A DNA stretch of 64,000 nt from Porphyridium purpureum (taxonomy: Eukaryota; Rhodophyta; Bangiophyceae; Porphyridiales; Porphyridiaceae): the NCBI GenBank assembly GCA_008690995.1, contig VRMN01000012.1, positions 248,001 through 312,000 on the forward strand. Reading direction: 5' to 3'. Below, one piece after another: positions 1-64,000 of the stretch (positions are counted from its first letter, which is position 1; each line of letters begins with the position of its first letter). The position numbers were made by a program, and so were the translations under genes. The notes beneath the pieces were generated by a model. That model saw only the letters and a program-made list of their open reading frames with translations. It did no database searches and was not told where the DNA came from.

Positions 1-1539
1 GCAGTGGGTTTGCCTTTTGCGGCTGAACGTGATTGCTAACAACGCTGATAGCTGATAGTACAGAACGGTCTTCACATTCAGATTCCTGGCAATCTCGTAA
101 TATAGAGACACTGATATTTGTGGGAGATCAAACAGCCCCGGACCTGCGGTGAATACCGCGTCTTGCTGAACCAACAACCAAATTCCATTTTGCCAGAAAT
201 ATTCCTTTTCGATACCACTCCAGCACCAATTCTTGCAACGCAACCTAGACAAACAGGCTTGAAGATTGTAGTTCTGGTCAAGGCTGGCAAGATGAGCCCC
301 TCGCGGCTGCACCAGTTGCTTGAATAGCGCCGCGGCGCCGACCGGGACCACCCTACTTGTCGCGTAGTGATGAGGCAGTGACGCTCGTGTTCCGGTGACC
401 AGTTGCGCATTTCTACATCTTGTTAAGCTGTGCGAACAACAACCGCACGCGACCGCTGCTTGCGTGACGGAAAGTTTCTGCTCAGCATTTGGGAGTCGGG
501 ATAACTGATGATGCGCAAGAAAAATCAACACGTCATTGGTATTGAATATCGAGGCTATTTCACGCGACTTGCACAAAGTTTCTTGACACCTGCTAGCTTT
601 GCAACCTCCTCACCAGTGCTTCCTTGCTCGTGACGCGAAATTGACCAATGCGTGGCAGGATGTTTATACCCTTCGCGCTCTCGCGAGTCTGCCAGAAGCA
701 AACGAGCCCCGAGAAGGGGAACTCGTGCGGAGCACTCGAATGCTCGTAGCGTTTTCCTAAGAGGCAGCATGAGTACGTAGCATTCTTGCCAAAACTAAAC
801 CATTTCATGATGGGCAGCGGTATGTATGAAACAATATTTTGCAGATGCATGCTGCAATTCTTTCCGAAAAGCAAACCTCCTCCCAGAAACTTCACAAAGA
901 TATTCGTGCGTTCAGAGGAGATGGATACGGTCTGAGGCGCAGTTGCTCTCCTACACCAGTTTCTTGGCCATCACCTACTTTGGGAAAATTCAGATGGTAT
1001 TGATCCAGACGGAGATAACTTTCGATCTAGAACTGGTTGATCTTGATACGTTGTGCGTAAACTTGCAGAAAGCTAGAGAAAGGATTTCGTTGGCCGCTTG
1101 GGAGCCTCCGGCTTTGCGCAATGTGACGCGAAAAGGACGCAACTGAATTGCAAGGGAGCCAAGCGATTGCCGTGATACCCAGTCGTGGATAGCGCGCCGT
1201 CACGCCAGACGTGAGAAAGCGCCGGCTTCTTACTTGGCAACCAAGCCTCAGTACAAGTAAAGGATTATGCATGGATACGTATGAATTATGGAAAGGAAAC
1301 ACGGCGGCGAATGTAGCCGAGTCGGCTCCTACGGGGTTAAGAAAACTTGGGAAACAAGTCAAAGCAGGATCGATAAAACTCTGGGGAGGGAGCCTGCTCG
1401 TCCCAGCACACGCACGTTCGCGCACAGCTTTCCTAAACGGTTCAATGGCTCATAACCGATAAAAAGTGTGGAACCGCGCGGAGCGCACCCCGATGGCGGG
1501 AGAGGAAGAGTAAGAGAGCGAAGCACGGAGAGAGGAGCA
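1..1539. other. Intergenic, no gene recognised
   Basis: No open frame here has a recognisable domain or a convincing start. The longest is an antisense frame of about 130 codons at 1027-1425 with no family resemblance and a serine/arginine-rich chance composition. The last 60 bases before the RCC1 gene are purine-rich and may be its 5' leader. Confidence 0.5.
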
Positions 1540-2988
1540 ATGGGGCCGAATCGAAGCGCTGGAGCTCTGTTATCGAGTATACGTCGGCGCTACGTTGGCT
1601 TACAGGACGTGGGCTTGCGATCGGCGGTGCTGGGGGTGACGGAACGGAGGAAAAGCGCGTCGATGGCAGTGGATGCGTGTGTGTTGGAACCATGGTTTGG
1701 GCTCGGGATCGTCAGGTCTGTGTTGTCGGCGGCTGCAGCGGCTGCAGTGGCCACGGTGGTGGTGCGGACGCAGCAGGTGGCGCACGCAGATGATCAGAAT
1801 AGTGGCATTCGCCCGATGCGGCGCAGCACGAGCGTGTATGCGTGTGGACTGAATTTATCCGGGCAGCTCGGTAATGGAAGTGATCGCGTAGCCGCGAGTC
1901 CTGTGCCACTGACAGATTTGTCCAGTGATATGATTGTCAAGGTCGCCGCAGGTAATCATTCGAGCGCGGCTGTTTCGGGCGACGGGCGCCTCTTCACTTG
2001 GGGAAATGGATCGTACGGGATTTTGGGCCACGGCGACGAAGCCAATCTATCTTTACCCCGCCAGATTGAGAGCTTGGGAGGCTCTGGTGCGACAGAAGCT
2101 CCTGCTCGCTCGTCATCGGCGGTCACGGATGTGGCCGTGGGCGGATTCCACATGCTGTGTACGACAGCATCTGGCCAGCTGTTTTCGTGGGGCCAAGGCC
2201 AGGCCCACGCGCGCAAGGGCGACGCGTCCATCCCGATGCCGGTCACGGACGTCCCGCGGCCGGTGGTATCGATCTCAACCGGTCGTAAGCATTCTGCTGT
2301 GGTCACAGATGACGGCGCGGTGTATACGTGGGGCTCTGGGCACTCGGGAGCGCTTGGACATGGCTCCAAGGTTGACGAAGCGGCGCCCAAGCGTGTGTCT
2401 GCGCTGGAAGGCATTCGCGCTGTTCAAGTGGCTTGCGGGCGTGACTTCACCTTGATTTTGACTGACACGGGCGATGTGTACAGCTGTGGTGCGGATGATT
2501 TCGGCCAGCTCGGAAACGGCCGATCACACGGCGAGCGCTTTGTGAGACTGCCCAAGAAAGTTTTGCTCGGCCACGCAAATCACGTGATTCGGATTGCCGC
2601 GGGCGATTATCACGCGGTCGCAACGGACTCGCAAGGCGCGCTCTTCAGCTGGGGGTATAATCGCGATGGCCAGCTCGGCAATGGCGAGAAGACCGACACG
2701 GCAATCCCCAAGCCGGTCGTGCTGCCCTCGCCTGGCGCCAGTTCGCACCCCAAGCCCAAGATTGACGCTCTTTCCTGCGGAGGCGGGCACACCGCGGTCG
2801 TGGTCAATGGCGATCTCCTTGTCTTTGGACGCGGTCGCGATGGGCAATTAGGCCGAGGCACCGAGCTCGAAAGTAATGCCGCGTACAGAACGACGCCCGT
2901 GCGTGTCGAAAGTGTTCCGCGCGGGCAAGTTCGTGGCGTCGCAGCTGGTGCCGACCACACGCTGATTCTTGTAGCAGCAACAGACTGA
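1540..2988 (+). CDS. RCC1-repeat protein, probably mitochondrial (RCC1L/Fmp25-like)
   Basis: A 482-residue seven-bladed RCC1 propeller. Seven copies of the RCC1 signature are visible from about residue 97 on, such as ACGLNLSGQLGNG, TWGNGSYGILGHG, SCGADDFGQLGNG and SWGYNRDGQLGNG. The ATG at 1540 was chosen because the open frame upstream has only a GTG. From it the N-terminus is basic and Ser/Arg-rich without acidic clusters (residues 1-40), followed by a hydrophobic Ala/Val stretch at about 53-75. That looks like a bipartite mitochondrial presequence or signal anchor. Membrane-bound mitochondrial RCC1 proteins are known (yeast Fmp25, animal RCC1L), with roles in respiratory-complex and ribosome assembly. 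The RCC1 fold is certain; organelle location and exact role are inference. It could instead be an ER signal-anchor protein. Confidence 0.85.
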   Translation: MGPNRSAGALLSSIRRRYVGLQDVGLRSAVLGVTERRKSASMAVDACVLEPWFGLGIVRSVLSAAAAAAVATVVVRTQQVAHADDQNSGIRPMRRSTSVYACGLNLSGQLGNGSDRVAASPVPLTDLSSDMIVKVAAGNHSSAAVSGDGRLFTWGNGSYGILGHGDEANLSLPRQIESLGGSGATEAPARSSSAVTDVAVGGFHMLCTTASGQLFSWGQGQAHARKGDASIPMPVTDVPRPVVSISTGRKHSAVVTDDGAVYTWGSGHSGALGHGSKVDEAAPKRVSALEGIRAVQVACGRDFTLILTDTGDVYSCGADDFGQLGNGRSHGERFVRLPKKVLLGHANHVIRIAAGDYHAVATDSQGALFSWGYNRDGQLGNGEKTDTAIPKPVVLPSPGASSHPKPKIDALSCGGGHTAVVVNGDLLVFGRGRDGQLGRGTELESNAAYRTTPVRVESVPRGQVRGVAAGADHTLILVAATD

Positions 2989-3113
2989 CTGCAGTTCAAC
3001 TAATCCGCGTCTGCTTGCGCCACCTTTTGAGGTGCTTTGGTTTTCTTCCGATCCGTCCCACAAAATGGTTGGCGACGGATGGTCAGCATCGCTCGCAGTG
3101 AACGTCAAACCCA

Positions 3114-4196
3114 TCACTCGTAGACGCCTCTCGATCGTAGAATAATGTGTCGACACATAGCAATGCCCATGTTCAGCGTGGTCAGGTCAATAAATGCATC
3201 GACGCGCTGTACCAAATTGCCGGTGGTGAGCTGGATAATGAACTTTCCCTCGCCAGCAGCCATGCACCTCATATCTTTGCCCATGAGCCCGAACGAATCA
3301 AAATCGACGATCCAGCTCTTCTCATCAAAGCGCTTGACGGGCCTTGGGTGGCGCTTGGCGCTCAGCGCGGACCAAACGGGGCTTGACTCGAGCGCAAACT
3401 CAGACGGGAGATTCTTGGCAATAAAGTCGACTGACGCTTCCCTGCCGACACTCTCCATGGCGTCCTGCAAATTGTACGTGACATTGTGCGCGTAAAGGCT
3501 GCTCAGCAGCGGGCCGTCGCGTGTACTGATGCCATGGATCACGTTCCTCACCACCGACTCGGCCGTTGGAAATCCGTTCATCGCATCAAACAGCGCGCGG
3601 CGGTCGTCGGCATCGACCAGGTAGCGGAACGACTGTATTGTGCCCTCGTGATTCAAGGATCCGACGCACGTCGCCGGCACCCACGCGTTCTGCCCCGACG
3701 ACGAGAACCACAACGAGAGTGTGGATGCCTCGAAGTGCATTCCGGAAACGGAAAGCTGCTTGATGCGGGTCAGCACGCGTGTGATGCGCGCGTCTGATGC
3801 GACAAGCTGGCCGTGAACATACTCTTTAAACCCCTGAATCGCCGCCAGCCCGACTCCGTCCAATCCAAAAATTTTGACAACAGCGTCTGCGGCCAGCGGG
3901 AGCTGCTCCAACAACCTGTGACCACCTTGCCGATCAGCCTGCAGGCGCTCCTCTCCATCGTGAGAGTGCACCACGTACTCACTGAACACACGTTCCATTG
4001 TGTCCAACATGCTCATCACCTCATCATGCGACGGCGGCCCCCCTCCGCCCGCCCTCCCGCCTCTGCCTCCCTCCGCAACCCTCGGATCCACAGCCCTCGC
4101 CCATCCCAACCTCGTGCACAACCCCACCACTATCACAATCACCCCCACCAACCCCACCACACACACACTCCCCCGTCTCCTCCTCAATCCATCCAT
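3114..4196 (-). CDS. Membrane-anchored protein with two NTF2/SnoaL-like domains
   Basis: About 360 residues. The first in-frame ATG (4196) starts a short basic stretch (GLRRRRG), then one strong transmembrane helix (about residues 10-28, rich in V, I and G), then a Gly/Ala/Arg-rich linker and two consecutive SnoaL-like (NTF2-fold) units at about 60-190 and 195-340. Shared phrases with the + strand protein at 6270-7403 (TRIK, HFEA..L.LW, AMNG/TMNG, ERHP/KRHP, and YIDF/FIDL near the end) show they are paralogs. The fold binds small hydrophobic ligands or forms dimers; no catalytic set is evident, so no reaction is proposed. The start lies in an ATCC tetranucleotide run (4187-4206), so repeat slippage could move the N-terminus. 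An upstream GTG in frame exists at 4259. Confidence 0.6.
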   Translation of the reverse strand: MDGLRRRRGSVCVVGLVGVIVIVVGLCTRLGWARAVDPRVAEGGRGGRAGGGGPPSHDEVMSMLDTMERVFSEYVVHSHDGEERLQADRQGGHRLLEQLPLAADAVVKIFGLDGVGLAAIQGFKEYVHGQLVASDARITRVLTRIKQLSVSGMHFEASTLSLWFSSSGQNAWVPATCVGSLNHEGTIQSFRYLVDADDRRALFDAMNGFPTAESVVRNVIHGISTRDGPLLSSLYAHNVTYNLQDAMESVGREASVDFIAKNLPSEFALESSPVWSALSAKRHPRPVKRFDEKSWIVDFDSFGLMGKDMRCMAAGEGKFIIQLTTGNLVQRVDAFIDLTTLNMGIAMCRHIILRSRGVYE

Positions 4197-4206
4197 CCAT
4201 CCATCC
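4187..4206. repeat. (ATCC)n microsatellite at a gene start
   Basis: Five ATCC units overlap the presumed start codon of the minus-strand NTF2-like gene. Reading through it gives repeated Met-Asp-Gly-Trp in neighbouring frames, so length changes would shift the frame or the start. Confidence 0.8.
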
Positions 4207-4309
4207 GTCGACGCAAACCACAACCCTGCCCTCAGATCCTCCACTTTACCACATCCCACTCACCAATACCCCTTTCTACTCTACGCCTTGTTCCCTGTTC
4301 CCTCTCTCC

Positions 4310-4612
4310 TCTCTTCCTCCTTCTCTCTTTCTTCTCTCTCTCTTCTCTCTCTTCTCTCTCTCTTCTCTCTCTCTTCTCTCTCTCTTCTCTCTCTCTTCTC
4401 TCTCTCTTGTCTCTCCTCGCTAGTCTCTCTCGCGACTTCCGTCTCTCTTCTTTCTCTCCTCTCTCCTCTCTCTTTCTCTCCTCTCTCTCTCTCTCCTCTC
4501 GCTCTCTCCTCTCTCTCTCTCCCCTCTCTCTCTCCTCTCTCTCTCTCCTCTCTCTCTCTCCTCTTCTCCCTTCTCCCTCTTCTCCCCTCGCCCTCTTCTC
4601 CCCCGTCCCTCC
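4310..4612. repeat. CT-rich low-complexity tract
   Basis: About 300 bases of almost pure pyrimidine, with repeated CTCTCTT units then CTCTCCT units. On the minus strand it is a GA tract directly upstream of the NTF2-like gene, where GAGA-type or nucleosome-excluding promoter elements could sit. Long open frames across it (Ser/Leu or Arg/Glu repeats) are composition artefacts. Confidence 0.9.
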
Positions 4613-6269
4613 TCCCCCATTCCCCGTTCCGTGCACATCCCGCTCACCCACCATCAGTTCCCCGCGCCCGTTTACCAAACCCGGCCGCAGCACATTCACC
4701 CTCGTTCCACACACAGTCACACAGTTTACAGTCCGTTTACACCAGTTTACAGTTTATTTATACCTGTTTACAGTCTTTTTACAGTCGCGCCCCCTTGCGT
4801 GTTCGCGCTGTACTTCCCACGGCGTTGGTTATTCTTGTCTATGGCGTACACGCGCATGAACTTGATCTGTTGTTTAGATGAGGTCTGCCATGGAACAGAG
4901 TGGCAGTTGGCCATCATACCTCGACGACGACACTTGCCGCTCTTCATGTACACAGAGGTAATATAATGCATTCAGATGTTCGCGTCAAAGTATGTGTGTA
5001 TGGTGAGAAGAAGCAGCATGCGAAGGCGCGCACTGCGGTATACTGTCGTCGTCGTCGTCGTCCTCCTCCTCTTCTCCTTCTTCTTCTCTCCCTGGTCATG
5101 TTTGACCGCGTGAGTGTTTCACCGGTGGATGGAATCTCTACGCGGCGTTGTACACCGGCAGCAGGTCAAGCATGTGCAGAACGGTGACGTCTTTGCGCAC
5201 TGCAACACGCGCGTGCCCGGCATCAAGGCGCGCGTGGGGTTGGCAAGGAAAGGCGGCTTGAGAAAGTTGACAGCGACATTGCGTTCGCTGACCCGCCCAC
5301 CCAGCTGCGAAGATGCGGCGTTCTGTCCGCGGGCAACCGGTGGTTTACGCGAGACAGGCGCGCGAATAAGCTAGCTGGGTCACCCTGGCAATGAATTCGT
5401 CGACCGGTTTCTTGGCCGTGCGACTTGGCGGAGAAGCGATACCGAGACATATTTGTTTTTGGCGGATTTGACTCTTCACGATACTTGTCAACTCGATGAA
5501 TTAGTTAACGTTGCTGCTGTGTCGGTAGCATACGTGGTGCGTGTATGTCTGTGTGTAAACGTATGTGTGTGTGTGTGTGTGTGTATGTGTGTGTGACGCG
5601 AGCAGGCGTGGCTGGATGATGTGAAATTCGGGTTCCAGCAGAAGGAATATCCATCCAGGTGGACGGAAAAGGTGTGATGGTGTCAGTAGGGGCATTGCTG
5701 GATGAGATGGAGATAGATGAGACGGCGACATGCTGCAAGCTGACACCAGCGTGTTGAGTGGCGGTCGTACCTGAATGAGAGCACCGCAACGTTGTGTCTC
5801 GACGCATTGTAGCGACGTGCGCAACAAGTTCCTCGTTCGATGTATCCACGAGCGAAAGAGAGAGAAAAAGGTGACAGAGGCGGATGTGATGGCGGCGAGC
5901 GACCAGGGTGCGTGTGCGGAATACGAGCAGGTCTGCGGGAGCGGAGCACGGAAGGGACCCCGCGGGGGTGTGGTTCGTGCGCACGGAAGGACGAAAGTCG
6001 CGCGGGGGAGGATCTGTGCGGAGGGTGGTCAAAAGGTGGATGATCGGCTTGAGGACACGGAGCTGAGCGAGTGAAAGAGCGGTGAATGGTCGCTGTGCGT
6101 GCCGAACGCGTTGGGCATTAGGTGGCGAGAGAGAGAGAGAGAGAGGGAGAGAGAGCGGTGCGTCGGAGCGCGCGCGGCGCTGCTGATTTGGCGACGCCGG
6201 GGTTTAGACAGCGCACGAAAGCGAGGAGAGAACGGTTCGCGGGGAAACACGTCGCGGTGGTTCGGGAGA
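4613..6269. promoter_or_regulatory. Shared divergent upstream region of the NTF2-like pair
   Basis: About 1.7 kb between the two divergent paralog genes (2.1 kb counting the CT tract). No gene is recognised. It holds several simple repeats: (GTC)n then (TCC/TTC)n at 5045-5090, (GT)n at 5561-5596 and (GA)n at 6127-6155. The GA run mirrors the GA-rich strand upstream of the other paralog, so both starts have a purine-rich leader. Promoter function is inferred from position only. Confidence 0.4.
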
Positions 6270-7403
6270 ATGACGGGCACGATCGGGGAGGAAGTGGGGA
6301 CAAGCAGACGAAGATGGGGAGCGCACAAGGCGGTGGGCTTGAGTGGGCGGGGTTGGAGCTTGTTTATGGCGGTGGTGATGTGTGTGATTGCGGTAAAAGT
6401 GGTGGTGGTGGCGGCGGCGGCAGGGACCGATGGGGATGAGATGGATGTGGAGTTTGACATCGGACTCACGCCAGGGAAGAACGCGGTACATTATCCGTCG
6501 TACGATAAGGTGGTGCACTCGGTGTCGACGATGGATAAGTTGTGGACAGACTACTTGGTGGACGGCGTGGATGACTTCTCCTCGGTGCTGGCGCCGGGCG
6601 CGCGGCTAAACTTGTTTGGCGTGGAAGGCATCGGTCGCGAGGCGGCCGACGCGTATGTCGCGTCGGTGCGCGCACAGCTGGTCGAGCCCGGCGCGCGTGT
6701 GCAGCGCGTATTCACGCGCATCAAGGATATGCGCGTTTCGCTGGGCCATTTCGAGGCCACGCACCTCGCGTTGTGGCGCTCCAAGGCAGGTGGTTTCGAG
6801 TGGGTCGCGTCCAGCCTACTCGGCAGGGCACGCCTCGACGGCAAGATCGAGGAGTACAGCATTGTCACTGACATACACAACATCCGGGAGCTCTTTGAGA
6901 CCATGAATGGGTACATGGCCGGCGACGAGGTCGCCAAGCGGCTGATGCTCGCACTTCAGGCTCGCGATCCAGCGATGGCCGAGCCGCTCCTCACGGACAA
7001 TGTGAGCATGGTCGTCCCGGGTTTCCCTGACTTCTCAGGCAAGGACGCCGTGCTCGCGTACATCGCCGGCGTGGACGGCGAGCTCATGGTTGAGGCTACG
7101 CACGTGTGGTCGAGCGCCACGTCAGAACGCCACCCCATTGCGCCGCGCCGAATAGGTCCACACAAGTGGTCCATCATTTGGGATTCGTTCCATTTGCTCA
7201 AGGGGGGGTGCTACACGTACACTGGCGGTTTGCTTGTCGTCGACCTCGACGCGCGCAACAAGGTCACCTTCGTGAACAACTACATCGACTTTGAAGTGCT
7301 GGCCATGCGTACCGCCAAGTGTCAGTTTCTCTTGCAGCAAAAGAATGATGACAATGCTGCTGGTGCTGCCGGCGGCGGCGACCTTGAGCATGCGGAATTA
7401 TGA
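6270..7403 (+). CDS. Membrane-anchored protein with two NTF2/SnoaL-like domains (paralog)
   Basis: 377 residues from the ATG at 6270; an open frame extends upstream but only reads the GA repeat. An Arg/Gly-rich N-terminus is followed by a transmembrane helix (about residues 33-50: FMAVVMCVIAVKVVVVAAAA), an acidic spacer, and two SnoaL-like units at about 70-200 and 210-350. It mirrors the minus-strand protein at 3114-4196 in order of parts and in landmark phrases (FTRIKDM, HFEATHLALW, ETMNGY, SERHP). The second unit has an extended Cys-Tyr loop (GGCYTYTGG) that differs from the paralog. Ligand and role are unknown. The single N-terminal helix and luminal-type domain suggest a signal-anchored secretory or envelope protein. 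It is tail-to-tail with the gamma-glutamyltranspeptidase gene (64 bp apart). Confidence 0.6.
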   Translation: MTGTIGEEVGTSRRRWGAHKAVGLSGRGWSLFMAVVMCVIAVKVVVVAAAAGTDGDEMDVEFDIGLTPGKNAVHYPSYDKVVHSVSTMDKLWTDYLVDGVDDFSSVLAPGARLNLFGVEGIGREAADAYVASVRAQLVEPGARVQRVFTRIKDMRVSLGHFEATHLALWRSKAGGFEWVASSLLGRARLDGKIEEYSIVTDIHNIRELFETMNGYMAGDEVAKRLMLALQARDPAMAEPLLTDNVSMVVPGFPDFSGKDAVLAYIAGVDGELMVEATHVWSSATSERHPIAPRRIGPHKWSIIWDSFHLLKGGCYTYTGGLLVVDLDARNKVTFVNNYIDFEVLAMRTAKCQFLLQQKNDDNAAGAAGGGDLEHAEL

Positions 7404-7467
7404 CGAATCCATTCGCGCCACGCTTTGTGCAACGAAGAATCAAACGTTTTAGAGTCTCCACTCAAAC

Positions 7468-9222
7468 TCATTCGATGCACACAGCGCCGTCAGACCGGCC
7501 ATCAGATCCGCCCTGAAGCACGCCGTTGCGAACAGCAATACACTGCGCGCGTCCAAACACATACCTGCGTACGCCGTCCACTTTGCTGTCCAGGCGGGCG
7601 TACCGCGCACTCAGTGTTCGCGCGGCATGCGGGTCCATGCCGGCCTCCAAATGGATCATATCCAGGTCGCTCGGATTGAACACGTCACCAAGACAGAATC
7701 GCGGGTAATCGACGGCGCTCTGTGCGTCCATCGCGTAATCAACCAGGTTCACTACAAGTTGTGTGTGACCCTGGGCCTGTATGAAGCCACCCATGTTACC
7801 AAACGCCGCGAGAAGCTCGCGCTTGCCGCTGCTCGGCGACACTGTGGTAAGGATGCCTGGAATGATCGTATGGAATGGCCGCTTGCCTCCGGCCAGCGCA
7901 TTCACGTGCGTGGCGTCCAGTTTGAACCCCAGACTGCGGTTTTGCAGTGCAAAGCCCGCATTACGCGGCACAATCGCGCTCCCAAATTCGTGAAAGACCG
8001 AGTTAACCCCGCTGACGGCGTTTCCAAATCGGTCAACGACACAAAATTGAACCGTATCCGATGGCGGTGGTATATCTGCAGTGTGGGGCCTCGACTGATC
8101 ATCCACTGCTGCACGTGCTAATCGTTCCTTAATCTCAGAGGCGCGCCTTTGTGCGAACGATGTGGACAAAAGTTCTGCTTGCGACCCGCGCGTCGAACCA
8201 TCACTCACCGGGGCATTTTGATCATCGCCAACGTGCGCATACGTGTCGACCAAAGCACTGCGCACACACTCGATCATACTTTCAAGCACAACTGGATGCA
8301 TTCTTCCAAGCTCTCGCATCTCACTGCCGGACAACACATGCTGCAGAGCGTCTAGAGCCATTAGCACAGCCACACCTTGCGTCGGAGGAAGCACTTGATG
8401 TACCGTCACGCCCCGATACTCGGTTGCTACGGGGTCTCCGATCTCGGCCTCCTGCTCGTGCAGGTCTTGAAGCGTCATCCGGCTCCCAAACTTTTGCAGC
8501 TCGTCCACCACCGCGTGCGCGAGCGCTCCGCCATGGTAAAGCGCCGCCCCGCCTTGTTCGGCTAGCATCCGGTAGCTGCGTGCCAATGCGTGATTATATA
8601 TCACTTGTCCCGCATGCGGCGCAGGCAGAAACGACTCGCATCCTGAGGACTTGCGCGCGTCCAGACGACTGGAAGCCTTCTGCCAGAAATGCGCCGTGAT
8701 TGGGCCGACGCATACTCCGTTCTCGGCGAGTTCGATGGCCGGTGCGAGGACGTCCTCCATGGTCAGCTTTGCACTCCCAAATACTTGCTTGCCCAATTCC
8801 CATGCGGAAAAAGCGCCGGGTACCGTGACAGTGTGCACCGAGTCAGCATGCCATGACATGGGAGCCGACCGAATGCGCCGCACAAGCTCATCATCTATTC
8901 CGCGTGGTGACTTGCCATGTCCACATACGGTGCGCACCATTCCTGACGCCGCATCATAGTGCAGCATAAAACAGTCGCCTCCAATGCCCGTGGAGGCCGG
9001 CTCGGCCACACCCAATGCCGCCATCACGGCCACTGCAGCATCCATTGCGTTTCCTCCGCGTCGAAGAATCTCTGCTCCACACTGTGACGCCGCGTGCTGC
9101 GAGCTGGCCACCATGCCTCGGCCACGGTGGCCATTGTCAGCGGATGCTAGGGGCACCATCACGCAGCTCCGCCGCGAATTGTACCGAAACGCGTCGGCGT
9201 CGGCGTCGGCACGTGTCTGCAT
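7468..9222 (-). CDS. Gamma-glutamyltranspeptidase-family (Ntn-hydrolase) enzyme
   Basis: 584 residues from an ATG, the usual length for the family. The large subunit begins with the typical MVASSQHAASQ and ILRRGGNAMDAAVA segment and GGDCFMLHYD. The autocleavage and catalytic Thr is about residue 390 in SDTVQFCVVD, followed by FGNAVS and the glycine-rich GNMGGF at about 475. No signal peptide or membrane anchor is visible, unlike secreted or animal GGTs. The phrase RPFHTIIPG and the cytosolic form fit the GGT-like branch that includes Bacillus YwrD and oxamate amidohydrolases, so the substrate may be glutathione-type gamma-glutamyl compounds or another amide. Enzyme class is well supported; substrate is not. 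Confidence 0.85.
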   Translation of the reverse strand: MQTRADADADAFRYNSRRSCVMVPLASADNGHRGRGMVASSQHAASQCGAEILRRGGNAMDAAVAVMAALGVAEPASTGIGGDCFMLHYDAASGMVRTVCGHGKSPRGIDDELVRRIRSAPMSWHADSVHTVTVPGAFSAWELGKQVFGSAKLTMEDVLAPAIELAENGVCVGPITAHFWQKASSRLDARKSSGCESFLPAPHAGQVIYNHALARSYRMLAEQGGAALYHGGALAHAVVDELQKFGSRMTLQDLHEQEAEIGDPVATEYRGVTVHQVLPPTQGVAVLMALDALQHVLSGSEMRELGRMHPVVLESMIECVRSALVDTYAHVGDDQNAPVSDGSTRGSQAELLSTSFAQRRASEIKERLARAAVDDQSRPHTADIPPPSDTVQFCVVDRFGNAVSGVNSVFHEFGSAIVPRNAGFALQNRSLGFKLDATHVNALAGGKRPFHTIIPGILTTVSPSSGKRELLAAFGNMGGFIQAQGHTQLVVNLVDYAMDAQSAVDYPRFCLGDVFNPSDLDMIHLEAGMDPHAARTLSARYARLDSKVDGVRRYVFGRAQCIAVRNGVLQGGSDGRSDGAVCIE

Positions 9223-9789
9223 CTCGTTCTTCCGCGTGTCCTTAGCCGGGACAACTCGGCCGCCATGTCGAGACAGAGAAGGACGTGGATAAGACTTTTA
9301 CGGCATATAGATAAGGCACCCTTTGCGACGTACAAGTGAGCGCCCGAGGGTTTTAGCGTACCGCTGCTTGCTCGTGCGCGCACGCGCGCACGTGCATATC
9401 TGAAACCTTGATCAACTTGACTGCACTATTCGAAGCTATGAATCTGTACAACGAGTGAGAAGGCCTCTACCTACAAGGAAAGTGAGCGGTCTGGTAACTT
9501 GCAAACAGACGAGCCCTTCCTCCCTCTGTCGGCAGCTGCTGTTGTTCTGGGGAGTCGAATGTGATTCTTCGACGCTGCTTCCTCGTGAAAGTCGATTTCG
9601 GGGTCTTTGCGAGAAGACAGTCGATGCACATCCCGATTTACACGATGGATTGGGCCTTCAACAAGAGGCGTCTCCTCGAGCCGGACCTGCCAGACAACTG
9701 AATATGCACGCACCCGAGCAGGAGCCAGAAAAGATCCGTGTAAACAGTTTAGAGCGGACTTGGTTCGCACAATGATGTGCTCTTGCCCA
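9223..9789. other. Intergenic, nothing recognised
   Basis: Upstream of the GGT-like gene and downstream of the ankyrin relic. Overlapping frames of about 100 codons on both strands show no family features. A short alternating CG/CA stretch (around 9375-9395) is the only compositional oddity. Confidence 0.4.
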
Positions 9790-10607
9790 TCACGACGGTA
9801 TTGTCAGCCAAGGAACATGCGGGTGAGATGCGTGCGCGTGAGACGGGCTGAAAAGTAGAGCTAGCGTATGCTCGAATGGAGGTCCCACGGCTGCAAGCCG
9901 CATCAATGCAGTGGTTTCGAGCTCATTCTCTGCGTCGCGGTTCATGTCCGCGCCGTCTAAACCGAGAAGTTCGAAAACGGACAGGGCAACCTCGTTATAT
10001 GGGGGAACGCACGAATCAGTCACAAGGTCAAGCGGCGACTTTCCGGTATAGTCCAAAGAGTTCAGTGGTATGCCATGACGCACCAGTACGTGAACGGTAC
10101 GGAGTATCTTGCTGGGTCCACTCTCGCTCGAAGCATGTAAACGCGTGCTGCTGCAGGAAGCCGTTTTCGCTGTCCAATGCAGCGCGTTCCTCCCAACGGT
10201 GTCGGTCATCTTCACATCTGCACCAGCAAGCGAACAGTCTCGTCGCTTGCTGTCCAAGCTGCCCACCTCAGCGCATTCATTCTCTCGGCTGGGCAGTAGT
10301 CCAGTGCTGCCCCATTCGCCATCAAAATCTCTACAACCGCAACGTGTCCTTGTCTTGCGGCACACAGCAAAGGTGTGCCATAATCTCGATGTATAGCGTT
10401 AACATTGGCCCCATGTGCAAGCAGCTCTTGAACGCACGCTTCATATCCCTTTGTTGCCGCCCACAGGAGCGCCGTGCGCCCAGACCGGTCAGCCGCGTTA
10501 CAGTTTGCACCAGCCTGAAGTAGCAATCGCACACATGCGTCGTTTCCGTTGATGGCGGCAAGTCTCAGAGCCGTTTGCGACCGGTAATCCGCCGCGTCTA
10601 TGTCCAC
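9790..10607 (-). pseudogene. Ankyrin-repeat gene with a frameshift
   Basis: The 5' part (10607 to about 10212) encodes three to four clear ankyrin repeats with phrases such as SQTALRLAAINGN, GRTALLWAATKGYEAC and YGTPLLCAARQGHVAVV. It then stops within a repeat. A second frame (about 10240 to 9790) continues exactly where the first breaks, with GADVKMTDTVGRNALHW and TGKSPLDLV. The shift falls near 10220 and looks like a small deletion. No in-frame ATG lies between an upstream stop and the first repeat, only GTG. A decayed gene is likeliest; a sequencing error is the alternative. Partner unknown. Confidence 0.65.
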
Positions 10608-12586
10608 CCGCTGGCGAGAATCCCGGCAAGTCGCTCCGCCTACCCTTCCTGCGCCGCGCGGCGCGTCTCCTCCGCCCTCGCCCAGGGGCTCCTAATACGC
10701 AGACGCCTTGTGGCGCGCTCCAAGCCGGCATCCGCGGAACGTCCTTCCGTGCTTGCCATCACAACTAAAGAGCGGCAGTCGGTCAGCTGGTCAGTTAGCC
10801 GGTCGGTCGACAAGCGTTCGGAAATCCAAACTGGCAGAGCGACGCGAGATTCTCAACCCGCCCTCACTCGATGAGCAGCTGAAACCCCTCGCACAGCTGC
10901 ACAGACCTCGATCCCGCGCCGTCTCATACAAATTTCAGTTCCCAAGGCCAACCTGCCGCGCAAGTCAAACAAGATCTTGCGAACCCGCGCTGTTTGCGCA
11001 GATTTCCGAACTGCAAAACCCCGCCTACTTCAGCCTGTGAGGGCGCGGACTGACCAGTTCCTAACACTCATTTCCAGCACTTCACATGTGCGTTCCGGCG
11101 ACAACGTACATACCTACATCCTTACCACCTAACTCCCCCTCCCCCGTTCCTTCCTCTCCCACTTGCTGCTCGCAGGGATGTATGATCGCTGTACCTGAGT
11201 GTTCAGTAAATCTCATTTTTTACCACTGTTTTACTGTAAACTTGGAGTTTGGTAGGATGACACTAGAATATCGGACAGAAAGGGCGGTGTGCGAAATATG
11301 ATAAAATAGGTGTGTTTTATTATATGATTGCATTGAGGGTGTACAGCGGGTGTTCAGTATGTGCGATGTTTGGTTGTGCGGATGGACAACAGAGCAGGCA
11401 ACTCAACTGGCACCTGCAGATGGAGGCGGAAATGGATTGAAGGAGAGGAACGGATGAGCTGCACGACAAAGTGTGAGAGAGCTGCGTCTAGTTTCTGTGC
11501 GTGTTGGGGCGCGTGCGTGCTGAGATGCGTGGGACTTGGAGGGTACTGTGGGAAAAACGTTACAGCGGTCTCCGCAATGGCGTGCATGGGTATTAGGCAG
11601 ACGTGTGTGTGTCATGGCGGATTTGCTGAATCTAAAGGAATATCATTATTTGCTTCAGCTCGGTTCGGAGGAAAATGTGCATCTTCGCAGACTGAGTGTT
11701 TTTGAGTTGCAGCTGCGATTCGATGGCAACGGATACGTGTTCAAGGTCTCGGCGCGCGTGCGCGTCTGTTTGTTACTCGGCCAGCGTTATATGACGACGC
11801 ATACGCTGCAGACGCATAAATCCGTGTTAGTAGTGACAGCAGATAGCTAATTATCTTCAGCAAGACTGCAAATTCGATTCTCGTGCATCTGGACTGGAAC
11901 CTCCACCAATGTTGTAATAGCTCACAACCTAGCAGTATCTCATTTTATCCCAATCTGGGTGGGTTCCATGGCTCTCTCAGTGTCTATCAGTGCTTCCGCC
12001 ACAGAGCCCTCTGCGTACAGGAAACGAATTTATGTCATGCCTGTTTGTGTTTAGCCGCATGAGATTTGATTACTCATCGTTTCAACGATGGAAAAACGAT
12101 CACCTACACATGCCGTACGCCTTGCCAGACGATGCGCCGGTCTACTCGACGACTCTTTCCGAAAGGTATGAAACGCATCAGCCATCTCGAATCTGTTGTC
12201 CGCGAGAGTTACTAAAGCTGCTTTGAAGATGATTCTCTAGCACATGCGATTTTCTTCGTCCTCGTCAATTCCGGACCCTGCCAAGAGAGGCACGCAGATG
12301 CGTACCTGTAATGATAAAATTCAAAAGTGAGAGTCGTCGGCGGCAAGGAATCACGGCTCAAGTGATCTGAGCTTACCTTGATGATAGATGTCTGCATGGG
12401 AAATTGATGGTTCGAACGAATGACGACAAGCACTGTGAGATGGGTGGAGCAAAGAAAGGGCACCACTCGATACATGCATCAGCCGCAAAGCTTGCGCAAT
12501 CTTCCTTTGAAAAGATTTCTACCAGATGAATACCAGATACCGACGCAGTAAAGGGAAATGCATTCATCCGAATTTCACACGGCTCA
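10608..12586. other. Intergenic, about 2 kb, one weak small open frame
   Basis: The only candidate is a 78-codon ATG frame on the + strand (11614-11850, starting MADLLNLKEYHYLLQLG), with balanced composition but no recognised family. It could be a gene fragment. The rest, including the AT-richer 11200-11330 stretch, shows no feature I can support. Confidence 0.35.
11614..11850 (+). CDS. Small hypothetical protein (uncertain)
   Basis: 78 residues, ATG start, without low-complexity sequence, with an alternating hydrophobic pattern (FELQLRFDGNGYVFKVSARV) that could be beta strands. No homology recognised, no promoter evident, and a chance frame is quite possible. Confidence 0.2.
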   Translation: MADLLNLKEYHYLLQLGSEENVHLRRLSVFELQLRFDGNGYVFKVSARVRVCLLLGQRYMTTHTLQTHKSVLVVTADS

Positions 12587-15500
12587 TCAAGTCGAGGTCC
12601 ACTCCTTCGCGTTCGGTTCACCCGGCCACATGCCTAGCTCCGGGAAAAGCTGCACGAGCGCCTTCATATTTGCACGCTTGCTAGGCTGCCTCTGGAACCA
12701 CAACCACTCCTCCAAGTTCGACACAGCGTGAGATTCAAAAAGAAATGCACAAGCACGCTCAGCACGCTCCACGTCACCGCCAAGGACGCCCAACATATAC
12801 TCCTCGAAGCCTTCGTATGATTTCCGGCTGGCCACCCAATTTTCAACTTTCATCTTGTCTGGTAACGACAGATGCACAAAGCCTTCGAACTCGCTCATGT
12901 CATGCAATGCCTCTCCATTCACCTTGCGCTCTCTTACATCCATAACCGATGCGGCGTCAACCCGCAAGACCTCCTCCAGTACTCGAGCCAGCTGCTCGCA
13001 CGTCAATTCATCAAGGGGAGTTTCCGCCAGCACACTCTCCAAGTCAGGGTCGGACCCGTCGCTTGATGATAGAATCTCAGCAGCATGATGATCCCCGTCG
13101 CTCTTGGTGTCAGGTGGGGACTGCCTGCTTTGATCCAGCGCCTGGGGCACAGACGTTGCGGCCTCGATCTGGATGTCCGCGATCAACTCCATGTCTCCAC
13201 ATGTCGCCTCGTCCACATCCAGCTTTATTCCTTTCTGCGCCATCGCCACCAGCCGCAACGCAATGTTGAACCGCTCCACATCAAGCCAGGAAAACAACCC
13301 TTCGCTGGTTGCAATCCCCCAGATCTCGTTCAGTACGCGGTTTCGCAGTCCGGATTTGGACAGAAATGCAACTGCGTTCTGCACGTCCACCTCCCCGCTT
13401 CCGCCCGCGTCGGCCAACTTCCAGTACTCGTCATGTCGCGTTGTCTCCAAGGGCGTACGCATGCACTTGGCGAACGGATTAGACCCTGGAATGTCTATCT
13501 TGGCGAGCAGCGAAGGCGAGCCTTGCCGGACACGAGACAGGCTTGCCTCTTCGCCGTTCTGCTCCAGCGCAATGAAGCGCAGCGCAAGCACAAAATCGTC
13601 ATACTGGAGTGTGCGCTTGCAGCGGGCTGTTGCAATCTCATTCCACATCCGATACAGCACCGAGGGGGCCAGCCGTGCCTTTGAAAAGAACGCCAGGGCC
13701 TTCTCAGCGTCCAGCTCTCCGCTCCCATCCGAGTCGGCAACCTCCCAGTAGATCTTGCAGTGCTTTTCTTCGTCGGCCACGGCTGACATGCTTTCTGGGC
13801 CACACTTCAGATCGCTTGTGTCCCACACCTTGATCGTCTGATCACCGCTGCCGGACACGATGAACCTGCCATCGGGCGAGAAGCGCATCGTCAGAATACG
13901 ATCTGAATGCCCTATCATGGTGCGCACACACGACCCGGTGTGGACATTCCATATCTTGATCGTCTTGTCAGCGCTGCCGGACGCGATGAAGCGACCATCC
14001 GGCGAGAAGCGCACCGCCAGTACCGAGTTTGCGTGCCCCATCATGGTGCGTACGGACGCGCCGGTACGTGTGTCCCAAAGCTTGACCGTCTTGTCCACGC
14101 TGCCGGACGCTACGAACTTGCCATCAGGCGACCAGCGCACTGCGAGCACCGAATTTGAGTGCCCCGTCATGGTATGCATGCATGTGCCAGCCAGCGCGTC
14201 CCAAACCTTGACCGTCGTGTCATCGCTACTAGACGCAATGAACCGGCCATCGGGCGAGAAGTGCAGCGCGAGCACAGAATTTGAGTGCCCCGTCATGTTG
14301 CGCAAGGACGCGCGGGCCAGCGCGTCCCACATTTTGACCCTTTTGTCACGTTTGTCCGGCGCGCTGGATCGAACGTCCGGCGACAAGTGCACTTCAGGCT
14401 CCGAGTCCGAGTGCACGCTTTGATCCGAGTCCGAGTGCACTTCAGGCTCCGAGTCCGAGAGCACTTCAGGCTCCGGATCAAAACGCACGGCAGGTGCTGA
14501 AGTGAAGTGCATCGCGGGCGCCGAATTGAAGTGCTCCGCGGGAGCCAAACTTGGATGCTCCGCAGGCGCCAAATTGAAGTTTTCCGCGGGAGCCAAACTT
14601 GGATGCTTTGCGGGCGCCGAATTGAAGTGCTCCGCGGCCGCCAAAGTTGGATGCTCCGCGGCCGCCAAAGTTGGATGCTCCGCGGCCGCCAAAGTTGGAT
14701 GCTCCGCGGCCGCCAAACTTGAGTACCCCGTCATGGTGCGCACGCACGCGCCGGTTTGTGCGTCCCACATCTTGACCGTCTTGTCACCGCTACCAGACGC
14801 TATGAACAGGCCATCTGGTGAGAAACACACCACCAGCACCGACTTTGAGTGCCCAGTCATGGTGCGCACACAAGCGCCGGTGTGTGTGTCCCATAACTTT
14901 GCCGTCGTGTCATCGCTGCCGGACCCAAGAAAATTGCCGTCGGGCGAGAAGTGCACCGTCCACACCCCATATGAGTGTCCCGTCATGGTACACACACATG
15001 CGCTTGTCTGCGCGTCCCACAGCTTGACCGTTGCGTCGTAGCTGCCCGTCGCGATGAGCCAGCCATCAGGCGAGAAGCGAATCGCGCACACCCAATCTGA
15101 GTGCCCCCTCATGGTACGCACGCAAGCGCCGGTGTGTGCGTCCCATAACTTTGCCGTCGTGTCGTCGCTTCCGGACGCAATGAACTTGCCATCGGGCGAG
15201 AAATGCACCGCACGCACCCAATCAGCGTGCCCCGTCATAGTACGGACGCACACACCGGTCTGCGCGTCCCAGACTTTAACCGTTTTATCACAGCTGCCGG
15301 AGACGATGAGCTTGCCATCGGGGGAGTAGTGCACCGCCCGCACCCAGCGTGAGTGTCCCGCCATCGTGCAAACACACACGCCGGTCTGAGCGTCCCACAC
15401 CTTGATCGTGCCGTCATCGCTACCAGACGCGATGAACTTGCCGTCGGGCGAAAAATGCACCGCCCGCACCCAATTTGAGTGCTCCTCCAAGACACGCACG

Positions 15501-15634
15501 CAGCTTCCGGTCTGCGCGTCCCACAGCCTGATCGTTTTGTCATCGCCGCCCGTCGCGATAAAGCGGCCGTCGGGCGAGAAGTGCAAGGCCCTCACCTCTC
15601 CAACGTGCCCCGGCAGAACCGACGCAGCCGCCAT
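12587..15634 (-). CDS. WD40-WD40-EH-EH-SAM-like multidomain protein (paralog 1)
   Basis: 1015 residues from the ATG at 15634. Order of parts: seven WD40 blades (about 5-300), a Pro/Ala/Glu then Ser/Asp-rich linker made of 8-residue repeats (about 305-430), about five more blades (about 435-615), an EH domain (about 620-705) with EF loop DSDGSGELD, an internal NPF at about 719 (IDIPGSNPF), a second EH domain (about 731-810), and a SAM-like helical region (about 865-930; LTCEQLARVLEEVL, VNGEALHDM). The NPF-pocket tryptophans are present (MWNEI about 664, EIWGI about 772). EH1 loop position 12 is Lys, so calcium binding there is doubtful; the EH2 loop is degenerate. EH domains act in endocytosis and actin patches. 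Fusion to two WD40 propellers is not a standard EH architecture that I know. The adjacent genes encode NPF-array proteins. Confidence 0.85.
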   Translation of the reverse strand: MAAASVLPGHVGEVRALHFSPDGRFIATGGDDKTIRLWDAQTGSCVRVLEEHSNWVRAVHFSPDGKFIASGSDDGTIKVWDAQTGVCVCTMAGHSRWVRAVHYSPDGKLIVSGSCDKTVKVWDAQTGVCVRTMTGHADWVRAVHFSPDGKFIASGSDDTTAKLWDAHTGACVRTMRGHSDWVCAIRFSPDGWLIATGSYDATVKLWDAQTSACVCTMTGHSYGVWTVHFSPDGNFLGSGSDDTTAKLWDTHTGACVRTMTGHSKSVLVVCFSPDGLFIASGSGDKTVKMWDAQTGACVRTMTGYSSLAAAEHPTLAAAEHPTLAAAEHPTLAAAEHFNSAPAKHPSLAPAENFNLAPAEHPSLAPAEHFNSAPAMHFTSAPAVRFDPEPEVLSDSEPEVHSDSDQSVHSDSEPEVHLSPDVRSSAPDKRDKRVKMWDALARASLRNMTGHSNSVLALHFSPDGRFIASSSDDTTVKVWDALAGTCMHTMTGHSNSVLAVRWSPDGKFVASGSVDKTVKLWDTRTGASVRTMMGHANSVLAVRFSPDGRFIASGSADKTIKIWNVHTGSCVRTMIGHSDRILTMRFSPDGRFIVSGSGDQTIKVWDTSDLKCGPESMSAVADEEKHCKIYWEVADSDGSGELDAEKALAFFSKARLAPSVLYRMWNEIATARCKRTLQYDDFVLALRFIALEQNGEEASLSRVRQGSPSLLAKIDIPGSNPFAKCMRTPLETTRHDEYWKLADAGGSGEVDVQNAVAFLSKSGLRNRVLNEIWGIATSEGLFSWLDVERFNIALRLVAMAQKGIKLDVDEATCGDMELIADIQIEAATSVPQALDQSRQSPPDTKSDGDHHAAEILSSSDGSDPDLESVLAETPLDELTCEQLARVLEEVLRVDAASVMDVRERKVNGEALHDMSEFEGFVHLSLPDKMKVENWVASRKSYEGFEEYMLGVLGGDVERAERACAFLFESHAVSNLEEWLWFQRQPSKRANMKALVQLFPELGMWPGEPNAKEWTST
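14501..14722. repeat. 24-bp minisatellite coding the inter-propeller linker
   Basis: On the coding (minus) strand about nine 24-bp units encode LAAAEHPT-like octapeptides. The three units at 14642-14713 are virtually identical and the others are degraded (LAPAEHFN, SAPAKHPS). They continue into a Ser/Asp/Glu/Pro acidic stretch (14380-14480). It separates the two WD40 propellers. Confidence 0.8.
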
Positions 15635-16581
15635 CCCACCTCTCCCCTCTTCTTCCTTCAAGCACTGTTTACAACGCACCGTACAAAGCTACCGTCTTGG
15701 CGATTCCAACGACGGACGTGCGCAGCTAACCGCCACCTCTCTGCTCCAGTAACGCGCAAACGCACGCGCGCACCGGTTTTCCTGCGGAATGTCGAAATCG
15801 CTCGTGTTTCACGATTTTCAGCGAAACGAGCTGCAGCGGGCGACGCGAGCGCGCACGAGAAAGTGTGAAGGAAATTGAGTTGGACGGTACCGTCTCACCT
15901 GAATACTACGGTGCGACCAGAAAGGATCCCGGCTACGCAGTTGCGAGAGCGTGGTGGAAGCGTGAAGTGGCATTTGCTCGGAAGATGCGAGCCGACATTG
16001 TGCGCGGAGGCACGCTTACAACGGGACTGGGGCCCAAGCTTAGATGCGTGCCAGAGGCTCGAGTGTTGCAAAGAAATGCTGCAAACCACACCGATTGAAA
16101 CTTTTTTGCCGAGCACAAAGTGCCCGCGCCTTGCAGCATTCTGCAATGATATCAATACCTACACGTTGACAGGGGGAAGTGCCTGATGTTGAAAATGGCT
16201 CGTCGTCCGCGCAATTCGCCACTCGTCCTCCGTGCCTGGCGCACCGCGCAGGCTCTCTGCCTTCGCCGGAGATTCCCTCAAGTAAGCTAATGGAGCACCG
16301 TTTACTTCTATACCTTCAGCCAAAAACCTCTGCCTCTATCTCTCTTGCTTCTCGCGTCTTCCGTGCGCTCCACTCGCCCTTTTATGCTCATCGTCTTCAC
16401 GGGAAACTGTGCAATCCGAAACCGTGCAATCCGAGGCTGTGCAATCCGAAACCGTGCCACCTGAAATTTTGTTCCTTGAGGTGGTGTGGGTAGTCGAATT
16501 CCAACTCAGACGGGACACAACATTTATATGAATTGCAGAGAGTGGAGGACTAAGGATTCTCATTAGGGTCTGTGTTCTCGC
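15635..16581. other. Intergenic upstream of WD40-EH gene 1
   Basis: Promoter-side spacer of the minus-strand WD40-EH gene and 3' side of NPF gene A. No gene recognised. It holds a small 15-bp minisatellite at 16406-16460 (units like GTGCAATCCGAAACC, three to four copies). Confidence 0.45.
16406..16460. repeat. 15-bp minisatellite
   Basis: Three to four imperfect copies of a 15-base unit containing GTGCAATCCGA, within the 3' flank of NPF gene A. Confidence 0.75.
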
Positions 16582-18405
16582 CTAAACCGCCAACGAGGAC
16601 AACTTGGAATCTCGTTTGAACCCGAATGGGTTTCTCAGACGCGAGGAGGTTCGATGCTTCGAAGACCTAGAAGAGCGCGGTGAGGTCGGGAACGGTGCTG
16701 CGTGCTTATTTTGAGGCAAGTTGAAAGGGTTAATGCCGGCGTCGACGCCGTGCCCATTTCCCTTCAACGACTTGGAGCTCGGCGATTGCGGGAACGGTGC
16801 CGCGAGCCCTCTTCCCTGCGCGCCAATCGGTTTGGTGCCGCCGTTGACGCCGTACTCATTTCCCTTCTGTGACTTTGACGAGTGCGGCGACTGCGGGAAC
16901 GGTCCCGCGATCCGGCTATCCTGCGCGCCAAACGGATTGCTGTCGTTCGTGTCGTCGCGCACCTCTTGCTTCAGCGACTTTGACGAGTGCGGCGACTGCG
17001 GGAACGGTCCCGCGATCCGGCTATCCTGCGCGCCAAACGGATTGCTGTCGTTCGTGTCGTCGCGCACCTCTTGCTTCAGCGACTTTGACGAGTGCGGCGA
17101 CTGCGGGAACGGTCCCGCGATCCGGCTATCCTGCGCGCCAAACGGATTGCTGTCGTTCGTGTCGTCGCGCACCTCTTGCTTCAGCGACTTTGACGAGTGC
17201 GGCGACTGCGGGAACGGTCCCGCGATCCGGCTATCCTGCGCGCCAAACGGATTGCTGTCGTTCGTGTCGTCGCGCACCTCTTGCTTCAGCGACTTTGACG
17301 AGTGCGGCGACTGCGGGAACGGTCCCGCGATCCGGCTATCCTGCGCGCCAAACGGATTGCTGTCGTTCGTGTCGTCGCGCACCTCTTGCTTCAGCGACTT
17401 TGACGAGTGCGGCGACTGCGGGAACGGTCCCGCGATCCGGCTATCCTGCGCGCCAAACGGATTGCTGTCGTTTGTGTCCTCACGCACATCTTGTTCCTCC
17501 GACTTTAGCGAGCTCTGCGAGCGCAGGAACGGTGCCGCGAGCCCTCTTCCCTGCACGCCAAACGGATTGGTGTCGTTTGTGTCCTCACGCACATCTTGTT
17601 CCTCCGACTTTAACGAGCTCTGCGAGCGCAGGAACGGTGCCACGTCCTCTTTCATGTTGGGGACAAACGGGTTGGTGCTGTCAATCTCGCTCGGCCCATC
17701 TCCCTTCAGCAACTTTGACGATTGCGGCGAGAGCGAGAACGGTGTGACCATAACGTTCTTCTGCGGGACAAACGGGTTGCTGACCTTCGTGTCGTCATGC
17801 ACATCTCCCTTTACCGACGTTAACGGGTGCGATACGAGCGGGACCGGTGCCATGTCCTCGCTCATCTTCGTGACAAACGGGTTGCTGCCCGTCTCAATTT
17901 CAGAATAACTTGATTGACTAGAATCAGATCGATCGACCGAAGATTCTCTGTCCATTCCGTCTTTCACGTATGTGTCAAGCATCGGCTTCGTCCCGTACGA
18001 GACTGGAGTTCGCTCGTCTTCCCTTCTTTTCATTCCTGGATACGAAACACCATTCTCACGCGGCTGCGGAATGGGTTCGGGAACATGCAGCGGAATCGGC
18101 TCCGAAATCGGCTGCGGAATAGGCTGCGGAATAGGTTGCGGATAGAACGTCTGATTCGTCTCTACCTTTTCCTCTTGTTCTTGCTCTAAGGGTCCCCAAT
18201 AGGAGAAATCAGGTGATGACCTCGAAACTGGCTCATCGCGCACGCCAACCCCTTTTCCGTCGACAGGTTGTGCGACGACGGCGGCATCGTTTTCAACGCT
18301 GCTCGGGATGGGCACGCTCTCGGTCGTTTTCGTCGGCGCTGCGTGGCTGTTGTGGTTAGCTTGAGGTTCTTCTCTAGGAAACAAGCATTCGCAGATATTC
18401 CCCAT
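16582..18405 (-). CDS. NPF-array protein A, possible lipid-anchored EH-domain ligand
   Basis: 607 residues, ATG start, almost entirely low-complexity and probably disordered. The N-terminus MGNICECLF offers Gly2 for myristoylation and Cys5/Cys7 for palmitoylation; Glu at position 6 departs from the strict myristoylation pattern, so the anchor is plausible, not proven. A Pro-Ile-Pro-Gln/Glu repeat follows (about 88-120). From about 170 to the end there are twelve NPF tripeptides, six of them in 35-residue repeats (NPFGAQDSRIAGPFPQSP then SSKSLKQ). The C-terminus is basic (RLRNPFGFKRDSKLSSLAV). NPF is the canonical EH-domain ligand, and WD40-EH genes lie on both sides. Protein B (20504-22450) is a paralog with identical ends. 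The neighbouring context makes a role as EH-recruiting scaffold likely. Confidence 0.75.
   Translation of the reverse strand: MGNICECLFPREEPQANHNSHAAPTKTTESVPIPSSVENDAAVVAQPVDGKGVGVRDEPVSRSSPDFSYWGPLEQEQEEKVETNQTFYPQPIPQPIPQPISEPIPLHVPEPIPQPRENGVSYPGMKRREDERTPVSYGTKPMLDTYVKDGMDRESSVDRSDSSQSSYSEIETGSNPFVTKMSEDMAPVPLVSHPLTSVKGDVHDDTKVSNPFVPQKNVMVTPFSLSPQSSKLLKGDGPSEIDSTNPFVPNMKEDVAPFLRSQSSLKSEEQDVREDTNDTNPFGVQGRGLAAPFLRSQSSLKSEEQDVREDTNDSNPFGAQDSRIAGPFPQSPHSSKSLKQEVRDDTNDSNPFGAQDSRIAGPFPQSPHSSKSLKQEVRDDTNDSNPFGAQDSRIAGPFPQSPHSSKSLKQEVRDDTNDSNPFGAQDSRIAGPFPQSPHSSKSLKQEVRDDTNDSNPFGAQDSRIAGPFPQSPHSSKSLKQEVRDDTNDSNPFGAQDSRIAGPFPQSPHSSKSQKGNEYGVNGGTKPIGAQGRGLAAPFPQSPSSKSLKGNGHGVDAGINPFNLPQNKHAAPFPTSPRSSRSSKHRTSSRLRNPFGFKRDSKLSSLAV
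16871..17500. repeat. 105-bp coding tandem array (six copies)
   Basis: Six head-to-tail copies start at 16871, 16976, 17081, 17186, 17291 and 17396. By eye the first five are identical and the sixth differs only in its last third. Each encodes 35 residues with one NPF. Divergent older units flank the array on both sides. Near-perfect identity implies very recent expansion or gene conversion, so copy number probably varies between strains. Confidence 0.95.
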
Positions 18406-20503
18406 ATTTCCGCGCTCCTAGACAAGCCTCTCACAATCAAAACAAGCTTCCTCGAACGTCCGCCTCGACCTTTCGCGCCACTTGTGCACCAACGCCTTCC
18501 AATCTTTGCTTGCCGGAACCAAACTTGTACAAGTGCGCAGCGCCGTTCACTCCCTTCCTACCTTCGCGCGACATCCTCGCCATGTTTCTTTACCTAAATA
18601 TATTCTGACCCAGTCTCGAAATTCACACAGCAGGCCGACATCGGCGGCAGAAACTGCGGTTTCATAGTAAAACAGGCCTGTTTAGATATAGAAAATGGTC
18701 GAGCGGGCGCATCATTTGTCGCGTGGTGCGGCAAACTGACGGTCGGGTCGAGAAATGGCCGTGGCGTGCGCGTGGCGGTCGTACGCGAAGAGCTCGGCTC
18801 CGTGAACGCAGATGATGCCGGACTTCAATTTACGAGTGCGATGAACCGTTCGGCGAGAGCCGCAGAATGTCGTAAATCCTAAATTCATTTAGAGCTGTTC
18901 ATGTTGCCAATCGATGGTACCGTGTTGAAAAATGGCTCGCCATCCGCGCAATTCGCGACTCGGCCTCCGTGCCCGGTGGAGTGGGTTGTCGAATTCCATC
19001 AAGCGTGCGTGTGCGCATGCAGATTGTGGAAGGTTTTCAACTTCAGCTCGGAAAGCTGACCCTTGCGAGTCAAGAGGAACCATCGCAGTACTGTGTATTG
19101 TGCAGCCGCGCTGCAGTGTGAACCCAACACCATGCATCACTCTACGTGTGGGCTCTATGCAGGAGCCGGAAATGAAGAGTTGCCATCTGCTTCTACACGC
19201 GATCCGAGCCGTTCGTTGGCGGCGTTCCCCACTATGACTGCTCAGGACGGACTTGGCAAGTCGCTTCAACACAGGCGCTCGAACTCGCTTCTCAGCAGGA
19301 GCCCAAGCCTTCTCCCGGCACATCCACGCTCAAGCCTTCGCGGGCGCTCTATGGCCTGGCCACGTATCGCACAGACACCCAGTCGCGGTTTCCGGCGCTC
19401 CGGTGCACGCACTGAACACCGTCACTGAACCTCCGGGGAACTGTACCATATCGTATAATGTACACCCGGCGTGCGAGGGTACAGCGTAAGCACGTCGCTG
19501 CGGCGCGGGCCGGGCGAGGGCGGCAAGCGGTGGTTTGAAGCCGGATGATGCGCGGCGGCACGCGCGTGGACGAATGCGATGGAGCGTGTCATTGCCTTTC
19601 CGACCGGTGATGACGTGCTCATGCCAACGCCGTCTGTTGCACGTCAAATCGTACTCATATCGACCTCTCAGTCTAAGGAGGGGACATGACAAACACAAGC
19701 GCGCCACTTTGAGATCGCGGCCTCGCGGTCCCGCTCGGACCGAGGCGGGCTGAGGCTTGAACAGCGCGTGCATGTGGCGGTTCGCTGCGCGTACCGGTCG
19801 TCGCTTTGGTGCCCCCATTGGCGACGAGCCCTCGGGTCATCGCGAGCTTAAGTATGGCGCCCCCACGGGTCGTCGTCGCGCTCATCGCGAGGATTTGGAA
19901 TTTCTCGTCACATATAGTCCTACACAGATGACGACCACGAGTGCAGCTCCAGGCGAACTGCAGCAGCATGTCGATCGCATGGCCTTCCAGGCTACCAGCA
20001 TCCGCTGTGCTGTCGTCAGCGGCCCCTTCGTGCTCGAGCTCAGGACAGCCGCGAATGAGTGAGCGATCATGACGTCCAGTACGCGAATCCTGAACGACTC
20101 GACATGGCACAACGGCAATGCCGGGCCCCGCTTGGGCTACTGGAAGCTGGACTACGCGACGCGGGCCGTACATGCCCCAGCGCACGCCGCGGGCACGGCT
20201 ACGGCACGTTGTCGAGCATGCCACTCCTCCCACAATGGCTGAGGCTTCCAGCACGCAGATAACGGTCCGCGGCTGAGTACCACAGCTCCAGCGCCAACTG
20301 TCTTTATGAGCGCGACTGGCGTCTACGCATGCGTAAGGTACAACACAGCAAGACCGCAGCAGAGACAACACTTTTACATGTACTACAAAGAGCAACGTAC
20401 AAAGGAGTCTGGGTTTGGGTCTGTGTTCTCGCCAGAAGTAGCTGCGTGCATCTGAGAAGCTGCGGGGACATTTATGCATCCAAAGCTCGTCCTGGCACCT
20501 CGC
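18406..20503. other. Spacer between NPF genes A and B
   Basis: The first 450-900 bases are the duplicated upstream region of gene A. The part from about 19480 to 20420 has no counterpart near gene B and contains only an unconvincing 268-codon antisense frame (19673-20479, Arg/Ala/Cys-rich, no domain). A 70-base segment just before gene B's stop (about 20438-20508) is absent at the matching place after gene A, where flanking bases join directly. Confidence 0.45.
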
Positions 20504-23280
20504 TTAAACCGCCAACGAGGACAACTTGGAATCTCGTTTGAACCCGAGTGGGTTTCTCAGACGCGAGGAGGTTCGATGCTTCGACGACCTTGAAGAGCGC
20601 GGCGAGTCCGGGAACAGTGCTGCGTGCTTATTTTGAGGCAACTTGAACGGGTTGCTGCCGGCGTCGACGCCGTGCCCATTTCCCTTCTGCGACTTTGACG
20701 AGTGCGGCGAGTCCGGGAACGGTGCTGCGTGCTTATTTTGAGGCAACTTGAACGGGTTGCTGCCGGCTTCGACGCCATACCCATTCCCCTTCAGCAACTT
20801 TGAGCTCGGCGATCGCGGGAACGGTGCCGCGAGCCCACTCACCTTTGCGCCAAACGGGTTACTGTCGCTGCTGTCGGCGTCGACGCCATACCCACCTCCC
20901 GTCTGCGACTTTGACGAGCTCGGTGATCGCGGGAACGGTGCCGCGAGCCCACTCACCTTTGCGCCAAACGGGTTATTGTCGCTGCTGTCGGCGTCGACGC
21001 CCAGGCCATACTCTTTCAGCAACTTTGAGCTCGGCGATTGCGGGAACGGTGCTGCGAGCCCACTCGCCTTTGCGCCAAACGGGTTGTCACCGTTGCTGCG
21101 GACGTCGACGCCCAGGCCATACTCTTTCAGCAACTTTGAGCTCGGCGATTGCGGGAACGGTGCTGCGAGCCCACTCGCCTTTGCGCCAAACGGGTTGTTG
21201 CCGTTGCTGCCGGCACTTATGCCAAGCCCATCTCCCTTCAGCGACTTTGACGAGTGCGATGATTGCGGAAACGGTGCTGCGAGCCCACTCCCATTCAAAC
21301 TGAACGGGTTACTGCCGACGTCGACGCCAAGACCATATTCTTTCAGCAACTTTGAGCTCGGCGATTGCGGGAACGGTGCCACGAGCCCACTCGCCTTTGC
21401 GCCAAACGGGTTGTTGCCGTTGCTGCCGGCACTTATGCCAAGCCCATCTCCCTTCAGCGACTTTGACGAGTGCGATGATTGCGGAAACGGTGCTGCGAGC
21501 CCACTCCCATTCAAACTGAACGGGTTACTGCCGACGTCGACGCCAAGACCATATTCTTTTAGCAACTTTGAGCTCGGCGATTGCGGGAACGGTGCTGCGA
21601 GCCCACTCCCATTCAAAGCGAACGGGTTGCTGCCGACGTCGACGCCAAGACCATATTCTTTCAGCAACTTTGAGCTCGGGGGTTGCGGGAACGGTACCAC
21701 GAGCCCACTCCCATTCAAATCAAACGGGTTGTTGCCGTTGCTGTCGGCACTTATGCCAAGCCCATCTCCCTTCAGCGACTTTGACGGGTGCGACGATTGC
21801 GGAAACGGTGCCGCGAGCCCTCTTCCCTGCGCGCCAAACGGATTGCTGCCGGGAATGCTATCTTTACGCACATCTTGTTCCTCCGACTGTGGCGGCTTCG
21901 GCATGTCCGCCATTGGTGCCACGGGCTTGCTGACCTCCGGGACAAAAACATTGGTTCCGGTCCCAACTTCAGAATGACTTGTTTGACCAGAAACAGATCG
22001 ACCGCCCGAAGATTCTTTCTCCGCTCTGTTTTCCTCGTCGTTGCGGACATGTGGTTCAATGATTACCAAGACCGGAATTCGCTTTTGAGGTTTGGCTTTT
22101 TGCTTTCCTGAATACGGATCATCCACTTCCTTCGGCGGAATCGGCTCCGAAATCGGCTGCGGAATAGGCTGCGGAATAGGTTGCGGATAGAACGTCTGAT
22201 TCGTCTCTACCTTTTCCTCTTGTTCTTGCTCTAAGGGTCCCCAATAGGAGAAATCAGGTGATGACCTCGAAACTGGCTCATCGCGCACGCCAACCCCTTT
22301 TCCGTCGACAGGTTGTGCGACGACGGCGGCATCGTTTTCAACGCTGCTCGGGATGGGCACGCTCTCGGTCGTTTTCGTCGGCGCTGCGTGGCTGTTGTGG
22401 TTAGCTTGAGGTTCTTCTCTAGGAAACAAGCATTCGCAGATATTCCCCATATTTCCGCGCTCCTAGACAAGCCTCTCACAATCAAAACAAGCTTCCTCGA
22501 ACGTCCGCCTCGACCTTTCGCGCCACTTGTGCACCAACGCCTTCCAATCTTTGCTTGCCGGAACCAAACTTGTACAAGTGCGCAGCGCCGTTCACTCCCT
22601 TCCTACCTTCGCGCGACATCCTCGCCATGTTTCTTTACCTAAATAGATTCCGACCCAGTCTCGAAATTCACACGGCAGGCCAACATCGGCGCCAGAAACT
22701 GCGGTTTCATAGTAAAACAGGCCTGTTTAGATATAGAAAATGGTCGAGCGGGCGCATCATTTGTTGCGGTGCGCGGCAGACTGACGGTCGGGTCGAGAAG
22801 TGGCCGTGGCGTGCGCGTGGCGGTCGTACGCGAAGAGCTCGGCTTCGCGAACGCGGAGCATGCCGGACTTCAATTTACGAGTGCGATGAACCGTTCGGCT
22901 GGAGCCGAGGAATGTCACAGATCCGAAACCCGTTCGCAGCTGTTTAGGCGGCGAGGTGACTTTGCCTGTGCGCAGGCGGATCAGGGAAGGTTTGCAACTT
23001 TAACTCGCGAATGTGAACTTTGCGAGTCGAAGGGACCATCGTGGTAGTGTATAGTCAACCCGTGTTTCGGTGTGCATCCGACACCAAGCGTCGGTTCACG
23101 TGTGTGCTGTATGTAAGAGGTGGTGAAGAGATCCCAGCTCCTTCCGCACGCCATGCACGGCGCTCGTTGGCGGCTTTCGCTATCGGGCCCTTAAGGACAG
23201 ACAGGCCAAACCGCGTCGGTACGCGCGCACGAAGTCCGTTCTCAGCACACGCACAATCCTTCTCTAGGCACATACGTGAG
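20500..23280. repeat. Tandem segmental duplication, copy 2
   Basis: Partner of 16570-19300, carrying NPF gene B and its upstream flank. The proximal promoter (22451-22645) is nearly identical to 18406-18600, then similarity falls in steps. Simple interpretation: an older duplication whose 5' ends were recently homogenised. Confidence 0.85.
20504..22450 (-). CDS. NPF-array protein B, paralog of protein A
   Basis: 648 residues. The first 105 residues (MGNICECLF to ISEPIP) and the C-terminal tail (SSKHRTSSRLRNP, GFKRDSKLSSLAV) match protein A; the middle has evolved separately. It has twelve NPF tripeptides in 33-41-residue units of a different flavour (NPFGAKASGLAAPFPQSP, SSKLLKEYGLGVDVGS). 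Units alternate and are less uniform than in A. The final unit reads NPL instead of NPF. Between the shared head and the array lies a unique charged stretch (about 106-175, Lys/Arg/Glu-rich). The candidate N-terminal acylation is as in A. Same inferred role: multivalent ligand for the EH domains encoded nearby. No folded domain is visible. Confidence 0.75.
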   Translation of the reverse strand: MGNICECLFPREEPQANHNSHAAPTKTTESVPIPSSVENDAAVVAQPVDGKGVGVRDEPVSRSSPDFSYWGPLEQEQEEKVETNQTFYPQPIPQPIPQPISEPIPPKEVDDPYSGKQKAKPQKRIPVLVIIEPHVRNDEENRAEKESSGGRSVSGQTSHSEVGTGTNVFVPEVSKPVAPMADMPKPPQSEEQDVRKDSIPGSNPFGAQGRGLAAPFPQSSHPSKSLKGDGLGISADSNGNNPFDLNGSGLVVPFPQPPSSKLLKEYGLGVDVGSNPFALNGSGLAAPFPQSPSSKLLKEYGLGVDVGSNPFSLNGSGLAAPFPQSSHSSKSLKGDGLGISAGSNGNNPFGAKASGLVAPFPQSPSSKLLKEYGLGVDVGSNPFSLNGSGLAAPFPQSSHSSKSLKGDGLGISAGSNGNNPFGAKASGLAAPFPQSPSSKLLKEYGLGVDVRSNGDNPFGAKASGLAAPFPQSPSSKLLKEYGLGVDADSSDNNPFGAKVSGLAAPFPRSPSSSKSQTGGGYGVDADSSDSNPFGAKVSGLAAPFPRSPSSKLLKGNGYGVEAGSNPFKLPQNKHAAPFPDSPHSSKSQKGNGHGVDAGSNPFKLPQNKHAALFPDSPRSSRSSKHRTSSRLRNPLGFKRDSKLSSLAV

Positions 23281-24437
23281 ATCTTTCTGTCTCTCTACTT
23301 TCTCTAATTTACAGCACAGCCACAAAAACCGTGGGAACTTTCGACTTGGTCCTCATCATTCTATCGCGTCGTCATGACCTAGCGACTCGCATAGTATCCA
23401 AGAACGACCTTCTCCCTTGGTACCCATCTGATCACAAACTCGACCGCACGAACCCATGATCAATCGAACAGACCTGTTGCGCGCTAAAGGTAGTTTTCAT
23501 AAGATCGCGAAAACCTTGGCAAACCAACGCCCGCCGGTCTCCGTATCCGATACGATATTACAATTATTATTATTTGTCAATCCTCGTCCTGTGCAGACCC
23601 TTTTCTCGTGACCACGTCAGTTTCCCCCTCCAAAAAGCCATGATATGATTTATTTTTCCACGGCATCCCAAGAAACAGAGCAAGAAAGACACCTTTGGAC
23701 GTTCCACTCAACGTGCGACTCCATCATGAGCGCATACCGCCGTGTCCATTTACAACTCACGCAAGACCTCCCTCATTCCCCCCGTTTCCCCCCTCCCCCA
23801 CACACACACACGCTTCTGAAATTTTGCAGTGTCGGTTTCCGTAGCAAAACCACACGAATTTATGGGAGTTAGAAAGGCGAGCACCAAAATTGAATTCATC
23901 TAGCAAACGATGACTTTTTAGTAGGAAACAGTGAGCACAGCAATTCATATGCGTAGGTGCATTCTTTTGATACCGACGGCTGACAAGATGACACAAGGGT
24001 TAGTTGGTGTGCAACGTTTATATTATGGTCTAGTGTGACACGACGGGCATATGCTGTATACGGCGACTGCCTCGATTGGGAAGAAGTCTTGCAACACGAA
24101 CCGGCCTGTTTCAGTAGATCGTTCGACAATCTCACCGTGCGTACTCAAGCCTTCCCGTAGGAAAGAGACGGTGGGAAAGAAGGAAGGTGACAAGGAAAGA
24201 AAGCTGGGAACGATAGCCAAGGGGAATAAGTGTTGTTGTACCGTGGCAAGCCGTGAAAGTTGTACAAGGTGTCGTGTTGCTCGGCTGCACGGAAAAGAGC
24301 GGCAAACAGACTTGCACGACTGCCGACGAGTCGAACTTTTTCGTGTTCGCATTGCGGCACCTAGACGTAGTGCTGGCATCTTCACGCGCGGACGCCGATT
24401 GTTACAAACGGGGAGCACGCACGAAGGACAGGACAAC
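22451..24437. other. Intergenic between divergent NPF gene B and coiled-coil gene
   Basis: The first 800 bases are duplicated upstream sequence of gene B. From 23300 on it is AT-richer, with a short (AC)n near 23800-23812, and no gene is recognised. An open frame runs in phase from 24051 into the coiled-coil gene, but its Lys/Arg/Cys-rich 129 codons look like untranslated leader. Confidence 0.45.
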
Positions 24438-26324
24438 ATGGCGTCTGTGAGTGAAGGTACCACAGCGCCTGGCGAAGCCGGCGCAGCCAGCGGTCCTTCG
24501 CGCCTATCGCAGGAGCGCGCCGCGTCAATTAAAGTCATGCAGAGGCAGATGGAGAGCATTGATGCTTCTGTGCAGAACATTGGCAACGAAATTCAAGCCG
24601 CGGACGCCGCGTTGAAGGCAATGACGGAAGATATCAGCGCCAGAACAGAGAGAATCAAGCGGCTTATCGAACGTGGCAAGAGCACGGAATTGACTCTAAA
24701 CCAGGAACGAAAACTGCTTCAAGAAGCCGAACAAAAGCTCCATGAGACGAAGCAGCTGATTCGGAGACTGGACATGCAACACAAAGCTATACATTTGGAG
24801 ATCACCAAGAAACGTGCAAAACTCGCGGCGCTTGATGACCCGCGCGTCGACGGTGCAAAGCTGGAACATCTGCGCAACGAACTGCGTGAGACAGAATCTA
24901 AAGTGCAGCGGACGCAAGAGGAGCGCGCAGCGATCTATCGAGAGCAATCGAGGATTGAGCTCGAGAAGCAAAGGGTCCAGAGCGATGCCAATAACAGGAA
25001 GTTGGAGACGGAGAGAACGCAGCAGCGGATTCGGGAGGCCCAGAAACAGCAGCTGGCTGTAAAGCAGCGAATGCTGGATCTCAAGCGGGCCATGGAGGCC
25101 AAAAACCAGGAAATTGCGCTCGAAAATCAGAAGCGAGAGGCGGCACAGCAGTTCGGCAAAGGCGCGGTTACCGCGGGGACAATCGGTGCCCTCGTTCTTC
25201 CTGGCCTTGGTTGGCTATTTGCAGCCGGTGCTGCCGCCGCTGCCGTCGGAAGCCTGGCACAGGTATGCTATCACATGGGACGCGCGAAAAGCCTGAGATC
25301 CCAACTGGAGCGAATGCGGGCTGATATGGTGGACTTGGAATCATTGATGATGAACATCGGGGTTCACATGCAGCAGTTAAGCGAGGAGTTGCAGATGAAC
25401 AAAGCGTCAGAACAAGCCTCGGTTTCGGAAATGCACAAGGTAACCGGAGAGGAGCGCGAAGCGCGTCGTCGATTTGAGGTTAAAACGCACCAGCTGGAGG
25501 GTCTTGTTGAGAGGCAGGGTAAACTTGAGGGGCTCACAGTGACCGAACAGGAGAAGATTGAGAGAATGAAGGCGGATCTGCACCAACAGTTGGGTGAGCA
25601 CGTTGCCTCGATTTCCGAGGTTGAGAGCATGCTGATGGTCCAAAATGAGGCGTTGGCCGATGGTGTCGAGCTGACAAAGCAGAAACAGGCTCAGCTTACG
25701 AATTTGACCGTGGCACTGGAAGAGGTTAAAGGTGAGCTGATTGTCGAAAATCAGGAACTGACTTACGCGAAAAAGAATCGGGACGCAAAGTGTACAGAAA
25801 TGACGTCTCTGAAGCGTGCTGAAAACGAACTCAAGAAGGATCAGAAGGAACTGAAAAAGACGGTCGCAGAAACGATACAATCGCTACGAAATGAGGAGCT
25901 TGCAAGAAAAAAGCAGGAGGAACTTGCCAAGTTGTTGGAGCAGAAGAAGCAGGAGCAGCAGGAAAAAGAAAAGGAGGAACGCTTAGCACATGAGCACCAT
26001 TTGAAAGAGAAGGAAGAGATCAGAGCGCGCTTGGCACTTCAGCAACAGCAGAAGAAAGAGAAGGATTACACGACCGTTCAAAATACCGGAAAGGCGACCA
26101 ATGTCACGGGAGTAACGACCACTCGCTATACGTCGGTGCAAGGGTCACACGGGCAAATGTCCGGAGAGGCGCCGCAGTCAAAGAGACAATCCGCATTAAA
26201 TCTGGAAAAGACAAAAAGTACTTTGCAAGCGCTGGACGAGGCAGCGACACTTCCCGCAGGTGCAGAAGTGCCGGAGAAGCAGAAGTCGAAGAAGATGAGC
26301 TCGGTGATGCAGTTGGCTGCTTAG
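24438..26324 (+). CDS. Long coiled-coil protein with a central hydrophobic Gly/Ala segment
   Basis: 628 residues from the ATG at 24438 (MASVSEG); an in-phase ATG at 24051 would add 129 atypical residues and is disfavoured. Heptad-rich Glu/Lys/Gln sequence fills about 30-235 and 285-545. Between them a strongly hydrophobic stretch (about 240-275: GAVTAGTIGALVLPGLGWLFAAGAAAAA) could form a membrane hairpin or glycine-zipper helix pair. The C-terminus is Thr/Ser/Lys-rich. This plan resembles membrane-inserting tether or scaffold proteins, but no family is recognised. It lies between an NPF-array gene and WD40-EH gene 2 and could belong to the same module, by position only. It contains no NPF itself. 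Confidence 0.65.
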   Translation: MASVSEGTTAPGEAGAASGPSRLSQERAASIKVMQRQMESIDASVQNIGNEIQAADAALKAMTEDISARTERIKRLIERGKSTELTLNQERKLLQEAEQKLHETKQLIRRLDMQHKAIHLEITKKRAKLAALDDPRVDGAKLEHLRNELRETESKVQRTQEERAAIYREQSRIELEKQRVQSDANNRKLETERTQQRIREAQKQQLAVKQRMLDLKRAMEAKNQEIALENQKREAAQQFGKGAVTAGTIGALVLPGLGWLFAAGAAAAAVGSLAQVCYHMGRAKSLRSQLERMRADMVDLESLMMNIGVHMQQLSEELQMNKASEQASVSEMHKVTGEEREARRRFEVKTHQLEGLVERQGKLEGLTVTEQEKIERMKADLHQQLGEHVASISEVESMLMVQNEALADGVELTKQKQAQLTNLTVALEEVKGELIVENQELTYAKKNRDAKCTEMTSLKRAENELKKDQKELKKTVAETIQSLRNEELARKKQEELAKLLEQKKQEQQEKEKEERLAHEHHLKEKEEIRARLALQQQQKKEKDYTTVQNTGKATNVTGVTTTRYTSVQGSHGQMSGEAPQSKRQSALNLEKTKSTLQALDEAATLPAGAEVPEKQKSKKMSSVMQLAA

Positions 26325-27370
26325 TGTCAATTTGGCTTTTGTTCATTCGGTTGTACATTGCAGTCTATCATGTCAATTGTGTGGGGTGCAAATTGCGAGA
26401 CGCTTACGTGCCTTCGGGGCCAAGAGAGGCGCGCTGCGTTTAGATCAACGGAGAGGTTTCTCGAACACGAAATGTTGGTTCGATTGGGGTCCGCCATGCA
26501 GCTTGGGGTGCAGTAATGTTGCTTATTGAGCAGAGGGCGCGGCCGTCGGGCGTGGAAAAGGCTTTGTTTGATGCAGGCCAGCATCCTTGTGCCACGATAG
26601 GGATAAAGAGATAGATCCGTTCGTTTGGCTTCCAGACTGTAAATTGCGTCTACTGTTCGTGGCGCTGCATTTGGCCGCACATGCGGACTACGACAACCAA
26701 AGACGAACGGGCCGGCGGTGGTGCTGTACCATGTGCGATCTCTTGAGCTCTGTTCAACATTAAAGTCCGTGCATATATTGAAGCCATACGTGTCGACAAT
26801 GGTAAGCCGGCCGCGGTCTGCGTGTGACGGAGCGTTTGTTTAGAGTCGTCGCACGGCTAGATACCTTGAATGATGATTCTTAGAAGGCATGCGCATCACG
26901 TGACGGCGTCCTACCTCCGCACTGCGCGAACATCCAAGACGGGTTTCCATTCCTCCGTACCACCACCATGATCCCTATGTGCCTGCGTGAGTCTCCTTTA
27001 TCACGCCGTGTCCATCCTATTCTGCAATTGTAATTCACTCTTTACACGCTGAGCAGCTATCTAACGTGCTTCCTGCTGATCTGCGCCTCATATGTACGTC
27101 TGTCCACGCGTGCACGCGACTCAGAATCAGCCATCGCTCCCATGTGCCCGCATGTAGCCGAGTCGAGCGCACCACAAGGCACAAAGTCGCGCAGCAGCCG
27201 CGTTGTGTGTTTATTTTTTGCTTCGCGCGCTGCGCAATGCTGCGCTGAAAAATCGTGAAAAGCTCGCGTGTTCGCGATTCCGGAGGAAAAGCGGTGTGTG
27301 CACGGGCAGGTGAGAGGGAGAGAAGGTAGCGTTGTGGACGGTCGATGTGAAGGAGGGACCAAGAGGTGCA
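26325..27370. other. Intergenic upstream of WD40-EH gene 2
   Basis: About 1 kb with no recognisable gene. It serves as 3' flank of the coiled-coil gene and 5' flank of the WD40-EH paralog. Small antisense frames here lack any family signal. Confidence 0.4.
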
Positions 27371-29518
27371 ATGGCGGCTGTGCTAAATCTGACGGGGCAC
27401 TCAGACCATGTGAACGCGCTTGACTTCTCGCCCGATGGCAGGTTCATCGCGTCCGGCAGCTCGGACAAGACGATCAAGGTCTGGGACGCACACACCGGCG
27501 CGTGCGTGCGCACTTTGACGGAGCACTTTGATGAGGTGGGGGCGGTGCGCTTCTCGCCCGATGGCAAGCTCATCGCATCCGGCAGCAGTGACACTGCGGT
27601 CAAGCTGTGGGACGCACACGCTGGCGCGTGCGTGCGCACCATGAAGGGGCACTCAGGTTTGGTTTGGGCGGTGGACTTTTCGCCCGATGGGCGGTTCATT
27701 GCATCCGGCAGCAGTGACACTGCTGTCAAGGTATGGGACACACGCACCGGCATGTGCGTGCGCACCATGACAGGGCACTTGAGTTCAGTTTTGGCGTTGG
27801 ACTTTTCATCGGATGGCCGGTACATCGCCTCTGGCAGCAATGACAAGACGGTCAAGCTGTGGGACGCATACACCGGTGCGTGTGTGCGCACCATGATAGG
27901 GCACGCAGATTTGGTGTGGGTGGTGCAGCTTTCGCCCGATGGCCAATTCATTGTGTCCGGCAGCGCCGACAAGACGGTCAAGCTCTGGGACGCACACACC
28001 GGTGCGTGCGTGCGAACCATCGCGGGGCACTCAAATTCGGTATGTGCGGCGCACTTTTCGCCCGATGGCCGGTTCATTGCGTCCGGCAGCGCGGACAAGA
28101 CGATCAAGTTGTGGGACGCAGACACCGGCACGTGCGTGCGCACTATCACAGGGCGCTCAGATTGGTTACTCATGCGTGTTATGCGGTATTTAGCTGGGGC
28201 GAACGAGGGGCATTCAGGTGAGGTGCAGGCTGTGCGCTTCTCGCCCGATGGCCGGTTCATCGCGTCCGGCAGCGCGGACAAGACGACCAAGGTGTGGGAC
28301 ACAAGCGACCTACATTGCGGCCGTAGAAACACGTCGAGTGCGCCCGAGGAGGACCAGTATTGCAAGGGCTATTGGGAGATTGCCGACTCGGATGGGAGCG
28401 GAGAGTTGGACGCTCAGGAGGCGCTGGCGTTCTTCTCAAAGGCGCGGCTGTCGACTTCGGTGCTACATCGGATGTGGGATGAGATTGCAGTAGCCCGCGG
28501 CAAGCAAGCGCTAAACTATGACGACTTTGTGCTCGCGCTTCGCTTCATTGCGCTGGAGCAGAACGGCGAGGAGGGCAGCCTGGCGCGTGCGCAACAAGGT
28601 CCGCTCTCGCTGTGTGCCAAGATAGACATACCAGGGTCGAACCCGTTTGCCCTTGGCGCGCGCACGCTGTCGGAGACAGCGCAGCACGAGGTATACTGGA
28701 AGCTGGCCCAGGCGGACGGAAGCGGTGAGGTGGACGTGCAGGGAGCGGTTGCGTTTTTGTCCAAATCTGGACTGCGGAACCGCGTGCTGAATGAGATCTG
28801 GGGCCTTGCGACTAGCCAAGGGGTCTTTTCGACGCTCGACATGGAGCGGTTCAAGACTGTGTTACGGCTGGTGGCGATGGCCCAGAAGGGAATGAAGCTG
28901 GACTTGGACGAGGCGGCAGGTGGCGACATGGAACTGATCGCGGACATCAAGGTAGAGGTCACAACAACTTTGCCAGAGCCAACGAGTTCTTTTGCGCGGC
29001 CTTCGCGTCCCGCGACAAGCGTTGTGGACTATCATGCCGCTGAGATTCAATCGCCAGGCAACGGGTGGGACACCGACTTGGAGAGTATGCTTGAGGAAAC
29101 TCCCCTGGACGATCTGACTTGTGAGCAGCTGGCTCGAGTTCTGGAAGAGGTCTTGCAAGTTGACAGCGCATCAGTGAGGAATGTGAGGGAGCACAAGGTG
29201 AACGGTGTGTCTCTGCACGATATGAGGAGGTTTCAAGAGATTGCAAATCTGTCATTCCCGGACAAGAGGAAAGTCGTAAAGTGGGTCGCGGAACGGAAAT
29301 CGGACGAAGGTTTCAAGGAGTACCTGGCGGGTGTCTTTGGCGGTGACTGGGAGCGTGCTGAGCATGCTTACGCATTGTTGGAGAAATACGCAATTTCGAA
29401 TCGAGAAGAGTATCTGTTGTTCCGCTCACAACCAAGCCAGCGAGCAGCTGTGAGGGCGATTGTCCGGCGCTTTCCAGAACTTGGCACGTGGCCGAGAGGA
29501 CCGGTCGCACGGAAGTAG
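27371..29518 (+). CDS. WD40-EH-EH-SAM-like protein (paralog 2)
   Basis: 715 residues from the ATG at 27371. Seven WD40 blades (about 5-315) with repeated FSPDGRFIASGS and KLWDA phrases; the last is preceded by a non-blade insert (LLMRVMRYLAGANE, about 265). EH1 (about 325-410) has a complete EF loop, DSDGSGELDAQE, with Glu at position 12, unlike paralog 1. An internal NPF sits at about 424 (IDIPGSNPFALG), then EH2 (about 435-520) and a SAM-like region (about 570-635). The pocket Trp residues are at about 369 (MWDEI) and 477 (EIWGL). Compared with paralog 1 it lacks the linker repeats and the second propeller; the rest aligns end to end. The inverted orientation relative to paralog 1 brackets the NPF genes. 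Likely a cytosolic adaptor binding NPF proteins. Confidence 0.85.
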   Translation: MAAVLNLTGHSDHVNALDFSPDGRFIASGSSDKTIKVWDAHTGACVRTLTEHFDEVGAVRFSPDGKLIASGSSDTAVKLWDAHAGACVRTMKGHSGLVWAVDFSPDGRFIASGSSDTAVKVWDTRTGMCVRTMTGHLSSVLALDFSSDGRYIASGSNDKTVKLWDAYTGACVRTMIGHADLVWVVQLSPDGQFIVSGSADKTVKLWDAHTGACVRTIAGHSNSVCAAHFSPDGRFIASGSADKTIKLWDADTGTCVRTITGRSDWLLMRVMRYLAGANEGHSGEVQAVRFSPDGRFIASGSADKTTKVWDTSDLHCGRRNTSSAPEEDQYCKGYWEIADSDGSGELDAQEALAFFSKARLSTSVLHRMWDEIAVARGKQALNYDDFVLALRFIALEQNGEEGSLARAQQGPLSLCAKIDIPGSNPFALGARTLSETAQHEVYWKLAQADGSGEVDVQGAVAFLSKSGLRNRVLNEIWGLATSQGVFSTLDMERFKTVLRLVAMAQKGMKLDLDEAAGGDMELIADIKVEVTTTLPEPTSSFARPSRPATSVVDYHAAEIQSPGNGWDTDLESMLEETPLDDLTCEQLARVLEEVLQVDSASVRNVREHKVNGVSLHDMRRFQEIANLSFPDKRKVVKWVAERKSDEGFKEYLAGVFGGDWERAEHAYALLEKYAISNREEYLLFRSQPSQRAAVRAIVRRFPELGTWPRGPVARK

Positions 29519-31348
29519 GCCTTGAATTTGATGACTCTGCACGAATATCCTTGAAAATGTAAAATATCTTGATCACGGGATCTACGGTTCACTGTACGCG
29601 TTGACATGATTGTGAGAAGCGGGTCAGCAGAGATATCACGGATATCCTTGGTCTTGTGGGTTCTGCGGTGGCTCCCCATCGACATCTGCCGAATGTGTCT
29701 GGGTGATAGTTCCTTGGCATAGACTACGTGCCCCGCGGTCGCTCAATGTCTACGATGCATCACGGTTGACTCAAGTCACACATCTCTTCTGCATACTCCC
29801 TCCCGGGCGCCTCAGACACAACAGAGGCGGAAGGAACAAAGAACCACGCGCCTTCAACAAGAACGCCACAATGCGGCGGAACACTGACCGGGTCCATCAT
29901 GAGGTCTCGCGAAAGAGCAATTGACCGAGTTTCGCACGTGCCCTTGTTTCGACAGACAGAACGACGAATGGAGCCGCGTGAAGGTGAGCCTGACGTGCGC
30001 AACGGCATACGACTTTGGCTCAGCAATTGTGGCGATCTGGGAAAGTGGTGCGGGTCCTCGTGGTGTGGCAGGATAAACACCATGTTCATTGCAGGGTCTT
30101 CGACAGTAACTTCAATGGATACGCGGGCAGTGCAAGAGTCCGCTTCGACAGAGATAGGGAATGACTGATCTTTTCTAGTACGAAATGGCATGACGTATGC
30201 AGTGGTGACAGATAAGGCTCCTTCTACCATGGCTTTGATATTGTAATGCAGTCCTGCTTTAGTCATTTGCTGCCGTGTACCTCGTCACGAAGAATAGGCT
30301 CATTGGGCGCTTGTCAAACGCTCGCTGTGTCACGTTTTGAAGGTTTTTTTTTTTGGCTCCCGAAGACAAAAGAAAGAGTTGGGACGTGCTCCCTCCAGGA
30401 AGCACAGGGCTCTTTCTCGTGGTCACATGATCTTGTCCCCGTCAGCCTCTTCCAAGGCATGCGTGCGAGCTTGGGAAACCATGCTTCACGATTCAAGCCC
30501 GTCAAAATACACAGACCTTGCGCAAGGCTTGGCAAACCTCCAGCGGATCCCGACACTCAATGAAGCAAGATTTCGATCTCATGGCGGTAGACGATCGGGT
30601 GAAACTGATTCACTGGCTCTTCTCCTGCGCTGGCGCCGTGAAATGATCTAACGGAACGGTTGCACTACGACCGAAGTAGCTGCATCCTTTGATCTTTGCT
30701 CTGGACGAAATCGTTCCGTCCGCGCTTGTCCCGGCCAATCAGAGAGCGATAACTCGCTCGGATTCGATCCAAGGACACTCTCCTTGTCGTTCGCGCACAA
30801 GATATTTCGACCGGCCGATCGAGCTCTGTGTTAAACTGAGTGAATTTAGTACGAACCGATGGACAGATTAAATCCAGTGGAAACGGGTTGCTGGTGGCGA
30901 CTTTTTATTGCATTGCGGCGTGTCGCATTGGGCCGAAAAAAAAGTGAGCGCCAGCTTGCGGGTTTGACAGATGTCTTGCAGCCGTTGGGGGTGTTGACCA
31001 AGCGACGATAGATCCAAGTTCGAAGGGGAAAGGGACGTGGGGGGCGGAGAGGACATCTTCGGTTGGTTTCTTCATTGACTTTAAAGCCCAAAGTGCGGGC
31101 AGCCGGTAAGGAGCGCACATTGGCAAAGGAGTTGCGTCGTCGTGCGACGCGCGCGCTTTGTGCTGACTTTTCTGTTTGGTCCTTCACCTGCCCTTGCGCG
31201 CGGTAGAGGTTCGTTCTGAGACACGATCGGTCTTGCAAGGGGTTGCACGCAGAGCGTGTCGCGTGAATCACTCTCGAAACGTGCCGCTTGCCGCCGGTGC
31301 TCGGGCCAAGGTGTTGAGTGAGATTGTGTTTGACAAGTCAAGTGTATA
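29519..31348. other. Intergenic, 1.8 kb, one weak open frame
   Basis: No clear gene. The frame at 29760-30266 (minus) is listed separately. A (T)10 run lies near 30345 and an (A)8 run near 30938. The region ahead of the AAA ATPase start shows no promoter motif I can name. Confidence 0.4.
29760..30266 (-). CDS. Hypothetical protein (uncertain)
   Basis: 168 codons. The N-terminal half reads like a beta-rich protein (FPISVEADSCTARVSIEVTVEDPAMNMVFILPHHED), but the rest is low in structure and Arg/Ser/Pro-rich. No family recognised. It might be a relic or a chance frame. Confidence 0.25.
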   Translation of the reverse strand: MTKAGLHYNIKAMVEGALSVTTAYVMPFRTRKDQSFPISVEADSCTARVSIEVTVEDPAMNMVFILPHHEDPHHFPRSPQLLSQSRMPLRTSGSPSRGSIRRSVCRNKGTCETRSIALSRDLMMDPVSVPPHCGVLVEGAWFFVPSASVVSEAPGREYAEEMCDLSQP

Positions 31349-34300
31349 ATGGTCTCCGAAGATATTGATTGCTATAGCGTGTGCCAGGAGCATGCGGAAG
31401 TCGCGGCCGCGTTTGCGGAAGCTCGCTTGAAGCACGGCCTTGGTGCTGAAGACGCTGAGCGTATTTTGATCGGACGCCTTGAGGAGATGCAGGAGCTCTC
31501 TGAAGTACCCTACGTGAAGTTCCTTGCCAGTAAGTCGACGGCTCAGCTAAAAGACGAAGTTGTCTCTCTCATGGAACTTATGGGAACCTTGGAGCAGGCG
31601 CAGAAAGGAGCAGAAAGGTACGAACTCGGGCGTTTCTTAGGTCTTTCGAAAGGGCAGTCGATGGTTTCCTCCTCAAATGCAAATGGGAATTTGGGCAGTG
31701 GGCCTGATGCACCCGCGGCGCCTGCAAGCTCAGTTGGCACCGCTAGTGCTCAGTTTCAGGCCTTTCCGGATAGTCCTCGCGACGAATATGACAGTCTAGA
31801 GGCCCCCTCTCTCCATCTCGCGTTCAGTCAGCAGACGCACCATGACTTTGTGCTCGCAAATTTCTTCCAGGGCAGCGTGGACGCGTTCAAAGAGGCACTT
31901 GCAGGCTCGGCGCGGTATCAGGCTCAGCAAGGCGCGTCCAAGCTGTTCGCGGATATTGAAATCGATGAGGAGCCTTCGCAAGGAGGTACGAAGCTTATCC
32001 CAGAGCCTTTTTCGTGTCGCGTGTTGCCGCCGACGGTGGCGGTGATCAAGGAAGCCAAGGCCGCGTTCGTGCAAGCGAGTCACGTGCATGTCGCTGTGGG
32101 AGGTGCTGAACAGCCGAAGCTGGAGAAAACGGTCGTCGCCGAGCGAAAAGTGGAAGAGGAACTGAGGGCCTTTGCACGATACTTGATTTATACCGCGCAG
32201 CCGACGCCAGACCCCTTCAAGAACAATTGCGACCTCAGCTTACGTTCGCAGGATGTGTTGGGCGCAGTCGCGGAGGTAGGAAACGTTCTCATGGGTATTG
32301 AGGACGTGCAGCGTCAAATGCGTATCGGGTTCCGGCTGTTTGAGAGCACGAAATCGCTGCCGCGCGGCGTGATGTTTTACGGCCCTCCGGGAACCGGTAA
32401 AACCTCTCTGATTGTCAAGCTCTGCGCTCTGTTGGACATTCACTTGGTGGCTCCCATGCTTGCCGCGGGCGACTTTGCGAAGCCATTGGTCGGCCAAGCA
32501 GAGGAGATGATCAACCAACTTGCACTGCGCGCCGCTGCGGTTCCATGGCGACTTTGCTGTGTTGTTGTTGACGAGATTGAGTCACTCGTAACTTCGCGCG
32601 GCAAAGGCGGCGGCGACTCGAGCAAGCTGAGCGTACTTTTGTCTCGGATCGGCGGCGTATCAGACGTGCCCAACTTGATGTTCTTTGCGGCGACGAATCA
32701 TCCAGAAATGATGGACTCGGCATTTCTTCGGCGCATGAAGATCAAGATTTTTGTAGGACCGCCTTCGTCTGAGGGCCGCGCGAGCTTTGTGCGCCGACTA
32801 GGGAGCGATATCTTTGAGACCAAGGGCCACGTGTGCAATGATCAAGGTGAAGACAAGGGAGGGTCATGCGATCATGCCGGCTGCGCGCTGGAGCGTGCCA
32901 CGATCAAAATGACGGTCAATTTTGCCGCGTCACAAATTGTGGGTGCTCTCACACGCGTGCGAAGCGTTCTGGCTGACTACAAGGCCGAGGACATAGCTGT
33001 CAACGACGCGTTCGATCTGATACATGCGGCAGTTGCGCAGTTTACGGAAGAGGAGAACATTCTCATCTCGTCGGTGTACAACCAGGTTAATATCATGGCA
33101 CCCTTCGTGCGACCCAAAGGGCGGACGCTGGAGCATCTGGTGCGTGATAGTAAGAGGCTTCAGTACCTTTTGTCTGAGAATGGCCGTCGCAAGGCGAATT
33201 GTTCGGGTCGCATTGTCATAGACTTGACTGCTCCAAGGGACCACATCCAAGTGCAGCTGAAGCCGCAGAAGATGGATCTGGGTCAGCAACGATTCATCGT
33301 GGAGCCGGCAGAAGTTGACCCGAAAGAGTTCCCGGACTCGATGTTGATCGGAGGAGGACAGAGCTTTGCAGACGCATTGGGCGACGAATCTATGCCATGT
33401 CTTGAGCTTTTGCCCTTGGTGGGACCATTGCGACAGTATTTTCGAGACTCGCCGGTTTGGGTGGAAGGTCAGACATTTGTCAGTGCCATCCTTCAGTACA
33501 AGGAATGTGTTGGGCTTGCTCCGAAGAAGCGCAGTTCAAAAACTGTTCAAGCCTTCTTGGAGCAAACAAAGGCCTTATGGCATGCTCCTACTCCTTCCCC
33601 CGCTAGTGGCGCCGCTCGTAGCGCTGGGGCTATACCCAAGCTTGTGCTGGAGCAGTACTACAACGGAGACTCGAAGCCATACCGTTCTCTTCTCGAACAA
33701 ATTGAGAAACGGGTGAGAAGTAGAGCGCAGGCCCTTTCCTTCGCTCTGAAAGAGCAGTACCCGAAAGAAGTACTGGAGGAGCGATACGAATGCTTTTCTT
33801 TTGTCCGGGACGCGCGCGACTTGAGTGTAGAGGATCTGTTGGCTGTGTATTTGCATCTGGGTGTTGCGTGCAACACGACCCGACTTCTTTACATTTGCAG
33901 AGAATTTTTTCACAGCAACAAGATTGTTGCAGAGGGCGAGATGGAACTGTTCTGGCACGAGCAGATCAAGTCCTTGAAAAATGAGTACAAATCTGGCATG
34001 GTGATCATTGACTACGACTCTCTCGCCAACCCTGTGAAGGACAAGCTAGGCGAGGACCGCTTTGATCTCGTTCAGCTCATGGCGTCCATTGCGGCCACAT
34101 TCCGAGCGTCGTCAGACCACTTGTGGTTCCTCGCTGTCAGTGGGAACAAAGCCATTATTTCGCGCATCATCGAGAACAGCAAATGGCGACCAGCCATTGA
34201 CACAGATCCGCCGCTTCGCTGTTATAATTGCGGCAAGTGGGCGCGTCAGAGCATTAACAAGAAAACGTCTTGTGGGCGCCATACGGGAGACTTGGTTCTA

Positions 34301-34537
34301 TACATGAAGGAGGAAGACGGCGTGCAGGACACGGGTCCGGATGGGAAGAAGAAGGAACCTGAGGTTTTGAAGCGCTTTGCTGCACAAAGCTTTGACGAGC
34401 GCAAGCTTATTATCGAAAGAGTTGAAAGCGGCGGGATCAACTGGAAGCAGCTCAGATGGAACTGCTGCGAGCAAGGCCTGTTTTCTGGAAACGGCGGCGA
34501 GCTCCTGGGTCCGCATGAGTTCATGCGCGACGACTGA
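31349..34537 (+). CDS. Large AAA ATPase with CHORD-like Cys/His C-terminus
   Basis: 1062 residues, ATG start. A helical, partly disordered N-terminal third (1-320) precedes one AAA module: Walker A GPPGTGKT at 345-352, Walker B VVVDE with Asp408-Glu409, sensor-1 region FFAATNHPEMM and an Arg pair (LRRMK) at the expected arginine-finger site. A long helical region follows (about 550-940). The last 110 residues hold CYNC (about 957-960), CGRH (about 974-977), a WNCC pair (about 1039-1040) and GPHEF, arranged like the CHORD zinc module (C-x2-C...C-x2-H...WxCC...G-x-H), though incomplete. AAA proteins remodel complexes or unfold substrates. Substrate and location are unknown; no targeting signal is seen. 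I know of no standard AAA family with this tail. Confidence 0.75.
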   Translation: MVSEDIDCYSVCQEHAEVAAAFAEARLKHGLGAEDAERILIGRLEEMQELSEVPYVKFLASKSTAQLKDEVVSLMELMGTLEQAQKGAERYELGRFLGLSKGQSMVSSSNANGNLGSGPDAPAAPASSVGTASAQFQAFPDSPRDEYDSLEAPSLHLAFSQQTHHDFVLANFFQGSVDAFKEALAGSARYQAQQGASKLFADIEIDEEPSQGGTKLIPEPFSCRVLPPTVAVIKEAKAAFVQASHVHVAVGGAEQPKLEKTVVAERKVEEELRAFARYLIYTAQPTPDPFKNNCDLSLRSQDVLGAVAEVGNVLMGIEDVQRQMRIGFRLFESTKSLPRGVMFYGPPGTGKTSLIVKLCALLDIHLVAPMLAAGDFAKPLVGQAEEMINQLALRAAAVPWRLCCVVVDEIESLVTSRGKGGGDSSKLSVLLSRIGGVSDVPNLMFFAATNHPEMMDSAFLRRMKIKIFVGPPSSEGRASFVRRLGSDIFETKGHVCNDQGEDKGGSCDHAGCALERATIKMTVNFAASQIVGALTRVRSVLADYKAEDIAVNDAFDLIHAAVAQFTEEENILISSVYNQVNIMAPFVRPKGRTLEHLVRDSKRLQYLLSENGRRKANCSGRIVIDLTAPRDHIQVQLKPQKMDLGQQRFIVEPAEVDPKEFPDSMLIGGGQSFADALGDESMPCLELLPLVGPLRQYFRDSPVWVEGQTFVSAILQYKECVGLAPKKRSSKTVQAFLEQTKALWHAPTPSPASGAARSAGAIPKLVLEQYYNGDSKPYRSLLEQIEKRVRSRAQALSFALKEQYPKEVLEERYECFSFVRDARDLSVEDLLAVYLHLGVACNTTRLLYICREFFHSNKIVAEGEMELFWHEQIKSLKNEYKSGMVIIDYDSLANPVKDKLGEDRFDLVQLMASIAATFRASSDHLWFLAVSGNKAIISRIIENSKWRPAIDTDPPLRCYNCGKWARQSINKKTSCGRHTGDLVLYMKEEDGVQDTGPDGKKKEPEVLKRFAAQSFDERKLIIERVESGGINWKQLRWNCCEQGLFSGNGGELLGPHEFMRDD

Positions 34538-35513
34538 CGGCCGTCAATGTGTCCGGTATAGCTGATGACACAGTCCGAAAGCTAGTAATCTTTTCTCTTC
34601 TTAAAGAATGTTTGGTATGAATACTGAGCACATTGTCATTGTCTTCGACCCAGCTTCCTAGCTTGTGAGCGCTTCGTCGTCGTGTTTGTCTATGCGCTCG
34701 TGCACTGCAAGCGTTGCGTGCACTTTTGCGTGACTGGTCTCATGCGTGTCATTAAAGCCAATCTCGTGATCGACTGTCTCAGTTTGCTGATACAGCTCTT
34801 TCGCAAGTGCACATGTGACATCCAGTTGATTCGCGTGCGCACGGATCCGCACCTGTCGGCTGGATACCCTTTTGTCGTGAATTGAATCATAATTTATCTG
34901 ACCGCTCGGCAGGCACATAAATTGCCCGCACATATGCCGTCCAGGTCCAGGTCCTCCCTGGTGCAGAAGCCCACCGTGCTGTCGGTCACACGGCAACCTG
35001 GACGCGCCAGCAACCGCTGCTCACAAGGATCGTTCCAACTGTCCTTCCTCAAGCAAAAACGCGGTGTTTGAATAGAACGATTTCTGTAGCAATGTAGGAC
35101 GCGGTCTGGCTCGACATGGACTACTGTTTGACATCAAGGAGCTGCCGTGCAAGGCGACTGGTGACTATCATGTAAATTTGTATGTGGCAAAGTCATCCAG
35201 CCATCTTTTTGCTCCTGTGCTAGTTGACTCAAGATCGCGACTCTGACACGCACAAGAATGGGTCTTCGATCGATGGAGCACAGAGCAAAATATGCGTGGC
35301 TGGTGCGTCCGCATCATATGCATGAAAGCAAGTCTCGACCGTACCTTGACGAAATTTTGGGCTTGACAAGCTTTAGATGGTGGCCAGAAGCCTCAAGGAC
35401 ACTAAGAGGGTAAGACGGACTTCCCGAGAACAGAAACAGAGACCAGGAAACTCCACTGCATTGCCAACGGACAGAAAACAGACAAGCAGGCGAACTCGCA
35501 CTCAGAAGCACGT

Positions 35514-35544
<31 letters not shown>

Positions 35545-35682
35545 AAGAAATAAGACGATTTTCTGGTTGAGCGATGTCGCCCCCTTTGTACATTGTCCTG
35601 ACCGTGAAAGCCTTCAAAATCCGCGTTCATGCGTCAGAGGAAAGGAACAGAGAAACACAACCTTGGTCATCAACACGGTACT
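34538..35682. other. Intergenic, convergent gene tails
   Basis: 3' flanks of the AAA gene and the acidic-protein gene, which are transcribed toward each other. No gene recognised. It contains an (AC)n microsatellite at 35515-35540. Confidence 0.45.
35515..35540. repeat. (AC)n microsatellite
   Basis: Thirteen dinucleotide units, close to the stop codon of the acidic protein gene. Confidence 0.9.
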
Positions 35683-37767
35683 TCACAGTTCCCATACGAT
35701 GTGCGGCATGTGCATGGGCACAGGCTCAACTCGGTACAGTGGCTTCACTTCAGGTTCAACTCCTTCAGGGGTGGACGGTGTAGGAGAAGCCTCCGCGGGA
35801 TGGACATCGCTTTTGAGCTCTAATTGCTCGACAGATCCCGATCTTTGGCGGACACGTGAAACATTTTCTCCGAAAGAGGGCTTCAAGGTGGCCTGGAATA
35901 GACGAAGGCTCAGGCGATTCATCTGGTCATCATCGTTCTGGGCGTAGCTCTTTTTGCCCACGCGCTGCTCCTCAATGCGTTCGCTTCCGATCTCAAGCTC
36001 ATCGATCGCAAATTCAGAGCGCCCTACATGGACTACCATTTGTGACTTGGCGTACCTCTCCAGTGCTTCTGAGTCTCCATTCAATAAGATCTGGCCGAGC
36101 GGCCCATCTTCATCTCCACCATAGTGCGTGCGCATGACTCGCTCCTTCAGATGATCAGTCCATCCAGCTTTGCCTCCTTCATGAAGTGCACCACCGCTCG
36201 ACGCATGGCCCTCATTGTGTGCCTTTGATAGTTGTTCTAACCATTCTGACAAACCAGCGTGCTCAAGTACTCCGTCGTGCAAAGCATCGACATTGGCTAT
36301 CAACGCAGCCTCAACAAGAGCACGCTGATCGCTGTCAAGTCCGGCTTCGCCAAGAGCAATGCTTCTGAGCGCATTTGTATCCCCGCCGATTGCAGCGTTC
36401 ACCACGTTGATCTGATCGTCACTGAAGCCGGCTTCTCGAAATACTAGGTTCTGGAGATACTCCGTGTCGCCATTGATCATCGCAGAAGCGAGCGCTCGTT
36501 CCTTTGAATCCATTCCAATCTGCGCGAATGTTATCTCTTGAGCAATCTGTCTAAACCTGTCTGTCTTTCCTGGATCTAATACTGTGTGCACAAGTGTATT
36601 TTGATCTTTGGACAGATTGCTCGCGTCCTCGAGGCCGGTGCTCAGAAACGGGCGTTGTACACCTTCGGCTCTCCTAGAGACCGAAGGGCCACCGACTTTC
36701 AGTGCCACGCGCGCCTGGCTTTCGCTCAAACGCGCTTCTTTGAGTGCACTCACTTTTAGGGCATCTTCGTAAGAGTAACTTTCATCCAAGGCCGCCCTCG
36801 ACAGTTCTCCTGCCGTGCCTTGATACTCGCCGGGAACGTAGCCACCAGTGACCACGGCGACGCCCGCATCAATCAACAGCTCGGCTCCATTTATGTCGTA
36901 ACCTAGCATGCCATCCACCACTGCACTTGCGAAAACTTCACCCAAAGGCCCACCGACCGCATCGCCAGCGGCAGCAGCCGCATGTCGTGTCAAATTTTCA
37001 GCCTGACCAACTCGACCAATGCATTCGGTTGTGTCCTCACCGAAAACCAAGTTCCCAACGTCTTTCAGAGGCTCGAGGATATTCTCATCCCAGAAGGAGC
37101 CGACTGGGGCGGTGACGTCGCCAACCACATCGCCAACGCTTTCGAGCCCGTCTCCGAAATCCTGCCCGAGCCGATCTAATCCCTCCGAGATGGCCTTGAA
37201 AAAATCTGTGTCAGTACCACCATCAATTTCGCGAAGCGAAGCGTCCGCATCGGCAGGACAAAACTCCGCAGAAGGGTCTGCCGTGATGTCCGTGTCAAGA
37301 TTCAGGGCATCTGCAAATGACGAAAAGTCATCAAACGCAGATCGCTCGTCCAATGTGCTGCAAGCTTGTGCAGCTTGTTCCGTGTCCCAAGCCGCGGCCG
37401 ACTCATCAAACGTCAAGTCATCAACTGCAGATATATTGTAATCCGAGCCGAGATCCCCAGGCTCCGTAAAGTCGGCCAGCCCGCTCTCCGCCTCTCCCAT
37501 GGAGCCATCGAGGGTATCTTCATAGTGCCAATCATCGAAATGATCAAGCGGGTCGCCCAAATAGTCCGTATCGATGTAAGGATCGGTCACCGCATCGAAT
37601 GCCGACGCGCAGAGATCATCGTTAAAATTGAAATCAATCGTGTCGATGGAATCGCTGAAAAAGGTATCCGTGTTGTCTATTGTGCCCTCCCACGCACACG
37701 ACCCAAAGTCGGACACGCCTGCGACCGCGTCGCTCCCAAAGGAGGCCAAATCGAATAAAAGCTCCAT
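35683..37767 (-). CDS. Acidic protein with short helical repeats, function unknown
   Basis: 694 residues from the ATG at 37767 (MELLFDLASFGSD); the frame is open upstream but only with GTG. The first 220 residues are extremely Asp/Glu-rich with aromatic spacing (DYLGDPLDHFDDWHYED). A Gly/Ala/Val-rich middle follows (about 280-340). At about 420-540 there are roughly 37-residue helical units ending in EAG[FL]: phrases such as ASAMINGDTEYLQNLVFREAGF, NAAIGGDTNALRSIALGEAGL and EAALIANVDALHDGVLEHAGL. A charged low-complexity tail follows. No known domain recognised. The repeats look like a helical solenoid (protein binding). The acidic head might mimic nucleic acid or bind metal. Composition is clearly coding, with no frame breaks. 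Confidence 0.65.
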   Translation of the reverse strand: MELLFDLASFGSDAVAGVSDFGSCAWEGTIDNTDTFFSDSIDTIDFNFNDDLCASAFDAVTDPYIDTDYLGDPLDHFDDWHYEDTLDGSMGEAESGLADFTEPGDLGSDYNISAVDDLTFDESAAAWDTEQAAQACSTLDERSAFDDFSSFADALNLDTDITADPSAEFCPADADASLREIDGGTDTDFFKAISEGLDRLGQDFGDGLESVGDVVGDVTAPVGSFWDENILEPLKDVGNLVFGEDTTECIGRVGQAENLTRHAAAAAGDAVGGPLGEVFASAVVDGMLGYDINGAELLIDAGVAVVTGGYVPGEYQGTAGELSRAALDESYSYEDALKVSALKEARLSESQARVALKVGGPSVSRRAEGVQRPFLSTGLEDASNLSKDQNTLVHTVLDPGKTDRFRQIAQEITFAQIGMDSKERALASAMINGDTEYLQNLVFREAGFSDDQINVVNAAIGGDTNALRSIALGEAGLDSDQRALVEAALIANVDALHDGVLEHAGLSEWLEQLSKAHNEGHASSGGALHEGGKAGWTDHLKERVMRTHYGGDEDGPLGQILLNGDSEALERYAKSQMVVHVGRSEFAIDELEIGSERIEEQRVGKKSYAQNDDDQMNRLSLRLFQATLKPSFGENVSRVRQRSGSVEQLELKSDVHPAEASPTPSTPEGVEPEVKPLYRVEPVPMHMPHIVWEL

Positions 37768-40367
37768 CGCATGCAATGACTCTCTTTCCTTTCCCTTCAC
37801 ACCCAAACGGCTTGCCAACTGGAAAAACACGACAAGCGCACCCAACCTGCACCTCTCCACGTCTTTCTTACTTGTCGTCTGCCCACAGCGGCAAGCCGCG
37901 ACACGCTCTCGAGCTTCTTTCTCACTCCGTTTCACCGCAGTCAGTCTGCGCGGCGTCGCGCAACGAGGGCAGAAACGTAGCTCGACACTATCCTTGACGC
38001 GCGACTTTTGTCAGAACGGCGCAACCTCTTGCGACCCGACGCGGAGAAAGAAAAAGTCCGCAAATAAACACCGAATTCAAAGGAAATCGGGTTTCGCGGT
38101 GAATTGCGCGGGTTTTCAGGCAGTGCGCGTGTCATTTTATGGATGTAGTCAGCGTTGCTGTGTATGATTTTTGATCTCATGAAAGATGTTGGAAAACATC
38201 GAGAAGGGCACAAAGACTGAGGACCCTTTCAGTGGCCACGTTCGACCGATTGCATCAATCATGTGGTTGATTCCTCGCCGGGACAGTAAAACTTGTCGCA
38301 ACCAACCGGTTTCGCGAGACTTTGACGTCCGTGGAGAAAGCTGATACGCGGCCGTCAGGTGGGATTCACAACACAGACACGCAGCTTTTCTCGCAGGTGA
38401 TGGCTGGTCAGCTGCTTGCCGCTGTGACCGCACAACAAATTGGAAGGCTTCCACATTCTGCACGGTAATCTCTACGTCTAAACTCGAGCAACACGGGCGA
38501 ACCCACCGAAATGGGGCGCGGTACGAATGTACGAGTTAAAGCAGCACTGCATGCCTCACGGCGACGATGGCGATGGACGCAACGAGCAGCGAGCCGCATG
38601 AAAACTATCTACCGCGCCTTGTAAGCACAGCTGCATTGGAGATACCCCATTTCATGACACGCAAATGTAAAACACTTGACTCTCACGAGGCTTCAAAACT
38701 ATAAACGCACGCTCTACTCTTTTAAGTGGACGCCGCAGCAACAGCAGCACATGTATGCGTGTGCCCATGAACAACAAAGTCCGAGCAAAGCCTGCTTCAC
38801 TCATCCAAGCTGCCGATTCATACCGGCGTTGCAACGTATCTCCCCCGAGCCTCCGCGGCCTCACTTGGAATGTTTGTTCATGCAATGCATTACATCACAC
38901 GCATTACATGGTTCCGGGCGGTCCAGTTTGGGTGTACATCAACTGTACTAAGTGTACCGTCACGGCACATTATCGGTTTGAACCGTTTGGCTCTTGTTTT
39001 AGAGCCGGTATTGGAATGCAGCTGGTGAACATGGGCCTGTGAGGTCTTGGTCGTGAATGTGTGCTAGACGTGGCACACGCGCGGGTCGAGCGTGCACGCG
39101 ACGCTGCATGCCGTGCGGCAGTGTTGCGTTCATCCTTGAGCTTGGTGACGATTTGTCAGAATCGTCCGGGCAAAGAAATCTGGTCCAGGCCGGGCGTCCC
39201 GATTTGCTCGCGGGTCGCATGACGAGTGCTTGTGCTCCCAAACGCATCTTCTTTGGCGTGCCGAACAACGCGTCTCCGATCGACTTGGTGGAAAATGTAT
39301 GCCTGGACGTGGGGAATAAGATAGTTGCCGGCAAGGAAAAGTAATGCTTCATCTCAGTGGACTGCAATCTTCGAAATGCTGACCTGCTCGCTTCCGAGCT
39401 TTGAGGAGTATGCAATGCCGGAGCTGGGCATCGTCTACATTCTGGTGTCTTGGATTTCTCCACCGTGTGAAGATGTGGAATAGGTGGCGTTTGGCAGAGA
39501 TCGGGAAATGACAGCGCGGCAAAGGTCTCAATCATGAAGCAGAAATGCAAGAATTGGTAGACCGAATTCCATGCGGATTTTCCAGGCCTGACTCCAGACA
39601 ACGTGCTTTGCGAGTCCTTTGTGCAATCAAAGAGATTTTTGTATCCGAAAACTCACAAAAGGACCGATAAGCTTCGATTTCGCAAGCGATTAGCTAATTG
39701 TGAACCGCACAGTTTTGCCAGCGCAAGCGTGAATGCACGGTCTCAAAGATGCCGGAATGGCATTCGTGGCCATCTTTTTTAACTTTTGAGCGATCATCTA
39801 GCGTACTTTTCCGATTACCGGGTGTCGATCGTTTGAAAGCCAATCAAACGAGATTTTCCGACTCCCTTGCATGCACGCTCGTGCAGAGCTCGTTCACTAT
39901 CACACCAACTATTCAGCCGGTCGCAATAATCGGTTAATCGAATGGGATGACGGTTTAAACGCTTCAGGTACAAAGATCATCGAATATCGCAGTGCCCTCC
40001 GGACGAGATCGACGAAAAATGTCATTCAAATGCGTGCAATTCCTTATCTTCCGTGTTTTCGTATAGAATCAGCGTTCTTTTACAGGAAGCGAGCAACGCA
40101 CTTTTCCGGATGCTGGTGGACGGGAAAAGTACACTAGATGGTGATAGTGTACAGTCCATCGTGAAGCTCTTCCGTGGGAAGATGCCATCGGGCAGCCGCG
40201 TGGGAACGCAGTCGACACAACTCGCATCATGCGCGCGGTTTGGCGCTACGTTCTTCACGCACTATTTAGAGCAAGTTGCGAGTAGACCAAATCACCATAC
40301 CATTCGGTAGCCATCAAGCAACATCCAAGTTCCTTTCACTCGTCCTCATTTCCACCATATTTTGACT
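37768..40367. other. Intergenic, 2.6 kb beside the mobile-element island
   Basis: Upstream flank of the acidic-protein gene, then anonymous sequence up to the Copia LTR. Frames of about 60-200 codons on both strands overlap each other and show no domain. It may contain relics too decayed to name. Confidence 0.35.
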
Positions 40368-40681
40368 TGAAAGCAAACAACCCGATTTGTGATACAATTC
40401 TTGAGCTTTCGCTCCAACTTTATTCCACACAATAACCAATCAACGGGCAAGTGGACAGCAACACTCCTTGCCCGTGAGTGTGCTTGTCCGCGCCCTACGC
40501 TTCGTCGTGCCAAGTACATTTATATCCGCGCGCCGCCGCTTCGCCTACATCCGCGCGCTTCTATTGCATGTCCCCCGCGCGCCCCCACGCGGCACACGCT
40601 TTTGTAACGCCCACCTCGCGTCCACGCGTACCTATCGCCTTGCCGCACCGTTACACTACCTGCTTGCAGTATACTTCTTCA
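40368..40681 (-). repeat. LTR at the 3' end of the Copia element
   Basis: About 314 bp, bounded by TG...CA in the + reading. It pairs with 46126-46418 over about 240 closely matching bases; one end differs in length by about 20 bases. Confidence 0.85.
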
Positions 40682-43600
40682 CACTCCTTTTGCAAATGCG
40701 TGCACCTCGCTCACGTGTTGATGCCGGAGCGCGCGTGCGTCCTTCATCTTGGTAATGCCGAGCAAAGCGTCGCGCATCCTGGCGAATCTCTTGCCTTGGA
40801 GCGGCTTCGTCAGGGCGTCTGCAAGAGTATCGTCTGTCTTGCAGTATTTCATTGTCACGTTTCCCTTTTCCACATGGTCGCGTATGAATCAATGTCTGAT
40901 ATTGTCAGAATACTCTGTTTGTCCTTCAGTGACTGTACACCTAGGAGAGTCGGACGAGTCCACTGCGTGTATAAGTCTCGCCGCAAGCTCCACTAGAGGT
41001 GCCGCGGTAGTGCTTAGAAGGTAAGGGGAAACTATTTTGATATATTCAAAAGGGATTGTGTTTACGTGTGTTACACACCTATAGGCTTGAACTACAGTGT
41101 CAGAGGTCCTCTACAAGGAAGCTCCACACTGAGTCGCCGACGCGCCCGTTACCGTTCCGGCTTCCCGTGCGTTTAACCTTCCGGGTTTTCCGCTACCCGA
41201 TATTAGCGACAGATATTCATGTGGCGGGAGCGCTTTGTCTTTCCGCGGCCCGCTTTGATCAGTGCCATGGCGGCTGTGTTATCCTGTAGGACGAAGACTC
41301 CTGGTACTGCGACCACCTTATGCTGTAACATGTTCGATGCCCACAAGCTCTGACCAACTGCGTCACTGAGACCAACGAGCTCAGCCTCTGTGGAACTTTT
41401 AGTGTTCATCTTTTGCTTCGTACTTGATCCATGCACCACGCCCTGTCCAATACTAATCACGCAGCCCGTATGGCTCTTGTGATCGTCGTGCGTCGCAAAC
41501 GATGCGTCAATGTAAACTCGCATGCCATCGTCTGTCATTCCCAAAGTCAACGCCAACTTACGTGTCTCGTTCAGGTATTTCAAAATCCTCATCATTTTGT
41601 CTGTGTCTTTTTCATTTGGTGATTGTACTCTCGTCGCTAAGAATGAGGCAACCGTAAGCACATCCGGTCTTGTTCGCTTGGCAAGGTAGAGGACCTTGCC
41701 CACCGCGGCATGAGACCACTCCGCGTCAATTGCACTTAGCGGCTTCGCCTCGAGCACCATGAACAGGTCACTTGCTGCAGGCGCTTTGGCGCCTTTCAAG
41801 CTCGGGTATTCGTCTAACAGCCTCTGTACGTAGCCCTCCATACTGACGACGACTTGTCCTCTGCCTGTGTAGTCGAAGACCGTACATAGGTAGTCGAGTC
41901 TCCTGCCGCGGTTTACCGTCAATCTTGGGTACGCCGCTCTTATCTCTGCCAGTACCTCGTCTACCAACCGTTCTGATGTCGCAATGATTTTCATGTCATC
42001 AACGTAGAGCAGCAGGTGAACAACGCCGTCGCTCGTCGCTCTTTTGAACAAACATTCATCGCGAGCGTTCATTACGAAACCGTTTTTTTCCAGGAGCGAG
42101 CATTAAGGTGATCGTAGCACCTTCTTCCCGCATCTATACAGCCGTACAACGCACGCTTTGGTCTGCACGTTACCGCGCCTCCGTGGTTATACTCGGTGTA
42201 CTTGCCGTCCACAGCCACAAGGTATTTGGCCAGCGCGCCTCCTATCCGCACATAGGTGTGTTGACCCGTGTCCGGGAGCGGAACATTCAAAAAGGCGCCG
42301 GGGAAGTCGACTGTGGCGACTGCTGCATTCGTCCTTGCCGCTTCCGCTGCAAGTAGCAGGACCGAGTCTGTCGAAACTGTAGGCGATGAGTAATCCGGAT
42401 ACAGTTCTCTCAACTGCTCAATACCTCCTGCGACCATACGTGCCTTCACCTTCTGAAACTCACCATCACCGGCGTATTTCTCTGTCACGAACATAAAGGT
42501 CGGTATAATTGATTTACGTTGCTCATGCGTGAGGTCCGTAAGCCTCACCGGGTCTAGCACGTCATATCCCTTGCTCGACATTTGATGGAGTTCAGACAGT
42601 ATGGCCTTCAGAGCCACGCTGCCATGCTTGGCTATCGCTTGTCTCACGCTGGCACGATAAGCAACCCTCTTCAGTCCGGCAGACTCCATATCGTTACCCG
42701 CCTTGCGCTTCTTACTCTTGGTCACAAGTGCCCCGGGTTTCTTGCGGTGTGGGCCTTCCTCATCGTGCTGGTGTTCCGCTGCCCTTTTTCGGACACATTC
42801 TTCTTCGTTCATTCGCGCGCGCTCTTTTGTCGTTATTTCCCTGACGAGCTTGGTTTCGCGCTCTTCCAGTGCCTTGATCTTTTCCTCTATTTCTTTGATT
42901 CTCTGGTACACCAGTGCGGGGTGACTGGCCGCAGATTCTTGATTCGCGCCAGTTTCGTACGCGCCACGCACTTCACCTGCACTTTCCGCATAAGCTCCCT
43001 CAACTGGTATAGTATCCTGCCTGCCGTCTTGTTGCCCTTTGCTCGGCGATTCTGTCTGTTCTACGCGCAGTGCGTCACTCGGTGGATAAGACGTGGGGTC
43101 CGCGGATACACCTGGGTCACTTACCGGCGGTTCTGCTAGAGGCCCAGCAGTCGCTGTCGACCCTGGCGCACTCCATTAGGGCCCAGTCAGTGCTTCATCT
43201 TGCCAATCTCCGCTTGCCTCAAGTACTAAGATTGGTGCCGGATCTTGGGCGCTGTACCCTCTCTGTGCAAGCGGCTGCTCCTCGTTGACCTCCACACTTC
43301 CTTCGTATAAGGGCAGAGGCTCCTCTTGCGCGCCAAGCTGGTTCTCCGCTGCGCATAACTCGGTCCCTCGTACGTCTACTGTTCCGGGCTGGTCCATGTA
43401 TTCTCGTCCTTCAGCCATACCTTGCCCAATCTGCATATCTGTGTCTTCGTCCTCCTGAGCATGAGGCGCTTGTGGATCCGTACCTTCTCTCTCATCGTCT
43501 GTCCCGCGCGCCCGCAATTCTTCATCCACCCCGGCTACGTGAGGCATGGTATTCAGAAACGTAATCAGGTGGTCGGGCATGGGTAGTGGCACCCATGTTT

Positions 43601-46125
43601 GCCTCACGACTGTCTGCATTGTGTTCAGGTTCAGCAACTTCCAGCTACCGACGCCATTCTCCATGGCGTGTAGTGCGACGCACCCAATCGTTCGTTGGCG
43701 CATCCTGTTGTCCACCTCTGCGGATCGTGCTTGCACGTAGCTCCCAAATGTCGCTCTCAAGTCTGTCTTCACATTAGGTTTCCGCCCGAAAAACACCGTG
43801 TGCGGCGTCTCTCCTGCATCCGAAGCGCCGCTAGGTATCATGTTTATCCTCTGACGGGCATACTCGACGGCCCCCGTTAACATAACCTTCAGCATCTTAT
43901 ACGGCAAGTCGTAGACGATCACACGTACCCTTTCCTTGATCTGTCGGATCGCCCGTACCGCAGCAGGAACTACTTCACCTGCGGCCGTCAGCTCAGTGAC
44001 CACGCCCGCTTCGCCAAGGTCATTCATCAGCGCTTGGACTGCTCCTTCTCTGTCAAATCGCATCTCGGTAATATCGATGCCGCGCGCGTTAACGCTGGCC
44101 TTCATGCTACGAAGCGCCACCCATATTGAGGTGTCCTTGCTCTTGACCGGCTCCACCAACACGTACTGGGAAGGTTTCAAGACCGCGAGCAAAAACGGCG
44201 ATTTGTCAATGAAAAACAGGTCCGCATGCATCTCTTGCGGCCTACGAGGGCCTGGTATGCCGGTCTCCGGCACAAATGGTGTCGTATGTCCCGTGCTTCT
44301 GCCCTTCAACGCTGCTAGAGACGGGCCCCAGATGCGCTCGGCACGGTCTATGTCGTCGACGACTACATCAACATTCGCGAGGTCGCCACGCGCAACGGTT
44401 CGCTTGAAGCTTGCCAGACCTGGATACCCCAGTTTTTGGTGTAAGTCTCTTGCTGCACTGGCACGCCTTACTTCTTGCGTCGTGCATTGTGCTACATTCT
44501 CTCGCACTGTAGCAACTCCACCTCTTCCTTGATTACCAAGACTGGTCACCCACACAAAGGCGTTCTCTGCGCTTTGTACGCTCATACCGCGGCGTGATCC
44601 CCTGAATCTCTTCACCGGTACACGTGCTGCGTAGATTCCCGTATCGTGTCGTCGAAACTCGAGCCATTGGTCCGCACCTGCTCCTAGTGGCCACCGCACG
44701 CAGCACCGATCGTTCTGTGCGTCGTACTGCACGCAATGCCCATCTTGGACCAGCTTACTCGCAAACAAAATGTTTCCTGTCACCCCGGCGTGGTGATACG
44801 CATTCCCAAACGCGGTGCTCCCTTCCCGCTCCACTATTAGGCCTCCCGCAGCTTCATTGATCCCAAATAGGGTGAGTGCCTTAGAAGACTTTTTAATGGA
44901 TCCAGGCGCAAGGAGACTACGTGTGTTGAATATGTGCTCTGAGGAGCATGTGTCAAAGCCCACTAAGCACTTCTCCTTCAAGCTCTTCTTTCCACCCTTC
45001 GCCAGGCCGCACCATCATGCACGCGGCTGCATGTTTTCCCGCTCGATTTGCTCAACAAGACCCGGCAGGTGCTCACCTTCTCGCATCCGCTCGTGCGAAA
45101 TGCGCGTCGCGTGCTTGCCATACCGCTCCTTCGCACGCTTCGCCTTCCCGATCTTCACCGCCATCTGCTCATCCCTTGGGCGCTCGTCGCAGTCCCTCAT
45201 CAAGTGATCACCACCACAGTTGTAGCAGGTCCTGTCATCCAAGCGCGTCGCGGCCTCTTCGCGTGGCTCACCAGTCACTGCTGCCCACGTCCGACCGATC
45301 AGCGGCTGCCTCGCGTACCCATATTGCGCGACATAGGATACGACCTCGTCAACAGACGCAAACGTCCGAGCCTCGTTCAGGCATTTCCTCGCGGCCTCAT
45401 CCCAACGCGTGCCTTCCAGGCGTGACATGAAGTCTGCTGCTCGGCGCTGCGTGGTCGGTACCAACTCTCCTACTGCCTCCATCGCTAACAGCGCCGCCTT
45501 GAAGCGGACCTTAAAGCTGAGCAAGGACTCGTCATGTCCGACGCGCAGGGTCTCGTATGCATGTCGCGCATATTGCTGATTACGCGTGTTGTCGTCGTAT
45601 CCACGCGTCAGATGCGTCGCCAGCACGCGCTCTACTAGCGCCAACGGATCATTTGCGGAGGCCGCGAGTGAGTCCCAGCCCTCTTTCTCGGCTAGCGCGT
45701 CCTTTGAGGACCTCGACAACTGCCCGAGTATGAAGCCGAAGCACCGCGCCTTGCGGTCCCCGGATATCGCCTTCCTCCCTCTCGCGCGCTGCGAGCCTGA
45801 CCTTGAGCTCTTCTTTGAGTACAAACGCCTCCAAGGATTCCGTCCCAAACGATGCGGCTTGCTCCTCGGTTAACGCCGGAATCGGCTGTGGCACCGGATA
45901 CCTGCGTACTGCCCCGTCAAGCGTGAAAATCATCGCAAGGTCCCCGTATTCTTTGCGGGCGTATTCTCCTACGACCTCTAACCAAAGAACCACTGCGGCT
46001 GGTGCCACATGCACCCCGTCGTACTCCAAGACGGGCAGTGCATTGACCAAGCCATGGTCTCTCACGTGGGCACTGCGCCCCGGCGCACCCCGCTGCTTCC
46101 CGTCTTTCATTTTGCTGTCCGCTTG

Positions 46126-46418
46126 TGAAAACAAACAACCCGATTCTTGGTAACTTTACTGCACACAACAACCAACCAACGGGCAAGCGGACAGCAACAC
46201 TCCTTGCCCGTGAGTGTGCTTGCCCGCGCCCTACGCTTCGCCGTGCCAAGCACATTTATATCCGCGCGCCGCCGCTTCGCCTACATCCGCGCGCTTCTGT
46301 TGCATGTGCCCCGCGCGCACCCCACACGGCACACGCTTTTGAAACGCCCACCTCGCGTTCACGCGTACCTATCGCCTTGCCGCACCGTTACACTAGCGGC
46401 TTGCAGTATTCTTCTTCA
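46126..46418 (-). repeat. LTR at the 5' end of the Copia element
   Basis: About 293 bp, matching 40368-40681. A 12-base inverted match (GCTGTCCGCTTG at about 46114 and CAAGCGGACAGC at about 46183) lies across its inner edge and could form a hairpin. Confidence 0.85.
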
Positions 46419-47001
46419 GTTAGTGGGGATGTGTCATGACTCGCTCCCTCCGCCGTACCCCTCCATGCACTGTACAGCACTGCCCCGCACTGTACCCTAA
46501 CAATCCTTGTCCTTACCGGGCCGCGGTTATTCTTAGGTTCTTAAACAGTCTAACGGTTAGCGTAGGGTAGAGAAGGGTATAAACAGTTAATTTCTATCTC
46601 CACAAACGGTTTACTAGCTTATCTTCTATCATTTTGGCAGAAAATAATTTGAAAGCGAAAATAATTTCTAAGTACTGTGATAGTAAAAATCGTCTGTTTT
46701 CCTATGAAATTTACTTATCGCGTCGCTTCGTGTAAAGTTGAAAACTATTGTCTGCGGAAATGATAGAAGATAATTTGCATATGCCAATCTCCTGTTTTAT
46801 AAGTAAGACGTTACCATCACTCTTTTGGGTTGCGATTAAGCAAGTCAAGCAAGTGCCAAGCATTGAGAGAAAAAAGAGGCGAGTGGGCGAGCCTGTGTGA
46901 GGCGAAGTGCGCCCTTTGTTTTTGTGTTTGAAGCGAATCGCGGTGAGAGTAGACGAAGTCGTGCGAGTCGATTGCTGCGGAAGAGCGAACTGGGCGGCGC
47001 C
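46419..47001. other. Junction between Copia LTR and Crypton coding frame
   Basis: AT-richer sequence (46540-46800). The Crypton frame is open from about 46897, ahead of the first good ATG at 47002. This may include the 5' end of the Crypton and its promoter; its boundary is not visible. Confidence 0.4.
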
Positions 47002-49167
47002 ATGGACTTGAACGAAAGCGCGGCATTGATCAACGCGCTCGTTGAGCAAGAAGAAACCGTCGACAACGACTGGATGCAGGATGCTCAAGAGTATGCGAGA
47101 GCGAGGATAGGCGAAAGTTCGAGGAGAACTTATAAGACGTACTGGAAGCGCCTCTCTGACTTTTTAGTCCAGCATTATGCGAATACTGGCGCTATCAGCC
47201 TTACTGATGAACGAGGCTCTGCTGAGACGCACTTTGGTATCCAAGCCGGCGCATTGACGAAAGAAATGGTTACAAGATTCCTCGTGACTCTCAAGAAGAG
47301 CAAGTCAGGTGCTCCTATCAGCCCTGATGGCCTGGCATCCGCAAAGTCAGCTTTGCGAGCACTATTTGCCGATCAAAAAGTCGCAGTGCCTGTCTTCTTC
47401 AAGACAGAAATCAGCCAGCTGGCGCGCGGAATGAAGAAAAAGAGGTTGCAGGACAAACATAAGGGAAAAGAAAAGGATGACGACGGTAAAATGTACCTGG
47501 CGTACTCTTTGTATGTTTTCCTTTGCTCTTTCTTAATCTCTAACGTCTCCACCCCCGCGCGGGCCGCAGGTCAGAAGGGCAGAGCATCAGGCTCCAGTGA
47601 TACAACAACTGCTCCGTTTACTCACTTGTTCTCCATTCTCTGTTGGAATCTGATGTGCCGAGGAGATAATACGTAAGACATTACATTCAGACACCTTCAT
47701 TGGGCGGGCGATGCTCTTGGTGTCCATTTTACAACGGCCAAAAATGATACGGACGGAGAAGGCCTCGCACGGGAGACAAAACACGTTTATGCAAACCCGA
47801 CCGAACCACGGATCTGCGCAATCCTTTCGCTGGCGATATACTGCGTGAGCGGGCTAACCGCAACCGGCGTCGAACTATTTCCTGGAGGTCATCAAGCCGA
47901 GCGCGTCCGTAAAGGCATGCAAGATGCATTTTAAAGCCCTTCTTGCTCTATCCTTCTTTCGACATTGGGCAGAAAACCGAAGGAGTTTGGATTTCACTCA
48001 TTGCGAAAAGGCGCAGCAATGTACGCGACATGCGGTTCGGTTGGTGGGTCAAGCTTGATATCGATCCTGCGCAGACGAGGCTGGTCAGTTGGGGACACGC
48101 TCCGGAGGAACTTGGGGGCAGACAGCGCTGGTGACCAATTTGTGGGTCGTTGCCGCGCTGGCCTTCCGATAAACAAGGCTACCTTTGCCCTGCTTCCGCC
48201 GCACTTTAAGACTGAGTCTCTGTGTAACCAGTTGATTAGCACGAAGATCAACACTGCCATTCACATGGTCTTTCCGTTTGTCGACCTAGCTGAGTACATG
48301 AACATGCGTGAAGTTCTGCTCATGTGTCTGGCCTCTTTAATATATCATCGAGAGTGGCTACAAAGTGCGCTACCAGCCAACCATCCTCTGAGGCAAAACT
48401 TTGCCATGACTGCACCGGAGATTGCAGAGCTTGCAGACTACGTAGTCAGAACGAGTGAAAGTGGCATGACGGCGACAGGTATCCCGCCTTAGACTGCGAT
48501 CCTTAAGCAGCTTCAAGAGTTGCGTCCAGAAAACTTGTTGGACGGAGTGAAGCGCATTTTAGAGGAATGTGCCGTAAGCGCAGACTGCGCGTACATGGAG
48601 CAGCGGCTCGTCGGTATGGAGCAAAGAATCCAGAGCTCGCTGACCCGCCTTGAGAGCGGCCGTCGCGTGGATGCAGATGAGCGTCGACATGATCGCCCGG
48701 TTAATGCAGAGTCTCTTATGCACTTCTGGAAAGGAAAGTACCGCCTCGTGCCCGAGAAATGGCCCGGCTTGCCCACTGTCTCGCCGGCAGCAGGTTGGCA
48801 ACCCTGGTGGGAAGGATATGAACACAAGTTCTAAGAAACAGAGTCCGTACGCATTCCAGCCTTCCGGCTGTTGAAAGCATCTGACCTCGCGACCAGGTCC
48901 GGTCAGTGCGCACTGACTGAGTGGCGCAATTTGATGACGTATTACACGAATAAGGTACGCATCTTGGAGCCTGCGATTGATCACACACACCCAAGCTTAG
49001 CCGACATCCAAAATATGTGGAAGGCTCTTGAAAAGCACGGCATTGCGCCAAAATCTGCTGAAAAGATGACGCAGCGCACAATTCGTGCGTCGAATCGTAC
49101 AGTCCTAACCACTGCAAAAGTCATTCGAAAGCGGAGGCGCGCTGAAAATGCATCCGCACTGCCTTAA
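47002..49167 (+). mobile_element. Dead Crypton-like DNA transposon (tyrosine recombinase)
   Basis: A single reading frame over 2.1 kb encodes a Crypton-type tyrosine recombinase without reverse transcriptase. The N-terminal helical core-binding part (about 47002-47450) is followed by the catalytic part. Its landmarks are LMCRGDN (catalytic Arg), HWAGDALGVHF and HVYANPTEPRICAILSL, then FHSLRKGAAMYA (His-x-x-Arg) and AGDQFVGR. Four in-frame stops interrupt it, near 47674, 47932, 48490 and 48832, without any frameshift. No Tyr lies between RRGWSVG and AGDQFVGR, where the family nucleophile is expected. It is therefore inactive, but young enough to keep one frame. Cryptons lack terminal inverted repeats, so the outer ends cannot be set. 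A Lys-rich spacer at about 47450-47640 also fits the family. Confidence 0.8.
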
Positions 49168-49274
49168 CAGGCTCGCACAGCGCCTGGTGCGTGAATCAAA
49201 GGAAAACGTTTAGAATAAAGCTACGTTGCGCGTTGATCACTTGACTCGAACTGCATACGTTCCTCTGTGAGACA

Positions 49275-49497
49275 ATTGTGAAACCATCATCCCCCACTCC
49301 CTTCCCTCCCTCCCTCCCTCCCTCCCTCCTCCTCCTCCCCCTCCCTCCCTCCCTCCCTCCCCTCCTTCCCCTCCTCCTCCTCCCTCCCTCCCCCTCCCTC
49401 CCTCCTCCTCCCTCCTCCCTCCCCTCCTTCCTCCCTCCTCCCTCCCTCCCTCCCTCCTCCTTCCCCTTCCTCCCCTCCCTCCCCTTGCCCCCCCCAA
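49275..49497. repeat. (CCCT)/(CCT)n low-complexity tract
   Basis: About 220 bases of CCCTCCCT/CTCCTCC repeats (polypurine on the other strand), just downstream of the Crypton. It could form triplex or G-quadruplex-like structures on the G-rich strand. Confidence 0.9.
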
Positions 49498-51369
49498 TTC
49501 CTTCTCGTCGTGCCTTGAAACACACACAAGCCCGATATCGTGAAAACATACCATTTTTACCATATCTTTATCGTCTGTCATTTTGATAGACAATAGTGAT
49601 GGATAATTGTATTTATGTTATGCTGTGTGCGCGAGCTAGGTAAACCGTATCCAGACAAAACTAGTCAGAGACGTGACAGCATGGGAGAATCGTACAAGCA
49701 TGACATCTCAGAAACGTCTGCGGCGGCTGCGATAGTTTAAGTTAGGCGAAGAGTGTTTGTCGTGAGTGGTAATAAAGGTTGGAGCGTCGACAAGCGGGTG
49801 AAGAGTATGTCGTCGAGGGGACCTACCGGGTGCGTTAGAGTCACGGCTCTATAACAATTTAAGACCGCCGTCGCGGCGATTTAGTAAGAGTAAAGGGAGG
49901 GCCGATGGGGCCAGCAGGATTGAGGTAGTGGTTCTCTGTGCGGCCGGGCTAGCGGAGGAGGGGAGTGAGTGGGCCATTCGGGACCACATCACGGCATGTT
50001 CTACTTACTCAGTCTATCGATCCCAGCTTACCATCACGGCCGTTTACAGACGGGTCTTAGCGCTAAAAAAACAACCCTCTCCGGGAAAAAAGCCTCACCA
50101 GAGTTCGCCGCCGCTAATCGCTTCCACCGCAACCCTCCAGCGCGCCGCTTCGATTCCGGCGGCGGCCCCACCCACGGAAGCCGACACCCTGCCAGGCTAC
50201 ACGCGTTTGCGCCTGGCCACGCCGGCGCTTGTACCATCATGCTCTTCTGCAGCCCACCTCGAGCTGTCTTGCAACAAAGTGAGACATGAACGGACACGAC
50301 TTTTTCTGTGAGAAATTTGCCCACGGAATGGCAAGGGTCGCGGCGACCGGTTGAACGGCGCGGAATAATTCGGTCGAGTTCGTGCCAATATGTGGCTCAA
50401 CGACCAGACGAACGACCAAAGGCACGGTTTGGAACGTGAAGGGGCACAGAGAGCGCGACCCCTCAGTTTTCGGAGACGGCGCGCTCACTGCCTATAAAAG
50501 GGCGACGGATTTTTGCCTCCGGGTTTTTGCCGACGTCCTAATTCTTTCTTTCTTTTAAGGGTTTTATAAGATAAAGTGATTGTTTGAAGCAATTTTGCGG
50601 GAGCCATTGCGATCTGCTCCTGCACGCGCCTTGTCCATTACGATCGACACGGCGCACAAAGTTGTGGCCAGCCCTTCGGCCATTCGCGAGAGGAAAGAGG
50701 CGGTTTTAAACCGTTTAAACCGGTTCTTTCGACTTTTTCCACACCTTATGTTTGGCGGACACGCCGCAGCCGCGTCGTGCGTGTCCATCGGCTGCATCGG
50801 CTGCACCCACTGTACAGGCCACACGCGCTGTACCCCCTTCCGATGTTTTCTGATGTTTTGGGGGTGTTTTGCTATGGGGTCAAGCGCGCCCCCGCTAAAA
50901 CACGGTGCGTGCTCATTTTTGAATCCGACCGATCTTGCGGAGCGCGGAGGATCGGCAGGCTGGGGAGGATGTTCCGACGATTTCTGTAGTCCAGCTGGCG
51001 CAGTTTGGTACATGTTGAGCTCTCTCGGCACCACCCCTTATTTCCGTCCATCTGTGCTCCACGCCCGGGCCTGCTGCGATGCCGCCCAGTGGCGTCGCGG
51101 AGAAGAGCGAGCACACTTGCGTAGACCAATGCGCGTGTGCGCGTGTGATGGGCTGGGCCGCGAGGGTTTGGTGGACGGCGAGGTGCGGTGAAGGCGTGAT
51201 ACAGAAGAACACGCGCACGACGCTCAGGTGAACGCACACGGGCTTGCGTGCGCGGTCTTGGTGGAAGAGGTCAAGCAGCTCACTTCTTCCGCTGCGCTGA
51301 AGGGTGTTCCCGCATAGGCGCACGTCGCGGCTGAGCTTGGTGGACACGCAAAAATACCTCAAGATCGAG
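49498..51369. other. Intergenic upstream of the DUF285 gene
   Basis: About 1.9 kb with no recognised gene. A TATA-box-like CCTATAAAAGG lies at 50491-50501, but the frame after it (from about 50580) lacks an ATG and shows no domain. Several overlapping Arg/Cys-rich frames at 50580-51540 on both strands look like chance. Confidence 0.4.
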
Positions 51370-52983
51370 ATGGCGCGCGCGGCTCCGTGGGCGTGGACAT
51401 TCGCCATCGCGCTGCTTGCCGCACTCTGCTCGTGGCACCATGTGGCAGCAGAGTTCTGCCAACTGGTCGAGCTGAGCGATCCGTGCTTGGCGGCCGGGAG
51501 CATGGGCTTGATTCCGGACTCCGCAGGGGCGTTCACATGCCAGGCCGTCCCCGCGACGTGCCTCAGAGAGTTCCCAGACTGTGAGCCGACGCCCTGCCAG
51601 GGATACGTCGAAACTGAGGAACCCCGGATGGTGCTCGATTACGAGGATGTTTCGGAGGTATCGTTGGAGTTTACCGCTCTGCCCGTGGACGTTGTGGTCG
51701 ATTATGGCGATGGAACATTGACGGCGTACGCGAGCATGGGGACATTTGATCACACGTACAGCGTTCAGGGCAACTATCGCGTCTTGATCTCGGGAAATCT
51801 GGGCGGTATCAGGTTCTTCGAAGGCCTTAGTAATGTGGTTTCGTGGGGCGAACTTGGCCTGACCACGTTGAGGAATGCTTTTTTTCAAGTACCTGTGCAG
51901 AGTGTCCCCGTCGACCTACCGCCGACGGTCACGGATCTGACGCGTACGTTTCTTTTTTCAAGTTTCAACGGAGAAATTGGAACGTGGGACGTCAGCCGTG
52001 TGACAAGAATGGTCTCCACTTTTACCGGCGCCGCTTCTTTCAACCAGGACATCTCTGATTGGGACGTCAGCAATGTGACAAGCATGTTCGGCATGTTTAA
52101 CGGTGCCTCTTCTTTTGACCAGGATATTTCTGATTGGGACGTTAGCAGTGTGACAGACATGACCTCCATGTTTGACAGTGCCGGTTCTTTCAACCAGGAT
52201 ATTTCCGGCTGGAACGTCAGCAGTGTGACAATCATGGATTCCATGTTCGACCGTGCCGCTTCTTTCAACCAGGATATCTCTGGTTGGGACGTCAGCGGTG
52301 TGACAGACATGACCGACATGTTTTTCAACGCCTCTTCCTTCAACCAGGATATTTCTGAATGGGACGTCAGCAGTGTGACAACCATGGTTGGCATGTTTAG
52401 TCGCGCCTCTTCCTTTAACCAGAATATCTCTGGTTGGGACGTCAGCGGTGTGACAACCATGAGCGGCATGTTCTTCAACGCCTCTTCCTTCAACCAGGAT
52501 ATTTCTGAATGGGACGTCAGCAGTGTGACAAACATGGCTGGCATGTTTAGTCGCGCCTCTTCCTTCAACCAGAATATCTCTGGTTGGGACGTCAGCAGTG
52601 TAACAAACATGGGTTCCATGTTCAGTCGCGCCGAGTCTTTTGACCAGGATGTTTCTGCTTGGGACGTCAGCAGTGTGACAAGCATGACTTTTATGTTTAG
52701 CAGCGCCTCTTCTTTCAACCAGGATATTTCCGATTGGAACGTCAGCAGTGTGAAAACCATGGCCGACATGTTTAGTCGCGCCGCTTCTTTTAACCAGGAT
52801 ATTTCCGGTTGGGACGTCAGCAGTGTGACCGACATGCTCTTCATGTTTAGCCGTGCCTCTTCTTTTAATCAGGACCTCTCGGATTGGGATGTAGGAAGTG
52901 TGGTGGTTTGCGGTTTCTTCAATTTCGATTCTCCGCTGACGTGCGAATTTTCCGCCGGGTGTGCGACGTTCACGTGCGCATGA
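51370..52983 (+). CDS. Secreted DUF285 (BspA-like) repeat protein
   Basis: 537 residues. The ATG at 51370 gives a clean signal peptide (MARAAPWAW, hydrophobic core, probable cleavage after VAA at residue 27). A Cys-containing region (28-85) and a PKD-like segment (about 105-145; [20 protein letters not shown]) follow. Next come about twelve 25-residue DUF285 units from about residue 197 (consensus [14 protein letters not shown]-x-M-x-x-MF), and a short Cys-containing end. No membrane anchor is seen, so it is probably extracellular or in the cell wall. The family is common in Mycoplasma and Bacteroidetes surface proteins and patchy in protists and algae, often read as lateral transfer. The 75-bp units are similar enough to recombine. 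Binding partner unknown. Confidence 0.85.
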
Positions 52984-53907
52984 GCGCGCGTCGACAGGCC
53001 GGCCCCATGTCGACGTAATGAGCTGAAGACAGTTCGCGAAGGGGCTTTCGTCCATGAATGTTGAGTGGTAGTGTACTTTTCTTTCTGTGCGTGCTCCAGA
53101 GTCCACATTAAAGATGCGTATGGTTTCCGAGCTAACAAGCGCGCAGCAAGTGGGTCGCGCCCGGCAGGAATGCCGAGCTGGCAGGCTCCTGCTGTCTTTC
53201 CATTGACACCCACTCGTGTCACTGTGTCACTTCGGAGGGAACACATGAGGGAGCGAGAAGACGGAATGGCGCAAGGAGGCAGGAAAGTCCATGCAGAAGC
53301 TGAGGTGGTGTGCTTTAATGCGTCGCGTGATTAAAGCAAAAGGGGGTCACGAAGACAAGCGACCCCCGAGACGAAGACAATAGCGCACGCGAGAATGGTA
53401 ACTCATCGTAAACCAGCCGCGGCGAGTCTCGGGGCAAACCGCCGAATCGAGATTGTCGCAGTGCACAGATGAAGGGGACGGTAGCAGTCAAGGCGGCGCG
53501 CCTGTATATCCGCAAGGTCGCGCTTCGTTCCGTGGACGCGGAAGCGGCCGACTCGGGCCAGAGTCCAGCCCAATGGTATCCGGTGCGGCGCATGATGCGG
53601 ACGTTGCACGAGAGTAGTACGCACATTCAAATCCCGTGGCGGACCACCCGGCCTGGCTATTGCCTCCTCGGTGGAAGTCGAGGCGCCAGTTGCACGACAA
53701 ATCAGTTTGCTCAGGTGCGCGGAAACGCCGCGCAGTGGATGGATGGCTACGCTTGACCAGCGCCGAGGCTGCTGCAGGGTTTTGACGAGCGGCGCTCTGT
53801 ACACGCACAAAAATGGAGAGATGCGGGTGCAGCGGAACAGGCGGCGCACCGCTCGATGGTGGTTCTTTTCGTTTAGCTAAAGAAGAAAAGAGGCTCACGC
53901 CAGTACG
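52984..53907. other. Intergenic, no supported gene
   Basis: 3' flank of the DUF285 gene and anonymous sequence. A + strand frame at 53469-53756 (95 codons, MKGTVAVKAARLYIRKVAL) has an ATG but no family and is overlapped by antisense frames, so I leave it uncalled. Confidence 0.35.
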
Positions 53908-54774
53908 ATGGAGGCCGGGACGGTGAGTGTGTTGCGCGCGCGGGAAGGAATCAGGTATTCATTCTCGCCGACGGCAGCGCAACCATGCTGTGATCTTTTT
54001 CAAACCCGAGGTTTGGTTGGCACAGACACGCAATGCAAGGCGTTGCAGCCGCATGTGTCAGAACATGTGTCTGCGCATGACGCCGCTGTGGCCGGCCTGT
54101 TCCGTTGCTTGGTAGACGAAAGCCATCGAGACACGGCCAGGATCATGCAGCTGCATGCAAGCCGCGCCTCGAGCGCCACGGACTCGTGTGACGATGCCTC
54201 ACAAGTACCGCGACCAGGTCCGAGCAGCACGGAGCAATATTCCGAGGATCAGATCTAGCAGCGTCATTTCATTCTTTGCACGGCGGTGCCCCAGGTCGCG
54301 CATCTTGCCATCATCCGGTTCCGAGACGCGCGCTGCGGCGGCTTTACATCTTTTCGCCATCGAGCCATGCGACACAGCGAGCGTCAAAACCGATGTGTCA
54401 TTGCTGAGCGACGCGCGAGCGCCGAAACGCCGCACATTGTCAGAGCTCATGTGGAAAAGACAACGTACAGCGTGTCTGACTGGATGGCCGCGCAATGGAT
54501 GCCGCGCCATCCCAGTGACCGAGCTCAAAGGTGCTCGAGTGACCCCGCTGGCTTGGGTGCCAGCAGCGCCAATGGGAAACGTATGTATGCTTAGCATCAA
54601 GGCCTTGCGCGTGGTGTGGACCTGCAAAGCCCAGCCAACAAAGGCAGCGCGCGAGTCACAACTACGCGGGTGAGTGATTCCGAGGCACCACACTGCGCGC
54701 TTTGCAACGACAAGCTGGACAAGTATGGCGGCGCTGTGGAGCCGTTTTCACGCGGCTCTTTTGCACAGTATTAG
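53908..54774 (+). pseudogene. Possible decayed ankyrin-repeat gene
   Basis: Fragments in two + frames resemble ankyrin repeats: AAALHLFAIEP (about 54335), then VTPLAWVPAAPMGNVCMLSI (about 54535-54595), then in the next frame GLARGVDLQSPANKGSA (about 54600-54650). The pieces join in ankyrin order with a frame change near 54597. The end carries CALCNDKLDKYGG, a possible zinc-binding pair. Weak: no intact repeat pair exists in one frame and the 5' end is undefined. Confidence 0.3.
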
Positions 54775-55276
54775 CGGGTGCGTCGGTGAGTGCAACGTGC
54801 GAAGGTACGAAGGACGGCGGACGTCGCTGAGGATTTGGACTGGACCAAACCGGAACAGATGGCGACGAAGATCATGTGCGCCAAGGAGAAGGTGGGTACG
54901 AGAGACAAGGCACGCACGCATGTGCTCCCGTTTACCATAGGCTTCGGATTGAAATTCGCGGTGTTTGTGCACTTGCGTGTGCGTGCGTATGTCTCTCCGA
55001 TCATATCTGAGGAACGGTGCAAATGCCCTCGAGTGGCCAATTTTGATCTGCTGAACTGGACAGAATTGTGGTAGCTCTGCAACTATGAGCGTCACTATTC
55101 GTTCCACGTTGATCTGCGCAGACGTGCTGCGGTCTGCATCAGAGGAAGACGTGGGCCACCATGACAAAGGCAGCACAGGGTTGCCATGCAATGTACGAGC
55201 AGCATTTCTGCATGCTTGGCGTCGATGTCATGTGCCTCATAGCTGGAACGGCTTGTTTCCATTCCTGCCTTCCTCC
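54775..55276. other. Intergenic, nothing recognised
   Basis: Between the ankyrin-like relic and the LanC-like gene. A 95-codon + frame (54790-55074, MQRAKVRRTADVAEDLDW) has no known features. Confidence 0.35.
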
Positions 55277-56350
55277 TTAGACCGAGTCCACGGCCGGAAA
55301 CCCCATCCATGTTTCATTGAGGACTGCCGCCAAGAAGCACACGCGGCCACCGCGGCCGTTGAAAAGCGAGTGTGGATCATCCAGGCCCAGCCGAGGCGCG
55401 TCATCTACAATGGCTCTCGCGAAGTGTCGGACGCGTTCCTCATCACTCGGCGTGCCCCACGGAGACCGTGCCAAGGATAACAAGGCCCATCCGTTGCCCG
55501 CCGCGCCGTGACACAAGCCGACGCCCTTTGCTCGGCAGAACGGATCACTTGCAGCCACGTGGTCTGCGGCGAGACGAGCGGCCTGCAGCCACCGCTGTGG
55601 GGATGCTGATGACTCGCTGCCACTGAACAACTGCGCCGCGCGGCACGCACGCATCAGACACAACAGCGCGCCTGGGCTTCCATGGCACCACTGCGTGAGG
55701 CGCACCGAGCCGTCTGGTCTTGACGGAAATGCGCCATGGTGTGCGAGAACCAGGTCGGCAATGCGGTCTATCATGGAGTGCACAGCCTCCGGTGGCCGCA
55801 CGTCGAGTACTTCGTCGTAAGTCGCAATCAGTGAGTGTGCGATGCCGCACAAGCCATGCGCTGCGCCAAGATACGTCTTTCCGTGCCATGAATATTCTGG
55901 GCCAGCTGCCAAAAGTTCGGCTGCAAGCCGTGAAATAAGCGACTTTGGCGTAGATGGTGCCAGACGAAGAGCGTCCAGCGTTCCAGCGCGTCCATACAAT
56001 GTCTCATTCGCATCAAACGTGTTTGGCACCACGAGCTCAGCCGGCGCGCCCGTCATCGCTTCATTCACCACGCGGGCACCGGCAGGACCACATATCATGG
56101 TTCCTGAGCCAGTCCGCCATCTCGACCTGGACGTCGTCGCCCAAGATGCCAGGGAACATGCCTCTGCAGCACGACACCGAGCAGCGTCAGCGTCTCCGCC
56201 ACGCATCAGCGCAATTGCATCGCCTGCAGCACCAGTATACACCGAGAAGTCGGTTCTTCCGCCAGGCTGACTCACAGCATACGTGCGCGCGCGGATGACG
56301 GCCATGTCGGCCGCGAGCGTCGTGCGCGTCGCCGGCGAAAGCGGAGCCAT
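55277..56350 (-). CDS. LanC-like (LANCL) protein
   Basis: 357 residues from the first ATG (56350). A LanC-type alpha/alpha barrel with the family landmarks: SVYTGAAGDA (about 36-44), TMICGPAGA (about 84-92), ETLYGRAGTL (about 115-124), GAAHGLCGIAHSL (about 162-174), QWCHGSPGA (Cys222) and GLCHGAAGN (Cys280-His281). Cys222, Cys280 and His281 correspond to the zinc ligands of LanC/LANCL. Eukaryotic LANCLs are not lantibiotic cyclases; they bind glutathione and add it to dehydroamino acids. No lanthipeptide precursor gene is seen nearby. It is slightly shorter than animal LANCLs, and residues 58-80 are Ala/Arg-rich and poorly conserved. Probably cytosolic. Confidence 0.85.
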   Translation of the reverse strand: MAPLSPATRTTLAADMAVIRARTYAVSQPGGRTDFSVYTGAAGDAIALMRGGDADAARCRAAEACSLASWATTSRSRWRTGSGTMICGPAGARVVNEAMTGAPAELVVPNTFDANETLYGRAGTLDALRLAPSTPKSLISRLAAELLAAGPEYSWHGKTYLGAAHGLCGIAHSLIATYDEVLDVRPPEAVHSMIDRIADLVLAHHGAFPSRPDGSVRLTQWCHGSPGALLCLMRACRAAQLFSGSESSASPQRWLQAARLAADHVAASDPFCRAKGVGLCHGAAGNGWALLSLARSPWGTPSDEERVRHFARAIVDDAPRLGLDDPHSLFNGRGGRVCFLAAVLNETWMGFPAVDSV

Positions 56351-56418
56351 GGCTGGCTCGCGGAACACGCCTTGCCGCCTCGCCCACTCGCGCGAACCGC
56401 AACAAGAAGAGCCGCATC

Positions 56419-56522
56419 AAATGCCGCATTCTTATGCAATGACACATTCCACTAGAATGCCACATGACAATGTAATGCAGTATTCAATTGTAATGCGACA
56501 TGTGTATGTAATGCGGCATTTG
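56419..56522. repeat. Inverted repeat enclosing ATGCnnCAT-type short repeats
   Basis: Perfect 13-base arms CAAATGCCGCATT (56419-56431) and AATGCGGCATTTG (56510-56522) enclose 78 bases of imperfect repeats of AATGC/CACAT words about 20 bases apart. It lies 69 bases upstream of the LanC-like start, on its promoter side. It could be a hairpin, an operator-like site or a small non-autonomous element. Confidence 0.75.
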
Positions 56523-56561
56523 GGGCATGGCGTTCGAAGCGCGTGCGGCTTGTGGATGGCA

Positions 56562-56597
56562 CCAGCAGCACCACCAGCAGCAGCAGCAGCAGCAGTG
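56562..56597. repeat. (CAG)n trinucleotide repeat
   Basis: Twelve units of CAG with CAC interruptions, intergenic between the LanC-like and WD40 genes. Confidence 0.85.
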
Positions 56598-56803
56598 AGA
56601 GCTGAGCTGTGTCGACATGGAGAGATGCGCTGATGCGTTGCTCCTAGATAATGCCACGCGACCGAGACGTTCTGCTCTGAATGTGCTACAATGTCCGTAT
56701 CCGGTTTAGTGTTAGGTGTCTACAGTCGAGCGAGAGTTCAAAAGGCGTCACGGCGCTGCGATGTGCCGGCAGAAGAACGAAAGATGCCATTGAGCGGCAC
56801 GTC

Positions 56804-58210
56804 TCAAAGTTTGAAGCTTGAGAAACGCTTCCAGAGAGTGGAAGACATTGCTCTTGCTGGCTGCGTTTCAAGCGATTCGACAGCTGGGCGGAGCAGGCGA
56901 CCGGAGCTTGCCAAACTTAGACGAGTCTGCACTGCAGGCAGAAATGATAGCAAGTTTGTTGCGACACCCATGACGCTTCGACCTGCCAGACGGCTTCGAC
57001 ACAAGGTTTTGAACGCGCCGAGGTGTGCAGAAATGCGCGATGTCCGCGCGCCGAGAGCGAGTATCTTTGTATTGAACGCTTTCGGTTGCCACACGCTGGA
57101 AGGCTGTGCCAGAAATTTGCTGGTCTCGGTCATCGGTCGTGCGTCTGCGCCAACAAGTTTGTCAGAATCACCGAGTCCAGAGACCTGGTCAAAGAAGCGA
57201 GACGCAGGGCCGCGGTTTGGTTCTGTGTCTCTGATCCCGGCAATATCAGACCCGTCGCCTGGGTCAGAGTCATTCAGGTCACTGATATCCCAAAGCTTAA
57301 CGGTCTCATCATAGCTACCGGACGCCAACGTTTTTCCATCTGGCGAGAAAGCGAGGCAGTGAACGTAGGCTGTATGACCCTCTAGCACGCGCACGCAATT
57401 GCCCGAGCGGGTCTCCCACAATCGAATGGTGTGATCGTAGCTCCCGGAGGCAATGTATTCGCCGCGCGGCGAAAAAGCCACAGCCCGTACCGCTTTTCTG
57501 TGCCCGACCATCGAACGCACGATCTCACCAGTCTCCATACTCCACAAGTTGACTCGCTTGTCGTGGCTGCCCGACACCACATACTTGCCACACGGCGAAA
57601 ACTTGACCGAGAACACCAAGCTTGTGTGTCGCTTAAAGGCGTGCACACAGTCGCCGGAAATGGGTTCCCATAATCCGATCGTCGCGTCGTGGCAGCCGGC
57701 TAAAATATAACGCCCATCCGGGGAGTAATCTACCGAACTTATCCAGCCAACATGCCCGACCATTGTGCGCACATATTCGCCCGTGCGTGGGTTCCACACT
57801 CTAATGGTCCACATGCGGTCCCCCGCGGCGAGATAGTTGCCATCTTTCGAAAAGGACACGGACGCCACGCCGGCCTTGTGCCCCTGCTTCCCCTTTTCTG
57901 AGCGGCTCGAGTACGGCGGCGTCGCGTGCTCGCACATCCCTGTGCGCACGTTCCACAGACGAATCGTGTGGTCATTACTGCCAGACGCCAACAGCTCTCC
58001 ATCTGGCGAATGCTGAATCGTCAACACCAAGCACTTGTGCCCTCTGAGCGTTCGCATGCAATGCCCTTTCCGCGGATCCCACAGCTTGATCGTGCCGTCG
58101 TCGCTGCACGACGCGAGATGCCGTCCGTCTGGCGCAAAGTCCACTCCAGATACCCAATCGCTATGACCAGGCAGTGTCAGCGCGTCGTTCTGCTTGGGTA
58201 TTGCGTCCAT
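56804..58210 (-). CDS. WD40 propeller protein with basic C-terminal tail
   Basis: 468 residues from the ATG at 58210. Seven WD40 blades fill about residues 14-320, with the typical GH...SPDG...SGS.D.T..LWD rhythm (ASCSDDGTIKLWD, ASGSNDHTIRLWN, ASGSYDETVKLWD). Blade 3 is preceded by an insert (PPYSSRSEKGKQ). The last 145 residues are Ser/Arg/Leu-rich with amphipathic segments (SFLPAVQTRLSLASSGRLL) and end WKRFSSFKL. They form no known domain and could bind membrane or RNA. A scaffold role is all that can be said. Tandem with, and related to, the WD40 gene at 58549-60480. Confidence 0.8.
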   Translation of the reverse strand: MDAIPKQNDALTLPGHSDWVSGVDFAPDGRHLASCSDDGTIKLWDPRKGHCMRTLRGHKCLVLTIQHSPDGELLASGSNDHTIRLWNVRTGMCEHATPPYSSRSEKGKQGHKAGVASVSFSKDGNYLAAGDRMWTIRVWNPRTGEYVRTMVGHVGWISSVDYSPDGRYILAGCHDATIGLWEPISGDCVHAFKRHTSLVFSVKFSPCGKYVVSGSHDKRVNLWSMETGEIVRSMVGHRKAVRAVAFSPRGEYIASGSYDHTIRLWETRSGNCVRVLEGHTAYVHCLAFSPDGKTLASGSYDETVKLWDISDLNDSDPGDGSDIAGIRDTEPNRGPASRFFDQVSGLGDSDKLVGADARPMTETSKFLAQPSSVWQPKAFNTKILALGARTSRISAHLGAFKTLCRSRLAGRSVMGVATNLLSFLPAVQTRLSLASSGRLLRPAVESLETQPARAMSSTLWKRFSSFKL

Positions 58211-58548
58211 CACGACCTATCCCACTGCGCTCCAAAGACTTTCTCTCTGTCTCTCTTTGTTGTTCTCCCTCTCCAACTCTGCGACGAACAGACCGAAAAA
58301 GCTCCCGAGTCATGAACATAGTAAAACGAGTGCATTTACATAGACAATTCAACCCTCCGTAATAACCCGTCGAATTCCCATAAAGCCGCAGAACGCGAGG
58401 GAGCAACGAGCGGAGAGCACGGTGTATGTGACATGACAACTTGGATTGAATGCGATGTATCTGCCTCTCTCTCTTTCTCTCTCTCACTGTGTGTGTGTGT
58501 GTGTCTTGCCGACGTATGTCACTAGGTTTGTGATAAGCAGAAGCGGGA
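58211..58548. other. Spacer between two tandem WD40 genes
   Basis: 338 bases holding a (CT)n/(GT)n microsatellite at 58462-58504. It is the promoter region of the 56804-58210 gene. Confidence 0.5.
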
Positions 58549-60480
58549 TTATAAGCTTGGGTTCCAGATCCACGACGGATGGTCTGTGGACGCCCGGCCT
58601 TTTCGTGGTTCCATGTGGTGGGCGAAGAGCGATGGAAGCACTGTAAAAAGGCCTGCTACGATGCCGCTGTACGGGACTCGGGTTGACGCAAAATGCGGAC
58701 GGTAGGGATGCAGCAGTTTGGAGAGGCTGCCGGGCTCTGGCGAACGCACGCTGGAACGGTATTGGGTATTGGAAGTCGAAAACATACCATGCGCCCGTCT
58801 GGTGGCGTATGCTTTCAACGTCGTCGCGTATCTTCCGACCGCGAAAGCGACTGAAGGTTGAGGGCATGTGTGCATGGCATACGGTACGCGCATACGGAGC
58901 TCTTTGCTGATGTCGCCGAAACGTGAAAAGAGAGCGCAGAAGCGAAGCATGCTGCCGCTTGGCAAGGCGTCGCTGCCAGCGCCGTCGCGATCATTGCCAG
59001 AGGAATCACGCTCAGGGTCAGCTTTGTCGCTGTCCCTCCCAGTGCTGACATCCTCGAAATCATACGCGTCGCTGTCGGTGCCAGCACTGTCATTATCGTC
59101 ACCGTGCGCGTCGCTGTCGCTGCCAGTGATATCATTTTCGGAATCATACGCGTCGCTGTCGCTGCCAGTGATATCATTCTCGTAATCATACGCGTCGCTG
59201 TCGCTGTCAGTGATATCATTGTCATTAGCATGCGCATCGCTGTCACTGAGTGCGGAATCATTCATTTTTTCGGTGCGACGACCTCCATCTTCTGAAGGGT
59301 ATTCAGTGTCATCCCACGAAAGATCACCCCCTTGCCAGGGGTCTTCTCCGTCACTGTCCAGGACATCCTTACCCAAAATATCGCGATCCGTGCCGTAGCC
59401 ATCGTCGTCATCGCTCTTGCTCCCAGATTCGGTGAGTCTGGCGCTAGCAGGTTTCGGAGGAAGCGGCTTTGGCTCGTCAAATTTGACGCGCTTCAAATCC
59501 CACACCTTAACCGTGTTGTCGCGGCTGCCGGAGGCAAGATACTTTCTGTCTTTCGAGAAGCGCAGCGACCGAACGCGCGCAGTGTGCCCTACGAACGTGT
59601 GCAAATGGACGCCTGTCGCCACATCCCATACGCGCACCGTCGTGTCATCACTGCCAGACGCAATATACTTACCATCGGGCGAAAAAGTCATGGAATACAC
59701 CCAGCCCGGACAGTTCAACAGGGTGCGCACACACTCGCCCGTTTGCACATCCCACAACCTCACCACGTCATCGCTGCTGCCAGAGGCGAGCAGCCGTCCA
59801 TCAGGCGAATACTCGAGCGCGAGTATGATGCCGTCGAGCTCTGGAAACGTGCGCACGCACGCACCTGTGCGCACATCCCACACCTTGACAGTTCCGTCAC
59901 CGCTTCCGGACGCGACAAACTTTCCACAGGGAGAGAACTGAACAATTAATACCACGCATGCATGCCCCTTCAATGCGTGCATGCACGCGCCAGTGCGCGC
60001 GTCCCACAACCGAAGCACACGATCGTCACTGCCAGACGCCAATATGTGCCCGTCGGGCGAGAAGTTCACCCAGTTCACGTACTGTCGATGTCCGATAAAT
60101 GTGCGCATACATTCGCCACTGCGCGTGCGCGAGTCCCACAGTCTCACGTTCGTGTCGGAGCTGCCGGATGCGAGCATGCTTCCGTCCGCCGAGAAGTGCA
60201 CTTTTTCATAAAACCCGACGTTGCCCTTCCACGGCAGCGTTTTTGGATCGGTCGGTTCTTCCTGCCACGGCGGCGGTGTCGCATCTTTGCCGCTATCTTT
60301 TGCCATCTTCTCCAGCAATTCGACCGTTCGCACGCACACGCCCGTGCGCACGTCCCAGATCTTCATGCTCTGGTCTGAGCTCGCAGACGCCATGTACAAG
60401 CCATCGCGCGCAAACTGCACGGCCGTCACTTCGCCCTTGTGGCCCAGCAGCGTCAACGGCGCATACGCGAAATCAGACAT
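58549..60480 (-). CDS. WD40 propeller protein with acidic repeat tail
   Basis: 643 residues from the ATG at 60480 (MSDFAYAPLTLLGHKG); the frame is open upstream with GTG only. Seven WD40 blades at about 10-345; a 25-residue insert with PPPW and LPW phrases splits blades 1 and 2. An acidic region (about 370-520) follows with five 18-residue units of the type DSDAYDYENDITGS, then a basic/aromatic tail with one moderately hydrophobic stretch (SGIVAGLFTVLPSLFAHH). The repeats lie at 59030-59240 in 54-bp steps. The acidic Ser-Asp units would be good casein-kinase-2 targets and could bind basic partners. Function is otherwise unknown. Confidence 0.8.
   Translation of the reverse strand: MSDFAYAPLTLLGHKGEVTAVQFARDGLYMASASSDQSMKIWDVRTGVCVRTVELLEKMAKDSGKDATPPPWQEEPTDPKTLPWKGNVGFYEKVHFSADGSMLASGSSDTNVRLWDSRTRSGECMRTFIGHRQYVNWVNFSPDGHILASGSDDRVLRLWDARTGACMHALKGHACVVLIVQFSPCGKFVASGSGDGTVKVWDVRTGACVRTFPELDGIILALEYSPDGRLLASGSSDDVVRLWDVQTGECVRTLLNCPGWVYSMTFSPDGKYIASGSDDTTVRVWDVATGVHLHTFVGHTARVRSLRFSKDRKYLASGSRDNTVKVWDLKRVKFDEPKPLPPKPASARLTESGSKSDDDDGYGTDRDILGKDVLDSDGEDPWQGGDLSWDDTEYPSEDGGRRTEKMNDSALSDSDAHANDNDITDSDSDAYDYENDITGSDSDAYDSENDITGSDSDAHGDDNDSAGTDSDAYDFEDVSTGRDSDKADPERDSSGNDRDGAGSDALPSGSMLRFCALFSRFGDISKELRMRVPYAMHTCPQPSVAFAVGRYATTLKAYATRRAHGMFSTSNTQYRSSVRSPEPGSLSKLLHPYRPHFASTRVPYSGIVAGLFTVLPSLFAHHMEPRKGRASTDHPSWIWNPSL
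59030..59245. repeat. 54-bp coding minisatellite (Ser-Asp repeats)
   Basis: About five units of 54 bases within the WD40 gene tail, each encoding SDSDA(Y/H) followed by an acidic stretch. Adjacent units around 59110-59200 are nearly identical. Confidence 0.85.
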
Positions 60481-62909
60481 CGCTATGCCCTGTCTGCCGC
60501 TGCCCCTTGGCTGCTGCGTTCGCTCAGACTTCCAGCGCTGCCACTCAAGAGGACGGTCTCGCACGCGCGTGTCCAGCGTCGAGAACGTCACCGATGAGAC
60601 ACAGGTTTAGTTGACCATGTGACCTTGACGGGTTGGCGCCGATGCGTCACAGGTATTGTGGACGCGCCAATGGTGCGCGAGTGGCGCGAAAATAAGTCCG
60701 CTCAGCATATTTAAAGGTCGCGGGATCATGGCATCGATGCGTCTAGCTCGGTGGACGCCCATGTGAGTGTCGTGCATGGGCAGAAAGTGTCCTCATCAAC
60801 GTTTCCTGCACTTTGCAGAAGAGCGTCGTGTCTTGGAAGGTGAGTGCGTACCTGGACCAGATCGAAATAGGCCCATCCAAGAAGGACGCCGACATTTCAG
60901 TCGCGCATGCCGTGTTACCCCTCTCGAGCTCGGTCGCAATGGCTCTGCCGTGCATCCGGCTAAACAGCAGAAAAGACGTTCTTCGTCATGTGAGAGAATC
61001 GCTTGTGTCTTCTGAAAATACCATTGGGGCATGAGAAGGCTCCTTGGTGAGCTATTCCTGCCACGTCCAGTGAGCAGCCCTGAGGCAGCGGGGGCGTGAC
61101 CTGAGAATTCGAGTCTTCGTGCGAAGGACCGTCTTTAACAAAGAACGAAATCGCCTTCCAGACGCTTGTCAAGGTCACTTCCGCGGTGGCCTTCATCAGC
61201 AGTCTGTGCGCGCCGTCCAAAAAGATCATGAAACAATCTGTAAAACACAGATTTGGGATGGTTCTTGTGACGGTTGGTAATCATCTTTTTCGTCAATTTC
61301 TGAATCGAGCACCGACAGAATCTAACATTTCGGCTTCGATTTGTATCCCGACGAGCCTACCGCAATGGCAACCAGGAAAATGCCAATCAAACCTAACGCG
61401 GTGTATGGTTCATGGCGTCGCTGTTTGACCGCCTACAATATCTGACGATGGGCACCATCAAGCACTAATTTAAGCGCGTACTCCTGTGCACAGCAATCAC
61501 AGATGCCCTCCTGGAAGTGTGAAAGCTCTGTCACATGACTTTTTTTGCCCGTCGCGCCTCATCCAAAGCGCCCAATCGTGATCTCGTGTGACGAATCGCC
61601 AGGTGTGGATACGATCCGCGCAAGTAACCGCGCGCCTTCAATCCTTCGTAAGGAATGACGGCGTGAAGTCCAGAATCATCCAACCACGTCCTCACCCAAC
61701 AATCGCCTTGTACCCAGACAAATCGACCTCCTCGGCGAGCGAGCGCATACTGCACCCACAAATAATCACCAGCACATTCACTGTGCACGCTGCGGCCTTC
61801 AGCTCTGCAAAACACTCTTCACAAATCCTCATCGCCATTGCTTCGCGTGCGGCCACAATCTCTTTCACCACCACCACCACCACATCCTTTCTCGCCCAGC
61901 TCCACGAGCGCCACTTTCGCATCCTCCTCGTCAACTGTGTACATCGCGCTTTCCCATTGGAACGTCGCAATCGGCACCATCCACATCTACACTAATGAAC
62001 ACTTATCAAACCATACGAAACTGTCATCCTGCATCCTGCATCCTGCATCCTGCATTCTACACCCTGCATTCTACACCTTCACACCTTTTCCAAAAGCCAC
62101 ACCGTGCCCCACTCGCACCTGCTCCGCTACCAAACCGCACGCGCCACGGACCCGCAAAATCCGCTCGAAATCCCTTCCGACTAAACGGTCCAATCCAATC
62201 CAATCCGGTTCAGTTCGGTTCGGTTCGGCTCATTCTTTCTAAAACTTGAGCACACAGGTATATATATTTTAAATTTCCCGCCAAATTAACTTTGCGAAGT
62301 AGACGACTATAACAGAGAAAATTAGCGAAACCCGAGCATATCGACGGTTACTTAGCGAGACGATCACCTTTCTTAGACTCGAGCGCGCGCGCAGTGCATG
62401 TGCGAGTCGGAAGACGTGATTCTTTGCAAAGTGGTTGAAATTTTTTTTATTTTTTTTTTGACGTCTTGCTCGCTTTCACTGTCCTTGTCGTCCTTCCTCG
62501 TTTTGTCCGGCTCTTCTCGCTGTGTTTCTTTTATTTTGCTCATTCCTACATTTGGCATCACGCTGCATCTCCCTTTCTCTCTCTGTTTCTCTGTTTCTCT
62601 GTCTGTCTGCGTGCGCTGCTGCGCTCGTGCACGCTTCTCCGTCTTCTCCCGCGTCTTCTTCTCACTGTGAGTTGGTGTCCGGTCCTGCTCTCGCCGCGGA
62701 GCAAACGACTTGGCTGTGGCGCCTGGCGCGGTGTGACAGGTGCGAGAGTATGTTTGATGGGTGCTTGAAATGACTTGTGGCGGGAAAACGTGACATGTGG
62801 ACAGCGCTTAGAAAAGTTGTCTGATACAGGAAGCAAAAGTTGGATCATAAACAACGACAAGAAGAAAAGAGTATTGATTCAGGGGGCGGAGCACAGACAG
62901 TTCTCAGCA
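60481..62909. other. Intergenic, 2.4 kb, one decayed-looking frame set
   Basis: Between the plastid oxidase stop and the WD40 gene start. See the separate entry for 61531-61990. It contains a short 7-bp repeat (CATCCTG units, then CATTCTACACC) at 62028-62079 and short tandem CAATC/GGTTC words at 62190-62230. A T-rich run at about 62440-62460 is downstream of nothing obvious. Confidence 0.4.
61531..61990 (-). pseudogene. Possible small decayed gene (frames alternate)
   Basis: On the minus strand plausible protein sequence moves between two frames: MYTVDEEDAKVALVELGEK (about 61940-61890), then AAREAMAMRICEECFAELK and VNVLVIICGC (about 61850-61740), then SGLHAVIPYEGLKARGY (about 61670-61620). 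A (GGT)n run sits at the first switch. Each piece looks coding in composition; together they suggest a frameshifted relic of unknown family. Chance is possible. Confidence 0.25.
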
Positions 62910-64000
62910 TCAGTCGTCTTTAGGCGTGGAAGAGGCCTTGGAAACCTTGTCGGTGACAGCGTCAGCGACGGTCTCGAAATCGTTCTGCACGGCGCGCTTC
63001 GAATGAACAAATTTCTGCTTCTCGGCACGCTTCTGCTTGGTGTCCAACGTGCCTACAATGATGGTGTTTCTCTCTGGGTCAAACCCATCGAATCGGCCCT
63101 GGCTGAGCCCCTGGCACGCAACCATGGCCTCGACGTGGTTCTGCTCGTCCTTGGCAATGTTGCGGAACACATCGTACAGCGATTCCACATAATCGAGACT
63201 CTCCACTGCTATCGACTTGTCCACCGGCTTGGCCACCTGCCTAAAGTCCGCAAAGTCAAACTTGGGGAACAGTCTGCGCTCGATGGTTTGCGCCTTCGCA
63301 TCGTCCGGGTCATTGTAGTACAGGACCGCACACTCGGGCGGCGGAAGCGCCTTGAGCCTGGCCTCATTCTGCTCGAGAAAGACCGTGTACGTGTCTGTGG
63401 CGTGCGCCTCGAGCAGCTGTGAAAACGCATAGCTCTGCTTTGGCGAGATGAGGAAGAGCACCACAATCGCCCAGTAGTACATGATCGCGAGATGCTCGGC
63501 AAAAAAGCGGTCCTTCCATTTCCGGTTGCCGCCGAGTGATTCCATGACGAGCAGGTGCATGTACTCATTCGCGGCCTCCAAGCTGTGCAGCTGGATCAGC
63601 TTGGCGTCGCGCCACCAGCCGAGCGTCTCGTACAGGTGAAGGATCGACACGTACGAAAAGTATGGCACGCGCGCCACGGTCTCCAGAAACCAAAAGCGCT
63701 GGATGGGTGCGTTGTCGTCAAACCACACGTCCAGCAGCTGGCACAGCACGGTGTACAAGGCCTTGACAGGCGGCCACACTTCCGGAATCTCCTTGAGCAC
63801 ATCCTCGCGGTAGCGCTCGCGCGCGTTCACGTCTTCATTCGATACGGTCAGTTTGAGCATCTGCGGCAGCGAGCCGTCGTCCCGCTTGCCTACCAACGAG
63901 CGCAAGGCCTGGCCAATCTCACCTGCGATGGCTTCGAGCTCGGAAACAAAGTTACGCCCGGCCATCAGCAGCGCATTCTGCGGGTAAAACTGGTACCGCG
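62910..64000 (-). CDS. PTOX: Plastid terminal oxidase (alternative-oxidase family), 5' end outside window
   Basis: A non-haem di-iron plastoquinol:oxygen oxidase, acting in carotenoid desaturation and chlororespiration on thylakoid membranes. At least 351 residues are present, and the frame stays open past the ATG at 63965 to the window edge (RYQFYPQNALL), so the start and transit peptide lie beyond. Iron ligands are all visible: Glu in FLETVAR, Glu and His in NEYMHLL, Glu in LEAHA, and Glu and His in KDEQNHVEAM. The PTOX-specific stretch before the last helix (PPPECAVLYYNDPDD ... LFPKFDF) separates it from mitochondrial AOX. The C-terminus is Lys/Ser/Thr-rich. Substrate and location follow from the family. 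Confidence 0.9.
   Translation of the reverse strand, partial: RYQFYPQNALLMAGRNFVSELEAIAGEIGQALRSLVGKRDDGSLPQMLKLTVSNEDVNARERYREDVLKEIPEVWPPVKALYTVLCQLLDVWFDDNAPIQRFWFLETVARVPYFSYVSILHLYETLGWWRDAKLIQLHSLEAANEYMHLLVMESLGGNRKWKDRFFAEHLAIMYYWAIVVLFLISPKQSYAFSQLLEAHATDTYTVFLEQNEARLKALPPPECAVLYYNDPDDAKAQTIERRLFPKFDFADFRQVAKPVDKSIAVESLDYVESLYDVFRNIAKDEQNHVEAMVACQGLSQGRFDGFDPERNTIIVGTLDTKQKRAEKQKFVHSKRAVQNDFETVADAVTDKVSKASSTPKDD

What the first reader, a model, noticed from the sequence alone, without database searches (positions are those of the whole stretch)
12587..29518. EH-domain/NPF-array gene cluster: a candidate new scaffold or trafficking module
Seen: two WD40-EH-EH-SAM-like paralogs in inverted orientation bracket two tandem genes whose products each carry twelve NPF motifs. 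Known: EH domains bind NPF through a pocket with a conserved Trp, present in all four EH domains here. Inference: receptor and multivalent ligand are encoded side by side and act together. The NPF proteins may be lipid-anchored and may recruit the WD40-EH proteins into clusters or coats at a membrane. I know of no described system with this architecture; in other eukaryotes EH domains sit in Eps15, intersectin, Pan1 and EHD proteins.
Basis: partly seen in the sequence, partly recalled or inferred. Interest (0 to 1): 0.88.

Follow-up and report, generated by a model that had tools for sequence, protein, structure and literature searches.

The report
WD40-EH receptors beside NPF-repeat proteins
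In a single-celled red alga, genes for proteins that combine a variable recognition wheel with peptide-grabbing EH domains sit next to genes for proteins built from the peptide such domains usually grab, which suggests a home-grown, possibly defence-like, assembly system.

Summary
The window is from the red alga Porphyridium purpureum. Among 21 distinct array units NPF is the most constrained element; a second motif, PF, at fixed spacing (NPF-x9-PF), is nearly as constrained. A structure model supports EH and SAM folds. All 16 EH-bearing ORFs keep the pocket Trp in both EH domains; 12 of 16 have their own NPF between the EHs. EH-NPF partnership is likely, not shown. Linkage is not independently replicated: the only other NPF relative found is a frame-broken copy in a segmental duplicate. 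A relic array on C1 shows excess replacement change (pN 0.37, pS 0.07) at the four WD40 codons selected in fungal HET-D/E receptors; intact genes show no clear excess, and ordinary WD40 blades vary at nearly the same positions. I read it as a recognition-plus-clustering scaffold (0.4); an endocytic scaffold is the main rival (0.3).

The parts
12587..15634 (-). WD40-EH-EH-SAM gene A (1015 aa; two WD40 arrays split by a low-complexity insert)
13472..13480 (-). NPF motif of gene A in the linker before EH2 (residues 719-721)
16582..18405 (-). NPF-array gene 1 (607 aa, 12 NPF, units mostly of 35 residues)
20504..22450 (-). NPF-array gene 2 (648 aa, 12 NPF; first 100 codons identical in DNA to gene 1)
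24438..26324 (+). Coiled-coil gene with central hydrophobic Gly/Ala-rich segment (residues ~249-270 of 628); divergent from NPF gene 2
27371..29518 (+). WD40-EH-EH-SAM gene B (715 aa)
28340..28597 (+). EH1 of gene B (model residues 16-101)
28640..28648 (+). NPF motif of gene B in the linker before EH2 (residues 424-426)
28658..28927 (+). [not shown]
29075..29302 (+). [not shown]

Best explanation
The locus encodes a two-component, self-assembling recognition scaffold. The WD40 propeller of the WD40-EH proteins binds a varying partner; its tandem EH domains bind NPF (and probably the following PF) motifs of the NPF-array proteins, each of which offers about a dozen sites; the SAM domain and the protein's own linker NPF add further self-association. 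The arrays, whose N-termini carry a conserved Cys pair, gather many WD40-EH molecules into a cluster, probably at a membrane, and the coiled-coil protein may be the membrane-inserting partner. Shown: domain content, motif constraint, family diversity, decay of copies. Inferred: EH-NPF binding between these proteins, membrane site, clustering, recognition role, and any part for the coiled-coil protein.
For: NPF positions in 21 distinct array units: pN 0.04/0.10/0.04 with many silent changes at the N and F codons (pS 1.2 and 1.1); P and F at offsets 13-14 pN 0.05/0.11; most other positions 0.2-0.6. NPF-x9-PF spacing is constant while unit length varies 33-38, and is the same in the three readable units of the C45 copy. 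Pocket Trp in 32 of 32 EH domains. EH-SAM half constrained (w 0.31 and 0.40 in two comparisons). EH2 and SAM folds. Unstable family: 16 ORFs, four places with internal stops, near-allelic clusters with 5 v 4 genes. In 2 of 6 gene pairs compared, WD40 pS is 0.32-0.43 but C-terminal pS only 0.08. C1 relic array: 19 blades, 15 distinct, codons 7/9/25/27 pN 0.37 v pS 0.067, elsewhere 0.017 v 0.018, bootstrap over blades 0 of 500 at or below zero; the same codons as in HET-D/E (PMC1805685 passages; PMC2873952 passages). Double-NPF and other F-motif binding by EH domains is known (PMC8144573 and PMC12370899, passages).
Against: No binding, localisation or expression data. In intact genes there is no clear replacement excess: w at positions 6/7/9/25/27 is 0.56-0.98 in blade comparisons, pN exceeds pS within 4 of 12 genes, and in 4 of 6 gene pairs pN is at or below pS there with WD40 and C-terminus similarly diverged or nearly so. 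The C3 WD40 array (20 blades, no EH found) has no excess (0.48 v 0.51). 18 blades of five other WD40 genes are most variable at 27, 25, 12, 7, 9, so the ranking alone proves nothing. Blade identity in 14 ORFs is 57-73%, below the 85% used for fungal receptors. Intact NPF genes flank 2 of 16 WD40-EH ORFs. The linker NPF lies in a low-confidence stretch of the model, and 4 of 16 ORFs have lost it.
Confidence: 0.4

Rival explanations
1. A lineage-specific endocytic or trafficking scaffold: WD40-EH proteins are adaptors that read cargo or coat proteins through the propeller and are recruited by membrane-tethered NPF arrays, with no recognition or defence role.
For: EH-NPF pairs are best known from endocytosis (recalled; abstracts); closest EH structures are AtEH1/Pan1 of the plant TPLATE complex; NPF constraint; no clear replacement excess in intact WD40 blades.
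Against: Copy-number change between near-allelic clusters (5 v 4 genes), four broken copies and the C1 array would be unusual for coat adaptors.
Confidence: 0.3
2. Coincidental linkage: the NPF-array proteins serve the alga's ordinary EH proteins (AtEH1/Pan1-like on C11, EHD on C24), and the neighbouring WD40-EH genes are unrelated in function.
For: Intact NPF genes occur at one locus, with 14 of 16 WD40-EH ORFs elsewhere; two other EH proteins exist.
Against: By simple arithmetic (no call) about nine WD40-EH loci of 15 kb each cover 0.6% of the genome, so unplanned adjacency is unlikely though not excluded.
Confidence: 0.15
3. WD40-EH proteins assemble by themselves (EH binding the linker NPF of a neighbour, plus SAM), and the NPF-array genes are fast-evolving, dispensable tandem-repeat genes.
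For: Linker NPF in 12 of 16; the C45 NPF copy is broken and its first 66 codons changed without constraint (w 2.0); gene 1 has five identical 35-residue units and a sixth alike for 27 residues, so the array grew recently.
Against: NPF and PF positions stay constrained across diverged array units.
Confidence: 0.1

Closest known systems
AtEH1/Pan1 EH domains (plant TPLATE complex) and Eps15/intersectin EH domains
   Different: WD40 propeller in front, SAM-fold domain behind, NPF inside the linker; no other shared domain found
EHD proteins
   Same: The alga's own EHD-like protein on C24 has NPF in the linker before its EH domain, as 12 of 16 WD40-EH ORFs do; linker PF motifs in other EHDs are recalled
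   Different: No dynamin-like ATPase; two EHs, WD40 and SAM instead
Fungal HNWD/HET-D/HET-E NLR receptors
   Same: 42-residue WD40 blades with variation at codons 7, 9, 25, 27; unstable paralogous family with broken copies; public records name three paralogues 'HET-E-1' (probably automatic naming)
   Different: No NACHT and no HET domain; EH-EH-SAM is C-terminal to the propeller; intact blades less uniform (57-73%) and without clear replacement excess
Eps15-Dab2 multivalent network
   Same: EH domains plus F-motifs in disordered chains giving dynamic clusters (PMC12370899, passages)
   Different: Here the motif array is a separate, regular gene pair with 24 NPF and a second PF motif at fixed distance
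Shank/Polyhomeotic SAM domains
   Different: Sequence identity 10-13%; polymerisation untested

Membership tests
EH domain (PF12763) | Profile score over curated cut-off | tested here: met
   52.1 and 50.5 bits against 22, two stretches each
EH domain (PF12763) | Pocket Trp for NPF | tested here: met
   32 of 32 EH domains in 16 ORFs, two of which are identical
EH domain (PF12763) | NPF binding | not testable with these tools
   needs ITC/NMR
NPF ligand protein | NPF motif conserved beyond its surroundings | tested here: met
   pN 0.04/0.10/0.04 at N/P/F in 21 distinct units
SAM domain | Five-helix SAM fold | tested here: met
   [not shown]
Fungal NLR (HNWD, HET-D/E) | Central NACHT/NB-ARC domain | tested here: not met
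   In the two window genes WD40 starts within the first 5 residues and runs into EH1, leaving no room; one search showed the best 25 of 56-58 families only
Fungal NLR (HNWD, HET-D/E) | Excess replacement change at WD40 codons 7, 9, 25, 27 | tested here: inconclusive
   Clear in the C1 relic array; not in the C3 array nor clearly in intact genes; ordinary blades also vary there
Fungal NLR (HNWD, HET-D/E) | Internal repeat identity over 85% | tested here: not met
   57-73% in the 14 of 16 ORFs with enough blades; 89% in the C1 relic
N-myristoylated protein | Small residue (S/T/A/G/C/N) at position 6 after Met-Gly (recalled pattern) | tested here: not met
   E6 in both window genes, V6 in the C45 copy, by inspection
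Alpha-helical pore formers (YaxA/AhlB/SmhB type) | Helical-hairpin body with hydrophobic tip | tested here: inconclusive
   [not shown]

The most novel reading that the evidence does not exclude
A red-algal non-self or damage recognition module that works like fungal sensor-executioner pairs but without NACHT: hypervariable WD40 sensors signal through EH domains to NPF-array scaffolds (in place of amyloid or death-fold signalling), with the adjacent coiled-coil, hydrophobic-tipped protein as the membrane-acting output.
Probability: 0.17. Interest if true: 0.92.

Novelty: new variant of a known kind. Interest (0 to 1): 0.62.

Why it matters
EH-NPF binding is best known from endocytosis. A lineage that fused EH domains to varied WD40 wheels and SAM domains, and put the cognate motif into a dedicated gene pair with 24 sites next door, would be a new use of that interface and a testable entry to recognition systems in red algae. 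It also offers a ready ligand for a question in the EH field: whether EH domains read a two-part motif (NPF plus a second PF at fixed distance).

Tried and rejected
NPF arrays as chance or low-complexity artefact: rejected. Other NPF arrays near the other WD40-EH copies: none in 258.5 kb; the surroundings of the four broken copies (C1, C11, C17, C45:778k) were not scanned for NPF, only covered by the homology search. NPFGA pattern genome-wide: 24 hits, 12 of them in the two genes, the others far apart. Homologues outside P. purpureum: none returned, but one search gave 4 proteins although the genome has 16 such ORFs, and one search did not return even its own query, so absence elsewhere is weakly supported. 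Top-variable WD40 positions as proof of HET-E-like selection: rejected after the control (18 of 33 aligned pieces kept, from five loci chosen as more distant WD40 hits; 'ordinary' is my label). Docking of the linker NPF into an EH pocket: no support, as residues 113-122 of the model have pLDDT under 50. Phage families: none for the coiled-coil and 35.7-kb genes, ATPase-type families only for the AAA gene. Papers: listings and abstract starts (84 found none); passages only of PMC1805685, PMC8144573, PMC12370899, PMC4986451, PMC6811547, PMC13282721 and PMC2873952. No paper on WD40-EH fusions or NPF arrays in red algae stood in the listings (6 of 6; 15 of 109; 10 of 63).

Full report
WHERE IT IS. 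The window is C20:248001-312000 of a 22.16-Mb, 46-contig genome. Public names of paralogues give Porphyridium purpureum; size and largest contig agree with the 2019 long-read assembly of strain CCMP1328 (22.1 Mb, largest contig 5.7 Mb; that paper gives 52 contigs; PMC6811547, passages).

THE ARRAYS. Both NPF proteins have 12 NPF motifs in units of 33-38 residues. Their first 100 codons are identical in DNA, so they have been copied or converted recently. I compared 25 units (the 24 NPF minus the last, partial one of gene 1, plus one KPI and one NVF unit), 21 of them distinct: N, P and F of NPF have pN 0.04, 0.10 and 0.04, with many silent changes at the N and F codons (pS 1.2 and 1.1; at P only 0.18); P and F at offsets 13-14 have pN 0.05 and 0.11; most other positions lie between 0.2 and 0.6. 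Where both motifs are present the distance is always NPF-x9-PF, although unit length changes. The second motif is lost in some units (for example PV, PM, LF), and gene 2 has NPL near its end. EH domains can need two NPFs (PMC8144573, passages) or take other F motifs (PMC12370899, passages), so I infer a two-part ligand. Each protein is 76-77% disorder-promoting residues and has only two Cys, at positions 5 and 7.

THE FAMILY. A genome search gives 16 ORFs with the EH-EH-SAM part (one pair 100% identical, on C20 and C33; one without propeller, on C45) and four places with internal stops (C45:778k, C17:165k, C11:1592k, C1:2366k). Both EHs keep Trp in 16 of 16; the linker NPF is present in 12 of 16, replaced by NRF in 2 and NPL in 2. 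C22:110-153k and C31:53-10k are collinear in inverse at about 94-99.5%, yet carry five and four WD40-EH genes, with different inserts: haplotypes or a recent duplicate. I compared six gene pairs: in two the C-terminus is close (pS 0.08) while the WD40 part is far apart (pS 0.32 and 0.43); the other four show no such contrast or a small one.

WD40 BLADES. In 87 blades picked by a text pattern, the four most variable positions are 9, 7, 25 and 27, closely followed by 6 and 2, with 8 and 26 nearly fixed. Codons 7, 9, 25 and 27 are those under positive selection in Podospora HET-D/E, where 8 and 26 are constrained (PMC1805685, passages; PMC2873952, passages). The rank is not specific: 18 blades from five other WD40 genes of this genome peak at 27, 25, 12, 7 and 9, and 19 blades of EH-less cousins peak at 7, 12, 9 and 27. 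In intact genes w at 6/7/9/25/27 is 0.56-0.98 against 0.26-0.37 elsewhere; within genes pN exceeds pS at 7/9/25/27 in 4 of 12. So constraint is relaxed there; positive selection is not shown. The C3 array (20 blades) has pN 0.48 v pS 0.51. The one clear case is the C1 relic: 19 blades kept of 21 (two irregular ones dropped), 15 distinct, pN 0.37 v pS 0.067 at 7/9/25/27 and 0.017 v 0.018 elsewhere, position 6 apart (pN 0.39, pS 1.08). With all 21 blades the values are 0.361/0.063 and, with position 6 in the rest, 0.050/0.048. That gene's EH part is broken, so the pattern may record the past.

THE DUPLICATE. Window 16.6-34.9k aligns in order to C45:271.6-300.5k, pieces of 65-85% identity, with extra ORFs between, some of which recur elsewhere (transposons by inference). 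The NPF copy starts MGNVCVCF, then changes frame and has stops; three units are readable (NPS, NPF, NPF; PF in all three). Its first 66 codons show w 2.0 against gene 1. The coiled-coil copy is open and constrained (w 0.38); the WD40-EH copy has lost its propeller but its C-terminus shows w 0.40. So the neighbourhood was probably duplicated once as a block; it is not independent evidence that the genes need each other, and in that copy NPF decayed while the coiled-coil gene stayed open.

MECHANISM AND VERDICT. Likely: array units are bound by EH1/EH2; SAM and linker NPF add self-association; the result is a cluster. Less sure: the propeller is the recognition part and is, or was, under pressure to diversify. 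Open: membrane site, trigger, output. I give 0.4 to the recognition-scaffold reading, 0.3 to an endocytic scaffold, 0.15 to coincidence and 0.1 to WD40-EH self-assembly alone. Absence of homologues elsewhere is weakly tested.

Noticed in passing
L040 (C1:2366001-2370200), 1146-4043 -: Broken WD40-EH gene whose open WD40 part holds 19 regular, near-identical blades that differ mostly at positions 6, 7, 9, 25 and 27; 12 combinations at the four key positions.
   Followed up: yes
C22:110-153k and C31:10-53k (L017-L027): Collinear inverted WD40-EH clusters, about 94-99.5% identical, with 5 v 4 genes and different inserted ORFs; one C31 gene region matches two C22 gene regions, as unequal crossing-over would give.
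   Followed up: partly
window 31349-34537 +: AAA ATPase gene next to the cluster, partly present in the C45 duplicate at 85% DNA identity, the closest piece of that block.
   Followed up: no
window 56807-60480 -: Two WD40 genes without recognisable EH part, cousins of the family, with different C-terminal tails.
   Followed up: partly
L001 (C24 EHD-like gene): The alga's EHD-like protein has NPF in the linker before its EH domain, where most WD40-EH proteins have theirs.
   Followed up: no
EF-hand loops of EH1 and EH2 in the WD40-EH family: The first EF-loop of both EH domains looks calcium-competent in many ORFs (DSDGSGELDAQE, DADGSGEVDVHE), but EH2's loop is degenerate in both window genes.
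   Followed up: no
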